This document shows positions 1 through 37,055 of a stretch of 37,055 nt of DNA, piece by piece. The stretch covers positions 1 through 37,055 of the forward strand of contig JAKAED010000019.1 in the NCBI GenBank assembly GCA_021820105.1, read 5' to 3'. Within the stretch, counting starts at the first letter, position 1. Every line of letters starts with the position of its first letter. The stretch comes from Actinomycetes bacterium (GTDB lineage Bacteria; Actinomycetota; Thermoleophilia; Solirubrobacterales; Solirubrobacteraceae). The notes beneath the pieces are model-generated. The model made no database searches. It was not told the origin of the DNA and worked only from the letters and a program-made list of their open reading frames with translations. A program made the position numbers and the translations under genes.

Positions 1-601
1 GCCGGTGGCTGCGGCGTGGCGAGCGAAGCACGTAGTCGACGCCCTGCCCGAGCTTGCCCAGGCGGGCGGTCGCGACCACGCCGTCACGGAAGCGGAGTGT
101 CCGCAGATGTTCGGCGATCTCGCGGAAGTAATCGTCGTCGAGCTCGGTGCGGATCGTCTCAAAGAACCGGACAAACCCTTCGGACCGAAACCCGCTGGTG
201 TTGTGTTCGGCGAGCTGCCGCAGCCGCTTGAGCGCGTTGGTGTGAAGCTCGAGCACGTTGATCGAGCGGCGAACGAGCGCCTCGCCGCGGTTGCTGTACA
301 TCCCCCGATAGATCTGCATCTCATCGGCGACGGCTTGTACCGCGAGCGCGTAGATCTCCCTGACGACGCCGGGATTTGCGAGGCAGTCCGCGAGCACCGC
401 CTGGCGGTAACGAATCTGCTCGGGGCCGTCGAGGCCGTCCAAGATCGCGGTGCTCGCCGAGTCCCAGACGACCTCGTCGCCTTGCGCCATCGCCTGCCAC
501 AGCGTGTTGAGCTCAAGGTCGGCAATCAAGTCCTCCTCCCCGACCCGGGGTGTGCGCTCGACGCGGAAGTCGCCATCGGCGAACATCAGGCGCGCCCTCA
601 C
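1..601 (-). CDS. MutS-like ATPase, N-terminal part (runs off left edge)
   Basis: An open frame of 200 codons starts at GTG 601-599 and runs off the window. The start overlaps the stop of the upstream MutS-like gene as GTGA, so translation is probably coupled; an in-frame ATG lies at 586-584. The visible part reads as a helical MutS-core-type N-terminus. It contains DLELNTLWQAM and, about 35 residues later, QIRYRQAVLADCLANP. These parallel DLNLDQVV and TVRFRQEIFEDLERP in the neighbouring gene, so I read the two as tandem paralogues. The ATPase half lies outside the window, so an intact Walker A is assumed, not seen. Function is unknown; a role in DNA structure recognition or recombination is only inferred from the superfamily. 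Confidence 0.7.
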   Translation of the reverse strand, partial: MRARLMFADGDFRVERTPRVGEEDLIADLELNTLWQAMAQGDEVVWDSASTAILDGLDGPEQIRYRQAVLADCLANPGVVREIYALAVQAVADEMQIYRGMYSNRGEALVRRSINVLELHTNALKRLRQLAEHNTSGFRSEGFVRFFETIRTELDDDYFREIAEHLRTLRFRDGVVATARLGKLGQGVDYVLRSPRRSHR

Positions 602-2388
602 TGTTGGCCTCGCTCGATCAGCTGCTCGTAGGTCAGACCGTATTTCTCGGCCAGCGCGCGAGCGTATGCGCGCCCGTCGGCGGGACGACGCACGATCTTG
701 TACGTCCGCACCGCGGGATCGTCGGGGTCGACCCCGGTGACCATGCTTACCGTCTTGTCGTTGAAGGTCGCGAGCTCGTCGAGAAACGTGACGCACACGC
801 ACAAGGCGTCAAGGCCGCTTATGCGCGCGAGGATCTCGCGGCTGAGGAACAGCGCGTCCTGCGCGGTCGTCGAGTTGAACATCTCGTTGAGGATGAACAG
901 GCTGTTGGGCGTGGCGACGTCCAGCGCATCGCGCAGCCGGTTGAGTTCGTCCTGGAGCTTGCCCGAGAGCGTCGCGATGTCCTCGCGACGTTCAAAGCGC
1001 GTGAAAATCTCATCGCACATGAACACGCGCGTGTCGCGTCCGGGGATCGCGCACCCGAGCTTGGCGAGATAGTGGAGCTGCCCGACCGTGCGCGCGAGCG
1101 TCGTCTTACCGCCATTGTTAGGCCCGGTTACGACGAGAGTCCGCTCTGCGCCGCCCAGACGCACGTCGTTGCAGATCACCTTGGCGTTCTCGCGCACCCG
1201 CTGCGCGGCGAGCGCGAGATCGAACGTGTCCAGCGCCTGCATCGACTTGTCCTCGGCAGATACCTGCGGGTAGCTGAAGCTGAGCCCCGCTTCCCGCAGC
1301 GGCCGGATGTAGTCGAGGTACCCGAGGTAGAACTGCAGCTCCCGGTCGAACACCGCGACCGTGCGGTCCAGATAGCCGGCATGCTGCCGGCAGAATGCGT
1401 CCAGCCGCGCGAACAGCTCGGGGTAGACCTTGGCGACGAGGTGCAGCACACCGATCGCCGAGTAGGTCTCCCACTCGTCGAACTTCGGCAGGTAGCTGCG
1501 ACCGGTGCCCTGCTGGAATCGCTCGAAGGTGCCACTGACCTGGGCGCTGTAGTCCGGTTGCTCCTCGTCGTATGGGCCGACGGTGATCCGCGAGCCCTTG
1601 AGCAGGAAGGAGTAGCGCACCTGGTCAAGCTCCGCGTCCAGGTCCCGCGCCTGGTCGCGAAGCGTGCGAAACGCGTCGCCAGACAAGTAGCCGGCCAGAT
1701 AGTCGTGCAGCCCCCTGAACCCGCGCGCCCGGATGTCCGCTGCGTCGATATCTCCGGCAAGTCGCTCGACTGTGTCGCAGTAGACAAGGACGGTGTTCAG
1801 GAACACACGGGCGCGGTGGTAGTGACCGAAGTCGCCGTGCTCCTCGCGCATCGCGCGCTGCTGCGAGCGGTAGTGCGCCACCAGCTCCTGCTTAGCGAAG
1901 CGGGTCGCGAGCTCGTGAATCTCGGGCCGCTCCAGATCCTCAAAGATCTCCTGGCGAAAGCGGACCGTGTCCAGATCATCCAGCGGCGTGCGGAAGAACG
2001 GAGCCAGCCCATACGACCCCCTGCGCCCGACGATCGCCCCGACCACCTGGTCGAGATTCAGGTCACCGAAGAACGCAGGCTCCTCGCGCTGCTCCAACGC
2101 GGAGTCTGCCGCGATGCTGGCAAACAGGATGCTGCGAAACAGCGGGCGCCCCACATCGTTCGGCCCTGTGCCATGCGCGGCAGCGTCGGCCTTCTCATGC
2201 GCGGGATCACCGGGTCGCGGACTCGACGGCTGGGATACGTTGGCGGCTGACATCGCGATGGCTTCCTCGAATCCCGCGTTGCGGGGGTCGTTGGTAGAAG
2301 CCATCAGCGCCAGTGGGCGCAATCGAAGGCGAGCCTCATCGCCTCTGCTCATCCGAGGATACCCACTGTCGCGCAGACGAAGCGTCAT
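598..2388 (-). CDS. MutS-like ATPase (non-canonical MutS family)
   Basis: A protein of up to 596 residues with a MutS-type ABC ATPase at its C-terminus. Walker A is GPNNGGKTT (422-430), followed by a signature-like segment (about 470-484) and a Walker B region SLFILNEMFNSTT (496-508). N501 replaces the usual first acidic residue and E502 remains. Residues about 80-400 are helical lever/clamp-like. The protein lacks the mismatch-binding N-terminal domain with its Phe-x-Glu motif and is shorter than MutS (about 850 aa), so it is probably not the mismatch-repair MutS. The start is uncertain: ATG 2388 is the longest option, and ATG 2253 has a GAGGA about 10 nt upstream. A promoter-like pair (2413-2441) lies just upstream. 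It is coupled to the paralogue at 1-601 by a GTGA overlap. Confidence 0.85.
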   Translation of the reverse strand: MTLRLRDSGYPRMSRGDEARLRLRPLALMASTNDPRNAGFEEAIAMSAANVSQPSSPRPGDPAHEKADAAAHGTGPNDVGRPLFRSILFASIAADSALEQREEPAFFGDLNLDQVVGAIVGRRGSYGLAPFFRTPLDDLDTVRFRQEIFEDLERPEIHELATRFAKQELVAHYRSQQRAMREEHGDFGHYHRARVFLNTVLVYCDTVERLAGDIDAADIRARGFRGLHDYLAGYLSGDAFRTLRDQARDLDAELDQVRYSFLLKGSRITVGPYDEEQPDYSAQVSGTFERFQQGTGRSYLPKFDEWETYSAIGVLHLVAKVYPELFARLDAFCRQHAGYLDRTVAVFDRELQFYLGYLDYIRPLREAGLSFSYPQVSAEDKSMQALDTFDLALAAQRVRENAKVICNDVRLGGAERTLVVTGPNNGGKTTLARTVGQLHYLAKLGCAIPGRDTRVFMCDEIFTRFERREDIATLSGKLQDELNRLRDALDVATPNSLFILNEMFNSTTAQDALFLSREILARISGLDALCVCVTFLDELATFNDKTVSMVTGVDPDDPAVRTYKIVRRPADGRAYARALAEKYGLTYEQLIERGQQ

Positions 2389-2412
2389 TCCTGCCCACGG
2401 TGCGCCGCTCTA

Positions 2413-2441
2413 CCTGTAATAAGTGTGACGACCGCCGTCAA
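2413..2441 (-). promoter_or_regulatory. Putative sigma-70-type promoter of the MutS-like pair
   Basis: On the minus strand TTGACG (2441-2436) is followed after exactly 17 nt by TACAGG (2418-2413), about 25 nt before the longest start of the MutS-like gene. The -35 box is strong and the -10 box weak. Position and spacing support a promoter; no transcription start is known. Confidence 0.4.
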
Positions 2442-2727
2442 ATGGGGTATCGTTTCTGGCGAAGCGATGAGGCTCGCTGGAGGTGCGTAAGCATCCTCGA
2501 ACCGCGTTCCGCTGATGGCCTCTACCTGTAGCTCTTCATTGAGTCAGGAGGCCACATCGCGGAAACAGCTCGTTGATCTCTAAATCCTCGCCGACGACGT
2601 GTCAAAAGCGCCGCCGCCGCGGAGCAAGGCACTGTCCTAACGGTGCCATATCTGAGCGTGTCAGCACCGCGGGCAGTCGCGGTGTCACTCCCGCGCGGAC
2701 TAAACACACCCATAAGGAGGAGAGACA
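2442..2727. other. Intergenic region between MutS-like pair and acetate operon
   Basis: About 290 bp between divergent transcription units with no credible gene on either strand. The one clear structure is a perfect 7-bp inverted repeat, CACCGCG (2665-2671) and CGCGGTG (2678-2684), 43 bp upstream of the permease start. It could be an operator or a leader hairpin. No clear -35/-10 pair for the acetate operon was found. Confidence 0.35.
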
Positions 2728-3360
2728 ATGGCCACAATTGCGCACGGAGACGATGGCCCCCAACAGCAAGTGGCGCCCGCCGCTGCAGGACCCAACCCGT
2801 TAGCCGACCCAGGGCCGTGGGCTGTCACCGCGTTCGCGACGACGTCGTTCATCCTCGGTCTGTACAACACGCACCTACTCGGCAGTGGAAGCCTACCGAT
2901 CGTGTTCCCGTTTGCGTTCTTCTACGGGGGCCTGATTCAGATCATTGTCGGTGTGCTCGAAGTCGGACGTCGCAATCTGTTCGGCGCCGTCGTGTTCGGC
3001 ACATACGGCCCGTTCTGGGTCATATACGGGGCGATCGAGATCTGGTTCGCGAAACTCGCCACGCCAGCATCGGTCGGATCCGGGGTCTCAGCGTTCCTGG
3101 CGATGTTTGCGGTCGTGACGTTCTTCTTCATCATCGCTTCGCTGCGGACCGACATGGTGCTCGTCGCGATCTTCGTGCTGATCTTCATCGGGCTGTCGTT
3201 CCTCGCCATCAACGCCGAGACAGGCGTGGTGTTCTGGCAGAAGGCCGGCGGTTGGGTCACGCTCGCGTTTGCGGTGATCGCCTGGTACCACGCCGCCGGG
3301 GACATGATCAATTTCACGTTCAAGCGTGCGGTGGTGCCACTCGGAAAGATCACCGGGTAA
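2728..3360 (+). CDS. satP: Acetate uptake transporter, GPR1/FUN34/YaaH (SatP) family
   Basis: A 210-residue membrane protein with about six hydrophobic segments. The family's N-terminal signature is recognisable as NPLADPGPWAVTAFATT followed by a Leu-rich first helix with Tyr-Asn (residues about 25-55). Members are acetate/succinate-proton symporters or acetate channels in the cytoplasmic membrane. The start is secure: AAGGAGG lies just upstream of ATG 2728. The gene is followed after 101 bp by acetyl-CoA synthetase on the same strand, which supports acetate as substrate. A perfect hairpin sits in the gap. Length matches the family (about 190-240 aa). Annotation rests on the signature, topology and neighbour; the exact substrate is inferred. 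Confidence 0.85.
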   Translation: MATIAHGDDGPQQQVAPAAAGPNPLADPGPWAVTAFATTSFILGLYNTHLLGSGSLPIVFPFAFFYGGLIQIIVGVLEVGRRNLFGAVVFGTYGPFWVIYGAIEIWFAKLATPASVGSGVSAFLAMFAVVTFFFIIASLRTDMVLVAIFVLIFIGLSFLAINAETGVVFWQKAGGWVTLAFAVIAWYHAAGDMINFTFKRAVVPLGKITG

Positions 3361-3399
3361 TCGGAGGGTCTACAAGTCACGTCACCCGTCATTGAATGG

Positions 3400-3446
3400 C
3401 TTCGGGCTGCCGCTCACGGCCGACACGCCTGAGCGGCAGCCCGAAG
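3400..3446 (+). promoter_or_regulatory. Perfect 17-bp intercistronic hairpin before acs
   Basis: CTTCGGGCTGCCGCTCA (3400-3416) and its exact reverse complement (3430-3446) enclose a 13-nt loop. The right arm ends about 3 nt before the acs Shine-Dalgarno GGAGG (3450-3454). There is no U-tract, so a classical intrinsic terminator is unlikely. An mRNA-stabilising or attenuating structure that sets the permease:synthetase ratio, or a protein-binding site, would fit. Confidence 0.75.
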
Positions 3447-3461
3447 GAGAGGAGGTCAACC

Positions 3462-5591
3462 ATGGCCAACGCCGTACGCAACACAGATGAGCAAGACCAA
3501 TACTCGGAGAACGACATCGCTGTTCACTGGCGAGAAGAAGACACGGTCTCGCCCCCACCTGGGTTTGCAAGACACGCAAACGCGAACGATCCAGAGATCA
3601 TTGAACGCTTCACGGAAGACCATTTTCCACAGTGCTTCGAGGAGTACGCAGAGCTGCTGTCCTGGGACCGCAAATGGGAGACCGTCCTCGAGGACAACAA
3701 CCCGCCGTTCTTCAAGTGGTGGGTCGGGGGACGTCTGAACGCCTGCGTGAACTGCGTCGACCGGCACCTAGAAGCACGCGGGGACAAAACCGCCTTGATC
3801 TGGGTCCCTGAACGCGAGGAGGAGCAGCTCGAACCGATCACCTACGCCGACCTATACAGGCGGGTGAACGAATTCGCCGCGCTGCTGTTGGACTTCGGTG
3901 TTAGGGCCGGAGATCGGGTCACGCTGCATCTGCCGATGGTGCCAGCGCTCCCGATCGCGATGCTCGCATGCGCCCGGATCGGAGCGATCCATTCGGTTGT
4001 ATTCGCAGGCTTCAGCGGCGCAGCTTGCGGCCACCGAATGGCAGACGCCGGTAGCACCGTGCTGGTAACGATGGATAGCTATTACCGCGGCGGTGCGCTG
4101 ATCGACCACAAAAGCAAGGCCGACGAAGCGATCGTCGAGGCACAAAAGGCCGGCGGCCAAGTGGAGACGGTGCTGATTTGGCAACGCATCAGCGAACAGA
4201 TCCACACCGAAAGTCCAACTGTGCCCGGCAGGGACCACTTCGTCGCGGACTTGCTCCCGCGGTACGCCGACGAGGAGATCAAACCTGCCTCCATGCGGGC
4301 TGAGGACACCCTGTTCATCATGTACACCAGCGGCACCACCGGCCGCCCAAAGGGCGCTCAGCACTCGATCGGTGGCTACCTGTCCTACGTTGCCGGGACG
4401 TCGAAGTACTACCTCGACATCCACCCCGACGACACGTACTGGTGCTTCGCCGACATCGGCTGGATCACCGGGCACTCCTACATCGTCTACGGGCCCCTAG
4501 CCCTCGGAACCACGAGCGTCCTGTACGAGGGAGCACCCACCTACCCGAACGCGGGTCGCCCGTGGAAGATCGCGCAGGATCTCGGGGTCAACATCTTTCA
4601 CACGGCCCCCACAACGATCCGGATGCTGCGCAAGCTCGGGCCTGAGGAGCCCGCCAAGCACAACTACCACTTCAAGTCGATGACGACGGTCGGTGAGCCG
4701 ATCGAACCGGATGTATGGCGCTGGTATTACGACGTCGTCGGCAAGGGCGAAGCGGCGATCACCGACACCTGGTGGATGACCGAAACCGGTGGTTTCATGG
4801 GCGCGACCCTCCCGGCGCTGCAACCGATGAAGCCGGGGAGCTGCGGACCCGCCGCCCTCGGGATCTACAGCGTGATCCTGGACGAGAACGGCGACGTCGT
4901 GCCGAAGGGCTCCGGAAAAGCCGGGAACATCTGCATCCGCAACCCGTGGCCGGGTCGCATGCTGACCGTCTGGGGGCAGGATCAGCGGTTCATCGACACC
5001 TACTACGCCCGGTACAACCGCGATCCGAACAGCAAGGATTGGCGTGACTGGCCGTTCCTCTGCGGCGACGGAGCCGTACAAGCACAGGACGGCTACTTCC
5101 GGATCCTGGGACGGATCGACGACGTCATCAACGTCGCCGGGCACCGCCTCGGCACCAAGGAACTCGAGTCCGCCGCGATCCAGGTGGACGAGGTCGCCGA
5201 GGCCGCCGCCGTACCCGTAGTCGATGACGTACGCGGCAAGGTCGTAGAAATGTACGTGGCGCTGAAGCAGGGCGTGGAGCCCTCCGACGCCATCTCGCAG
5301 AAGGTGAGCGCAATGATCGAGCGAGAGATCGGAAAAATCGCCCGGCCCAAGAATGTCTGGCTCGTCCCAGACATGCCAAAGACGCGTTCCGGCAAGATCA
5401 TGCGGCGCGTCATCGCGGGCATCTCAAACTTCGCGGAGGTCGGCGACGTCAGCACGCTCGCTAACCCCGAGATCGTCGATCAGATCCGGACGCAGGTCCA
5501 AGCAGAGAAGCGTGCTCGCGGCGAGGTGCCCGGAGACCTGTCGGCCACAGACAAGCAAGAGATCGCAACCTTCGGAAAGGACTCCGAGTAA
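3462..5591 (+). CDS. acs: Acetyl-CoA synthetase (acetate-CoA ligase, AMP-forming)
   Basis: A 709-residue cytoplasmic ANL-superfamily enzyme making acetyl-CoA from acetate, ATP and CoA through acetyl-AMP. Visible motifs are the P-loop YTSGTTGRPKG (288-298), DTWWMTETGG, in which W438 matches the tryptophan that limits the pocket to acetate in Acs, the hinge segment GRIDDVINVAGHRLGT, and the C-terminal PKTRSGKIMRR. In the last, K645 is the adenylation-essential lysine, the site acetylated by Pat-type enzymes in known Acs. ATG 3462 was chosen because of GGAGG at 3450-3454; upstream in-frame codons have no Shine-Dalgarno sequence. It lies downstream of satP, which points to uptake plus activation of acetate. 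It is somewhat longer than enterobacterial Acs (about 650 aa), with an extended N-terminus. Confidence 0.95.
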   Translation: MANAVRNTDEQDQYSENDIAVHWREEDTVSPPPGFARHANANDPEIIERFTEDHFPQCFEEYAELLSWDRKWETVLEDNNPPFFKWWVGGRLNACVNCVDRHLEARGDKTALIWVPEREEEQLEPITYADLYRRVNEFAALLLDFGVRAGDRVTLHLPMVPALPIAMLACARIGAIHSVVFAGFSGAACGHRMADAGSTVLVTMDSYYRGGALIDHKSKADEAIVEAQKAGGQVETVLIWQRISEQIHTESPTVPGRDHFVADLLPRYADEEIKPASMRAEDTLFIMYTSGTTGRPKGAQHSIGGYLSYVAGTSKYYLDIHPDDTYWCFADIGWITGHSYIVYGPLALGTTSVLYEGAPTYPNAGRPWKIAQDLGVNIFHTAPTTIRMLRKLGPEEPAKHNYHFKSMTTVGEPIEPDVWRWYYDVVGKGEAAITDTWWMTETGGFMGATLPALQPMKPGSCGPAALGIYSVILDENGDVVPKGSGKAGNICIRNPWPGRMLTVWGQDQRFIDTYYARYNRDPNSKDWRDWPFLCGDGAVQAQDGYFRILGRIDDVINVAGHRLGTKELESAAIQVDEVAEAAAVPVVDDVRGKVVEMYVALKQGVEPSDAISQKVSAMIEREIGKIARPKNVWLVPDMPKTRSGKIMRRVIAGISNFAEVGDVSTLANPEIVDQIRTQVQAEKRARGEVPGDLSATDKQEIATFGKDSE

Positions 5592-5963
5592 CCCGGGAAC
5601 TGTTCTGGGAGGCCGACCATCGAGCAGTGGTCCGCGGTGCGCAACCGCCGTGAACTCAATTCGGACTCATCCAGCCAAGAAGCAATACCAACGGCTACCA
5701 CGCCTGCAAGCCGGTCGTACACAAAGCCCGTCTCTACGGGAGATGGGATGGGGCCCGAGCGCGGCGACCGGGAGGCGCGAGCGGCCGGCAACCAATCGCA
5801 GGTACGTCCTGCGCCGACCAAGGAACCAGATGCCGGAAAACACCGTTTACACCCTGCAGTCAAGGCTTGACAACGTCACCGCGGACACGGTCGATTCGAC
5901 CGGATTGTTCCGCAGGTGGTTCTCGACGACCTCTCGGTTCAACGCGTCCCGGGAGCAGGGCAA
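5592..5963. other. Gap between acs and SnoaL-like gene, no gene seen
   Basis: About 370 bp with no convincing coding frame on either strand, no strong hairpin with a T-tract and no tRNA fragment. The downstream frame is also open from GTG 5916, but without a ribosome site. I see nothing else supportable here. Confidence 0.4.
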
Positions 5964-6356
5964 GTGAGCCTCAGCGCAGAAGACTCTCTCGCGATTCTGC
6001 AGCTCGTCACCGAGGCTGACGAATGCGCCTCCGCCCGAGACGCGGAGGGATACGTCGAGCTGTTCACCGAGGACGGCGTCATGACCGACTCGACGGGCAC
6101 CGCCGCTGGTCGGGCGGAGCTCGCCGCGACCGTGGCGTCCGCGTGGTTTGAGGAACCGTCCGGGACCTTGCACTTGACGCTAAATCCCACGATCGACGAC
6201 AGCGAGGACGACCCGACCGTCCACAGCGTGATGCTGGTCGTCCTCCCCAACGGGCCGCCACGAATACTGCATGTCGCGAGAATCCGTCAGACGATGCGAT
6301 GCACTCCCGACGGTTGGCGAATCGCGATGAGGGAGACCCTCAACGGCGCAGGCTGA
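5964..6356 (+). CDS. SnoaL/NTF2-like domain protein
   Basis: A 130-residue protein with the single-domain cone-fold pattern. An N-terminal helix (AILQLVTEADECASARD) leads into EGYVELFTEDGVMTDS, typical of SnoaL-like proteins where a helix precedes the first strand and its acidic residue. Alternating strands follow and end in DGWRIAMRET, the usual W-x-I closing strand. GTG 5964 was chosen because GGGAGCAGG lies 5 nt upstream; GTG 5916 would add 16 residues without a ribosome site. Members may be isomerases, hydrolases or ligand-binding proteins. No catalytic set can be assigned, so the substrate is unknown. It stands alone after acs. Confidence 0.7.
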   Translation: MSLSAEDSLAILQLVTEADECASARDAEGYVELFTEDGVMTDSTGTAAGRAELAATVASAWFEEPSGTLHLTLNPTIDDSEDDPTVHSVMLVVLPNGPPRILHVARIRQTMRCTPDGWRIAMRETLNGAG

Positions 6357-6523
6357 AGCGCCGTTGAAAGCCGGCGTCAACGCGGCAGCGGGGATTTGGC
6401 GTCATCTCACTTGCAGTGGCCCACCTCCGGAACCGCGGTGGGCGACAATGGGGAGAGCGGAGCTTATGCGAGGGGCGACCGGAGGCGCGCTCACCGCAGG
6501 TGGCCCAACTGCTCGGTAGGTGG

Positions 6524-9500
6524 TCATCGACCCAACTCGGGTCCTGGCGAGATCTCGCTCGGGGTGATCTGTCGTGCTTGCGCATCCATGAGGTCATGGT
6601 GGGTCCGCGCCGCGATCGCTTTCGCCCGTGCGGATGCGGCTGCGGCGCGGCGGCGGTGAGACGTCTGTTCGATGCTTTGCGCTGAGTCGCCTACAGGCTC
6701 CGAGGACCGGATGCCCCAGCGGTCGCGGTAGGCAACTACGATCCGGGCCTGGCGCAGCCACTGAACTCGTGCGCCCTCGTCGACCGGCAGCGTGCCGAGC
6801 TGCTGCAGCCAGTCGGCCTGTGTTCCGAGCGCCTCCTGTAGGAGCGCCGTTGTCCGGCTCTCCATTGCATCCGCCCGCTCCTCGAGCGCTTGTCGTAGGT
6901 CTGGATCGTCGACGCGTTGCGCGCGCGGGATGAGCCCGACGATCAGCTGGGGAGGCAAACGATGGCGGCTCGCGGCTTTCTCTACCCACGCGTCCACGCG
7001 CCAGTGCAGGACCGCAGCGATGTCATCAGCATCGGCGAGCGCGCGTGCTCTGACTAGCTGCGGCAGGGCACGGTCAATGTCAAGGCCGCGGGCTTCGGCG
7101 TCTTGAAGGGCCGCCACGAGCGGGCCGTAAGCGTCGGACGTGATCGCTTGCTGGGCCTGGTCGCCGGTGAGACCGACGCTCTTCATGAGGGTTTCCCAGC
7201 GGTTGGCTTGGGCGGCTCGTCCGATCGTGAGGTACTCAGCGTGTAGTCGTGCGAGCGATTCTGCGCGGTCCCAGCTGGCCGTGATCTGTGCGTGCGCGGC
7301 CACGGCGGCGCCCTCATTGGCGAGCACGCCGGAGAGGACAGCGTGTGCGGTTTCCTCTTCGATGGCGCCGCCATGACCGCTCGCCGGGTCCGGGTCGTAG
7401 GCGACATCGACGTAAAGCCGGTTGCTGTTCCGGCCTCGGGTGACGGCCACGTAGAGCGCCTCGCGGCTGCTGCCGGAGGCGATCATTGCGTGTGCGGTGT
7501 CGACCGTTCGTCCTTGTGCACGGTGGGCGGTCGTGGCGTAGGCGAGCTCGACATGCTCGGCTACATAGGCTGCCGGGAGTTCGACCTTTCCGCGGACGCT
7601 GGCACGCTTTACGGTCAGGCCCCCGTCGGGATGGGTGGCGGTCACGATCCAGCGGTCGCCGTTCTTGACCCAGCCGCGTCGGGTGCCGATGCGTCTTTCG
7701 TTCTGTCTGGTCACGACCTCATCGCCGACACCGGCGCGCTGCTCGCCGCTGAGTTCCACACCGCTGGCGAGGACGTGCCCGGCGGCTACCCGGTCGGCAC
7801 GGGCGCGGCGGTTGAGTTCTGCGACCGTCTCCCCGTTTTCAGCGATCATTAGGGATGTGAGGCCGGCGTCGACGTCTTCTTTCCAGCGTCCGTACAGCTC
7901 GGCGATCAGTTCCTCGCGGGTGCCGGAGCTGATCCTGTCGTGGGCGTCGTAGACCGCGATCACGTCGGCCTGTCCTCGGCGCAGCCGCAGTGATGCGTCC
8001 TTTTCCCAGTCGTTGGTGAACCTGCGTACGTCCTCCAGCTCGGCGACGTGCGTGCCGCGGTCGCGGATCAGTGCGCGGAACATGCCGCCGGCTTCGACCC
8101 CGGAGAGTTGGTGCTGGTCGCCGACGAGCAGCACCTTGGCGCCGGCGGCTACGGCGGCGCTTGTCAACTCCTCGAGGGCGAAGGTGCCGGCGAGCGAGGC
8201 TTCGTCCACGATCACGATCTGCCCGGGCTTCAGCGACCATCGGTCGAGCGCAGCCCGTAGCTCGCGTTGGCGAGCGCCGCTGGTGGCGGTGGCATGACGC
8301 GGATGCGACGCGTCCGTTGAAGCAGCCGCGAGTGCGGCGAGTTCGTGTTCGCGTTGGTCGTTGCGGCGGTGCTCGAACAGCCATTTGGAGGTGTTCTCGG
8401 CGTCGATTCCGAGCTCGTGGGCGAGCACCTCTGCGGCTGCTGCCGAGGGCGCGAGGCCGAGCACCGAGCCCGCGCCGTGTTCGCGCTCCCATGCGGCTCG
8501 CAGCCCCGCCATCGTCGTGCTCTTCCCGGTCCCGGCCGGTCCGATCAGCAGGTCGAGCTGGCGGCCGCTGGTGACGATCTGCTGTACCGCGAGCGCCTGG
8601 TCGACGCTGAGGCCGTAGTCGCGGCCGGGAAGGTTTCTGGCAGCGACGCCGGCGACGGTCGCGACGGGCACGGTCGGCGCACCGATGCTGCGCCCGGCGT
8701 CGAGCAATCGCTGCTCGGCGTCAAGCAGCGTCTCGGTGGTGTAGAGCAGCTGGTCGGCGGGCCGCAGCATCGTGGTGCCGTCGGCCCGCCGGTAGCGGTG
8801 CGGGACGTGGTGCAGCTCGGGTGCTGAGACCATCACGGTCTCTTGGAGCGCGATCTCGACTGCGCGCTCGGCCACGGCGAGGCGTTCGGTGTGATCGGCG
8901 AAGCGGACTCCACGGAGCTGGCGGTGGACCTCCGCGAGCAGGTTCGCGCGGGTGAATGTCGCGCGCCGCTCAGTGCTGTGATCGCGTGCGAGTGTCGCGA
9001 GGTCGGCGAGGATCTCCTGCCCGAGATCGGCGGCTCGTAGCGGCGGCAAGTCGCTGCGGTGCTTGAGCGACTGCACCCACGCCTCGGTCTCGCCCACCAT
9101 CGGGGTCGCACGCGCCCGCCAGTCCAAGGACATTTCCGCGAGGCTGCGGGGTCGCTTCTGATGTCGGGTTCGGAGGTTCGCCTGCTGCGCGATCCGGCGG
9201 CGCTGGACCGGTGAGGGCAGATGCCCATTGCGCTCGACGAACGCCCTGGTCAGCTGATCCTCAACCAGGTCCATCTCGCCGCGGCGCTGGGAGAACTCGG
9301 TCAAGAGCTGCTCGCCGACACCCTGGATCTCGACCTTGAGTTGCCCGCCGCGGGTCTCCATCCGCTGCCATCCGACGCCGAGCTGGTCGGTCAGAAGATC
9401 CTCAAGCACGCCGTCAAAGACTTCCGAGAGCGCCACGACCTTCTTGTAAAGGCCGCGGCTGTCGAGCGTCCGCCAGGCCCCGTCAGACCGGGAACGCGCG

Positions 9501-10225
9501 CGGTTCCAAACGATGACGTGATCGTGGAGCTGAGGATCGCCGGAGCGGCTGTCGTAATGCGTGAAAGCAGCGGCGATGATCCCGTCGAGCTCCTCCTGAA
9601 GGATGCCGTTCGTGCCGGAGCGGGAGTGGAAGGTGTTCGCCTCCGCGTACTTCAGGGTGATGGCGATTGCCTGGCGATGGCATTCATACATCGCCGCCTG
9701 CGTCTCCCGATCCGCCAGCGCCCACGCCACGCTGACGGACTTCTGGGGTGAGAACGTGAGATCAAAAGCCGCGACCGGCGGTCTGAACCTCTCCGTTCTG
9801 GCACGTTCCTGGGCCTCGATCTCAAGCGCCTGCACCGTCCGGGCGGTCTCATCCAGGGAGTCTGGGAGGCGCGCTATACGCTGGGCGATCCGTGTCTGAA
9901 GTGGCTCTGGTTCTGCGTTTGGCTTACGGCCGCACGCCTCACCGGAAACCGGGTCGACGCAGACGCCGAGCATGTTGTAGAGCTGCTCGGCGGTGACCTG
10001 GCTACCGGATTGGACGCCGCGGCCGTCGTCGAGACCGGCGAGCCCGGCGCCCATCCAGACGCCGGGAGGAGTACCGGTCGCCTCGTAGTAGCGGGTCAGG
10101 GGCGTCTCCTTCGGCGCTGGCCCGTCGCCGACGGCGATCGACTCGGTGAGGTACTTGTAGCCCGATCCGAGCGTCAGTCGGCGGACCGTCAACACACCGT
10201 TGCGAACCCGATGGTCCGTTGCCAC
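6524..10225 (-). CDS. MobF-family conjugative relaxase-helicase (TrwC/TraI type)
   Basis: A 1233-residue two-part transfer protein. The relaxase part has an N-terminal Y-x-Y (Y23, Y25, candidate nicking tyrosines) and the metal-binding three-histidine motif, H223 then DPQLHDH with H234 and H236. The helicase part has Walker A GPAGTGKST (562-570), Walker B IVDEAS (672-677), GDQHQL (702-707) and a UvrD-like C-terminal block ATTAHRAQGRTVD near 897-909. Such proteins nick one strand at oriT, stay covalently bound and unwind DNA for transfer. The start is uncertain: GTG 10225 is the longest, and GTG 10195 would begin the protein nearer its catalytic tyrosines, as in most MobF proteins. It is divergent from a small coiled-coil gene; the 158-bp gap could carry oriT. 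No frameshift is visible. Confidence 0.93.
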   Translation of the reverse strand: MATDHRVRNGVLTVRRLTLGSGYKYLTESIAVGDGPAPKETPLTRYYEATGTPPGVWMGAGLAGLDDGRGVQSGSQVTAEQLYNMLGVCVDPVSGEACGRKPNAEPEPLQTRIAQRIARLPDSLDETARTVQALEIEAQERARTERFRPPVAAFDLTFSPQKSVSVAWALADRETQAAMYECHRQAIAITLKYAEANTFHSRSGTNGILQEELDGIIAAAFTHYDSRSGDPQLHDHVIVWNRARSRSDGAWRTLDSRGLYKKVVALSEVFDGVLEDLLTDQLGVGWQRMETRGGQLKVEIQGVGEQLLTEFSQRRGEMDLVEDQLTRAFVERNGHLPSPVQRRRIAQQANLRTRHQKRPRSLAEMSLDWRARATPMVGETEAWVQSLKHRSDLPPLRAADLGQEILADLATLARDHSTERRATFTRANLLAEVHRQLRGVRFADHTERLAVAERAVEIALQETVMVSAPELHHVPHRYRRADGTTMLRPADQLLYTTETLLDAEQRLLDAGRSIGAPTVPVATVAGVAARNLPGRDYGLSVDQALAVQQIVTSGRQLDLLIGPAGTGKSTTMAGLRAAWEREHGAGSVLGLAPSAAAAEVLAHELGIDAENTSKWLFEHRRNDQREHELAALAAASTDASHPRHATATSGARQRELRAALDRWSLKPGQIVIVDEASLAGTFALEELTSAAVAAGAKVLLVGDQHQLSGVEAGGMFRALIRDRGTHVAELEDVRRFTNDWEKDASLRLRRGQADVIAVYDAHDRISSGTREELIAELYGRWKEDVDAGLTSLMIAENGETVAELNRRARADRVAAGHVLASGVELSGEQRAGVGDEVVTRQNERRIGTRRGWVKNGDRWIVTATHPDGGLTVKRASVRGKVELPAAYVAEHVELAYATTAHRAQGRTVDTAHAMIASGSSREALYVAVTRGRNSNRLYVDVAYDPDPASGHGGAIEEETAHAVLSGVLANEGAAVAAHAQITASWDRAESLARLHAEYLTIGRAAQANRWETLMKSVGLTGDQAQQAITSDAYGPLVAALQDAEARGLDIDRALPQLVRARALADADDIAAVLHWRVDAWVEKAASRHRLPPQLIVGLIPRAQRVDDPDLRQALEERADAMESRTTALLQEALGTQADWLQQLGTLPVDEGARVQWLRQARIVVAYRDRWGIRSSEPVGDSAQSIEQTSHRRRAAAASARAKAIAARTHHDLMDAQARQITPSEISPGPELGR

Positions 10226-10383
10226 TCATCGCTGAGGCTGGACGTCACGATGGCTCTGTCGGACTTGAGCGCAGGGCTGTTCCTCGAATGCCAGCCGTGT
10301 GGGTCGGTCGTTGGTCGTGGGTGCCGGTGGCTTGGGGAGCGGAGGGTGGTCGCGGCGGTTGTTGGCGGCGTTAGGCTGTTGGC
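10226..10383. promoter_or_regulatory. Divergent relaxase/coiled-coil gene spacer; possible oriT region
   Basis: A 158-bp spacer with a marked G/T-rich plus strand in its second half (about 10305-10380). oriT often lies beside the relaxase gene, so this is a candidate by position only; I recognise no nic motif. A -10-like TAGGCT (10372-10377) lies 6 nt before ATG 10384, suggesting a leaderless transcript for that gene. Confidence 0.3.
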
Positions 10384-10857
10384 ATGGCGCTGGATGTGGA
10401 CAGCTTGTTGGCTGGGCATGAGCGGATGTGGGCGCGACGTGTTGAGGCGCTGGAGCGCTGGCATGAGGCGCGGGGCCGGGTGGAGCAGGCTGGGGATCGG
10501 CTGGAGCGTCGACGGCAGGCGCGCGAGGCGGAGCTCGTCAGGGTCAGCCGGGGACTGAGCGCGCGCCAACGGGCCTGGGCGGCGAGGCACTCCACCTACG
10601 AGTCCCGTCCGCGGGACCGGGCTGGGCGGCAGGTGTTGGTGAACTGGACCTACAGGCGTAAGCAGATCGAGGCGGCAGAGGCCAAGTGGGCGGCCGCGCT
10701 CGCCACGGCGCGCCGGTCGCTCTCGGAGGCTGACGTGTTGCTCGCCGCCGCCAGCCGTGACGTTCTCGGAGCATGGGAGACCCAAGCACCAAGCCTGACC
10801 GGCGTGAGCCGGCCCGAGCTCCGGTTGCTCGCTCGGCGCGCGCCCACGCCGAGCTGA
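10384..10857 (+). CDS. Small coiled-coil protein divergent from relaxase
   Basis: A 157-residue, Arg/Ala/Glu-rich, probably helical protein. Two long heptad-like stretches (about 10-60 and 85-125) are joined by a basic segment. I do not recognise a family. The coding frame is favoured over opposite-strand frames because its residue pattern is regular and amphipathic and a TAGGCT box sits 6 nt before the ATG. By position, head-to-head with the relaxase gene, an accessory relaxosome or transfer-regulation role is possible but unproven. It ends 47 bp before the convergent FAD-reductase gene. Confidence 0.55.
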   Translation: MALDVDSLLAGHERMWARRVEALERWHEARGRVEQAGDRLERRRQAREAELVRVSRGLSARQRAWAARHSTYESRPRDRAGRQVLVNWTYRRKQIEAAEAKWAAALATARRSLSEADVLLAAASRDVLGAWETQAPSLTGVSRPELRLLARRAPTPS

Positions 10858-10904
10858 ATTCCCCGTCGACTCAACCGGTGGCTGATTTGGCGACGCGAAC
10901 GCGA

Positions 10905-12305
10905 CTAGGCCGTCGTGGGTGATGCCTGTAGCTCGCGGACCCATTCTTGGGCGCCGACCTGGACGGCGTCCCACGGTGAGCCGAGCGGCGGCGTGTAGGA
11001 GAGGTCGAGGTCGGAGAGTTCGTCGATCGTCATGACGTTGTGGATCGCGGTCGCGGCGATGTCGACGCGCTTGGCGACTTCAGAGCCGAGATGTCCAAGG
11101 AGCTGCAGTCCGAGGAGCCGCCCGTCGCGACGGTCAGCTGTGTAGCGCATCTGGATCGGATGGCTGCCGGGGTAGTAGGCCTTGTGGTCGTCGGCTTGGG
11201 AGGCGACAGTGAGTGGCTCGAAGTCGGCGGCTTGGGCCTCATGGTCGCGCAGGCCGGTGCGGGCGATGACAGTCTCGAAGACCTTGACGACTTGGGTGCC
11301 GAGGCTGCCGACGTACTCGCGGTCGCGGCCGAGCGCGTTCTCGGCGGCGATCCGGCCTTGCTTGTGGGCGGTGGTGCCGAGCGGTAGGTAGGTGGTACCG
11401 AGCAGCTGGTGGTGGGTGGTGACGCAGTCGCCGGCGGCGAACACGTGCGGGAGGTTGGTGCGCATCCGCCGATCGACGGCGATCGCGCCCTTGAACCCCA
11501 ACTCGGCGCCGGCGCCGGCTGCCAGCTCGATGTCGGGGCGCACGCCGACGACGACCAGGACGACGTCCGCCGGGTAGGTCAGGTCGCTGCCGTCGGGACC
11601 GGTGGCCTGGACTGCCAGCGGCGAGCCCGCGGCCGGGTCGGTCTGTTCGATTGCGTTGACCTTGGTGCCGGTGGCGACCGTCACGCCGTTGCGCTCAAGC
11701 TCGGCGTGGACGTGCGCCCCGAGCTCGGGGTCGACGGTCGGTAGTACCTCGGGGAGCTGTTCGAGTTGGGTGACCTGCAGCCCGCGCATCGTCAGGCCTT
11801 CGGCCATCTCCAGGCCGATGTAGCCGGCCCCGACGATGACCCCTCGCTTAATCCCGTCGCGCTCGAGCGTCTTGGTCAGCGCGAAGGTGTCGTCCATCGA
11901 GTGCAGCAGGTGTACGCCGTCATCAGGACCGAGCTGGTCAAGCCCGGTGATCGGCGGACGCACAGACACCGCGCCGGTGCCGACGATGAGTTCGTTGTAG
12001 GCGAGTTCCTCCTCGGTCCCGTCTTTGCTCACGACCAGCAGCTTGCGGGCCTCGACGTCGATCTTCTTCGCGAGGGTGTCGAGGCGTAGGTTCATGCCTG
12101 TTGCTTCGAGGTCGGCGTAGGTGCGGTGCGCGAGGTTGCGCCAGTGCGTGACCTCCCCGGAGATGTAGTAGGGGATGCCGCAGATCGAGAAATTCGGGTA
12201 GGCATCTGCCACCACCACGGTGACGTCTGTGGTGGGGTCGAGTTCGCGGGCGCGTAGCGCGGCGCTGATGCCGGCGTCGCTGCCGCCGATCGCGATCAGG
12301 TGCAT
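10905..12305 (-). CDS. FAD-dependent pyridine nucleotide-disulfide reductase (CoA-disulfide reductase/NADH oxidase-like)
   Basis: A 466-residue flavoenzyme. It has an N-terminal FAD Rossmann site (IGGSDAGISAALRARE, 7-22), the single redox cysteine C42 in FSICGIPYYISGEV as in CoA-disulfide reductase and NADH oxidase, and a second NAD(P)H Rossmann site (GVIVGAGYIGLEMAE). HVFAAGDCV is the FAD motif near the end of the core, and a C-terminal dimerisation domain follows. ATG 12305 is preceded by AGGAG; longer upstream frame is unlikely coding. It is the third gene after arsC and the aquaporin, separated from the latter by 28 bp. Such enzymes keep low-molecular-weight thiols reduced, so supplying reducing power to ArsC or handling arsenic-thiol adducts is a reasonable inference. 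No rhodanese domain is fused. Confidence 0.85.
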   Translation of the reverse strand: MHLIAIGGSDAGISAALRARELDPTTDVTVVVADAYPNFSICGIPYYISGEVTHWRNLAHRTYADLEATGMNLRLDTLAKKIDVEARKLLVVSKDGTEEELAYNELIVGTGAVSVRPPITGLDQLGPDDGVHLLHSMDDTFALTKTLERDGIKRGVIVGAGYIGLEMAEGLTMRGLQVTQLEQLPEVLPTVDPELGAHVHAELERNGVTVATGTKVNAIEQTDPAAGSPLAVQATGPDGSDLTYPADVVLVVVGVRPDIELAAGAGAELGFKGAIAVDRRMRTNLPHVFAAGDCVTTHHQLLGTTYLPLGTTAHKQGRIAAENALGRDREYVGSLGTQVVKVFETVIARTGLRDHEAQAADFEPLTVASQADDHKAYYPGSHPIQMRYTADRRDGRLLGLQLLGHLGSEVAKRVDIAATAIHNVMTIDELSDLDLSYTPPLGSPWDAVQVGAQEWVRELQASPTTA

Positions 12306-12333
12306 CGAGTGGTGTCTCCTGGGTTTGGTTTGG

Positions 12334-13095
12334 TTAGGCGCGCGCGGGTTCTGCGTGCTGGTTGGTGAGCTTGTGGTCGTCGGTTTGGTCGTGGGGCATG
12401 ACCGCGTCAGCGGCCTCCGCGGGCGTGATGTGCGGGTACAGCACACGGATCACGCCGATCGCGAGCGCGCCGCCGACGAGCTGCGCTACGACGTAGGCGG
12501 GGACTGACGCGGGGGCGATCCCGGCGAATGTGTTGGAGAACATCCGGCCGATGCTGATCGCCGGGTTCGCGAACGAGGTGGAGCTCGTGAACCAGTACGC
12601 GGCGCCGATGTAGGCGCCCACGGCGGCGGGTGCCATCGAGGAGCGGTGGCTGCGCGCGAGGGCGAAGATGACGAGGATCAGTCCGAGGGTCGCGACGATC
12701 TCGCCGAGCAGGTGTGCCGGGCTGGCGCGGTGGTGCGCGGCGATGGTCACGGCGCTGAGCCCGAACATCGCGTTCGCGACGATCGCACCGAAGCTACAGC
12801 CGGCGATTTGGGCGGGGATGTAGGCGGCGGTGTCGCGCCATGACAGCCCGCCGAATGTCGCGTCGACGAGTGAGACGACGGGGTTGAAGTGCGCGCCGGA
12901 GACGGGGCCGAACATCAGGATGATCGCGAACAGCCCGGCCGCGGTCGCGGCCGCGTTCTCGAACAGCTCCAGCCCGACATCGTTCGGGGAGAGCTGTACG
13001 GCGGCGATCCCGGAGCCGATCACCAGCGCGGCCAGGAACGCCGAGCCGAGGAACTCCGCGAACAGCCGCCGCCACAGCGACGCTTCTACGCTCAC
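12334..13095 (-). CDS. Aquaporin/MIP channel of the ars operon (AqpS-like)
   Basis: A 253-residue six-helix MIP channel. The first half-helix motif is GAHFNPVVSL, with NPV replacing NPA. The second is FANPAISIGRMF, a canonical NPA. In Sinorhizobium meliloti AqpS, encoded beside arsC, provides downhill arsenite exit in place of an ArsB pump, and later work links it to methylarsenicals. The same neighbours here suggest the same role. Start GTG 13095 overlaps the arsC stop as GTGA, so translation is probably coupled. The cytoplasmic C-terminus is His/Asp-rich (DAVMPHDQTDDHK). Water or glycerol transport cannot be excluded. Confidence 0.88.
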   Translation of the reverse strand: MSVEASLWRRLFAEFLGSAFLAALVIGSGIAAVQLSPNDVGLELFENAAATAAGLFAIILMFGPVSGAHFNPVVSLVDATFGGLSWRDTAAYIPAQIAGCSFGAIVANAMFGLSAVTIAAHHRASPAHLLGEIVATLGLILVIFALARSHRSSMAPAAVGAYIGAAYWFTSSTSFANPAISIGRMFSNTFAGIAPASVPAYVVAQLVGGALAIGVIRVLYPHITPAEAADAVMPHDQTDDHKLTNQHAEPARA

Positions 13096-13775
13096 GCGCT
13101 TCCCACCGGATGCTTGGCGTCCACGCCGGCGGTGTCGGGCAGCAGAGTGGTCAGCAGCTCATGGACGTGTTTGTCGATCTCGTCGCGGATCAAGCGGACC
13201 TGCTCGATCGGCCGCCCCTCCGGGTCGCTGACCTCCCAGTCCTCATAGCGCTTGCCGGGGTAGACCGGGCACGCCTCGCCGCACCCCATCGTCACGACCA
13301 CATCGGCGGCGCGCACGACGATGTCGGTCAGCGGCTTGGGGAACTCGTGCGTGACGTCCAGGCCGACCTCGCTCATCGCCTCGATCACGACCGGGTAGAT
13401 CCGCTCGCCAGGGTTTGAGCCGGCGCATCGCACCCCGAGCCGGTCGCCGCCAAGATGGTGGGCGAGCGCCGCGGCCATCTGGCTGCGGCCGGCGTTGTGC
13501 TCGCACACGAACAAGACCTCTGGGACCGTCTTGGGGGCCAGGCCCTCGACCTGTGCTGCAGCGCCTAGCTGGTCTTTGGCGAAGCGCTCGACCAGCGCGG
13601 GAAAGAACGGCGGCAGGACCGTCGCATGCTCGGTCAGTCGATCCCAAGCGTCATCGACAGCGCGAGCGACGGTCTCCTGTGAGAAGACGCCGTGGTACTT
13701 GGTCGCGAGTCGCCCAACGACGCTCTCAAGCGCGCTGCTCATCGGATCGCTTTTGTGGAACTGCGGGTCCTGCAT
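13092..13775 (-). CDS. arsC: Arsenate reductase ArsC, LMW-phosphatase type with N-terminal helical domain
   Basis: A 227-residue cytoplasmic enzyme reducing arsenate to arsenite. Residues about 10-80 form the N-terminal three-helix domain seen in actinobacterial ArsC. The catalytic P-loop is VCEHNAGRS, with nucleophile C91 and R97. Later cysteines C165 and C169 (TMGCGEACPVYPG) sit where the thioredoxin-linked ArsC class has its resolving pair, so reduction through thioredoxin is likely, though some actinobacterial members use mycothiol. YEDWEVSDP carries the loop acid. ATG 13775 has GGGAGG at a good distance. It is the first gene of the leftward operon, divergent from arsR, with a GTGA overlap into the aquaporin gene. 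Confidence 0.93.
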   Translation of the reverse strand: MQDPQFHKSDPMSSALESVVGRLATKYHGVFSQETVARAVDDAWDRLTEHATVLPPFFPALVERFAKDQLGAAAQVEGLAPKTVPEVLFVCEHNAGRSQMAAALAHHLGGDRLGVRCAGSNPGERIYPVVIEAMSEVGLDVTHEFPKPLTDIVVRAADVVVTMGCGEACPVYPGKRYEDWEVSDPEGRPIEQVRLIRDEIDKHVHELLTTLLPDTAGVDAKHPVGSA

Positions 13776-13812
13776 GAGTGGCCTCCCGGTACGATTGGCC
13801 GCATCCTATCCA

Positions 13813-13848
13813 TTGACAAGCATCACTTCAATTGATACTTGTAGATTG
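13813..13848 (+). promoter_or_regulatory. arsR promoter and ArsR operator
   Basis: TTGACA (13813-13818) is followed by GATACT (13834-13839), a 15-nt spacer, and ATG begins at 13849, so the arsR mRNA is probably leaderless. The promoter contains an imperfect 25-bp inverted repeat, CAAGCATCAC (13817-13826) and TTGATACTTG (13832-13841), with an ATCA-N7-TGAT core typical of ArsR/SmtB sites. Binding there would occlude the -35/-10 region and could also control the divergent arsC operon. Confidence 0.65.
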
Positions 13849-14211
13849 ATGAGCGTCGATTTGCCTGTCCTCGAACTGACCCCCAAGACCAAGCGCCCGG
13901 CCGGCGAGCCGTGCTGTGAGCCGGTCGTCTATCCCGACGTCCAACGCGACCATGCGATCCGGATGGCCGAGGTCGCCAAGGCGCTCGGCGATCCGATCCG
14001 ACTGCAGCTCGTGGATGTGCTGCGCAAGCACGCCGGCAAGGTGTGTGTCTGCGAGCTGGTGCCGCTGTTCGACATCGCCCAGCCGACCCTTTCGCACCAC
14101 CTCAAGAAGCTGCGTGAGGCCGGGATCGTCGCCTCCGAGCGCCAGGGCCTCTGGGCCTACTACTACGTCATCCCCGACGCCCTTAAGGAGCTATCCGCAT
14201 GGCTGAGCTGA
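13849..14211 (+). CDS. arsR: ArsR-family arsenite-responsive repressor
   Basis: A 120-residue winged-helix repressor. Its HTH region contains KVCVCELVPLFDIAQPTLSHHLKKL, with C66 and C68 at the ELCVCDL-type arsenite site. It also has an N-terminal C22-C23 pair; Corynebacterium glutamicum ArsR likewise uses an N-terminal Cys-Cys plus one helix cysteine. Trivalent arsenic would bind these thiols and release the operator. ATG 13849 is chosen because the frame upstream runs through the promoter/operator; the start lies just after the -10 box. The arsM start overlaps its last 13 nt, indicating coupling. Confidence 0.92.
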   Translation: MSVDLPVLELTPKTKRPAGEPCCEPVVYPDVQRDHAIRMAEVAKALGDPIRLQLVDVLRKHAGKVCVCELVPLFDIAQPTLSHHLKKLREAGIVASERQGLWAYYYVIPDALKELSAWLS

Positions 14212-15131
14212 CCACGCCCGAGACCACCACGCCGCAGCCTGCGGCCTGTTGCGCCCCCGAGCAGCAGGCCGACTGCTGCGCACCGGCTGATAAGGCCGCA
14301 TGCTGTGACCCGAGCCACGGCGACGGGTGCGGCTGCGCCGCCGGCCAGGGCACCGACCCGGCCGCCAGCGACATCCGCGAGCAAGTGCGCGAGCGGTACG
14401 CCGCCGCCGCGCTGCAGGTGACGACCACCGATCCGGGCGCCGGGTGCTGCGCGCCGAGCGACACGTTCGACGGCGGCAGCGAAGTGTTCGGCGCCGCCCT
14501 CTACGCGCTCGGGGACCGTGAGCAGATTCCCGATACCGCGGCGCTCGCTTCGCTCGGCTGCGGCAACCCCACCGCCGTCGCCGAACTTCACGAGGGCGAG
14601 ACCGTCCTCGACCTCGGGTCCGGTGGTGGGATCGACGTGCTGCTCTCAGCCAAACGGGTCGGTGAGACCGGGCTCGCGTACGGGTTGGATATGACGGATG
14701 AGATGCTCGCGCTCGCCCGCGAGAACCAGCACAAGGCCGGCGTGAAGAACGTGCAATGGCTACGCGGCCACATCGAAGCGATCCCGCTGCCCGCCGACAC
14801 CGTCGACGTCGTCATCTCCAACTGCGTCATCAACCTCTCAGGCGACAAGCCCCGCGTCATCGCCGAAGCCGCACGCGTCCTGCGGCCCGGCGGCCGGTTT
14901 GCGGTCTCCGACGTGATCGCCGACGAGGACATGGACGACGCGACCCGCGCCGACATGCAGGCATACACCGGCTGCATCGCCGGCGCGCTCACCCGCCGCG
15001 AGTTCGAGCAGATCCTCACGAGCGCCGGGTTCGAGAACGTCGAGATCCAAGAGACCCACCGCGTCCACCAGTACGCCGGCTCGGCGATCATCCGGGCGCA
15101 TGTGCCGGCAGGCGCCGCCGCGGGTAGCTAA
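14199..15131 (+). CDS. arsM: Arsenite S-adenosylmethionine methyltransferase with Cys-rich N-terminal extension
   Basis: A 310-residue cytoplasmic enzyme methylating As(III). The SAM motif is VLDLGSGGGIDVLLSAKRVG (about 136-155). The conserved arsenic-binding cysteines are C121 (SLGCGNPT), C209 (SNCVINL) and C259 (YTGCIAGAL). A further pair, C83-C84, lies before the core. Unusually, residues 17-46 carry four cysteine clusters (C17/18, C26/27, C35/36, C44/46), two of them CCAP. This extension is not part of the catalytic core and could bind or relay As(III). ATG 14199 has AAGGAG at good spacing inside the end of arsR. The product is methylated arsenic, which may be volatile or exported by neighbouring transporters. 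Confidence 0.93.
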   Translation: MAELTTPETTTPQPAACCAPEQQADCCAPADKAACCDPSHGDGCGCAAGQGTDPAASDIREQVRERYAAAALQVTTTDPGAGCCAPSDTFDGGSEVFGAALYALGDREQIPDTAALASLGCGNPTAVAELHEGETVLDLGSGGGIDVLLSAKRVGETGLAYGLDMTDEMLALARENQHKAGVKNVQWLRGHIEAIPLPADTVDVVISNCVINLSGDKPRVIAEAARVLRPGGRFAVSDVIADEDMDDATRADMQAYTGCIAGALTRREFEQILTSAGFENVEIQETHRVHQYAGSAIIRAHVPAGAAAGS

Positions 15132-15151
15132 TCGCGCTCCGGATCTGACTG

Positions 15152-16396
15152 ATGACCGCGCGGCGCCCAACGCGCGCCGCGCGGACCAGCCCGAAGCCAG
15201 TTCTCAGCCGGTCTTGGATCAGCACGCTTGGCCTGGTCACGATCGTCGCCTATGGGGTCGCGTACTACTCCTTCACCGCGCTGATCGACCCGATCAGGCA
15301 CACCACGGGCTGGAGCACAACCGCGCTTGGCGCGACCTTCAGCGCGGTGCTCGTCATCGGCGGCATCGGCGGCCTGTTCGGTGGACGGCTCGTTGACCGG
15401 GTTGGCACCCGACCGGCCTTCCTCGTCGTGGGCACCATCGGCGCCGCCGCCATCGCCGCCGCGTCTGTATGCAACGGACTGGTCGCGTTCGCTGCGCTCT
15501 ACGCCCTCGGCGCGGGGGCGATCTCGGCGCTCGGGTACTACCACGTCACCCAACCCGCCGCGATCCGAGCCGCACCCGACTACCCCGAACGCGCAGTGGT
15601 CCGCCTCACGATCTTCGGCGCATTCGCCAGCCCCATCTTCATTCCCCTCACAACCTGGCTGGTCCACGAAACCGGCTGGCGCGCCACGCTACGCATCCAG
15701 GCGCTACTCACCGCGGCCGTGTTCCTCATCGCGGCGGTCACACACAACACCACCAGTAAGAACGAGCGCGCGGATGCGTCGCGTTCCGGTCGGCGGAGTC
15801 ACACGCGCCTGGCGCTCACGACGGCCTGGCGAAGCCAGGGCGTGCGCCGCTGGGTGCTCGCGTCAGTGATCAGCGGCGCCGCGATCGACGTCATTCTCAC
15901 CTACCAAATCCCGATCATGGTCGCTGCCGGACTACCAGCCGGAGCCGCCGCGACCATCGCCGGCCTCCGCGGCTTCGCCCAGCTCGGCGGCCGCCTACCA
16001 CTCTCACCAGTGCTCACCAAACTCGGCGCCCGGACGACTATCGTGACCGCCCTAGCGCTCGCCCTGGCCGGCGCCCTGCTGCTGCTCGCCAGCCGTCACC
16101 TCGTGCCAGCGATCGGCTACAGCCTGCTCGCCGGCGTCTCACTCGGCGCGATCTCCACCCTCCAGGGCATCTACACCAACGAGCTCGTCGGCAACGAGAA
16201 CCTCAGCCTGCTCATGGGCGCCCAGCAAGCCGTCTTTGCGGTCGGCAGCGCCCTGGGCCCCGTGATCGCCGGAGTGATCTTCCAAGCCGACAACAGCTAC
16301 ACGCCCGTGGTGCTGATCACCACTGCCGGTCTTCTCGTCTCAGCCGTCATTCTCGCTGGCGGACGATCGACCCTGGCGATCAGCACGATCACCTAA
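15152..16396 (+). CDS. MFS transporter of the ars locus, candidate arsenical exporter
   Basis: A 414-residue major facilitator with about 12 hydrophobic helices and an MFS-A-like loop GGRLVDRVGTR after the second helix. A basic, poorly conserved central loop near residues 205-225 separates the halves. It lies 20 bp after arsM and 24 bp before the second regulator. It is not obviously ArsJ, since no GAPDH partner is present, and it is neither Acr3 nor ArsB. Position in a locus without a known pump makes it a candidate exporter of arsenite or methylarsenicals, but other substrates are possible. No cysteine-rich segment is present. Confidence 0.8.
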   Translation: MTARRPTRAARTSPKPVLSRSWISTLGLVTIVAYGVAYYSFTALIDPIRHTTGWSTTALGATFSAVLVIGGIGGLFGGRLVDRVGTRPAFLVVGTIGAAAIAAASVCNGLVAFAALYALGAGAISALGYYHVTQPAAIRAAPDYPERAVVRLTIFGAFASPIFIPLTTWLVHETGWRATLRIQALLTAAVFLIAAVTHNTTSKNERADASRSGRRSHTRLALTTAWRSQGVRRWVLASVISGAAIDVILTYQIPIMVAAGLPAGAAATIAGLRGFAQLGGRLPLSPVLTKLGARTTIVTALALALAGALLLLASRHLVPAIGYSLLAGVSLGAISTLQGIYTNELVGNENLSLLMGAQQAVFAVGSALGPVIAGVIFQADNSYTPVVLITTAGLLVSAVILAGGRSTLAISTIT

Positions 16397-16420
16397 TTCA
16401 ACGCCCGTTAGGATGTAGCT

Positions 16421-16774
16421 ATGTCTGGAGATCGCTGCGATCTGCTCTGTCTGGACCTGCCACGCGCTGAACGGCTACGTGCGCAGCGAACCGATCTCGC
16501 TACGGCAGAGCAGGCAGCGTTGCGCGCCAAAGCACTCGGTGATCCCACCCGGCTGACGATCGCATTAGCACTGCGCGACGGCGAGGAGCTGTGCGTCTGT
16601 GACCTCAGCTGGGTCGTCGAGCGCAACGAGAATCTCGTCTCCCACCACGTCCGGCTGCTGCGCACCGCCGGGCTGGTCAGCTCCCGGCGAGACGGCAAGA
16701 TGGTCCTCTACTCGCTCACCGACGCAGGCCGAGCGCTGCTAGAGGCTGTGGTCGAGCCGCGAGCTTTCGCATGA
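16421..16774 (+). CDS. ArsR/CmtR-like metalloregulator
   Basis: A 117-residue winged-helix repressor of the ArsR/SmtB superfamily. It has an N-terminal C-x3-C (DRCDLLCLDL) and the helix motif EELCVCDLSWVV, a pattern closer to CadC/CmtR Cd/Pb sensors than to the first ArsR here. N-E-N-L-V-S-H-H-V-R is the recognition helix. A -10-like TAGGAT (16409-16414) lies 6 nt before the ATG, so it may have its own leaderless promoter besides read-through from arsM-MFS. Its stop overlaps the next start as ATGA. It probably controls the CDF-like transporter; the inducer (As, Cd or Pb) cannot be settled from sequence. Confidence 0.85.
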   Translation: MSGDRCDLLCLDLPRAERLRAQRTDLATAEQAALRAKALGDPTRLTIALALRDGEELCVCDLSWVVERNENLVSHHVRLLRTAGLVSSRRDGKMVLYSLTDAGRALLEAVVEPRAFA

Positions 16775-17511
16775 GCCCGGTCGAGTTGCCTGTCGTCATG
16801 AGCGCGCCGGCGGTCCCCGCCGACCACAGCGCTCAGCAGCCGGACGAGTCGTGGCTGCGGGATGCCAGGCGCGCACGGACGCTGTCCTGGGCATCGCTGG
16901 CCTGGATGACCGTCGAAGGCGTCGTCGGTTTGATCGCCGGTCTGGACGCCAACGCCCTGAGCGTGATCGTGTGGGCCGCCTCATCGTTCGTCGAGGGCCT
17001 CGCGTCGATGATCGTGATCTGGCGGTTCAGCGGCTCACGGACGATGTCAGCATCCAGCGAACGTGTCGCCCAGCGCCTCGTGGCCGGCTCGTTCTTGTTG
17101 CTGGTCCCGTTCTTTGTCTATGAAGCGATCCGCAGGCTGATCGATGGCAGCGACACGACCAGCAGCGTCCTCGGGATCGCGGTCACGGCCTCGGCGATCG
17201 TGCTGATGCCAGCACTCGGCCGCGCCAAGCTGCGCCTCGGTCAGCGGCTCGGGTCCGGCGCCACCGCCGGCGAGGGCGTCCAGAACCTGATGTGTGCGCT
17301 GCAGGCCACGGCGGCATTGATTGCCCTGGTCGGCGCTTCCGCCGGTCTGGCGGTGATCGACCCGATCGCCGCGCTTCTCATCGCCGCAATCGCGGTCAAG
17401 GAGAGCGTCGAGCTCTGGCAAGGAGAAGCCGATGACTGCTGCGCGCCGATCGGCTTCGGCGACCCAGCCGGCTACGCCTGCAGCTGCGAACACGGCTGCG
17501 AGTGCTGCTGA
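16771..17511 (+). CDS. CDF-like six-helix transporter with Cys-rich tail
   Basis: A 246-residue membrane protein with the six-helix layout of cation diffusion facilitators but no C-terminal cytoplasmic metal domain. The usual H/D ligands are not evident. Helix 2 reads VWAASSFVEG where D-x3-H-x3-D-type residues are expected, and helix 5 reads EGVQNLMC. The last about 26 residues contain seven cysteines, including CCAP, CSC and CECC. The start (ATG 16771) overlaps the upstream regulator's stop. Thiophilic cargo such as As(III), methylarsenite, Cd or Pb is inferred from the tail and regulator; it is unlikely to be an ordinary zinc exporter. Confidence 0.75.
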   Translation: MSPVELPVVMSAPAVPADHSAQQPDESWLRDARRARTLSWASLAWMTVEGVVGLIAGLDANALSVIVWAASSFVEGLASMIVIWRFSGSRTMSASSERVAQRLVAGSFLLLVPFFVYEAIRRLIDGSDTTSSVLGIAVTASAIVLMPALGRAKLRLGQRLGSGATAGEGVQNLMCALQATAALIALVGASAGLAVIDPIAALLIAAIAVKESVELWQGEADDCCAPIGFGDPAGYACSCEHGCECC

Positions 17512-17571
17512 GCCTCGCCCTCGTCGGCCCCGGTGCGCCGGATCGGGCGAACGCCACCCGGCGCGAGCACA

Positions 17572-17614
17572 CGAGCTGGAACAGCGCAGCGCGACGTTGC
17601 GCTGTTCCAGCTCG
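17572..17614. terminator. Perfect 17-bp inverted repeat after the CDF-like gene
   Basis: CGAGCTGGAACAGCGCA (17572-17588) and its exact reverse complement (17598-17614) flank a 9-nt loop, 60 bp after the end of the ars operon and 15 bp before the YhcG-like start. No T-run follows on either strand. It is probably a transcription stop or RNA-processing hairpin between operons, but a dyad operator is possible. Confidence 0.55.
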
Positions 17615-17628
17615 CCACAATCACCGTG

Positions 17629-18751
17629 ATGACCGATCACCTCCCGTCGGGCGCTCTCGGCCGTGGCTCGCAGGATTACGGCGCGTTTCTGGCTGACGCG
17701 AAGCGGCGGATCCAATCCGCGCGGGCACGCGCGGCGCGCGCCGTGAACGCCGAACTGATCGGCGTGTATTGGTATCTCGGGAGCGAGATCCTCGTCCGCC
17801 AGGACGCTGAGGGCAGCGGACGGGGGCGCGGCGGTACGCGCGTGATCTCGCGGCTGTCAGCCGATCTACAGGCAGCCTTTCCCGAAATGGGCGGCTTCTC
17901 AGAGCGCAACCTCGAGTACATGCGCAAGTTCGCGGGCGTCTGGCCTGACCCCGCAATCGCGCAGCACGTTGCTGCGCTATTGCCCTGGGGCCACAACGCT
18001 GGATAAGGTCAACGACCGCGCGGAGCTTCTCTGGTATGCCGAGCAAGCCGTCGAGAACGGTTGGACCCGCAAGCTGCTCGACCACCACATCAGCACCCGC
18101 CTCTATGCCGCCCAGGGGGCGGCGATCACGAACTTCGCCGACCGGCTGCCTGAGCTCGAGGCACGGGCCGCACAGCAGATCACACGCGACCCGCTGGTGC
18201 TCGATTTCATCCAGGTCACGCCCGACAGCAGCGAACGAGACATCGAGCAGGCGCTGGTCCGCGAAATCCAGGAGTTCATGGTCCGCCTCGGCAAAGGGTT
18301 CCTCTACGCCGGCCGCCAGCGCCGTGTTCGAGTCGGCGAGCGGGATTTCTTTCTCGACCTGCTCTTCTACCACCATCCCACCCGGCGCTGGATCGTGATC
18401 GAACTGAAGGTCGGCCGGTTTGAGCCCGAGTACGTAGGGAAACTCAACTTCTACGTCAACGCCGTCGACCAGCAGGTCGCCAGCAGCGAAGATCAAGCGA
18501 CGATCGGAATGCTGCTTTGCGCCAGCCGCGACGAAGCGGTGGTGCGCGTCACGCTACAGGGGATCGAGCGCCCGCTGGCGGTCGTCCGCTACTACACCAG
18601 CGGCAATCGGCTTGACGTCGAATCAGATTCCGAAGCGTCCGTATCGGCCGGGATGCATGGCGAACTTGACCAGATCCGGGAAGTCGAAGAGCGCCTCGCA
18701 ACCTGGGCAACGGAACGGATCGCGAGCCTCGAACAGCCCGAAGCTGACTGA
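17629..18751 (+). pseudogene. YhcG-type PD-(D/E)XK nuclease (DUF1016), frameshifted
   Basis: The gene is split into two frames. From ATG 17629 to stop 18006 it reads a DUF1016 N-terminal domain (VNAELIGVYWYLGSEI, GGFSERNLEYMRKF, LLPWGHNA). The match continues one base later in frame 2 from about 17996 (LDKVNDRAELLWYAEQA) to stop 18751 with the PD-(D/E)XK half: DFFLDLLFYHH then IVIELKVGRFEPEYVGKLNFY. The expected joint PWGHN-x-LLDK is interrupted at about 17993-18000, equal to one extra base or two lost. Family members are nucleases often found near restriction or mobile-element genes. Because both halves look undamaged, the shift is recent, a sequencing error, or tolerated by recoding. Confidence 0.85.
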
Positions 18752-18996
18752 CGCCAGTAGCGGAGCGCCGGAAGGCTCGCCGCCCGGCCGTTGCTACTAC
18801 CTCCAGTGCCGCAACGAGCGGCTGCCGTCCAACGGCTTCACAAGAAGGTCTAGCTGGCGTGGGCGGCTACGGATGCGGCATGCGTCAACGCTACCTGGGT
18901 GCGGTCCGTCGCCTGCGGCCAGGTGGCAGCGGACCAGGCGCCGGGCATGGGTGAGGCCGACGGTCGCGTCGGCGGAACCCGCCCTCAAGGAGCACC
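18752..18996. other. Gap before PP-loop operon, no gene seen
   Basis: About 245 bp without a supportable gene or strong hairpin. AAGGAG (18987-18992) at its right end is the ribosome site of the next gene. It should contain that operon's promoter, but I cannot point to convincing boxes. Confidence 0.35.
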
Positions 18997-19377
18997 GTGC
19001 GCATGCCACGCAAGATCGCAGTCCCTGCCGAGCAACTCGATCGACTCAAGGATCTCTACAACCAGGAGCGCGAGGCGCTCGTCGCACTAGCGCACGCTGA
19101 GGAGACGGTCGGCAGCGCTGAGCAGGACGTCGCCGTCGCACAAGAGGCGCTCAGGGAGGCGCAGGCTGGCGCCGACGGCGCCTATCAGGCGCTCGCCGCA
19201 CTAGTCGGCACGAGTCTGGCAGCGGAACTGACTGGCCGCGGGAAGACCGGGAAGCGCAGCTCGCGACCAACCGTGCCTGGCGGCCGCGCGACGGAGCGGG
19301 AGCGGAGCCGGGCGCCGGAGGACGGGAGTGACAGTGGCGACGTGTCGCCTGGCGCACTGGGAGCCGTGGCCGCATGA
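18997..19377 (+). CDS. Coiled-coil protein, first gene of PP-loop operon
   Basis: A protein of 126 residues from GTG 18997, or 124 from ATG 19003; AAGGAG (18987-18992) serves either. Residues about 10-75 are a heptad-rich Ala/Glu/Gln helix beginning AVPAEQLDRLKDLYNQERE. The rest is basic then acidic and low-complexity, probably disordered. I recognise no family. Its stop overlaps the start of the PP-loop gene as ATGA, so the two are likely made together and may interact. Confidence 0.65.
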   Translation: MRMPRKIAVPAEQLDRLKDLYNQEREALVALAHAEETVGSAEQDVAVAQEALREAQAGADGAYQALAALVGTSLAAELTGRGKTGKRSSRPTVPGGRATERERSRAPEDGSDSGDVSPGALGAVAA

Positions 19378-20315
19378 GTCGGAATATCGAATACGCGGAA
19401 GCGCGCTCCGAGAAGGCACGGAGTGCCGCTACGAACGATTCGGCCGAAGCCGAGTTGCACGCGGGCAGCCGCGGTCCCGCGAGTGGAGCATCAGTGGCGC
19501 CAGAACCTGCACAACCTCTGCGGCTGTTCTCGTATGGGGGTGGCGTGCAGTCCACAGCGGCGCTCGTTCTCGCCGCGCACGGCAAGCTCGACTTCCGAGT
19601 CTTTCTGTTTGCGAACGTTGGTGATGACTCTGAGCATCCCGCGACGATCGAGTACGTGAAGTCGGTCGCCGTGCCGTTCGCGGCTGAGCACGGCATCGAG
19701 CTGTCAGAAGTGACGCGTGGGGGTGTCAACCCGACGCTGATGACGAAGATGAAGCGGCTCGAGAGTTCGCTGCCGATCCCGGTCAGGATGGATCAGACCG
19801 GCAAGCCTGGCCGCCGCTCCTGCACCCAGGACTACAAGATCATGCCGCTGGCGCGGGAGGCGAAGCGGCGCGGTGCGACGCCCGAGAGTCCTGCTCAAGT
19901 TGGCCTGGGCATCAGCTTCGACGAGCTTGAGCGGATGCGCTCCGCGGTCGATCCCCGGATCCCGTGGCAGCGACGTCACTACCCGCTCGTCGACATGGGC
20001 GTCACCCGCGCCGAGTGCATCCAGATCATCGCGCGCGCCGGCATTCCCGTGCCGCCGCGCAGCGCCTGCTACTTCTGCCCGTTCCATTCCGGCGAGGAGT
20101 GGCGCCGGCTCCAGCGCGAGACGCCTCAGCTCTTTGAACGTGCGTGTGACCTTGAGGAACTGCTGATCGAGCGCCGCACCCGACTCGGGAGAGGGGCCGT
20201 GTACTTCACCAACCAGGGCGCTCGCGAAGGCGCGACGCTGCGCGTCTTACACGCCCATGAACAGCTGACCTTCGCAAGTGACGCGACCTGCGATGGCGGC
20301 CACTGCTTCACGTGA
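19374..20315 (+). CDS. PP-loop ATPase, PAPS-reductase-like family
   Basis: A 313-residue protein whose residues about 48-60 (LRLFSYGGGVQST) form a PP-loop, the ATP-pyrophosphatase motif of the adenine nucleotide alpha-hydrolase/PAPS-reductase superfamily. Cysteines lie in RRSCTQDYK, in SACYFCPFH (C-x2-C) and in the C-terminal CDGGHC, a set that could hold an iron-sulfur cluster or zinc. True sulfate-assimilation enzymes occur with cys genes, absent here. Relatives in mobile DNA include DndC-type DNA thiolation proteins and uncharacterised phage proteins. A role in nucleic acid or small-molecule modification, or defence, is therefore plausible but not shown. The N-terminal about 45 residues are low-complexity. 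It overlaps the genes on both sides. Confidence 0.8.
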   Translation: MSRNIEYAEARSEKARSAATNDSAEAELHAGSRGPASGASVAPEPAQPLRLFSYGGGVQSTAALVLAAHGKLDFRVFLFANVGDDSEHPATIEYVKSVAVPFAAEHGIELSEVTRGGVNPTLMTKMKRLESSLPIPVRMDQTGKPGRRSCTQDYKIMPLAREAKRRGATPESPAQVGLGISFDELERMRSAVDPRIPWQRRHYPLVDMGVTRAECIQIIARAGIPVPPRSACYFCPFHSGEEWRRLQRETPQLFERACDLEELLIERRTRLGRGAVYFTNQGAREGATLRVLHAHEQLTFASDATCDGGHCFT

Positions 20316-20533
20316 TGTGCTGGCGTGAACGTGTCTACGCGCACCTGCAGAGCGCGATCGTGGAGCTGGAGTGCGCTGTTGCCGAGATGCCGGTGAGTTA
20401 TGAGCGGTTGCTGCTCGATCGGGCACTACGGACTTGCACCTTGTCATTCAGGGAGTGCACCCGGAACCTGGACGTGCTCACGGCCCGTGGACGGGCCAGT
20501 GAGGTGGAACGCTCTCCGGGGGCTCGGCCATGA
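20315..20533 (+). CDS. Small hypothetical protein, third gene of PP-loop operon
   Basis: 72 residues from ATG 20315, whose first base is the last base of the preceding TGA; GTG 20312 is one codon longer. It contains a helical segment (RVYAHLQSAIVELECAVAEM) and three cysteines (one more in LRTCTLSFREC). I recognise no family. It is supported mainly by the unbroken chain of start/stop overlaps across this operon. Confidence 0.5.
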   Translation: MCWRERVYAHLQSAIVELECAVAEMPVSYERLLLDRALRTCTLSFRECTRNLDVLTARGRASEVERSPGARP

Positions 20534-20766
20534 GCTGGGTCGTCGTGGTCAGCGAGGAACGGAACGACCAGCTGACCACGACCCCGGCCGTCAACTACGT
20601 GAGCCCTCCACACCAGGCTCTTGAGGAGGCCCAGAGTCTCGTCGTGCTGCTGAGCGGAAGCTGGCCGACAGGTTCAGGGCCGTGGTGCAAGGCGATCGCA
20701 GGCGGACGACGCACCGTCGAGCTGCGCTGCCACGAAGGACAGCACAGCTCAACTCCTCCTTCCTAG
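20530..20766 (+). CDS. Small hypothetical protein, last gene of PP-loop operon
   Basis: 78 residues, starting with a beta-strand-like MSWVVVVSEERND and ending in a basic, His/Cys-containing tail. ATG 20530 overlaps the previous stop as ATGA. Its stop TAG shares the palindrome CTAG (20763-20766) with the stop of the convergent regulator gene. No family recognised. Confidence 0.45.
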   Translation: MSWVVVVSEERNDQLTTTPAVNYVSPPHQALEEAQSLVVLLSGSWPTGSGPWCKAIAGGRRTVELRCHEGQHSSTPPS

Positions 20767-21107
20767 CGCCAGTCGGATCGGTAGCCGGCCACGAGCGGGC
20801 GATCATGGCCATCAGGCAACGACTCGATGCCTGTCTGTGTAAGGCGGAAGCACAGGGTGCTCTCCATCAGCCCGCGCTGCTCCAGCTCCATCATCCGTTC
20901 CAGCAGAGCGACCAGGTCTACGTCGCGACGCCGTAGCTGGTAGCGGAGTTCGTGCTCGGTGATGTGCAGGCCGCCGCGGTCGACGACCTCGAGGATCGTC
21001 CGATCAACGGTGTCCGCGTTCGTCCGCTCGGGTGAAGTTCCGCCGCGCCGCGAGCGCGTCACCGACCGGGTCCGTCGACTCTGTCGTTGCTTTGTCTGGG
21101 TACTCAT
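20763..21107 (-). CDS. Winged-helix-like small regulator
   Basis: 114 residues. The first 30 are basic and probably disordered (STQTKQRQSRRTRSVTRSRR). The rest resembles a winged helix: TVDRTILEVVDRGGLHITEHEL, a second helix with RDVDLVALLERMMELEQRGL, and a strand-turn MESTLCFRLTQTG. ATG 21107 is fixed by AGGAGGT 9 nt upstream. It is convergent with the PP-loop operon and could regulate it. Family assignment is by pattern only. Confidence 0.6.
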   Translation of the reverse strand: MSTQTKQRQSRRTRSVTRSRRGGTSPERTNADTVDRTILEVVDRGGLHITEHELRYQLRRRDVDLVALLERMMELEQRGLMESTLCFRLTQTGIESLPDGHDRPLVAGYRSDWR

Positions 21108-21140
21108 CGAGGGGTTACCTCCTGATGGTGGTTTGTCGAA

Positions 21141-21170
21141 GGCCGTCAGTTGCTGCAACCACTGACGGCC
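21141..21170. promoter_or_regulatory. Strong hairpin between two small minus-strand genes
   Basis: GGCCGTCAGT (21141-21150) and ACTGACGGCC (21161-21170) pair perfectly, and TTG/CAA extends the stem into the loop. It lies between the 70-aa gene and the winged-helix gene, about 20 nt before the latter's Shine-Dalgarno. There is no T-tract on the minus strand. It may attenuate or stabilise the downstream message. Confidence 0.6.
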
Positions 21171-21204
21171 TCTGGTTGGTCCGTTGCCACTTGGCGTGGC
21201 GACG

Positions 21205-21417
21205 TCAGGTCAGGGCGTCCCGGCCGTACAGGGCCTCGACTCGCTCGCGTAGTTGGGTCGTCCAGCGGATCGAGTGATCCGTCCTGGGCAGCGAGTCGAC
21301 CAGGTCGCCGATCAGCTCTCGGACTGTCAGCGAGCCGAGCGCCGTCGATGGCACCTCGTCGATGGGGCCGTAGCTGACCAGCAGCGCCAATAGCTCAACT
21401 GCCTGCCTATCCGTCAT
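21205..21417 (-). CDS. Small hypothetical protein (70 aa)
   Basis: A 70-residue mostly helical acidic protein (RQAVELLALLVSYGPIDEVP, VRELIGDLVDSLPR, QLRERVEALYG). GGCGGAGGAG abuts the ATG at 21417; the spacing is short. It is divergent from the next gene across a dyad-rich spacer and may be co-transcribed with the winged-helix gene. No family recognised. Confidence 0.5.
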   Translation of the reverse strand: MTDRQAVELLALLVSYGPIDEVPSTALGSLTVRELIGDLVDSLPRTDHSIRWTTQLRERVEALYGRDALT

Positions 21418-21450
21418 CTCCTCCGCCTTCCTCTCGGTTGCACCGTGTAT

Positions 21451-21475
21451 TGCTAATATGCTATCATGTTAGCAT
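21451..21475. promoter_or_regulatory. Dyad operator overlapping a leaderless start
   Basis: TGCTAA (21451-21456) pairs with TTAGCA (21469-21474), and nested inside it ATGCTA (21458-21463) pairs with TAGCAT (21470-21475). The GCTA unit occurs three times. TATCAT (21462-21467) can serve as -10, 6 nt before ATG 21474, so a bound regulator would cover both promoter and start codon. This AT-rich patch stands out in GC-rich surroundings. Confidence 0.55.
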
Positions 21476-22109
21476 GTCTACAAGTGAACACGTCGGCTTG
21501 TGGGATCTGCTCGACCAGCGCGCGCGGCTGCGTTCGATCTGGCAGGCGAGCGGAGGGGAGCACGACCGACGGGTGATGGACGCCGCCTGGTCGATTGCGA
21601 CCACCCACCCTGGCGGCCTCTCTGACGATCCCGCCCAGGGTTCTGCCCCGGGGCACGGACGGCTGTGTGAGCCGACGATCCTGATCTGCCATTGGCTCCC
21701 GGCCGATGGCGAGGACTACTGGTCGATGAAGGATCACCTTGGCTACCGCGGCGCCTGCCTTGGCTGTGGCTGGGTCGGCGACCAGCCGCGCAGAGGCCGT
21801 GGCGCGGAGAACCTCGCGGTCGAGGACGCCCATGACCACACCCATCCGGGCTGGCGGGAGATCCCCGTCGTCGGGGCACCGCCGAGCCTGGAGAGCCCGG
21901 CCTCCTACAAGCGGCTGGTCGCTCGCTGGTATCAGCGCTGGGGTCACCTGTTGCCCGAAGGTTGGCTCGATCGCGGCGGCCCGGTCAGGACCGCGCGCTC
22001 GCCGATGGCGGGCCGTCACGTTCCGGGTCGTGCGCCCGGTGGCGGCTACGACCTTGCCGCCGATCAGGGCGTGCGAGAACTCGAGGGAGGTCAGCTATGC
22101 CTGCTGTGA
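21474..22109 (+). CDS. Hypothetical protein with putative zinc motif (DUF6349-like)
   Basis: 211 residues. The central part reads HLGYRGACLGCGWVGD, then VEDAHDHTHPGWREIPVV: a C-x2-C and a His cluster that could bind one zinc. This arrangement resembles the actinobacterial mobile-element family I know as DUF6349, an identification from memory. The N-terminus (LWDLLDQRARLRSIWQASGG) is helical. ATG 21474 lies 6 nt after a -10-like box inside a dyad operator. Function is unknown. The next reading frame begins 13 nt before its stop. Confidence 0.65.
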   Translation: MSTSEHVGLWDLLDQRARLRSIWQASGGEHDRRVMDAAWSIATTHPGGLSDDPAQGSAPGHGRLCEPTILICHWLPADGEDYWSMKDHLGYRGACLGCGWVGDQPRRGRGAENLAVEDAHDHTHPGWREIPVVGAPPSLESPASYKRLVARWYQRWGHLLPEGWLDRGGPVRTARSPMAGRHVPGRAPGGGYDLAADQGVRELEGGQLCLL

Positions 22110-22247
22110 GCGACCGCCAACTGTCTCTGGAGTGGCAGAACCTTCGAGGCGGTCGAGGCGCCGGTCAAGGTCATCGACGATTGGCGTCTCGGCGACCGTC
22201 TCGAAGCTGCGGCCGGCGGCGCTCCAGCCCGATCAGAAGCAGGGTAG
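22097..22247 (+). pseudogene. Probable frameshifted small gene
   Basis: GGGAGG upstream of ATG 22097 starts MPAVSDRQLSLEWQN, after which that frame turns Arg/Gly-rich and unlike a protein. One base over, the frame continues as FEAVEAPVKVIDDWRLGDRLEAAAG to TAG 22245-22247 with normal codon character but no start of its own. A single shift near 22142 would join them into a product of about 50 residues. The family is unknown to me. Confidence 0.4.
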
Positions 22248-22345
22248 GCGGGGTGCGCGCCTGCGATTCCAGAGGGTCACAGTGGCAATGGACCAGCCGC
22301 CACGGGTGGATAGATGACCGTCACCACCAACAACCCCGTATCACC

Positions 22346-22711
22346 GTGACCAGCTCCAGCCCGACACTGCTCACTGCAGACGAAGCCGCGAAGTTGGCCC
22401 GCTGCTCGGTTACGACAGTGCGCCGCGCGTACACCAAGGGCGCGCTCGTTGCCTACCGTCGGCGTGGATCTCGGGCCGTAGTCTTTGACGACCGGGATGT
22501 GGTCGCTTGGGCGCAGGGTGAGCCGCTCGCGCCGCCAGCATCGAACGCGCCGGCCAAAGCCGAGCGTGTCCGCGGGGCCCGTCTGCCGAAGGCGCGCGGG
22601 AAGGCGATGGGTGCGGCGGCGCCCCAGAGTCAGCCTCCTCAGCCGCGCGTAGACATATCGGTCGCCGCACTCGGTGCTCGCAGGGCATCGCTGTCTGGAT
22701 CACAGGTCTAG
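22346..22711 (+). CDS. Excisionase-like helix-turn-helix protein
   Basis: 121 residues from GTG 22346. Residues about 7-60 match the MerR/excisionase HTH_17 pattern: LLTADEAAKLARCSVTTVRRAYTKGALVAYRRRG, then VVFDDRDVVAWAQGE. The tail is Pro/Ala-rich and basic. It ends 10 bp before the integrase start, the usual place for a recombination directionality factor. A minimal 11-codon frame (ATG 22314) ends in TGA overlapping this GTG and could couple translation. The start is not certain because the frame is open upstream. Confidence 0.75.
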   Translation: MTSSSPTLLTADEAAKLARCSVTTVRRAYTKGALVAYRRRGSRAVVFDDRDVVAWAQGEPLAPPASNAPAKAERVRGARLPKARGKAMGAAAPQSQPPQPRVDISVAALGARRASLSGSQV

Positions 22712-22721
22712 CGACGCGACC

Positions 22722-24161
22722 ATGCAGAAGCCCTGGAAGAAGACTGGCGGTTGGCCTTACAAGGGGCCGCGTGGTAAGAGCTGGCAGCTCGGCTACCGTG
22801 ACCACGAGGGTCGCGTCCGCGCCAAGAGCTTCAAGACCCAGGCTGACGCCGGCGAATGGTCGAAGGGATATGTCAAGGCCGACCAGCAGGACCGGCTCCG
22901 GGAGTTCCTTCTAGGCCCCGAGGCAGCCGCGAAAGGAGACGCCACACCCCTCTCTGAGTTGATCGTCGACTGGCTGGCGACCGACGCTCACCCAGACTCA
23001 CCCGGCGGCCTCGCCCGGAGCACATGGGACAGCTACCGATCTATGGCATCGCGGCACATCATCGGCAACCCGACCGTGCGAGAGATGAAGAAGACCGGCG
23101 AGATCGTCGAGGTCGAGCCTGCGGTCAAGCCGCTCGGCGAGAAGGACGGGTACGCAATCGGCGCCATCCCGGCCGTCCAGTTCGAGGAGCCGGACGTGCT
23201 CAAGCGCTGGGTCAATGCGATGCGCAAGGCGGGCGTCAACCCGCCGACCGAGGCGCGAGTGTGGAAGGTGCTGTCCTCGGCACTGTCATGGGCCGTCGAG
23301 GACGACCGCTGGCCGATCGCAGCCAACGGATGCCTGGCCATGCAGCGTAAGCGGGGCATGCGTCGATCCTCTCGTCGCGCCGGTACGGGCGCGGCGCCCG
23401 TGACGACATCGGGCAAACGTCGCGACGATCTTGCTTCCTGGGCTCTGTCGCCGCTTGCGGTCGAGCGCATCCGCCTCATCATGCTGCAGCGACTGGAGCA
23501 GCGCCCGCCACTGCTCGCCCTACGAGACGCCACGGTCGTCTCCGTCCAGTACGGCTTAGGCATGCGCAACCAGGAGGTCTGGGCGCTCCCAATCGGCGGC
23601 GTCGCCGGCCGCCGTGCTGCGGTCCGCGACGTCCTCAGCTACGGCGAGCTCGACAAGGGCAAGACCGAGGACGCCACCAGCCCGAACCGCCGGCCGCCGA
23701 TCGACTCGCTGCTGGCCGACGATCTGACCGCCTGGGTGGCAGCCCTCGAAGCGCATGGCTATCCGATCGCCAAGGACGACTTCCTGCTGCGCGGAGATCT
23801 GGGCGGACACGGCGCCCCCGACGGCCACATGACCGGCAACCAGGCACACAAATGGCCGGGCCGGTACTTCACACCGGCGGTCCGCAAGGTCGCCGAGCTC
23901 TGGCCCGAGGAGCACGGCGACATCCTCGGCGCGACGCCGTACTCATTGCGGCGCGGAATGATCTCGCTCCGCATCCGCGCCGGCGAGGACCGTCAGGCGA
24001 TCGCAAAGCAATGCGGCACCAGCGTCGAGATGCTGGAGCGCAGCTACTCGTTCGTGATCGAGGACCTCGAGGACGAAGGCCCCAAGCCGGCAGAGGAGGA
24101 ACGCCTCCATGCCAGACAACTCGCGCTCGCCGAGCGCGGCGGACGGCTCAAGGCCGCCTGA
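22722..24161 (+). CDS. int: Tyrosine recombinase/integrase with atypical catalytic box
   Basis: A 479-residue site-specific recombinase. It has an N-terminal DNA-binding domain (GKSWQLGYRDHEGRVRAKSF, about 19-38), a core-binding helical domain (about 75-200) and a catalytic domain. R282 (GMRNQE) is the first arginine, R410 and R411 (PYSLRRG) fill the H-x-x-R box, and Y442 (ERSYSF) is the nucleophile. The two usual histidines are replaced: Y407 in the first box and T433 (CGTS) where GH(S/T) is normal. ATG 22722 was chosen as the first codon after the excisionase gene. It ends 49 bp from the tRNA-Thr gene and points towards it, marking the element's right end. Confidence 0.9.
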   Translation: MQKPWKKTGGWPYKGPRGKSWQLGYRDHEGRVRAKSFKTQADAGEWSKGYVKADQQDRLREFLLGPEAAAKGDATPLSELIVDWLATDAHPDSPGGLARSTWDSYRSMASRHIIGNPTVREMKKTGEIVEVEPAVKPLGEKDGYAIGAIPAVQFEEPDVLKRWVNAMRKAGVNPPTEARVWKVLSSALSWAVEDDRWPIAANGCLAMQRKRGMRRSSRRAGTGAAPVTTSGKRRDDLASWALSPLAVERIRLIMLQRLEQRPPLLALRDATVVSVQYGLGMRNQEVWALPIGGVAGRRAAVRDVLSYGELDKGKTEDATSPNRRPPIDSLLADDLTAWVAALEAHGYPIAKDDFLLRGDLGGHGAPDGHMTGNQAHKWPGRYFTPAVRKVAELWPEEHGDILGATPYSLRRGMISLRIRAGEDRQAIAKQCGTSVEMLERSYSFVIEDLEDEGPKPAEEERLHARQLALAERGGRLKAA

Positions 24162-24210
24162 CGCCGTGAACCGCAGCGCCCCCAACGGCGCTATCGAGGC
24201 GCACAGAGAG

Positions 24211-24283
24211 AGCCGACGCCGGGACTCGAACCCGGGACCCCCACTTTACGAGAGTGGTGCTCTACCAGCTGAGCTACGTCGGC
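24211..24283 (-). tRNA. tRNA-Thr(CGT)
   Basis: A full 73-nt cloverleaf on the minus strand. The acceptor GCCGACG/CGTCGGC, D-stem GCTC/GAGC, anticodon stem CCACT/AGTGG with loop CTCGTAA (anticodon CGT) and T-stem CCGGG/CCCGG with TTCGAGT all pair perfectly. The discriminator is U and no CCA is encoded. It lies between the integrase end and a truncated copy of itself, so it is either the regenerated attachment site or a tRNA brought by the element. Confidence 0.95.
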
Positions 24284-24358
24284 AGGTGCCGCGAGCAAGC
24301 GTAGCCGACCGTCTCGGCACTCGCTCACGCCGCCGGGCTGCAGCCGGTGCAGCGGCAT

Positions 24359-24404
24359 CTGCTTCGGAATTTGCTGCACCATTGCAGCACCAAAGCGAGC
24401 GTAG
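24359..24404. repeat. GCTGCA/TGCAGC repeat cluster near attachment site
   Basis: The interval between the two tRNA copies contains TGCTGCA-ccat-TGCAGCA, a perfect 7-bp inverted repeat near 24382-24399, plus further TGCAGC/GCTGCA units around 24340-24360. Repeats like these beside an integrase core could be arm-type binding sites for integrase or excisionase. This is inferred from position only. Confidence 0.35.
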
Positions 24405-24466
24405 AACCCGCGAAGACGGCTTATTGGCTGCAAACCGTCACATTCCTGCCGACCGGGGCACATTCG

Positions 24467-24504
24467 TTACGAGTGAAGTGCTCTACCAGCTGAGCTACGT
24501 CGGC
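24467..24504 (-). pseudogene. Truncated tRNA-Thr 5' half (putative att junction)
   Basis: 38 nt copy the 5' half of the tRNA at 24211-24283. The first 26 nt (acceptor arm to D-arm) and the 7-nt anticodon loop CTCGTAA are identical, while the intervening stem strand is CTTCA instead of CCACT. The copy then stops matching. Around the loop TTC...GAA forms a short dyad, the structure expected at the crossover of an integrase that uses the anticodon loop. It reads as the displaced host half after integration, although a decayed tandem tRNA is possible. Confidence 0.75.
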
Positions 24505-24635
24505 CTTCCGCAGCGATTCTAGGGACTGTCGCGCGGCAGTGGTCGCTCTCCCGGCGACGCAGAGACGCCGTCAGATCACTTAGGAGCGGCAGAGGGCGTC
24601 GCACTAACCTGGTCGCCTCAGAAACTGGAGGATCG

Positions 24636-27326
24636 TTGCGTGAGCGTGGAACCTTGATGGCGGTCAGTCGCGCGCGCCGGCGGCTGCACAGCGCGCCGGC
24701 CGTGTTCGCCGCCGCTTTCCTGCTCCTGGCGAGTGCTGGCGCCGCAATTGCGAAGCCGCACTCCGGCAGACCCTCCTATGCCGCCGGCGTCACGGCAAAG
24801 ACATCATCATCAGCGACCACGCTGGCGCAGCTGGTCGATACCCGGACCTGGACATCACACCGAGGCAAGGGGGCTGGGGGCAACACCTTTCCCGGAGCGG
24901 ACGTCCCGTTTGGGATGCTGCAGTGGAGCCCAGACACCAAGCCGGCTTATAACGACGGCGGCGGCTACAACTATTCAGACAACCGTCTGTGGGGCTACAG
25001 CCTCACCCACGTCTCCGGCCCGGGGTGCCCGGCGGCGGGCGATGTCCCGATGCTGCCGCTGACGGGCCCGCTGCCGAGTGGTGATCCCAACGCGCTCACC
25101 ACACCGCTCACGCACACCGGTGAGGTTGCACAGGCCGGCTACTACGCGCTGCGCAGCAATCAACCGAGCACCATCACCTCTGAGTTCACCGCGACGCCCC
25201 ACAGCGCGATGGCCCGCTTCACCTACCCAGCCACCACCCAGGCCGACTTCCTGATCAAGCTGATGGCGAGCCAGAACGGTGATTACGGGGATGGCGCCAC
25301 GATCGTCGGCAACAACGAGGTCGAGGGCTACGACACGAGCGGCTACTTCTGCAAGCAGCGGATCAACGCCGGCCAGCCGCAGCTCTACACCGTCTACTTC
25401 GACATCGTCTTCGACCGCCCGTTCACCAGCTCACAGCTCATCACCAACCCGGGCCAGAGCAACCCCGCGGCGGTCGCGCTGACCTTCGACACAAGCCGCA
25501 GCCAGGTGATCCGCGCGAAGGTCGGCATCTCGTACGTGAGCGCCGCTAACGCGAGGCTCAATTGGCAGAAGGAGAACCCCGGCTGGAACTTCGACACGAC
25601 GCGCCAGCGCGCGCAGTCCACCTGGAACGGACTGCTCGGCCGGATCAGGGTCGCAGGCGGCAGCCAGCAGCAGACGCAGGAGTTCTACAGCGTGCTTTAC
25701 AAGTCCTTCCTGGAGCCGAACATCACCAGTGACGTCAACGGCCAGTTCGAAGGGGCCGACCTGCAGGTGCACAGCTTGCCATCAGGACAGCACAACCAGT
25801 ACGGGATGTTCTCCGGCTGGGACACCTATCACTCGCTGGTGCAGTTGCAGACGATGCTGGACGCCGGCGCCGTCTCCGACATGGTGCGCTCGCAACTCAA
25901 TTACTACGCCGAGGACAGCATCCTGCAGCAGTGGGGTTACAACAACCTGAACAACTTTGTGATGGTCGGCGATCCCATGGACGCGATCATCGCCGACGCC
26001 TACGCCTTTGGTGCCCGCGGGTTCAGCCCCCACCAGGCGCTTGCGGACATGCTCGCGCAGGCGACCACCACCAATCCGGTGCGCCCCGGCCTGGCGCTCG
26101 AGCAGCAGTACGGCTACCTGCCGGAGGACGCCAAATACGGGTGCTGCGGGGCGCACGGATACACCTCGGCACTGCTTGAGTACGACACCGCCGACCTGGC
26201 ACTGGCGCAGTTCGCAGCCGCGCTTGGTGACAAGAACGACGCAGCGATGCTCACCGAGCGAGCGAACAACTGGCAGAACCTGTTTGACCCGCTCACCAAC
26301 CTGTTGACGCCCCGACTGATGAACGGACAGTTCGCACCAGCGGTGACACCCACGTTCAGCGGCAGTTTCCCAACCGATCGCGAGCCGTTTGTGGAGGGCG
26401 ACGCCTACCAGTATCTGTGGGATGTGCCAAACGACTACTCAGCGCTGTTCTCGCTGCTCGGCGGTGACGCCAGGGTCAGGAGCATGCTCACCAGCTACCT
26501 GTCACGTCCCAACGGACGCGGCAACTACGCGCTGCTGACCAATGAGTTTGACTTTGGCGAGCAGTTCGCCCCCGACTATGCCCGCGACCCAGCGCTCACC
26601 CAGCAGACGGTGGCCGCCATGCGCAACACGGTCTACCGTCCGGGTCCGTCAGGGCTGCCCAACAACGATGACCTGGGCGCCAACAGCTCCACGTTTGTGT
26701 GGGAGATGCTCGGGATGTACCCGGAGAACCCCGGCCGCGGAACGCTCGCCCTGGCAAGCCCCGGCTTCCCGCAGGCCACGATCCACCTGAGCGACGGCAG
26801 GGCGATCAGGATCACCGCACCGTGGGCGTCTCCCAGCACCTACTACGTCGGCTCGCTCGACGTGAACGGCAAGCCGCACCACAGGCTCTGGCTTGACTTC
26901 GCGAAACTCAAGGGAGGCGCGTCGCTGGATTGGACACTGAGCACGACGCCGACCTCCTGGGGCACAGGCGCCGCGGCCTCGCCTCCCTCCTTCACAGCCG
27001 GGATGCGCGCAATGGTCGGCTTCGCCTCACCTCAGGCGCTGCAGCTTGCCCCCGGGGCGAGCACAAAGGTCACGCTCGGAGCGCAGAACGCGACCGCCAG
27101 ACCTCAGCGAGTACAGGTCACCGTCTCAGCTCCGGCAGGCAGCGGCCTGCTGGTGAAGCCCGCAAACACCACCGTCGACGTAACGCCGAGCGGACGTGCC
27201 CAGATCACCCTGACCGTAACGGCAGGCGCGACAGCACCCCAGGGATCAGACACGGTCACGGCCGTGCTGACCACCAGCGGCTCAAGCCAGACGGTCACCC
27301 TGCCGGTGACGATCTCGGCGCAATGA
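24636..27326 (+). CDS. Secreted GH92 family alpha-mannosidase with C-terminal Ig-like domain
   Basis: An 896-residue exported glycosidase. Signal peptide: basic RARRRLHS then a hydrophobic core, with cleavage near AIA-KP (about residue 40). GH92 blocks follow in order: GGNTFPGADVPFGMLQWSPD, GYSLTHVSGPGCPAAGD, FSGWDTYHS, FVEGDAYQYLWDVPND (E587 nearby) and NNDDLGANSS (D678, D679), then MLGMYPENPG. The family is calcium-dependent exo-acting alpha-mannosidases with these acidic residues at the active site. The last about 110 residues form a beta-rich Ig-like domain (VTLGAQNATARPQRVQVTVSAP). TTG 24636 has TGGAGG 4 nt upstream; ATG 24657 would also give a good signal peptide. Likely use: trimming mannose-containing glycans outside the cell. 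Confidence 0.9.
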   Translation: MRERGTLMAVSRARRRLHSAPAVFAAAFLLLASAGAAIAKPHSGRPSYAAGVTAKTSSSATTLAQLVDTRTWTSHRGKGAGGNTFPGADVPFGMLQWSPDTKPAYNDGGGYNYSDNRLWGYSLTHVSGPGCPAAGDVPMLPLTGPLPSGDPNALTTPLTHTGEVAQAGYYALRSNQPSTITSEFTATPHSAMARFTYPATTQADFLIKLMASQNGDYGDGATIVGNNEVEGYDTSGYFCKQRINAGQPQLYTVYFDIVFDRPFTSSQLITNPGQSNPAAVALTFDTSRSQVIRAKVGISYVSAANARLNWQKENPGWNFDTTRQRAQSTWNGLLGRIRVAGGSQQQTQEFYSVLYKSFLEPNITSDVNGQFEGADLQVHSLPSGQHNQYGMFSGWDTYHSLVQLQTMLDAGAVSDMVRSQLNYYAEDSILQQWGYNNLNNFVMVGDPMDAIIADAYAFGARGFSPHQALADMLAQATTTNPVRPGLALEQQYGYLPEDAKYGCCGAHGYTSALLEYDTADLALAQFAAALGDKNDAAMLTERANNWQNLFDPLTNLLTPRLMNGQFAPAVTPTFSGSFPTDREPFVEGDAYQYLWDVPNDYSALFSLLGGDARVRSMLTSYLSRPNGRGNYALLTNEFDFGEQFAPDYARDPALTQQTVAAMRNTVYRPGPSGLPNNDDLGANSSTFVWEMLGMYPENPGRGTLALASPGFPQATIHLSDGRAIRITAPWASPSTYYVGSLDVNGKPHHRLWLDFAKLKGGASLDWTLSTTPTSWGTGAAASPPSFTAGMRAMVGFASPQALQLAPGASTKVTLGAQNATARPQRVQVTVSAPAGSGLLVKPANTTVDVTPSGRAQITLTVTAGATAPQGSDTVTAVLTTSGSSQTVTLPVTISAQ

Positions 27327-27376
27327 GACTCTCAGCTCGGTGAGCCTGCGCCACCAGACCTCAGCAAGTAGGGTTG

Positions 27377-27910
27377 CTACAGCGAGTGCACGATCTGCTT
27401 GATCACAACGCCCTTGGCGCCGGCCTGCCGCTCGATCGTCCCGAGCTCACCCTGAACGGTGCCGATCGGCTTGAGGCTGCCGCCGGTGATCGCCGACTTC
27501 AGTGAGCCGAGCTTGGCGATGACCACTGCCACCGGCGCAGCCAGAAATGCGAGCGCCTTCACATGCTTGATGTCGCCCGCCATCACCTTCACCTCGTGGT
27601 AGACGAACAGCGCGGCCAGACCGGCCTTGGCGATGGTCAGCACGTGCGTGAAGCCGTGCAGATCACCTGCCTTGTACGGCGTCCAGATGTAGTGCTCAAA
27701 GACGTAGTACGCGGCCCCCGCGTGCACCAGGAACTCGCCGGCGGCGACGACGCTCGCCGGTCGCGCACCGGGGCGGGCCTGAGCAGCGACATGTGCAGCC
27801 ACGGCCGCGTCGGCTCGCACCAGACGTGCAGAGGCCGTCGCGCCACCGGCTAGGGCGAGCACACCCAAGCAGATGAAGACGGCCAGTTGGATTCGCAGGC
27901 AGCGGCTCAT
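27377..27910 (-). CDS. Small exported or membrane protein of unknown function
   Basis: 177 residues with an N-terminal signal/anchor (LRIQLAVFICLGVLALAGGATASA). Further hydrophobic stretches lie near 95-115 and 120-135, separated by a His/Tyr-rich region (AYYVFEHYIWTPYKAGDLHGFTHV). The C-terminus is amphipathic. ATG 27910 follows a -10-like TAGCTT (27924-27919) by 8 nt, so it is probably leaderless. It is convergent with the GH92 gene across 50 bp. I recognise no family. Confidence 0.6.
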   Translation of the reverse strand: MSRCLRIQLAVFICLGVLALAGGATASARLVRADAAVAAHVAAQARPGARPASVVAAGEFLVHAGAAYYVFEHYIWTPYKAGDLHGFTHVLTIAKAGLAALFVYHEVKVMAGDIKHVKALAFLAAPVAVVIAKLGSLKSAITGGSLKPIGTVQGELGTIERQAGAKGVVIKQIVHSL

Positions 27911-27939
27911 CTCAGAGGAAGCTAGCGGATCGGTGGGCC

Positions 27940-28527
27940 TCAGGAAAGGCCGCGAGCCCGCCGCCAGTCGTCGGCGAGCAGCGCCCAGCGCTCGTGGTCG
28001 CGCCAGCGTCCGCTGATCTTCAGGTAGCGGGGCGAGAAGCCCTCCCGCTGAAAGCCGGCCCCACGTGCCAGCGCCAATGACGCCCGGTTACCGGGCTGGA
28101 TGTTGGCCTCCAGCCGGTGCAGGCGCAGTTCCAGGAACGCCGCCCGGAGAACGAGCTCGATCCCCTCTCGCATGTAACCCTGATTGGCGTAGCGCTCAGC
28201 CGCCGCATATCCGAGGTAGGCGCTCTGCAGCGATCCCCTGGCGATCTGGGAGATGTTGAAGAAGCCCACGATCTGGTCGTCCTCGACGCGACAGACCAGG
28301 AAGGCCTCAAAGTCGGGCCGACCGGCGTCCTCGAGATAGGCGGCGAAGCGAGCGGGATCGGTCGGCGCGCTGGCCCAGGGGCGGTGGAAGTCGCGGCTCT
28401 CCCGCATCAGCGTCAGGAACTGATACTCGTCGGCCAGGCGCGGGGCGCGCACGTACACCCTGGTGACCGGGCGCGGTGTCGGCGGCTGTGAATCACGCCG
28501 CGCAGCGCGGTTGAAGAGGCCTGCCAC
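27940..28527 (-). CDS. GNAT acetyltransferase, RimJ/RimL-like
   Basis: A 195-residue protein with the RimJ/RimL pattern: an N-terminal strand VYVRAP, the acetyl-CoA region AYLGYAAAERYANQGYMREGIELVL (the Q/R-x-x-G-x-G/A loop appears as RYANQGYM), and the closing N-x-A-S motif NRASLALARGAGFQREGF. Such enzymes acetylate protein N-termini or small amines. GTG 28527 begins immediately after the TAG stop of the delta' gene, so the two are probably translated together; no functional link is known. The basic N-terminal 20 residues are a low-complexity tail. Confidence 0.88.
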   Translation of the reverse strand: MAGLFNRAARRDSQPPTPRPVTRVYVRAPRLADEYQFLTLMRESRDFHRPWASAPTDPARFAAYLEDAGRPDFEAFLVCRVEDDQIVGFFNISQIARGSLQSAYLGYAAAERYANQGYMREGIELVLRAAFLELRLHRLEANIQPGNRASLALARGAGFQREGFSPRYLKISGRWRDHERWALLADDWRRARGLS

Positions 28528-29646
28528 CTAACCCTCCAGCACCTGCTGCAGCCGGTAGGTCATTGCGGCCAGCGCCAGATCCTCGGTCACGTTCAGCTGG
28601 AAGCGCCGACGGGTGTCCTCGACCAGCTCGACCGCGCGCCGCAGCGCGCTCACATCTCCACCGCGCCCGACCGTTCCATCAGCGAGCAGATCCGCGAGCC
28701 GATCTGAGTTGCGGACCAGATCGCTCGCACCAAGCGCGAGGGCGATCAGATCGAGTAACCAGGCCTCAACGAGGTCCAGCGACAGCTCCAGCGCACCGGT
28801 CTCCACGCGGCGTCGCGTGCGGCGCGCCCGCTCGCCCGCCTCGGTCTCCGCACGTTTGCGTTCACGGCTTGGCAGCAGCTCAAGCTCGGCGGCCGAGCGC
28901 TCCTCGAGCTCCGACCGCACGCGCTCACCTCGCGCGCGGACGCTCGCCAGCAGCTCATCCCAGGGCGCGCTCGCACCAGCCCGACCTGACAAGGCCTGGC
29001 GCGCGAGTTGGATCGACCGCTCCCGCAGCTCCGCGCCATCAGGCCCCGCCAGCTCACGCGCCCGTCCGGCATCACCCAGGCTCAGCCGGGCGTAGGCATC
29101 CGCGGCCGCGGGGGACGCTCCCGCCGCCACCAACTCGGCCGCGACGACATCCACGGGCGGCGCATCGAAACGGACCACCTGGCAGCGCGACCGGATCGTG
29201 GCGAGGACATCCGCGAGTCGGTTGGTGATGAGGATCAGGTGCACGAACGATGGCGGCTCCTCCAGTGTCTTGAGCAACCGGTTGGCGGCCTCCTCCCCGA
29301 GTTGCTCAGCTGACTCGATCACGAACACCCGTCGCGCCGACTCAAACGGCGTGCGGGTGGCGGCGGCGACCACCGGCTGATCAATGTCCGAGACGAGGAT
29401 CTCATGCGCCCCGCTGGGGACCACCCAGGTCAGGTCCGGGTGTACCCCGGCCAGCGCGCGCGCTTGCGCGCCGGCCGGATCGGGCGCGCCCTGCGCCAGC
29501 AGCCGCGCAGCGAACTCACGCGCGAGTGTGCGCTTGCCGGCCCCGCCTGGACCGTGGAAGAGGTACGCGTGCGAGGGCGTCCCGGCGACCAGCGCCGGAC
29601 TCAGCACGGCCAGCGCATGCGGGTGTCGCTCCAGGGCCTCAAGCAT
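28528..29646 (-). CDS. holB: DNA polymerase III subunit delta'
   Basis: A 372-residue AAA+ clamp-loader subunit. Walker A-like GPGGAGKRT (32-40) follows HAYLF. The sensor region is RRVFVIESAEQLGEEAANRLLKTLEEPP, and the SRC motif (TIRSRCQVVRF) that reaches into a neighbouring ATPase is present. The C-terminal half is helical with a charged insert (RSELEERSAAELELLPSRERKRAE). ATG 29646 follows a -10-like TAGCCT (29659-29654) by 7 nt; longer upstream frame overlaps tmk on the other strand and looks non-coding. It is divergent from tmk, a frequent pairing of DNA-replication genes. Confidence 0.9.
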   Translation of the reverse strand: MLEALERHPHALAVLSPALVAGTPSHAYLFHGPGGAGKRTLAREFAARLLAQGAPDPAGAQARALAGVHPDLTWVVPSGAHEILVSDIDQPVVAAATRTPFESARRVFVIESAEQLGEEAANRLLKTLEEPPSFVHLILITNRLADVLATIRSRCQVVRFDAPPVDVVAAELVAAGASPAAADAYARLSLGDAGRARELAGPDGAELRERSIQLARQALSGRAGASAPWDELLASVRARGERVRSELEERSAAELELLPSRERKRAETEAGERARRTRRRVETGALELSLDLVEAWLLDLIALALGASDLVRNSDRLADLLADGTVGRGGDVSALRRAVELVEDTRRRFQLNVTEDLALAAMTYRLQQVLEG

Positions 29647-29692
29647 GAGCACAAGGCTATTGCGGTTTGGCTCCTCGTTACAGTCCGCCAGG

Positions 29693-30328
29693 ATGCGTGG
29701 ACGCGGGCGCCTGATAACGATCGAGGGGGTTGACGGCGCCGGCAAGACGACGCTGGCGGCGGGTCTGCAGCGCGCGCTCGCCGATGCCGGAGTACCGGTG
29801 CAGCTGTTACGCGAGCCCGGCGGCGTGGGCGCGTCGGAGGCAATCCGGTCGCTGGTCAAGGATCCGACGCTGAACGTCGGGGCTCGCGCCGAGGCGCTGC
29901 TCTACGCGGCCGCACGGGCGCAGCTTGTGGAGGAGGCGCTGGAACCGACCCTCGCAGCCGGCCGGTGGGTGCTGCTCGACCGCTTCGTCGACTCCTCGCT
30001 GGCCTACCAGGGCGGCGGCCGCGGACTGGGCATCACAGCCGTGCGGGAACTGAACCTGTTCGCCACCGGTGGACTCACGCCCGACCGGACCCTGCTGCTG
30101 ACGCTCGATCCGGCATCCGCGCAAGCGCGCGCGGATGCCCGGGGACAGGCGCCCGATCGGCTCGAGCAGGGTGGCGCGGAGTTCTTCGAGCGGATCGCAG
30201 CGGCGTACCGGCAGTTGGCCGCAGAGGAGCCGGCGCGCTTCCGGGTGCTCAATGCTCAGCGACCGCCTGCGGAGGTCCTTGACCAGGCGATGAGCGCGCT
30301 GGCGGATCTGACTCAGCCGGCCGCGTAG
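29693..30328 (+). CDS. tmk: dTMP kinase (thymidylate kinase)
   Basis: A 211-residue cytoplasmic kinase making dTDP from dTMP. The P-loop is EGVDGAGKTT (11-20), then LLREPGG, the DR-motif LLDRFVDSSLAYQGGGRG, and a LID region near ARADARGQAPDRLEQG. Length fits the family. ATG 29693 follows TACAGT (29679-29684) by 8 nt, suggesting a leaderless mRNA from a promoter back-to-back with holB. Its 3' end overlaps the convergent galE by 16 nt. Confidence 0.93.
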   Translation: MRGRGRLITIEGVDGAGKTTLAAGLQRALADAGVPVQLLREPGGVGASEAIRSLVKDPTLNVGARAEALLYAAARAQLVEEALEPTLAAGRWVLLDRFVDSSLAYQGGGRGLGITAVRELNLFATGGLTPDRTLLLTLDPASAQARADARGQAPDRLEQGGAEFFERIAAAYRQLAAEEPARFRVLNAQRPPAEVLDQAMSALADLTQPAA

Positions 30329-31296
30329 CCGTGAGGGTTCGCCTGCGCGAAGGCCCAGGCGTCCGCGATCATCGTCTCCAACTCCGGCTTCTGCGGCGCC
30401 CAGCCGAGCTCATCGCGGACCTTCGCCGCGGCGGCCACCAGGCGCGGCGGATCGCCGGGGCGGCGCGCTGCCTCGTGCGCGGGTATCGAGCTCCCGGTGA
30501 CCCGTTCGGCGGCGGCGATCACCTCGCGCACAGAGAAACCGTTGCCGTTGCCCAGGTTGAAGATACGGTGCTCCCCTGCGCGAGCGTGCTGTAGCGCCAG
30601 CAGGTGAGCCGCAGCGAGATCATCGATGTGGATGTAGTCGCGCACGGCCGTACCGTCGGGCGTGGGATAGTCGGTGCCGAAGATCTGAACGGCATCGCGC
30701 TGCCCCAGCGGGACCTTGAGGATGTTCGGGATCAGATGCGTCTCGGGCTCGTGGTCCTCACCGGCCTCACCGTGTGCCCCGGCAACGTTGAAGTAGCGCA
30801 GGCTGACGGCGCCCAGTTCGTAGGCCATGCAGAAATCAGAGATCAGGTGGTCAGCTGCGAGCTTCGAGGCCCCATACGCGTTCTGTGGCCGCGGGGCGGC
30901 AGCCTCCGAGATCGGCACCTCGTCCGGTTGACCGTAGACCGCGCAGGTCGAGCTGAAGACGAGCCGGGGAACCGCTTCGGCGACCATTGCCTCCAGCAGG
31001 TTCAGGGTGCCCGTCACGTTCGTGCGGTAGTAGCGCTCGGGATGCTCGACCGACTCGCCCACCAACGCCAGAGCGGCAAAGTGCAGCACTCCGTCGAAAC
31101 CGCCGGCGCGCAGCACTCCGCGCGGGTCCTCCGGGTTGCGCAGGTCCCCGACGACCAGCTGCGCATCGGCCGGGACAGCCTCACGGTGACCGCGCTCGAG
31201 GTTGTCCAGGACGACGATCTGGTGGCCGTTCTCCAGCAGCAGACGAGCCACGATGGAACCGACGTAGCCCGCTCCGCCGGTGACAAGAAGCTTCAT
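30313..31296 (-). CDS. galE: UDP-glucose 4-epimerase
   Basis: A 327-residue extended short-chain dehydrogenase. The NAD site is VTGGAGYVGS (5-14), then LHFAALALVGESV. The catalytic residues lie in SSTCAVYG (S115/S116/T117) and in YGASK (Y141, K145). It interconverts UDP-glucose and UDP-galactose for cell-surface polysaccharide. ATG 31296 is set by the family N-terminus MKLLVTGG; a -10-like TATGCT (31312-31307) lies 10 nt upstream and overlaps the -10 of the divergent gene. It converges on tmk with a 16-nt overlap. Confidence 0.92.
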   Translation of the reverse strand: MKLLVTGGAGYVGSIVARLLLENGHQIVVLDNLERGHREAVPADAQLVVGDLRNPEDPRGVLRAGGFDGVLHFAALALVGESVEHPERYYRTNVTGTLNLLEAMVAEAVPRLVFSSTCAVYGQPDEVPISEAAAPRPQNAYGASKLAADHLISDFCMAYELGAVSLRYFNVAGAHGEAGEDHEPETHLIPNILKVPLGQRDAVQIFGTDYPTPDGTAVRDYIHIDDLAAAHLLALQHARAGEHRIFNLGNGNGFSVREVIAAAERVTGSSIPAHEAARRPGDPPRLVAAAAKVRDELGWAPQKPELETMIADAWAFAQANPHGYAAG

Positions 31297-31306
31297 ACGA
31301 CGCCAG

Positions 31307-31316
31307 AGCATAGAAT
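31307..31316. promoter_or_regulatory. Overlapping divergent -10 boxes of galE and coiled-coil gene
   Basis: Only 29 bp separate the two start codons. TATGCT on the minus strand (31312-31307) and TAGAAT on the plus strand (31311-31316) share the base pairs TA at 31311-31312. They lie 10 and 9 nt before their start codons, implying leaderless mRNAs from one bidirectional promoter. Confidence 0.5.
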
Positions 31317-31325
31317 GACGACCCT

Positions 31326-32720
31326 GTGACCGACGCACAGGTTCAATTCGAGCTGGTGGAGTTCGAGCATGTCGAGGCCGCTCCGGGGTCCGCGCTGCTG
31401 CGCGTCTCCGGTCGCGCGTCCGCGGATATCGGCGCCGGCCCGCTGGCGCTGGTCATCTCGGTTGAGGGTGACGAGCATCGCCACGAGCAGCTGCCTGCCC
31501 TGCCGGGAACCCCGGATCTGATCCGCGCCGCGTTCTCCGCACCGCTCGATCACGTGGCCTCCGGCGCCACCTACCAGCTTGAGCTGCCCAGCGGACAACT
31601 CGTGCGGCTGCCGGCGCCGACCCGCAGGCGCTCGGCGCTCAGCTCGCTCAGCGGACACGCCTCGACCTCCTCAGCCGACGCTGCTGCCGGGGCCGGACCC
31701 GGTCGTCAGGGTGCCGCCGCAGATGAAACGGGCGGCGAGTCCGGAAGGCTGATCGAAGCAGAGCGCCGTGCTGAGTCGCGCCGCCTGGCGATCGTCGAGT
31801 TGGAGCGGCGCATCCAGAGCGAACGTGAGCGGCGATCCGCCGCCGAGTCGGACCTCGCGCATCTGCGCAGTGAGCGCGACCAGGCCAGGGCCGAGCGCGA
31901 CGCGGCGCTGGCCGAGCGCGACGAGGCGGTGGCCGATCGGGATCAGGCGGAGGCGAGGGCGCGCGCGACAGCCGCCAACGCGGGCTCGCTCGAGGCGCAG
32001 ATCAGGGCCGGCGCCGATTCGGCAGCTCGCGCGCAGGCGACGCTTGAGGCGCAACTCGCCGACCGGACCGCGGAGCTGGAGCGGGTGCGTGAGGCCGCCG
32101 AGGCGGCACAGGCGCGCGCGCACGCCACCAGGCGTGAGGTGCTGGGCCTTGACGAGCAGCTAGCACACGCGCAGGCGCAGATCACGGTCCTGCAGCAGGC
32201 ACTTGACGAGCGCGAGGCCACGTCCGCCAGCGCCCAGGTCGCGCTTGAGGATGCCGCCTCCTCGGCACGCGCGGAGGCGCTCAGCGCACGGGAACGGGTG
32301 GCCGCGCTGGAGGAGGAGCTGGGTTCTCTGCGAGAGCTCGCAACACGCTTCGACGCGCAGCACACATACGATGCTGAAACCGCCCAGGCGCGCCTTGAGG
32401 CCGCCCAGGCCGAGCTCGAGTCGGTGCGCACCGAGGCGGAGGCGATGCGCCACCGCAACGGCGAGCTGGAGGCGACGCTCGCCGAGCTGGATGCAGCCCT
32501 GGCGCTGCGGGCGGCTGAGATCGATCTGCTGCGCGGCGCCCTGGCCGGACAGGCGGGCCCCGGTGCCGGATCCTCGCCTGCGGCGCAGGCCGAGCTGGAG
32601 CACCTCCGAACGCAGCTCGCAGAGCTGTCGGCGCGCGCCCGTGCCGAGACCGAACGGCGCGTGCGGACGGAGGAGGCGCTGCTGGAATCCGAGGCGCAGC
32701 GCCGCCTGCTTCGGGCCTGA
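31326..32720 (+). CDS. Long coiled-coil protein
   Basis: 464 residues. The first about 95 form a beta-rich domain (FELVEFEHVEAAPGSALLRV... LALVISVEGDEH), followed by a Ser/Ala/Gly linker (about 100-140). From about 140 to the end there is an uninterrupted coiled coil of Ala/Glu/Arg heptads with near-repeats such as RDQARAERDAALAERDEAVADRD. No membrane segment is seen. GTG 31326 follows TAGAAT by 9 nt. Function is unknown; the shape suggests a structural or scaffolding role. The long heptad region is low-complexity, so similarity to other coiled coils should not be over-read. Confidence 0.75.
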   Translation: MTDAQVQFELVEFEHVEAAPGSALLRVSGRASADIGAGPLALVISVEGDEHRHEQLPALPGTPDLIRAAFSAPLDHVASGATYQLELPSGQLVRLPAPTRRRSALSSLSGHASTSSADAAAGAGPGRQGAAADETGGESGRLIEAERRAESRRLAIVELERRIQSERERRSAAESDLAHLRSERDQARAERDAALAERDEAVADRDQAEARARATAANAGSLEAQIRAGADSAARAQATLEAQLADRTAELERVREAAEAAQARAHATRREVLGLDEQLAHAQAQITVLQQALDEREATSASAQVALEDAASSARAEALSARERVAALEEELGSLRELATRFDAQHTYDAETAQARLEAAQAELESVRTEAEAMRHRNGELEATLAELDAALALRAAEIDLLRGALAGQAGPGAGSSPAAQAELEHLRTQLAELSARARAETERRVRTEEALLESEAQRRLLRA

Positions 32721-32934
32721 GGCGACCGCCCGAAGGTTGCGCATTCCACGGTCCGTCCCCTGACGCGCCGCTAAAATTTTCTTTCTGCTGCAACCACGGG
32801 TATTTCGTGCTGCAGGGGCCCTCTGAGGGCGTCTTTCCGTCCGACCCTGGCGCGATGCTTCGCGACCCCTCAACGGCCCCCCGAGCAGGCCGAGGCAAGT
32901 TCAAAGCAGCAGCGACAAGAAGGAGACGGCAGGC
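32721..32934 (+). promoter_or_regulatory. nrdJ promoter and structured leader
   Basis: TAAAAT (32772-32777), in an AT-rich patch, is a likely -10 box and would give a leader of about 150 nt. The leader contains an imperfect dyad CTGCA-...-TGCAG with inner CACG/CGTG (about 32788-32814) and a GCCCT-ctg-AGGGC hairpin (32818-32830) followed by a short T-rich stretch. No cobalamin-riboswitch B12 box and no NrdR box could be recognised. AGAAGGAG lies before the start codon. Confidence 0.4.
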
Positions 32935-35844
32935 ATGGCGAAGACACCGCAGGCCCCATTCACGGACAGCACCAGAACCCAAGGCCTGACCATCGAGCGG
33001 TACTTCACCACGGCTGGCGTGGATCCTCTGACCACGGTCGAATGGGAGCTCCGTGACGCCCGCATCGGCCACGGCGGCAAGGTCTCCTTTGAGCAGACTG
33101 GCGTCGAGTTCCCCAAGTCCTGGTCGCAGAACGCAACCAACATCGTCGCGCAGAAATACTTCCGGGGCAGGCTCGGCTCCGAGGAGCGCGAGCGCTCGGT
33201 CAAGCAGATGCTGACGCGGGTCGCGGGCACGATCGCCGGCTGGGGGGCAGAGCGCGGCTACTTCGCCTCCGAGGAGGATGCGCAGGCCTTCCAGGACGAG
33301 CTCACCTACATCCTGCTGCACCAGATGGCGGCGTTCAACTCGCCGGTCTGGTTCAACGTCGGCTGGCACCCGGAGGGCAGCCCGAAGATGCAGGCCTCGG
33401 CCTGCTTCATCCTCTCGGTCGAGGACACAATGGAGTCGATCCTCGATTGGAACACCAAGGAGGGCATGATCTTCCGCGGCGGCTCCGGCTCGGGCATCAA
33501 CCTCTCCAGGATTCGTGGTTCGATGGAGCACCTGAGCCGTGGCGGGACCGCCTCCGGGCCCGTCTCGTTCATGCGCGGCGCCGATGCGTGGGCCGGCTCG
33601 ATCAAGTCCGGCGGCGGCACCCGCCGTGCCGCCAAGATGGTCGTGCTGGACGTTGATCATCCGGACATCCGCGAGTTCATCTGGTGCAAGGCCAAGGAGG
33701 AGGACAAGGCGGCGGCACTGCGTGACGCCGGCTTTGACATGTCGATTGACGGCGACGGCTTTCACTCGATCCAGTACCAGAACGCCAACAACTCCGTGCG
33801 GGTCACCGACGAGTTCATGCAAGCGGCCGCCAATGACGAGGATTGGCATCTGATCGCTCGCACCACCGGCGAGCCGATTGGAGAACCGGTCAGGGCGCGT
33901 GAGCTGCTGCGGGAGATCGCCGAGGCCGCCTGGCGCTGCGCCGATCCCGGCGTGCAGTACGACACCGTCATCAACCGCTGGCACACCTGCCCCAACTCCG
34001 GCAGGATCAATGCCTCCAACCCGTGCTCGGAGTACATGCACGTGGACAACTCCGCGTGCAACCTGGCCTCGCTGAACCTCATGAAGTTCCGCCGCCAGGA
34101 CGGCAGCTTCGACGTCCGCTCCTTTGAGAAGGCGATTGATGTTGTCTTCCTGGCGCAGGAGATCGTGGTCTCGCCGTCGAGCTATCCGACGGAGGAGATC
34201 GCCACCAACGCCCGCGCGTTCCGCCAGCTCGGCATGGGTTACGCCAACCTCGGCGCCTACCTGATGGCCAACGGCCTGCCATACGACTCAGATGAGGGCC
34301 GTGGCATCGCTGCCGCGATCACAGCACTGATGACCGGACGGGGATACCTCCGGTCAGCCGAGGTCGCCGCGGCGATGGGACCGTATGAGCGCTACGCGGA
34401 GAACCGTGAGCCGCACAACGCTGTGATGCGCATGCACCGGGATGCCTCCTACGCGCTGGAGGACCGCGAGTGTGCGGATGGCGCGCTGCTGGAGGCGGCA
34501 CGTACCACCTGGGATGAGGCGGTGGCACTGGGCGAGGAACATGGTTACCGGAATGCCCAGGCGACGGTGCTCGCGCCGACCGGAACGATCAGCTTCCTGA
34601 TGGACTGCGACACGACCGGGGTTGAACCGGACTTCTCGCTGGTGAAGTTCAAGGAGCTGGTGGGCGGCGGTCAGATGACGATCGTCAACAAGACCGTGCC
34701 ACTGGCGCTGCAGACGCTCGGCTACAACGACCAGCAGATCGAGCAGATCGTGGCCCACATCAATGAACACGGCACGATCATCGGGGCGCCGGACCTGGCC
34801 GCTGAGCACCTGCCCGTGTTTGATGTGGCCGTGGGCGAGCGCGCGATCTCGCACATGGGTCACATCAAGATGATGGGTGCGATCCAGCCGTTCATCTCGG
34901 GCGCGATCTCCAAGACGGTGAACATGCCCAATGAGGTCACCGCCGATGACATCGCCGATGCCTACACGCAGGCGTGGCGACTGGGCGTCAAGGCCCTGGC
35001 CATTTACCGCGACGGCTCCAAGACCGCCCAGGCGCTGCGCACGGACGCGCAGCAGGACGCGCCGGTGTCGGTGAACCTGGAGGCTGAGATCCAGAAGGCG
35101 GTCGCGGCGGCGCTGGCCTCCGCCAAGCCTCAGCGCAACCGCATGCCGCGCGAGCGTGAGTCGATCACCCACAAGTTCTCCGTCGGCGGCCATGAGGGCT
35201 ACATCACCGCCGGCAAGTACGAGGACGGCAGCGTCGGCGAGATCTTCCTGACCGATATCGGTAAGGAGGGCTCGACGATGCGCGGCATGATGAACGCGTT
35301 TGCAACGGCGATCTCAATCGCACTGCAGTACGGGGTGCCACTGGAGACGCTTGTGCGCAAGTTCAGCTACATGCGTTTCGAGCCGGAGGGCATGACCAGC
35401 AATCCGGAGATCCCGTTCGCAAAGTCGATGCCCGACTACATCATGCGGTGGCTGGCCTCACGCTTCCTGGATGCCGACACACAGGAGGAGCTCGGGATCC
35501 TGACGCCCGCGGTGCGGGCACGCCGGGCGGCAGCCGACGCGATGAGCTCACACTCCAGCGACACCTCGGTGCCGGCGCTTGAGATCCACCACAACGAGAG
35601 CAGGCACGAGCACGGGGCCAACGGCGCAGCCAAGCCGGCAACCGCGGAGCCCAAGCCGCAGCCGGCCGCCAAGCCCGCTGCATCGGCGCTCACGGACAGC
35701 CCGCCGGTGGTGCCGGCCGCCACGGCCAAGAGTCCGTTCGGACTGGATCTCGGCCCGGCCTGCCAGCAGTGTGGCGGGATGATGCAGCGCACCGGCGCCT
35801 GCTACACGTGCTCCAGCTGCGGGTTCAACACCGGCTGCGGTTGA
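32935..35844 (+). CDS. nrdJ: Class II (adenosylcobalamin-dependent) ribonucleotide reductase
   Basis: A 969-residue enzyme making deoxyribonucleotides with or without oxygen. Active-site cysteines are C157 (ASACFIL) and C375 (NSACNLASLNL), the redox pair, and the radical cysteine C364 in NPCSE with E366. The 11-residue spacing of C364 to C375 equals that in Thermotoga NrdJ. A TSCPD-type domain follows (SVGGHEGYITAGKYEDGSVG). Then comes a Pro/Ala-rich linker (about 870-935) and a Cys-rich tail (C943, C946, C956, C959, C962, C968) that may bind zinc and carry the electron-relay cysteines. GAAGGAG precedes ATG 32935. It stands alone, with a structured leader before it and a strong terminator after it. 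Confidence 0.95.
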   Translation: MAKTPQAPFTDSTRTQGLTIERYFTTAGVDPLTTVEWELRDARIGHGGKVSFEQTGVEFPKSWSQNATNIVAQKYFRGRLGSEERERSVKQMLTRVAGTIAGWGAERGYFASEEDAQAFQDELTYILLHQMAAFNSPVWFNVGWHPEGSPKMQASACFILSVEDTMESILDWNTKEGMIFRGGSGSGINLSRIRGSMEHLSRGGTASGPVSFMRGADAWAGSIKSGGGTRRAAKMVVLDVDHPDIREFIWCKAKEEDKAAALRDAGFDMSIDGDGFHSIQYQNANNSVRVTDEFMQAAANDEDWHLIARTTGEPIGEPVRARELLREIAEAAWRCADPGVQYDTVINRWHTCPNSGRINASNPCSEYMHVDNSACNLASLNLMKFRRQDGSFDVRSFEKAIDVVFLAQEIVVSPSSYPTEEIATNARAFRQLGMGYANLGAYLMANGLPYDSDEGRGIAAAITALMTGRGYLRSAEVAAAMGPYERYAENREPHNAVMRMHRDASYALEDRECADGALLEAARTTWDEAVALGEEHGYRNAQATVLAPTGTISFLMDCDTTGVEPDFSLVKFKELVGGGQMTIVNKTVPLALQTLGYNDQQIEQIVAHINEHGTIIGAPDLAAEHLPVFDVAVGERAISHMGHIKMMGAIQPFISGAISKTVNMPNEVTADDIADAYTQAWRLGVKALAIYRDGSKTAQALRTDAQQDAPVSVNLEAEIQKAVAAALASAKPQRNRMPRERESITHKFSVGGHEGYITAGKYEDGSVGEIFLTDIGKEGSTMRGMMNAFATAISIALQYGVPLETLVRKFSYMRFEPEGMTSNPEIPFAKSMPDYIMRWLASRFLDADTQEELGILTPAVRARRAAADAMSSHSSDTSVPALEIHHNESRHEHGANGAAKPATAEPKPQPAAKPAASALTDSPPVVPAATAKSPFGLDLGPACQQCGGMMQRTGACYTCSSCGFNTGCG

Positions 35845-35916
35845 TCAACCGCAGAGCTTGACGGCGCGCGCGGCGGCTGTGCCCGCGGGCTGTCAGCCGG
35901 TCTCCAGAATTGGGTC

Positions 35917-35956
35917 GACGAGCCCCGTCAGCGTGCTGGCGGGGCTCGTCTCTTAT
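35917..35956 (+). terminator. Rho-independent terminator of nrdJ
   Basis: GACGAGCCCCG (35917-35927) and CGGGGCTCGTC (35940-35950) form a perfect 11-bp stem with an inner CAGC/GCTG extension, followed by TCTTAT. It lies 73 bp after the nrdJ stop and separates it from the LOV-GGDEF gene. Confidence 0.85.
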
Positions 35957-35978
35957 CCGAGCTGCTGCCGTCACCGTT

Positions 35979-36004
35979 CAAAGTTCTCGGCCACGGGCCG
36001 ATAG
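35979..36004 (+). promoter_or_regulatory. Sigma-28/SigD-like promoter
   Basis: CAAA (35979-35982), 14 nt, then GCCGATAG (35997-36004) closely matches the flagellar sigma consensus TAAA-N14/15-GCCGATAT; the first bases also read CAAAGTTC, like TAAAGTTT. It lies 84 nt upstream of the LOV-GGDEF start, in a terminator-bounded spacer. Confidence 0.6.
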
Positions 36005-36088
36005 AAGAAGCAAGGAAGTAGGTCTGGGTCGCGGCGCTGGGCGTTCCGTCGGACCGGGCAGGCTGACGCGGAGCGATTGAGGACAGAT

Positions 36089-37055
36089 TTGACGGTCACG
36101 TTGGACAGATTGATTCAGGCAGACAAGGCCGCCGAGATTGCCGGCGTGGTGATCGCCGACGCGACGGTGCCCGGCTATCCGCTGACCTACGTGAGTCCGG
36201 GCTTTGAGGAGCTGACCGGCTACCGCGCCGAGCAGGTCCTTGGCCGCAGCTGCAGCCTGCTGCAGGGTCCTGAAACCGACCCGCAGGCGGTTGAGACGTT
36301 GCGGCGGGCGATTGCCGAAGGGCGCGAGGCGTACGTCACCCTGATCAACTACCGGGCGGACGGTTCGAGCTTCTGGAATGAGGTGGCGCTGGCGCCCCAG
36401 CTGGACTCGAGCGGCAGGTTGATCTCCTATCTGGGCGTGCAGAAGGACGTGACCACACGGCTTGCCGCCGAGCGGCGAATCGAGGAGCTAGCCTACTTCG
36501 ACTCACTGACCGGGCTCGCCAACCGGGCGACGATGCAGCGCGAGCTTGACGTCGCCGTCAAGACCGCCGCCTCCGGAGAGACGGAGGTGGCGATCCTGTT
36601 TGTCGACGTTGACGACTTCAAACGTGTCAACGACACGCACGGCCACCTTGTCGGTGATGAGCTGCTGCGGGCGGTCGCCCAGCGCCTGCGCTCCGCGGTG
36701 CGCCCCAGCGACCTGCTGTGTCGCCCTGGTGGAGACGAGTTCCTGATCGTCCTGACCGGCGCGCGGGGGCTCACCGATCGCGCCACACAGGTGGCCGCAC
36801 GCATCATCGCCGCAATGCGGGATCCGCTCGCGATCCCCGTCGGGGAACTGCGCATCGGCGTCAGCGTGGGCGTCTCGAGCTTCCCGCGCGATGCGACCAG
36901 TGCCCAGGACCTCCTGCGGCATGCGGACGTGGCGATGTACGCCGCCAAGCGCTCAGGAAAGAACAGCTTTCACGTGCACCGCAGCCAGCCCGCCGATCAA
37001 CTGGACGCGCCCTCCGAGCAGAGCCCGACGCCACTTCTGGACCTGGAGGAACTCA
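36089..37055 (+). CDS. LOV-GGDEF diguanylate cyclase (runs off right edge)
   Basis: 322 codons are open from TTG 36089, with TGAGGA 5 nt upstream, to the window end. Residues about 15-125 are a LOV-type PAS domain. GRSCSLLQG (52-60) holds the photoadduct cysteine C55, and N87, N97 and Q118 (NYRADGSSFWNEV, GVQKDVT) match flavin-contact positions. Unlike the usual GRNCRFLQG, N and R are Ser. A short linker leads to a GGDEF domain: DSLTGLANR, FVDVDDFKRVND and GGDEF (214-218), with the inhibitory site RPSD (205-208) five residues before it. It should make cyclic-di-GMP under blue-light control. An EAL domain may follow outside the window. Confidence 0.88.
   Translation, partial: MTVTLDRLIQADKAAEIAGVVIADATVPGYPLTYVSPGFEELTGYRAEQVLGRSCSLLQGPETDPQAVETLRRAIAEGREAYVTLINYRADGSSFWNEVALAPQLDSSGRLISYLGVQKDVTTRLAAERRIEELAYFDSLTGLANRATMQRELDVAVKTAASGETEVAILFVDVDDFKRVNDTHGHLVGDELLRAVAQRLRSAVRPSDLLCRPGGDEFLIVLTGARGLTDRATQVAARIIAAMRDPLAIPVGELRIGVSVGVSSFPRDATSAQDLLRHADVAMYAAKRSGKNSFHVHRSQPADQLDAPSEQSPTPLLDLEEL

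What the first reader, a model, noticed from the sequence alone, without database searches (positions are those of the whole stretch)
18997..20766. Uncharacterised four-gene operon around a PP-loop/PAPS-reductase-like protein
Four genes are joined by overlapping stop/start codons (ATGA, TGATG, ATGA). They encode a coiled-coil protein, a PP-loop ATPase with Cys motifs suited to a cluster, and two small proteins. They sit in mobile DNA with no sulfur-assimilation genes. Such tight coupling suggests one complex, possibly for nucleic-acid modification or defence.
Basis: partly seen in the sequence, partly recalled or inferred. Interest (0 to 1): 0.65.

Follow-up and report, generated by a model that had tools for sequence, protein, structure and literature searches.

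The report
Mobile-element PP-loop sulfur-type enzyme operon
A mobile DNA element in an actinobacterium carries four overlapping genes built around an enzyme of a widespread but unstudied phage family that resembles DNA-sulfur-modifying proteins; the enzyme family is real and interesting, but its three small partner genes are a local peculiarity and not a conserved machine.

Summary
In detail: four + strand ORFs (18997-20766) overlap by ATGA, TGATG and ATGA. A same-genus relative (L150) keeps all three overlaps, with dN/dS 0.1-0.5, so all four are genes. They lie in an integrative element (DUF6349, excisionase-like HTH, integrase, tRNA-Thr). The second gene encodes a PP-loop protein of the phage 'PAPS reductase' family (PHROG_424), about 50% identical to relatives in actinobacterial elements and viral contigs. 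Six cysteines are near-invariant in 142 relatives, including a pair at the very C-terminus. It is not assimilatory CysH (no ECGLH; the host's CysH-like gene lies elsewhere), nor SspD or DndC, though its cysteine plan matches SspD. A sister clade sits, with an HTH gene, in SspABCD phosphorothioation loci that have their own SspD. The 'four-gene complex' reading fails: genes 1 and 3 were found only in this genus, gene 4 is a free-standing small family, about 150 PP-loop relatives lack all three, and the same-genus relative has lost the PP-loop core while keeping the other three. Most likely: a sulfur-handling PP-loop enzyme acting on nucleic acid for the element, with lineage-specific neighbours. 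Its chemistry is untested.

The parts
18997..19377 (+). Gene 1: predicted coiled-coil protein with a disordered-looking tail (GTG 18997 or ATG 19003)
   Evidence: ORF; 81% aa identity to L150, dN/dS about 0.32; found only in this genus among 146 family genomes, apart from one weak match
19374..20315 (+). Gene 2: PP-loop protein, phage PAPS reductase-like family, 313 aa
   Evidence: PHROG_424 E 7.5e-31; PADLOC SspD 50 bits; AF2 PP-loop fold, pLDDT 86
19530..19553 (+). Nucleotide-binding loop S53-YGGGVQS60
   Evidence: S53, G55, G57, Q59, S60 conserved at 94-98% in close relatives
19815..19838 (+). R148-x-C150-T-x3-K155 motif, first proposed cluster cysteine
   Evidence: conserved in 114 of 114 close relatives; aligns with SspD R-W-C-T-K-N-L-K
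20067..20078 (+). C232-Y-F-C235 motif, proposed cluster cysteines
   Evidence: near-invariant; aligns with C-Y-F-C of SspD
20289..20315 (+). C-terminal Cys pair C306-DGGH-C311-F-T, then stop
   Evidence: C306 and C311 invariant in 142 relatives; pattern at the very C-terminus in 111 of 114
20315..20533 (+). Gene 3: 72-aa protein of unknown family
   Evidence: 81% aa identity to L150, dN/dS about 0.48; only two genomes of 146
20530..20766 (+). Gene 4: 78-aa protein, Y-x-SPP...GPW...AGG-R-x-V-x-L family
   Evidence: 86% aa identity to L150, dN/dS about 0.21; relatives in 20 of 146 family genomes
20763..21158 (-). Convergent ORF, 114-131 aa, part of the module shared with L150
   Evidence: 79% aa identity to L150 in the same order
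21205..21417 (-). 70-aa ORF, part of the module shared with L150
   Evidence: 84% aa identity to L150
21438..22109 (+). DUF6349 protein of the element (start may be 21474)
   Evidence: PF19876 E 6.4e-39; 82% aa identity to L150
22346..22711 (+). HTH_17 excisionase-like protein
   Evidence: PF12728 E 8.9e-7; phrog_66
22674..24161 (+). Integrase of the element
   Evidence: phrog_1 integrase E 1.5e-15
24210..24283 (-). tRNA-Thr(CGT), probable attachment region
   Evidence: ARAGORN; 27-bp repeat at 24478-24504

Best explanation
Gene 2 is a mobile-element copy of a large, uncharacterised PP-loop family carried by phages and actinobacterial integrative elements. Proposed working: the PP-loop domain binds a nucleotide and activates the target; C150 (R-x-C-T-x3-K) with C232 and C235 hold a metal site, most likely [4Fe-4S]; the flexible C-terminal Cys pair (CDGGHC) is a swinging arm that takes sulfur from a host cysteine desulfurase and delivers it to the active site. 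The likely target is nucleic acid of the element or the host, which could help the element to enter a host or to exclude competing DNA. Genes 1, 3 and 4 are co-expressed neighbours specific to this genus, not obligatory subunits. Shown: family, predicted fold, cysteine conservation, context and lack of conserved partners. Inferred: cluster, sulfur relay, nucleic-acid target and benefit.
For: PHROG_424 E 7.5e-31. All 40 aligned members hit PADLOC SspD, best 6.7e-23; blastp to a true SspD gives E 1e-14 with R-x-C-T-x3-K and C-Y-F-C aligned. True SspD also ends in a Cys pair. Predicted fold nearest to the [4Fe-4S] sulfur enzymes LarE, TtuA and NcsA and to PAPS reductases, with scores that are close together. 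hhalign to DndC probability 75%, to CysH 0.3%. A sister clade of 24 loci sits beside Ssp genes. Relatives lie in integrative elements and viral contigs. SspA binds SspD as a likely sulfur donor (PMC7188994); DndC has a three-Cys [4Fe-4S] centre plus a Cys dyad (PMC10853773).
Against: No substrate, cluster or modification was measured. The nucleotide loop is S-Y-GGG-V-Q-S, closer to the CysH-type loop with Q-S than to the SGGKDS of SspD and DndC. The window protein branches outside the Ssp-linked clade on a long branch. The host shows no SspB and no DndC, in an 89% complete assembly. Methyltransferases are not clearly enriched near viral relatives: 7 of 269 near against 7 of 577 far genes.
Confidence: 0.45

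Rival explanations
1. An atypical sulfonucleotide (APS or PAPS) reductase that supplies reduced sulfur to the host or the element; the terminal Cys pair does the job of the ECGLH tail.
For: Glutamine in the nucleotide loop as in CysH; PAPS reductases are among the best fold matches; cysteines plus a C-terminal Cys tail resemble the plan of APS reductases; phage copies were called assimilatory in PMC2920897.
Against: No ECGLH in any of 114 relatives; profile match to CysH negligible; the host's CysH-like gene is elsewhere; no sulfur-assimilation neighbours; one clade is lodged in SspABCD loci.
Confidence: 0.2
2. The four genes encode one obligate complex, for example a defence or modification machine.
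For: Three overlaps kept in two genomes and purifying selection on all parts.
Against: Partners absent from about 150 PP-loop loci; gene 4 lives alone elsewhere; L150 keeps genes 1, 3 and 4 without the PP-loop core; overlap is common in such DNA.
Confidence: 0.12
3. A counter-defence or superinfection-exclusion protein that acts on the host's phosphorothioation or sulfur-relay machinery by mimicking SspD or DndC and binding the cysteine desulfurase, without modifying nucleic acid itself.
For: SspD-like cysteine plan, carriage by phages and elements, presence beside a separate true SspD in Ssp loci.
Against: Near-invariant catalytic-looking residues and cysteines in 142 relatives suggest an active enzyme; no Ssp or Dnd found in the host.
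Confidence: 0.13

Closest known systems
Phage 'phosphoadenosine phosphosulfate reductase' family, PHROG_424 (for example Mycobacterium abscessus prophage PAPS reductase-like proteins)
   Same: Significant similarity over the catalytic domain, same R-x-C-T-x3-K and C-x2-C, C-terminal Cys pair, carried by mobile DNA
   Different: About 30% identity to the cultured-phage members; this subfamily ends CDSGxCxT, most distant phage members CEGMCGV or CDEGMCGV; the window copy has an extra N-terminus of about 45 residues
SspD of SspABCD DNA phosphorothioation
   Same: PP-loop protein, C-Y-F-C, R-x-C-T-x3-K, terminal Cys pair, blastp E 1e-14
   Different: 50 bits against about 400 for true SspD; GGGVQS loop in place of SGGKDS; no SspA, B or C beside it; in sister loci the family member is present in addition to SspD
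DndC
   Same: PP-loop protein, R-x-C-T-x3-K; hhalign probability 75% over 134 columns
   Different: Shorter, different loop, no DndB, D or E found beside it; no DndC-model hit for the window protein
CysH (APS/PAPS reductase)
   Same: Related fold, glutamine in the nucleotide loop, cysteines plus a C-terminal tail
   Different: No ECGLH; profile match negligible; not in a sulfur-assimilation locus

Membership tests
PHROG_424 phage PAPS reductase-like | Profile match to the family | tested here: met
   E 7.5e-31, residues 50-267
PHROG_424 phage PAPS reductase-like | Shared cysteine plan with C-terminal Cys pair (defined here from 142 relatives) | tested here: met
SspD | Match to the SspD model at the level of true SspD | tested here: not met
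   50 bits, profile 80-201 of 277, against 395-402 bits for true SspD
SspD | Encoded with SspA, SspB and SspC | tested here: not met
   none among the window ORFs scanned; no SspB in G000, while the same search finds it in two control genomes; the assembly is 89% complete
SspD | Cysteines R-x-C-T-x3-K, C-Y-F-C and terminal pair | tested here: met
DndC | Match to TIGR03183 or the PADLOC DndC models | tested here: not met
   no TIGR03183 hit in G000; window protein not matched by DndC models
CysH | C-terminal catalytic ECGLH | tested here: not met
   0 of 114 relatives; present in CysH relatives of the same class
CysH | Pfam PAPS_reduct (PF01507) match | tested here: not met
   window protein no hit at E up to 1; 3 of 40 relatives match weakly
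PP-loop (N-type ATP pyrophosphatase) fold | Fold | tested here: met
   AF2 pLDDT 86; Z about 12 (rmsd 3.6, 163 aligned) to a PAPS reductase and similar to NcsA
[4Fe-4S] sulfur transferases (TtuA, NcsA, LarE) | Bound [4Fe-4S] cluster | not testable with these tools
   conserved C150, C232 and C235 only suggest it
DNA phosphorothioation system | Phosphorothioate in DNA | not testable with these tools
   needs mass spectrometry

The most novel reading that the evidence does not exclude
The Cys-tailed PP-loop proteins are stand-alone, element-borne enzymes that put a new sulfur-containing modification on DNA (or tRNA) without the rest of a Dnd or Ssp machine, and one clade was recruited, together with an HTH gene, as a second modifier inside SspABCD defence loci.
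Probability: 0.13. Interest if true: 0.78.

Novelty: new member of a known kind. Interest (0 to 1): 0.4.

Why it matters
Phage 'PAPS reductase' genes are common and often filed as metabolic genes; I found no functional study of one in the papers searched. The data here (terminal Cys pair, SspD-like cysteine plan, missing CysH motif, and a clade lodged in SspABCD loci next to a true SspD) argue against the metabolic label and give a specific, cheap test: Fe-S and persulfide chemistry and nucleoside mass spectrometry. They also show that tight gene overlap in mobile DNA is weak evidence for a complex.

Tried and rejected
1) Conserved four-gene module: rejected by neighbourhood clustering, tblastn, a gene-4 HMM and family-wide genome searches. 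2) Assimilatory CysH: rejected. 3) Membership of SspD: first suggested by the PADLOC hit and the Ssp loci; dropped when a true SspD at about 400 bits was found in the same loci. 4) DNA-methyltransferase enrichment near viral relatives: crude motif count, 7/269 near against 7/577 far, not convincing. 5) Structure of gene 4 from two sequences: pLDDT 45, discarded. 6) Promoter and terminator scan: nothing above chance. 7) DUF4007 search of the host by Pfam was uninformative as no control rang; repeated with SspB and positive controls. 8) The only clear PDB sequence relative was 'PptA' (21fy_C), E 0.013 with one sequence and 1.8e-6 with the profile; no relevant paper on it was found. 9) The L094 and L139 rows in the tree are true SspD copies picked by length, so their long branch is an artefact of gene choice. 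10) L150 and L154 are the same sequence, so the loss of the PP-loop core is one case only.

Full report
Observation. The four ORFs and their overlaps are as described. Gene 1 may start at GTG 18997 or ATG 19003; gene 3 starts at ATG 20315. The single-sequence coding signal is good for genes 1 and 2 and weak for 3 and 4, but comparison with L150 (MAG LSA2.bin53; identical over the shared stretch to G020, which is listed as the same genus) shows purifying selection on all: dN/dS about 0.32 (gene 1), 0.09 (last 40 codons of gene 2), 0.48 (gene 3), 0.21 (gene 4). All three overlaps persist there as ATGA, TGATG and GTGA.

A natural deletion. L150 lacks window 19399-20184, the PP-loop core, and is left with a 47-aa in-frame remnant that keeps the start and the C-terminal tail, while genes 1, 3 and 4, the convergent ORF, the 70-aa ORF and DUF6349 follow in the same order. 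This is one genome at low coverage, but it shows that the neighbours can persist without the enzyme.

Setting. Downstream lie DUF6349, an HTH_17 excisionase-like protein and an integrase, then tRNA-Thr(CGT) at 24210-24283, with a 27-bp repeat of its 5' part at 24478-24504. Upstream lie arsenic-related genes and a TrwC relaxase. L150 has the same module with another integrase. By inference the operon is part of an integrative element.

The PP-loop family. No Pfam family; PHROG_424 'PAPS reductase' E 7.5e-31; PADLOC SspD 50 bits. Eighty viral loci were kept (94 found) and 71 genome loci hold relatives, the best about 50% identical. In 142 full-length relatives C150, C215, C232, C235, C306 and C311 are invariant or nearly so. 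The proteins end in a Cys pair: CDSGxCxT in this subfamily (111 of 114 by pattern), CEGMCGV or CDEGMCGV in most distant phage members. The AF2 model (pLDDT 86) has a PP-loop fold with a low-confidence, probably flexible tail; the nearest solved folds are LarE, TtuA, NcsA and PAPS reductases with close scores.

Which enzyme is it like? CysH relatives from the same class carry ECGLH; no close relative here does, and the profile match to CysH is negligible against 75% probability to DndC. The host's CysH-like gene is on another contig. Against true SspD the window protein gives blastp E 1e-14 with R-x-C-T-x3-K and C-Y-F-C aligned, and SspD also ends in a Cys pair (C-S-V-C-H-L). The nucleotide loop differs: GGGVQS against SGGKDS, a CysH-like trait that keeps the sulfonucleotide-reductase rival alive.

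Link to phosphorothioation. In 24 loci of one clade, mostly Streptomyces, the PP-loop gene lies beside SspA and SspB genes, commonly with a helicase, a GHKL ATPase, a PLD protein and an HTH gene. In three loci extended further, a large SspC-like ORF and a true SspD complete the set, and L094 shows SspA, SspB, SspC, SspD, HTH and then the PP-loop gene. The protein is therefore an accessory second PP-loop protein there. Whether this arrangement has been described I could not establish; the two literature searches aimed at it turned up no title or abstract that mentions it. The window protein branches outside this clade, and SspB is not found in its genome although the same search finds it in two controls. 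The M. abscessus prophage study already noted that phage PAPS reductase-like proteins resemble DndC (PMC8092301); a Burkholderia study called them assimilatory (PMC2920897).

The partners. Gene clustering puts genes 1, 3 and 4 only in the window and L150; tblastn and a gene-4 HMM find none beside the other relatives. Among 146 family genomes genes 1 and 3 occur only in G000 and G020, apart from one weak match to gene 1. Gene 4 has relatives in 20 of 146 genomes, usually in a chromosomal setting without the PP-loop gene, sometimes coupled to other genes of mobile DNA. Overlapping neighbours are common: 49% of adjacent same-strand pairs in these loci. The operon is real, but the conserved complex is not supported.

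Judgement. Family, predicted fold and cysteine plan are well supported. A sulfur relay onto nucleic acid is the likeliest mechanism, but it is inferred by analogy with SspD and DndC (PMC7188994, PMC10853773).

Noticed in passing
L094 6093-8798; L241-L243; 24 loci such as L116: SspABCD loci of Streptomyces and relatives carry, besides true SspD, a conserved pair of HTH protein and Cys-tailed PP-loop protein, often with a ResIII helicase, a GHKL ATPase and a PLD protein.
   Followed up: partly
L150 7989-8132: The same-genus element has lost the PP-loop core in frame (786 bases) but kept start, tail and neighbouring genes.
   Followed up: partly
window 20530-20766; L180-L191, L193, L194: Gene 4 defines an apparently unnamed small-protein family (Y-x-SPPQ...GPW...AGG-R-x-V) scattered through the bacterial family, mostly as a solo chromosomal gene.
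   Followed up: partly
window 17533-18751: A DUF1016/YhcG nuclease-like gene is split over two overlapping frames (17533-18006, 17969-18751): frameshift or sequencing error; the second part matches the PADLOC candidate PDC-S02.
   Followed up: no
window about 21455-21480; L150 about 9274-9301: A 28-bp perfect palindrome (TAGACATGCTAACATGTTAGCATGTCTA) overlaps the start of DUF6349 in L150, divergent from the 70-aa ORF; partly decayed in the window. Possible operator.
   Followed up: no
window 24210-24504: tRNA-Thr(CGT) next to the integrase, with a 27-bp repeat of its 5' part about 200 bases further on; the left end of the element was not found.
   Followed up: partly
L218 2353-3219 (G000:C8): The host genome has a second, different PP-loop gene on a phage- or plasmid-like contig, two genes from a cytosine-methyltransferase-like gene.
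   Followed up: no
window 10905-17511: Arsenic-related cargo: low-molecular-weight phosphatase-like protein, aquaglyceroporin-type channel, ArsM-like methyltransferase, MFS/ArsK-like pump, ArsR-type regulator.
   Followed up: no
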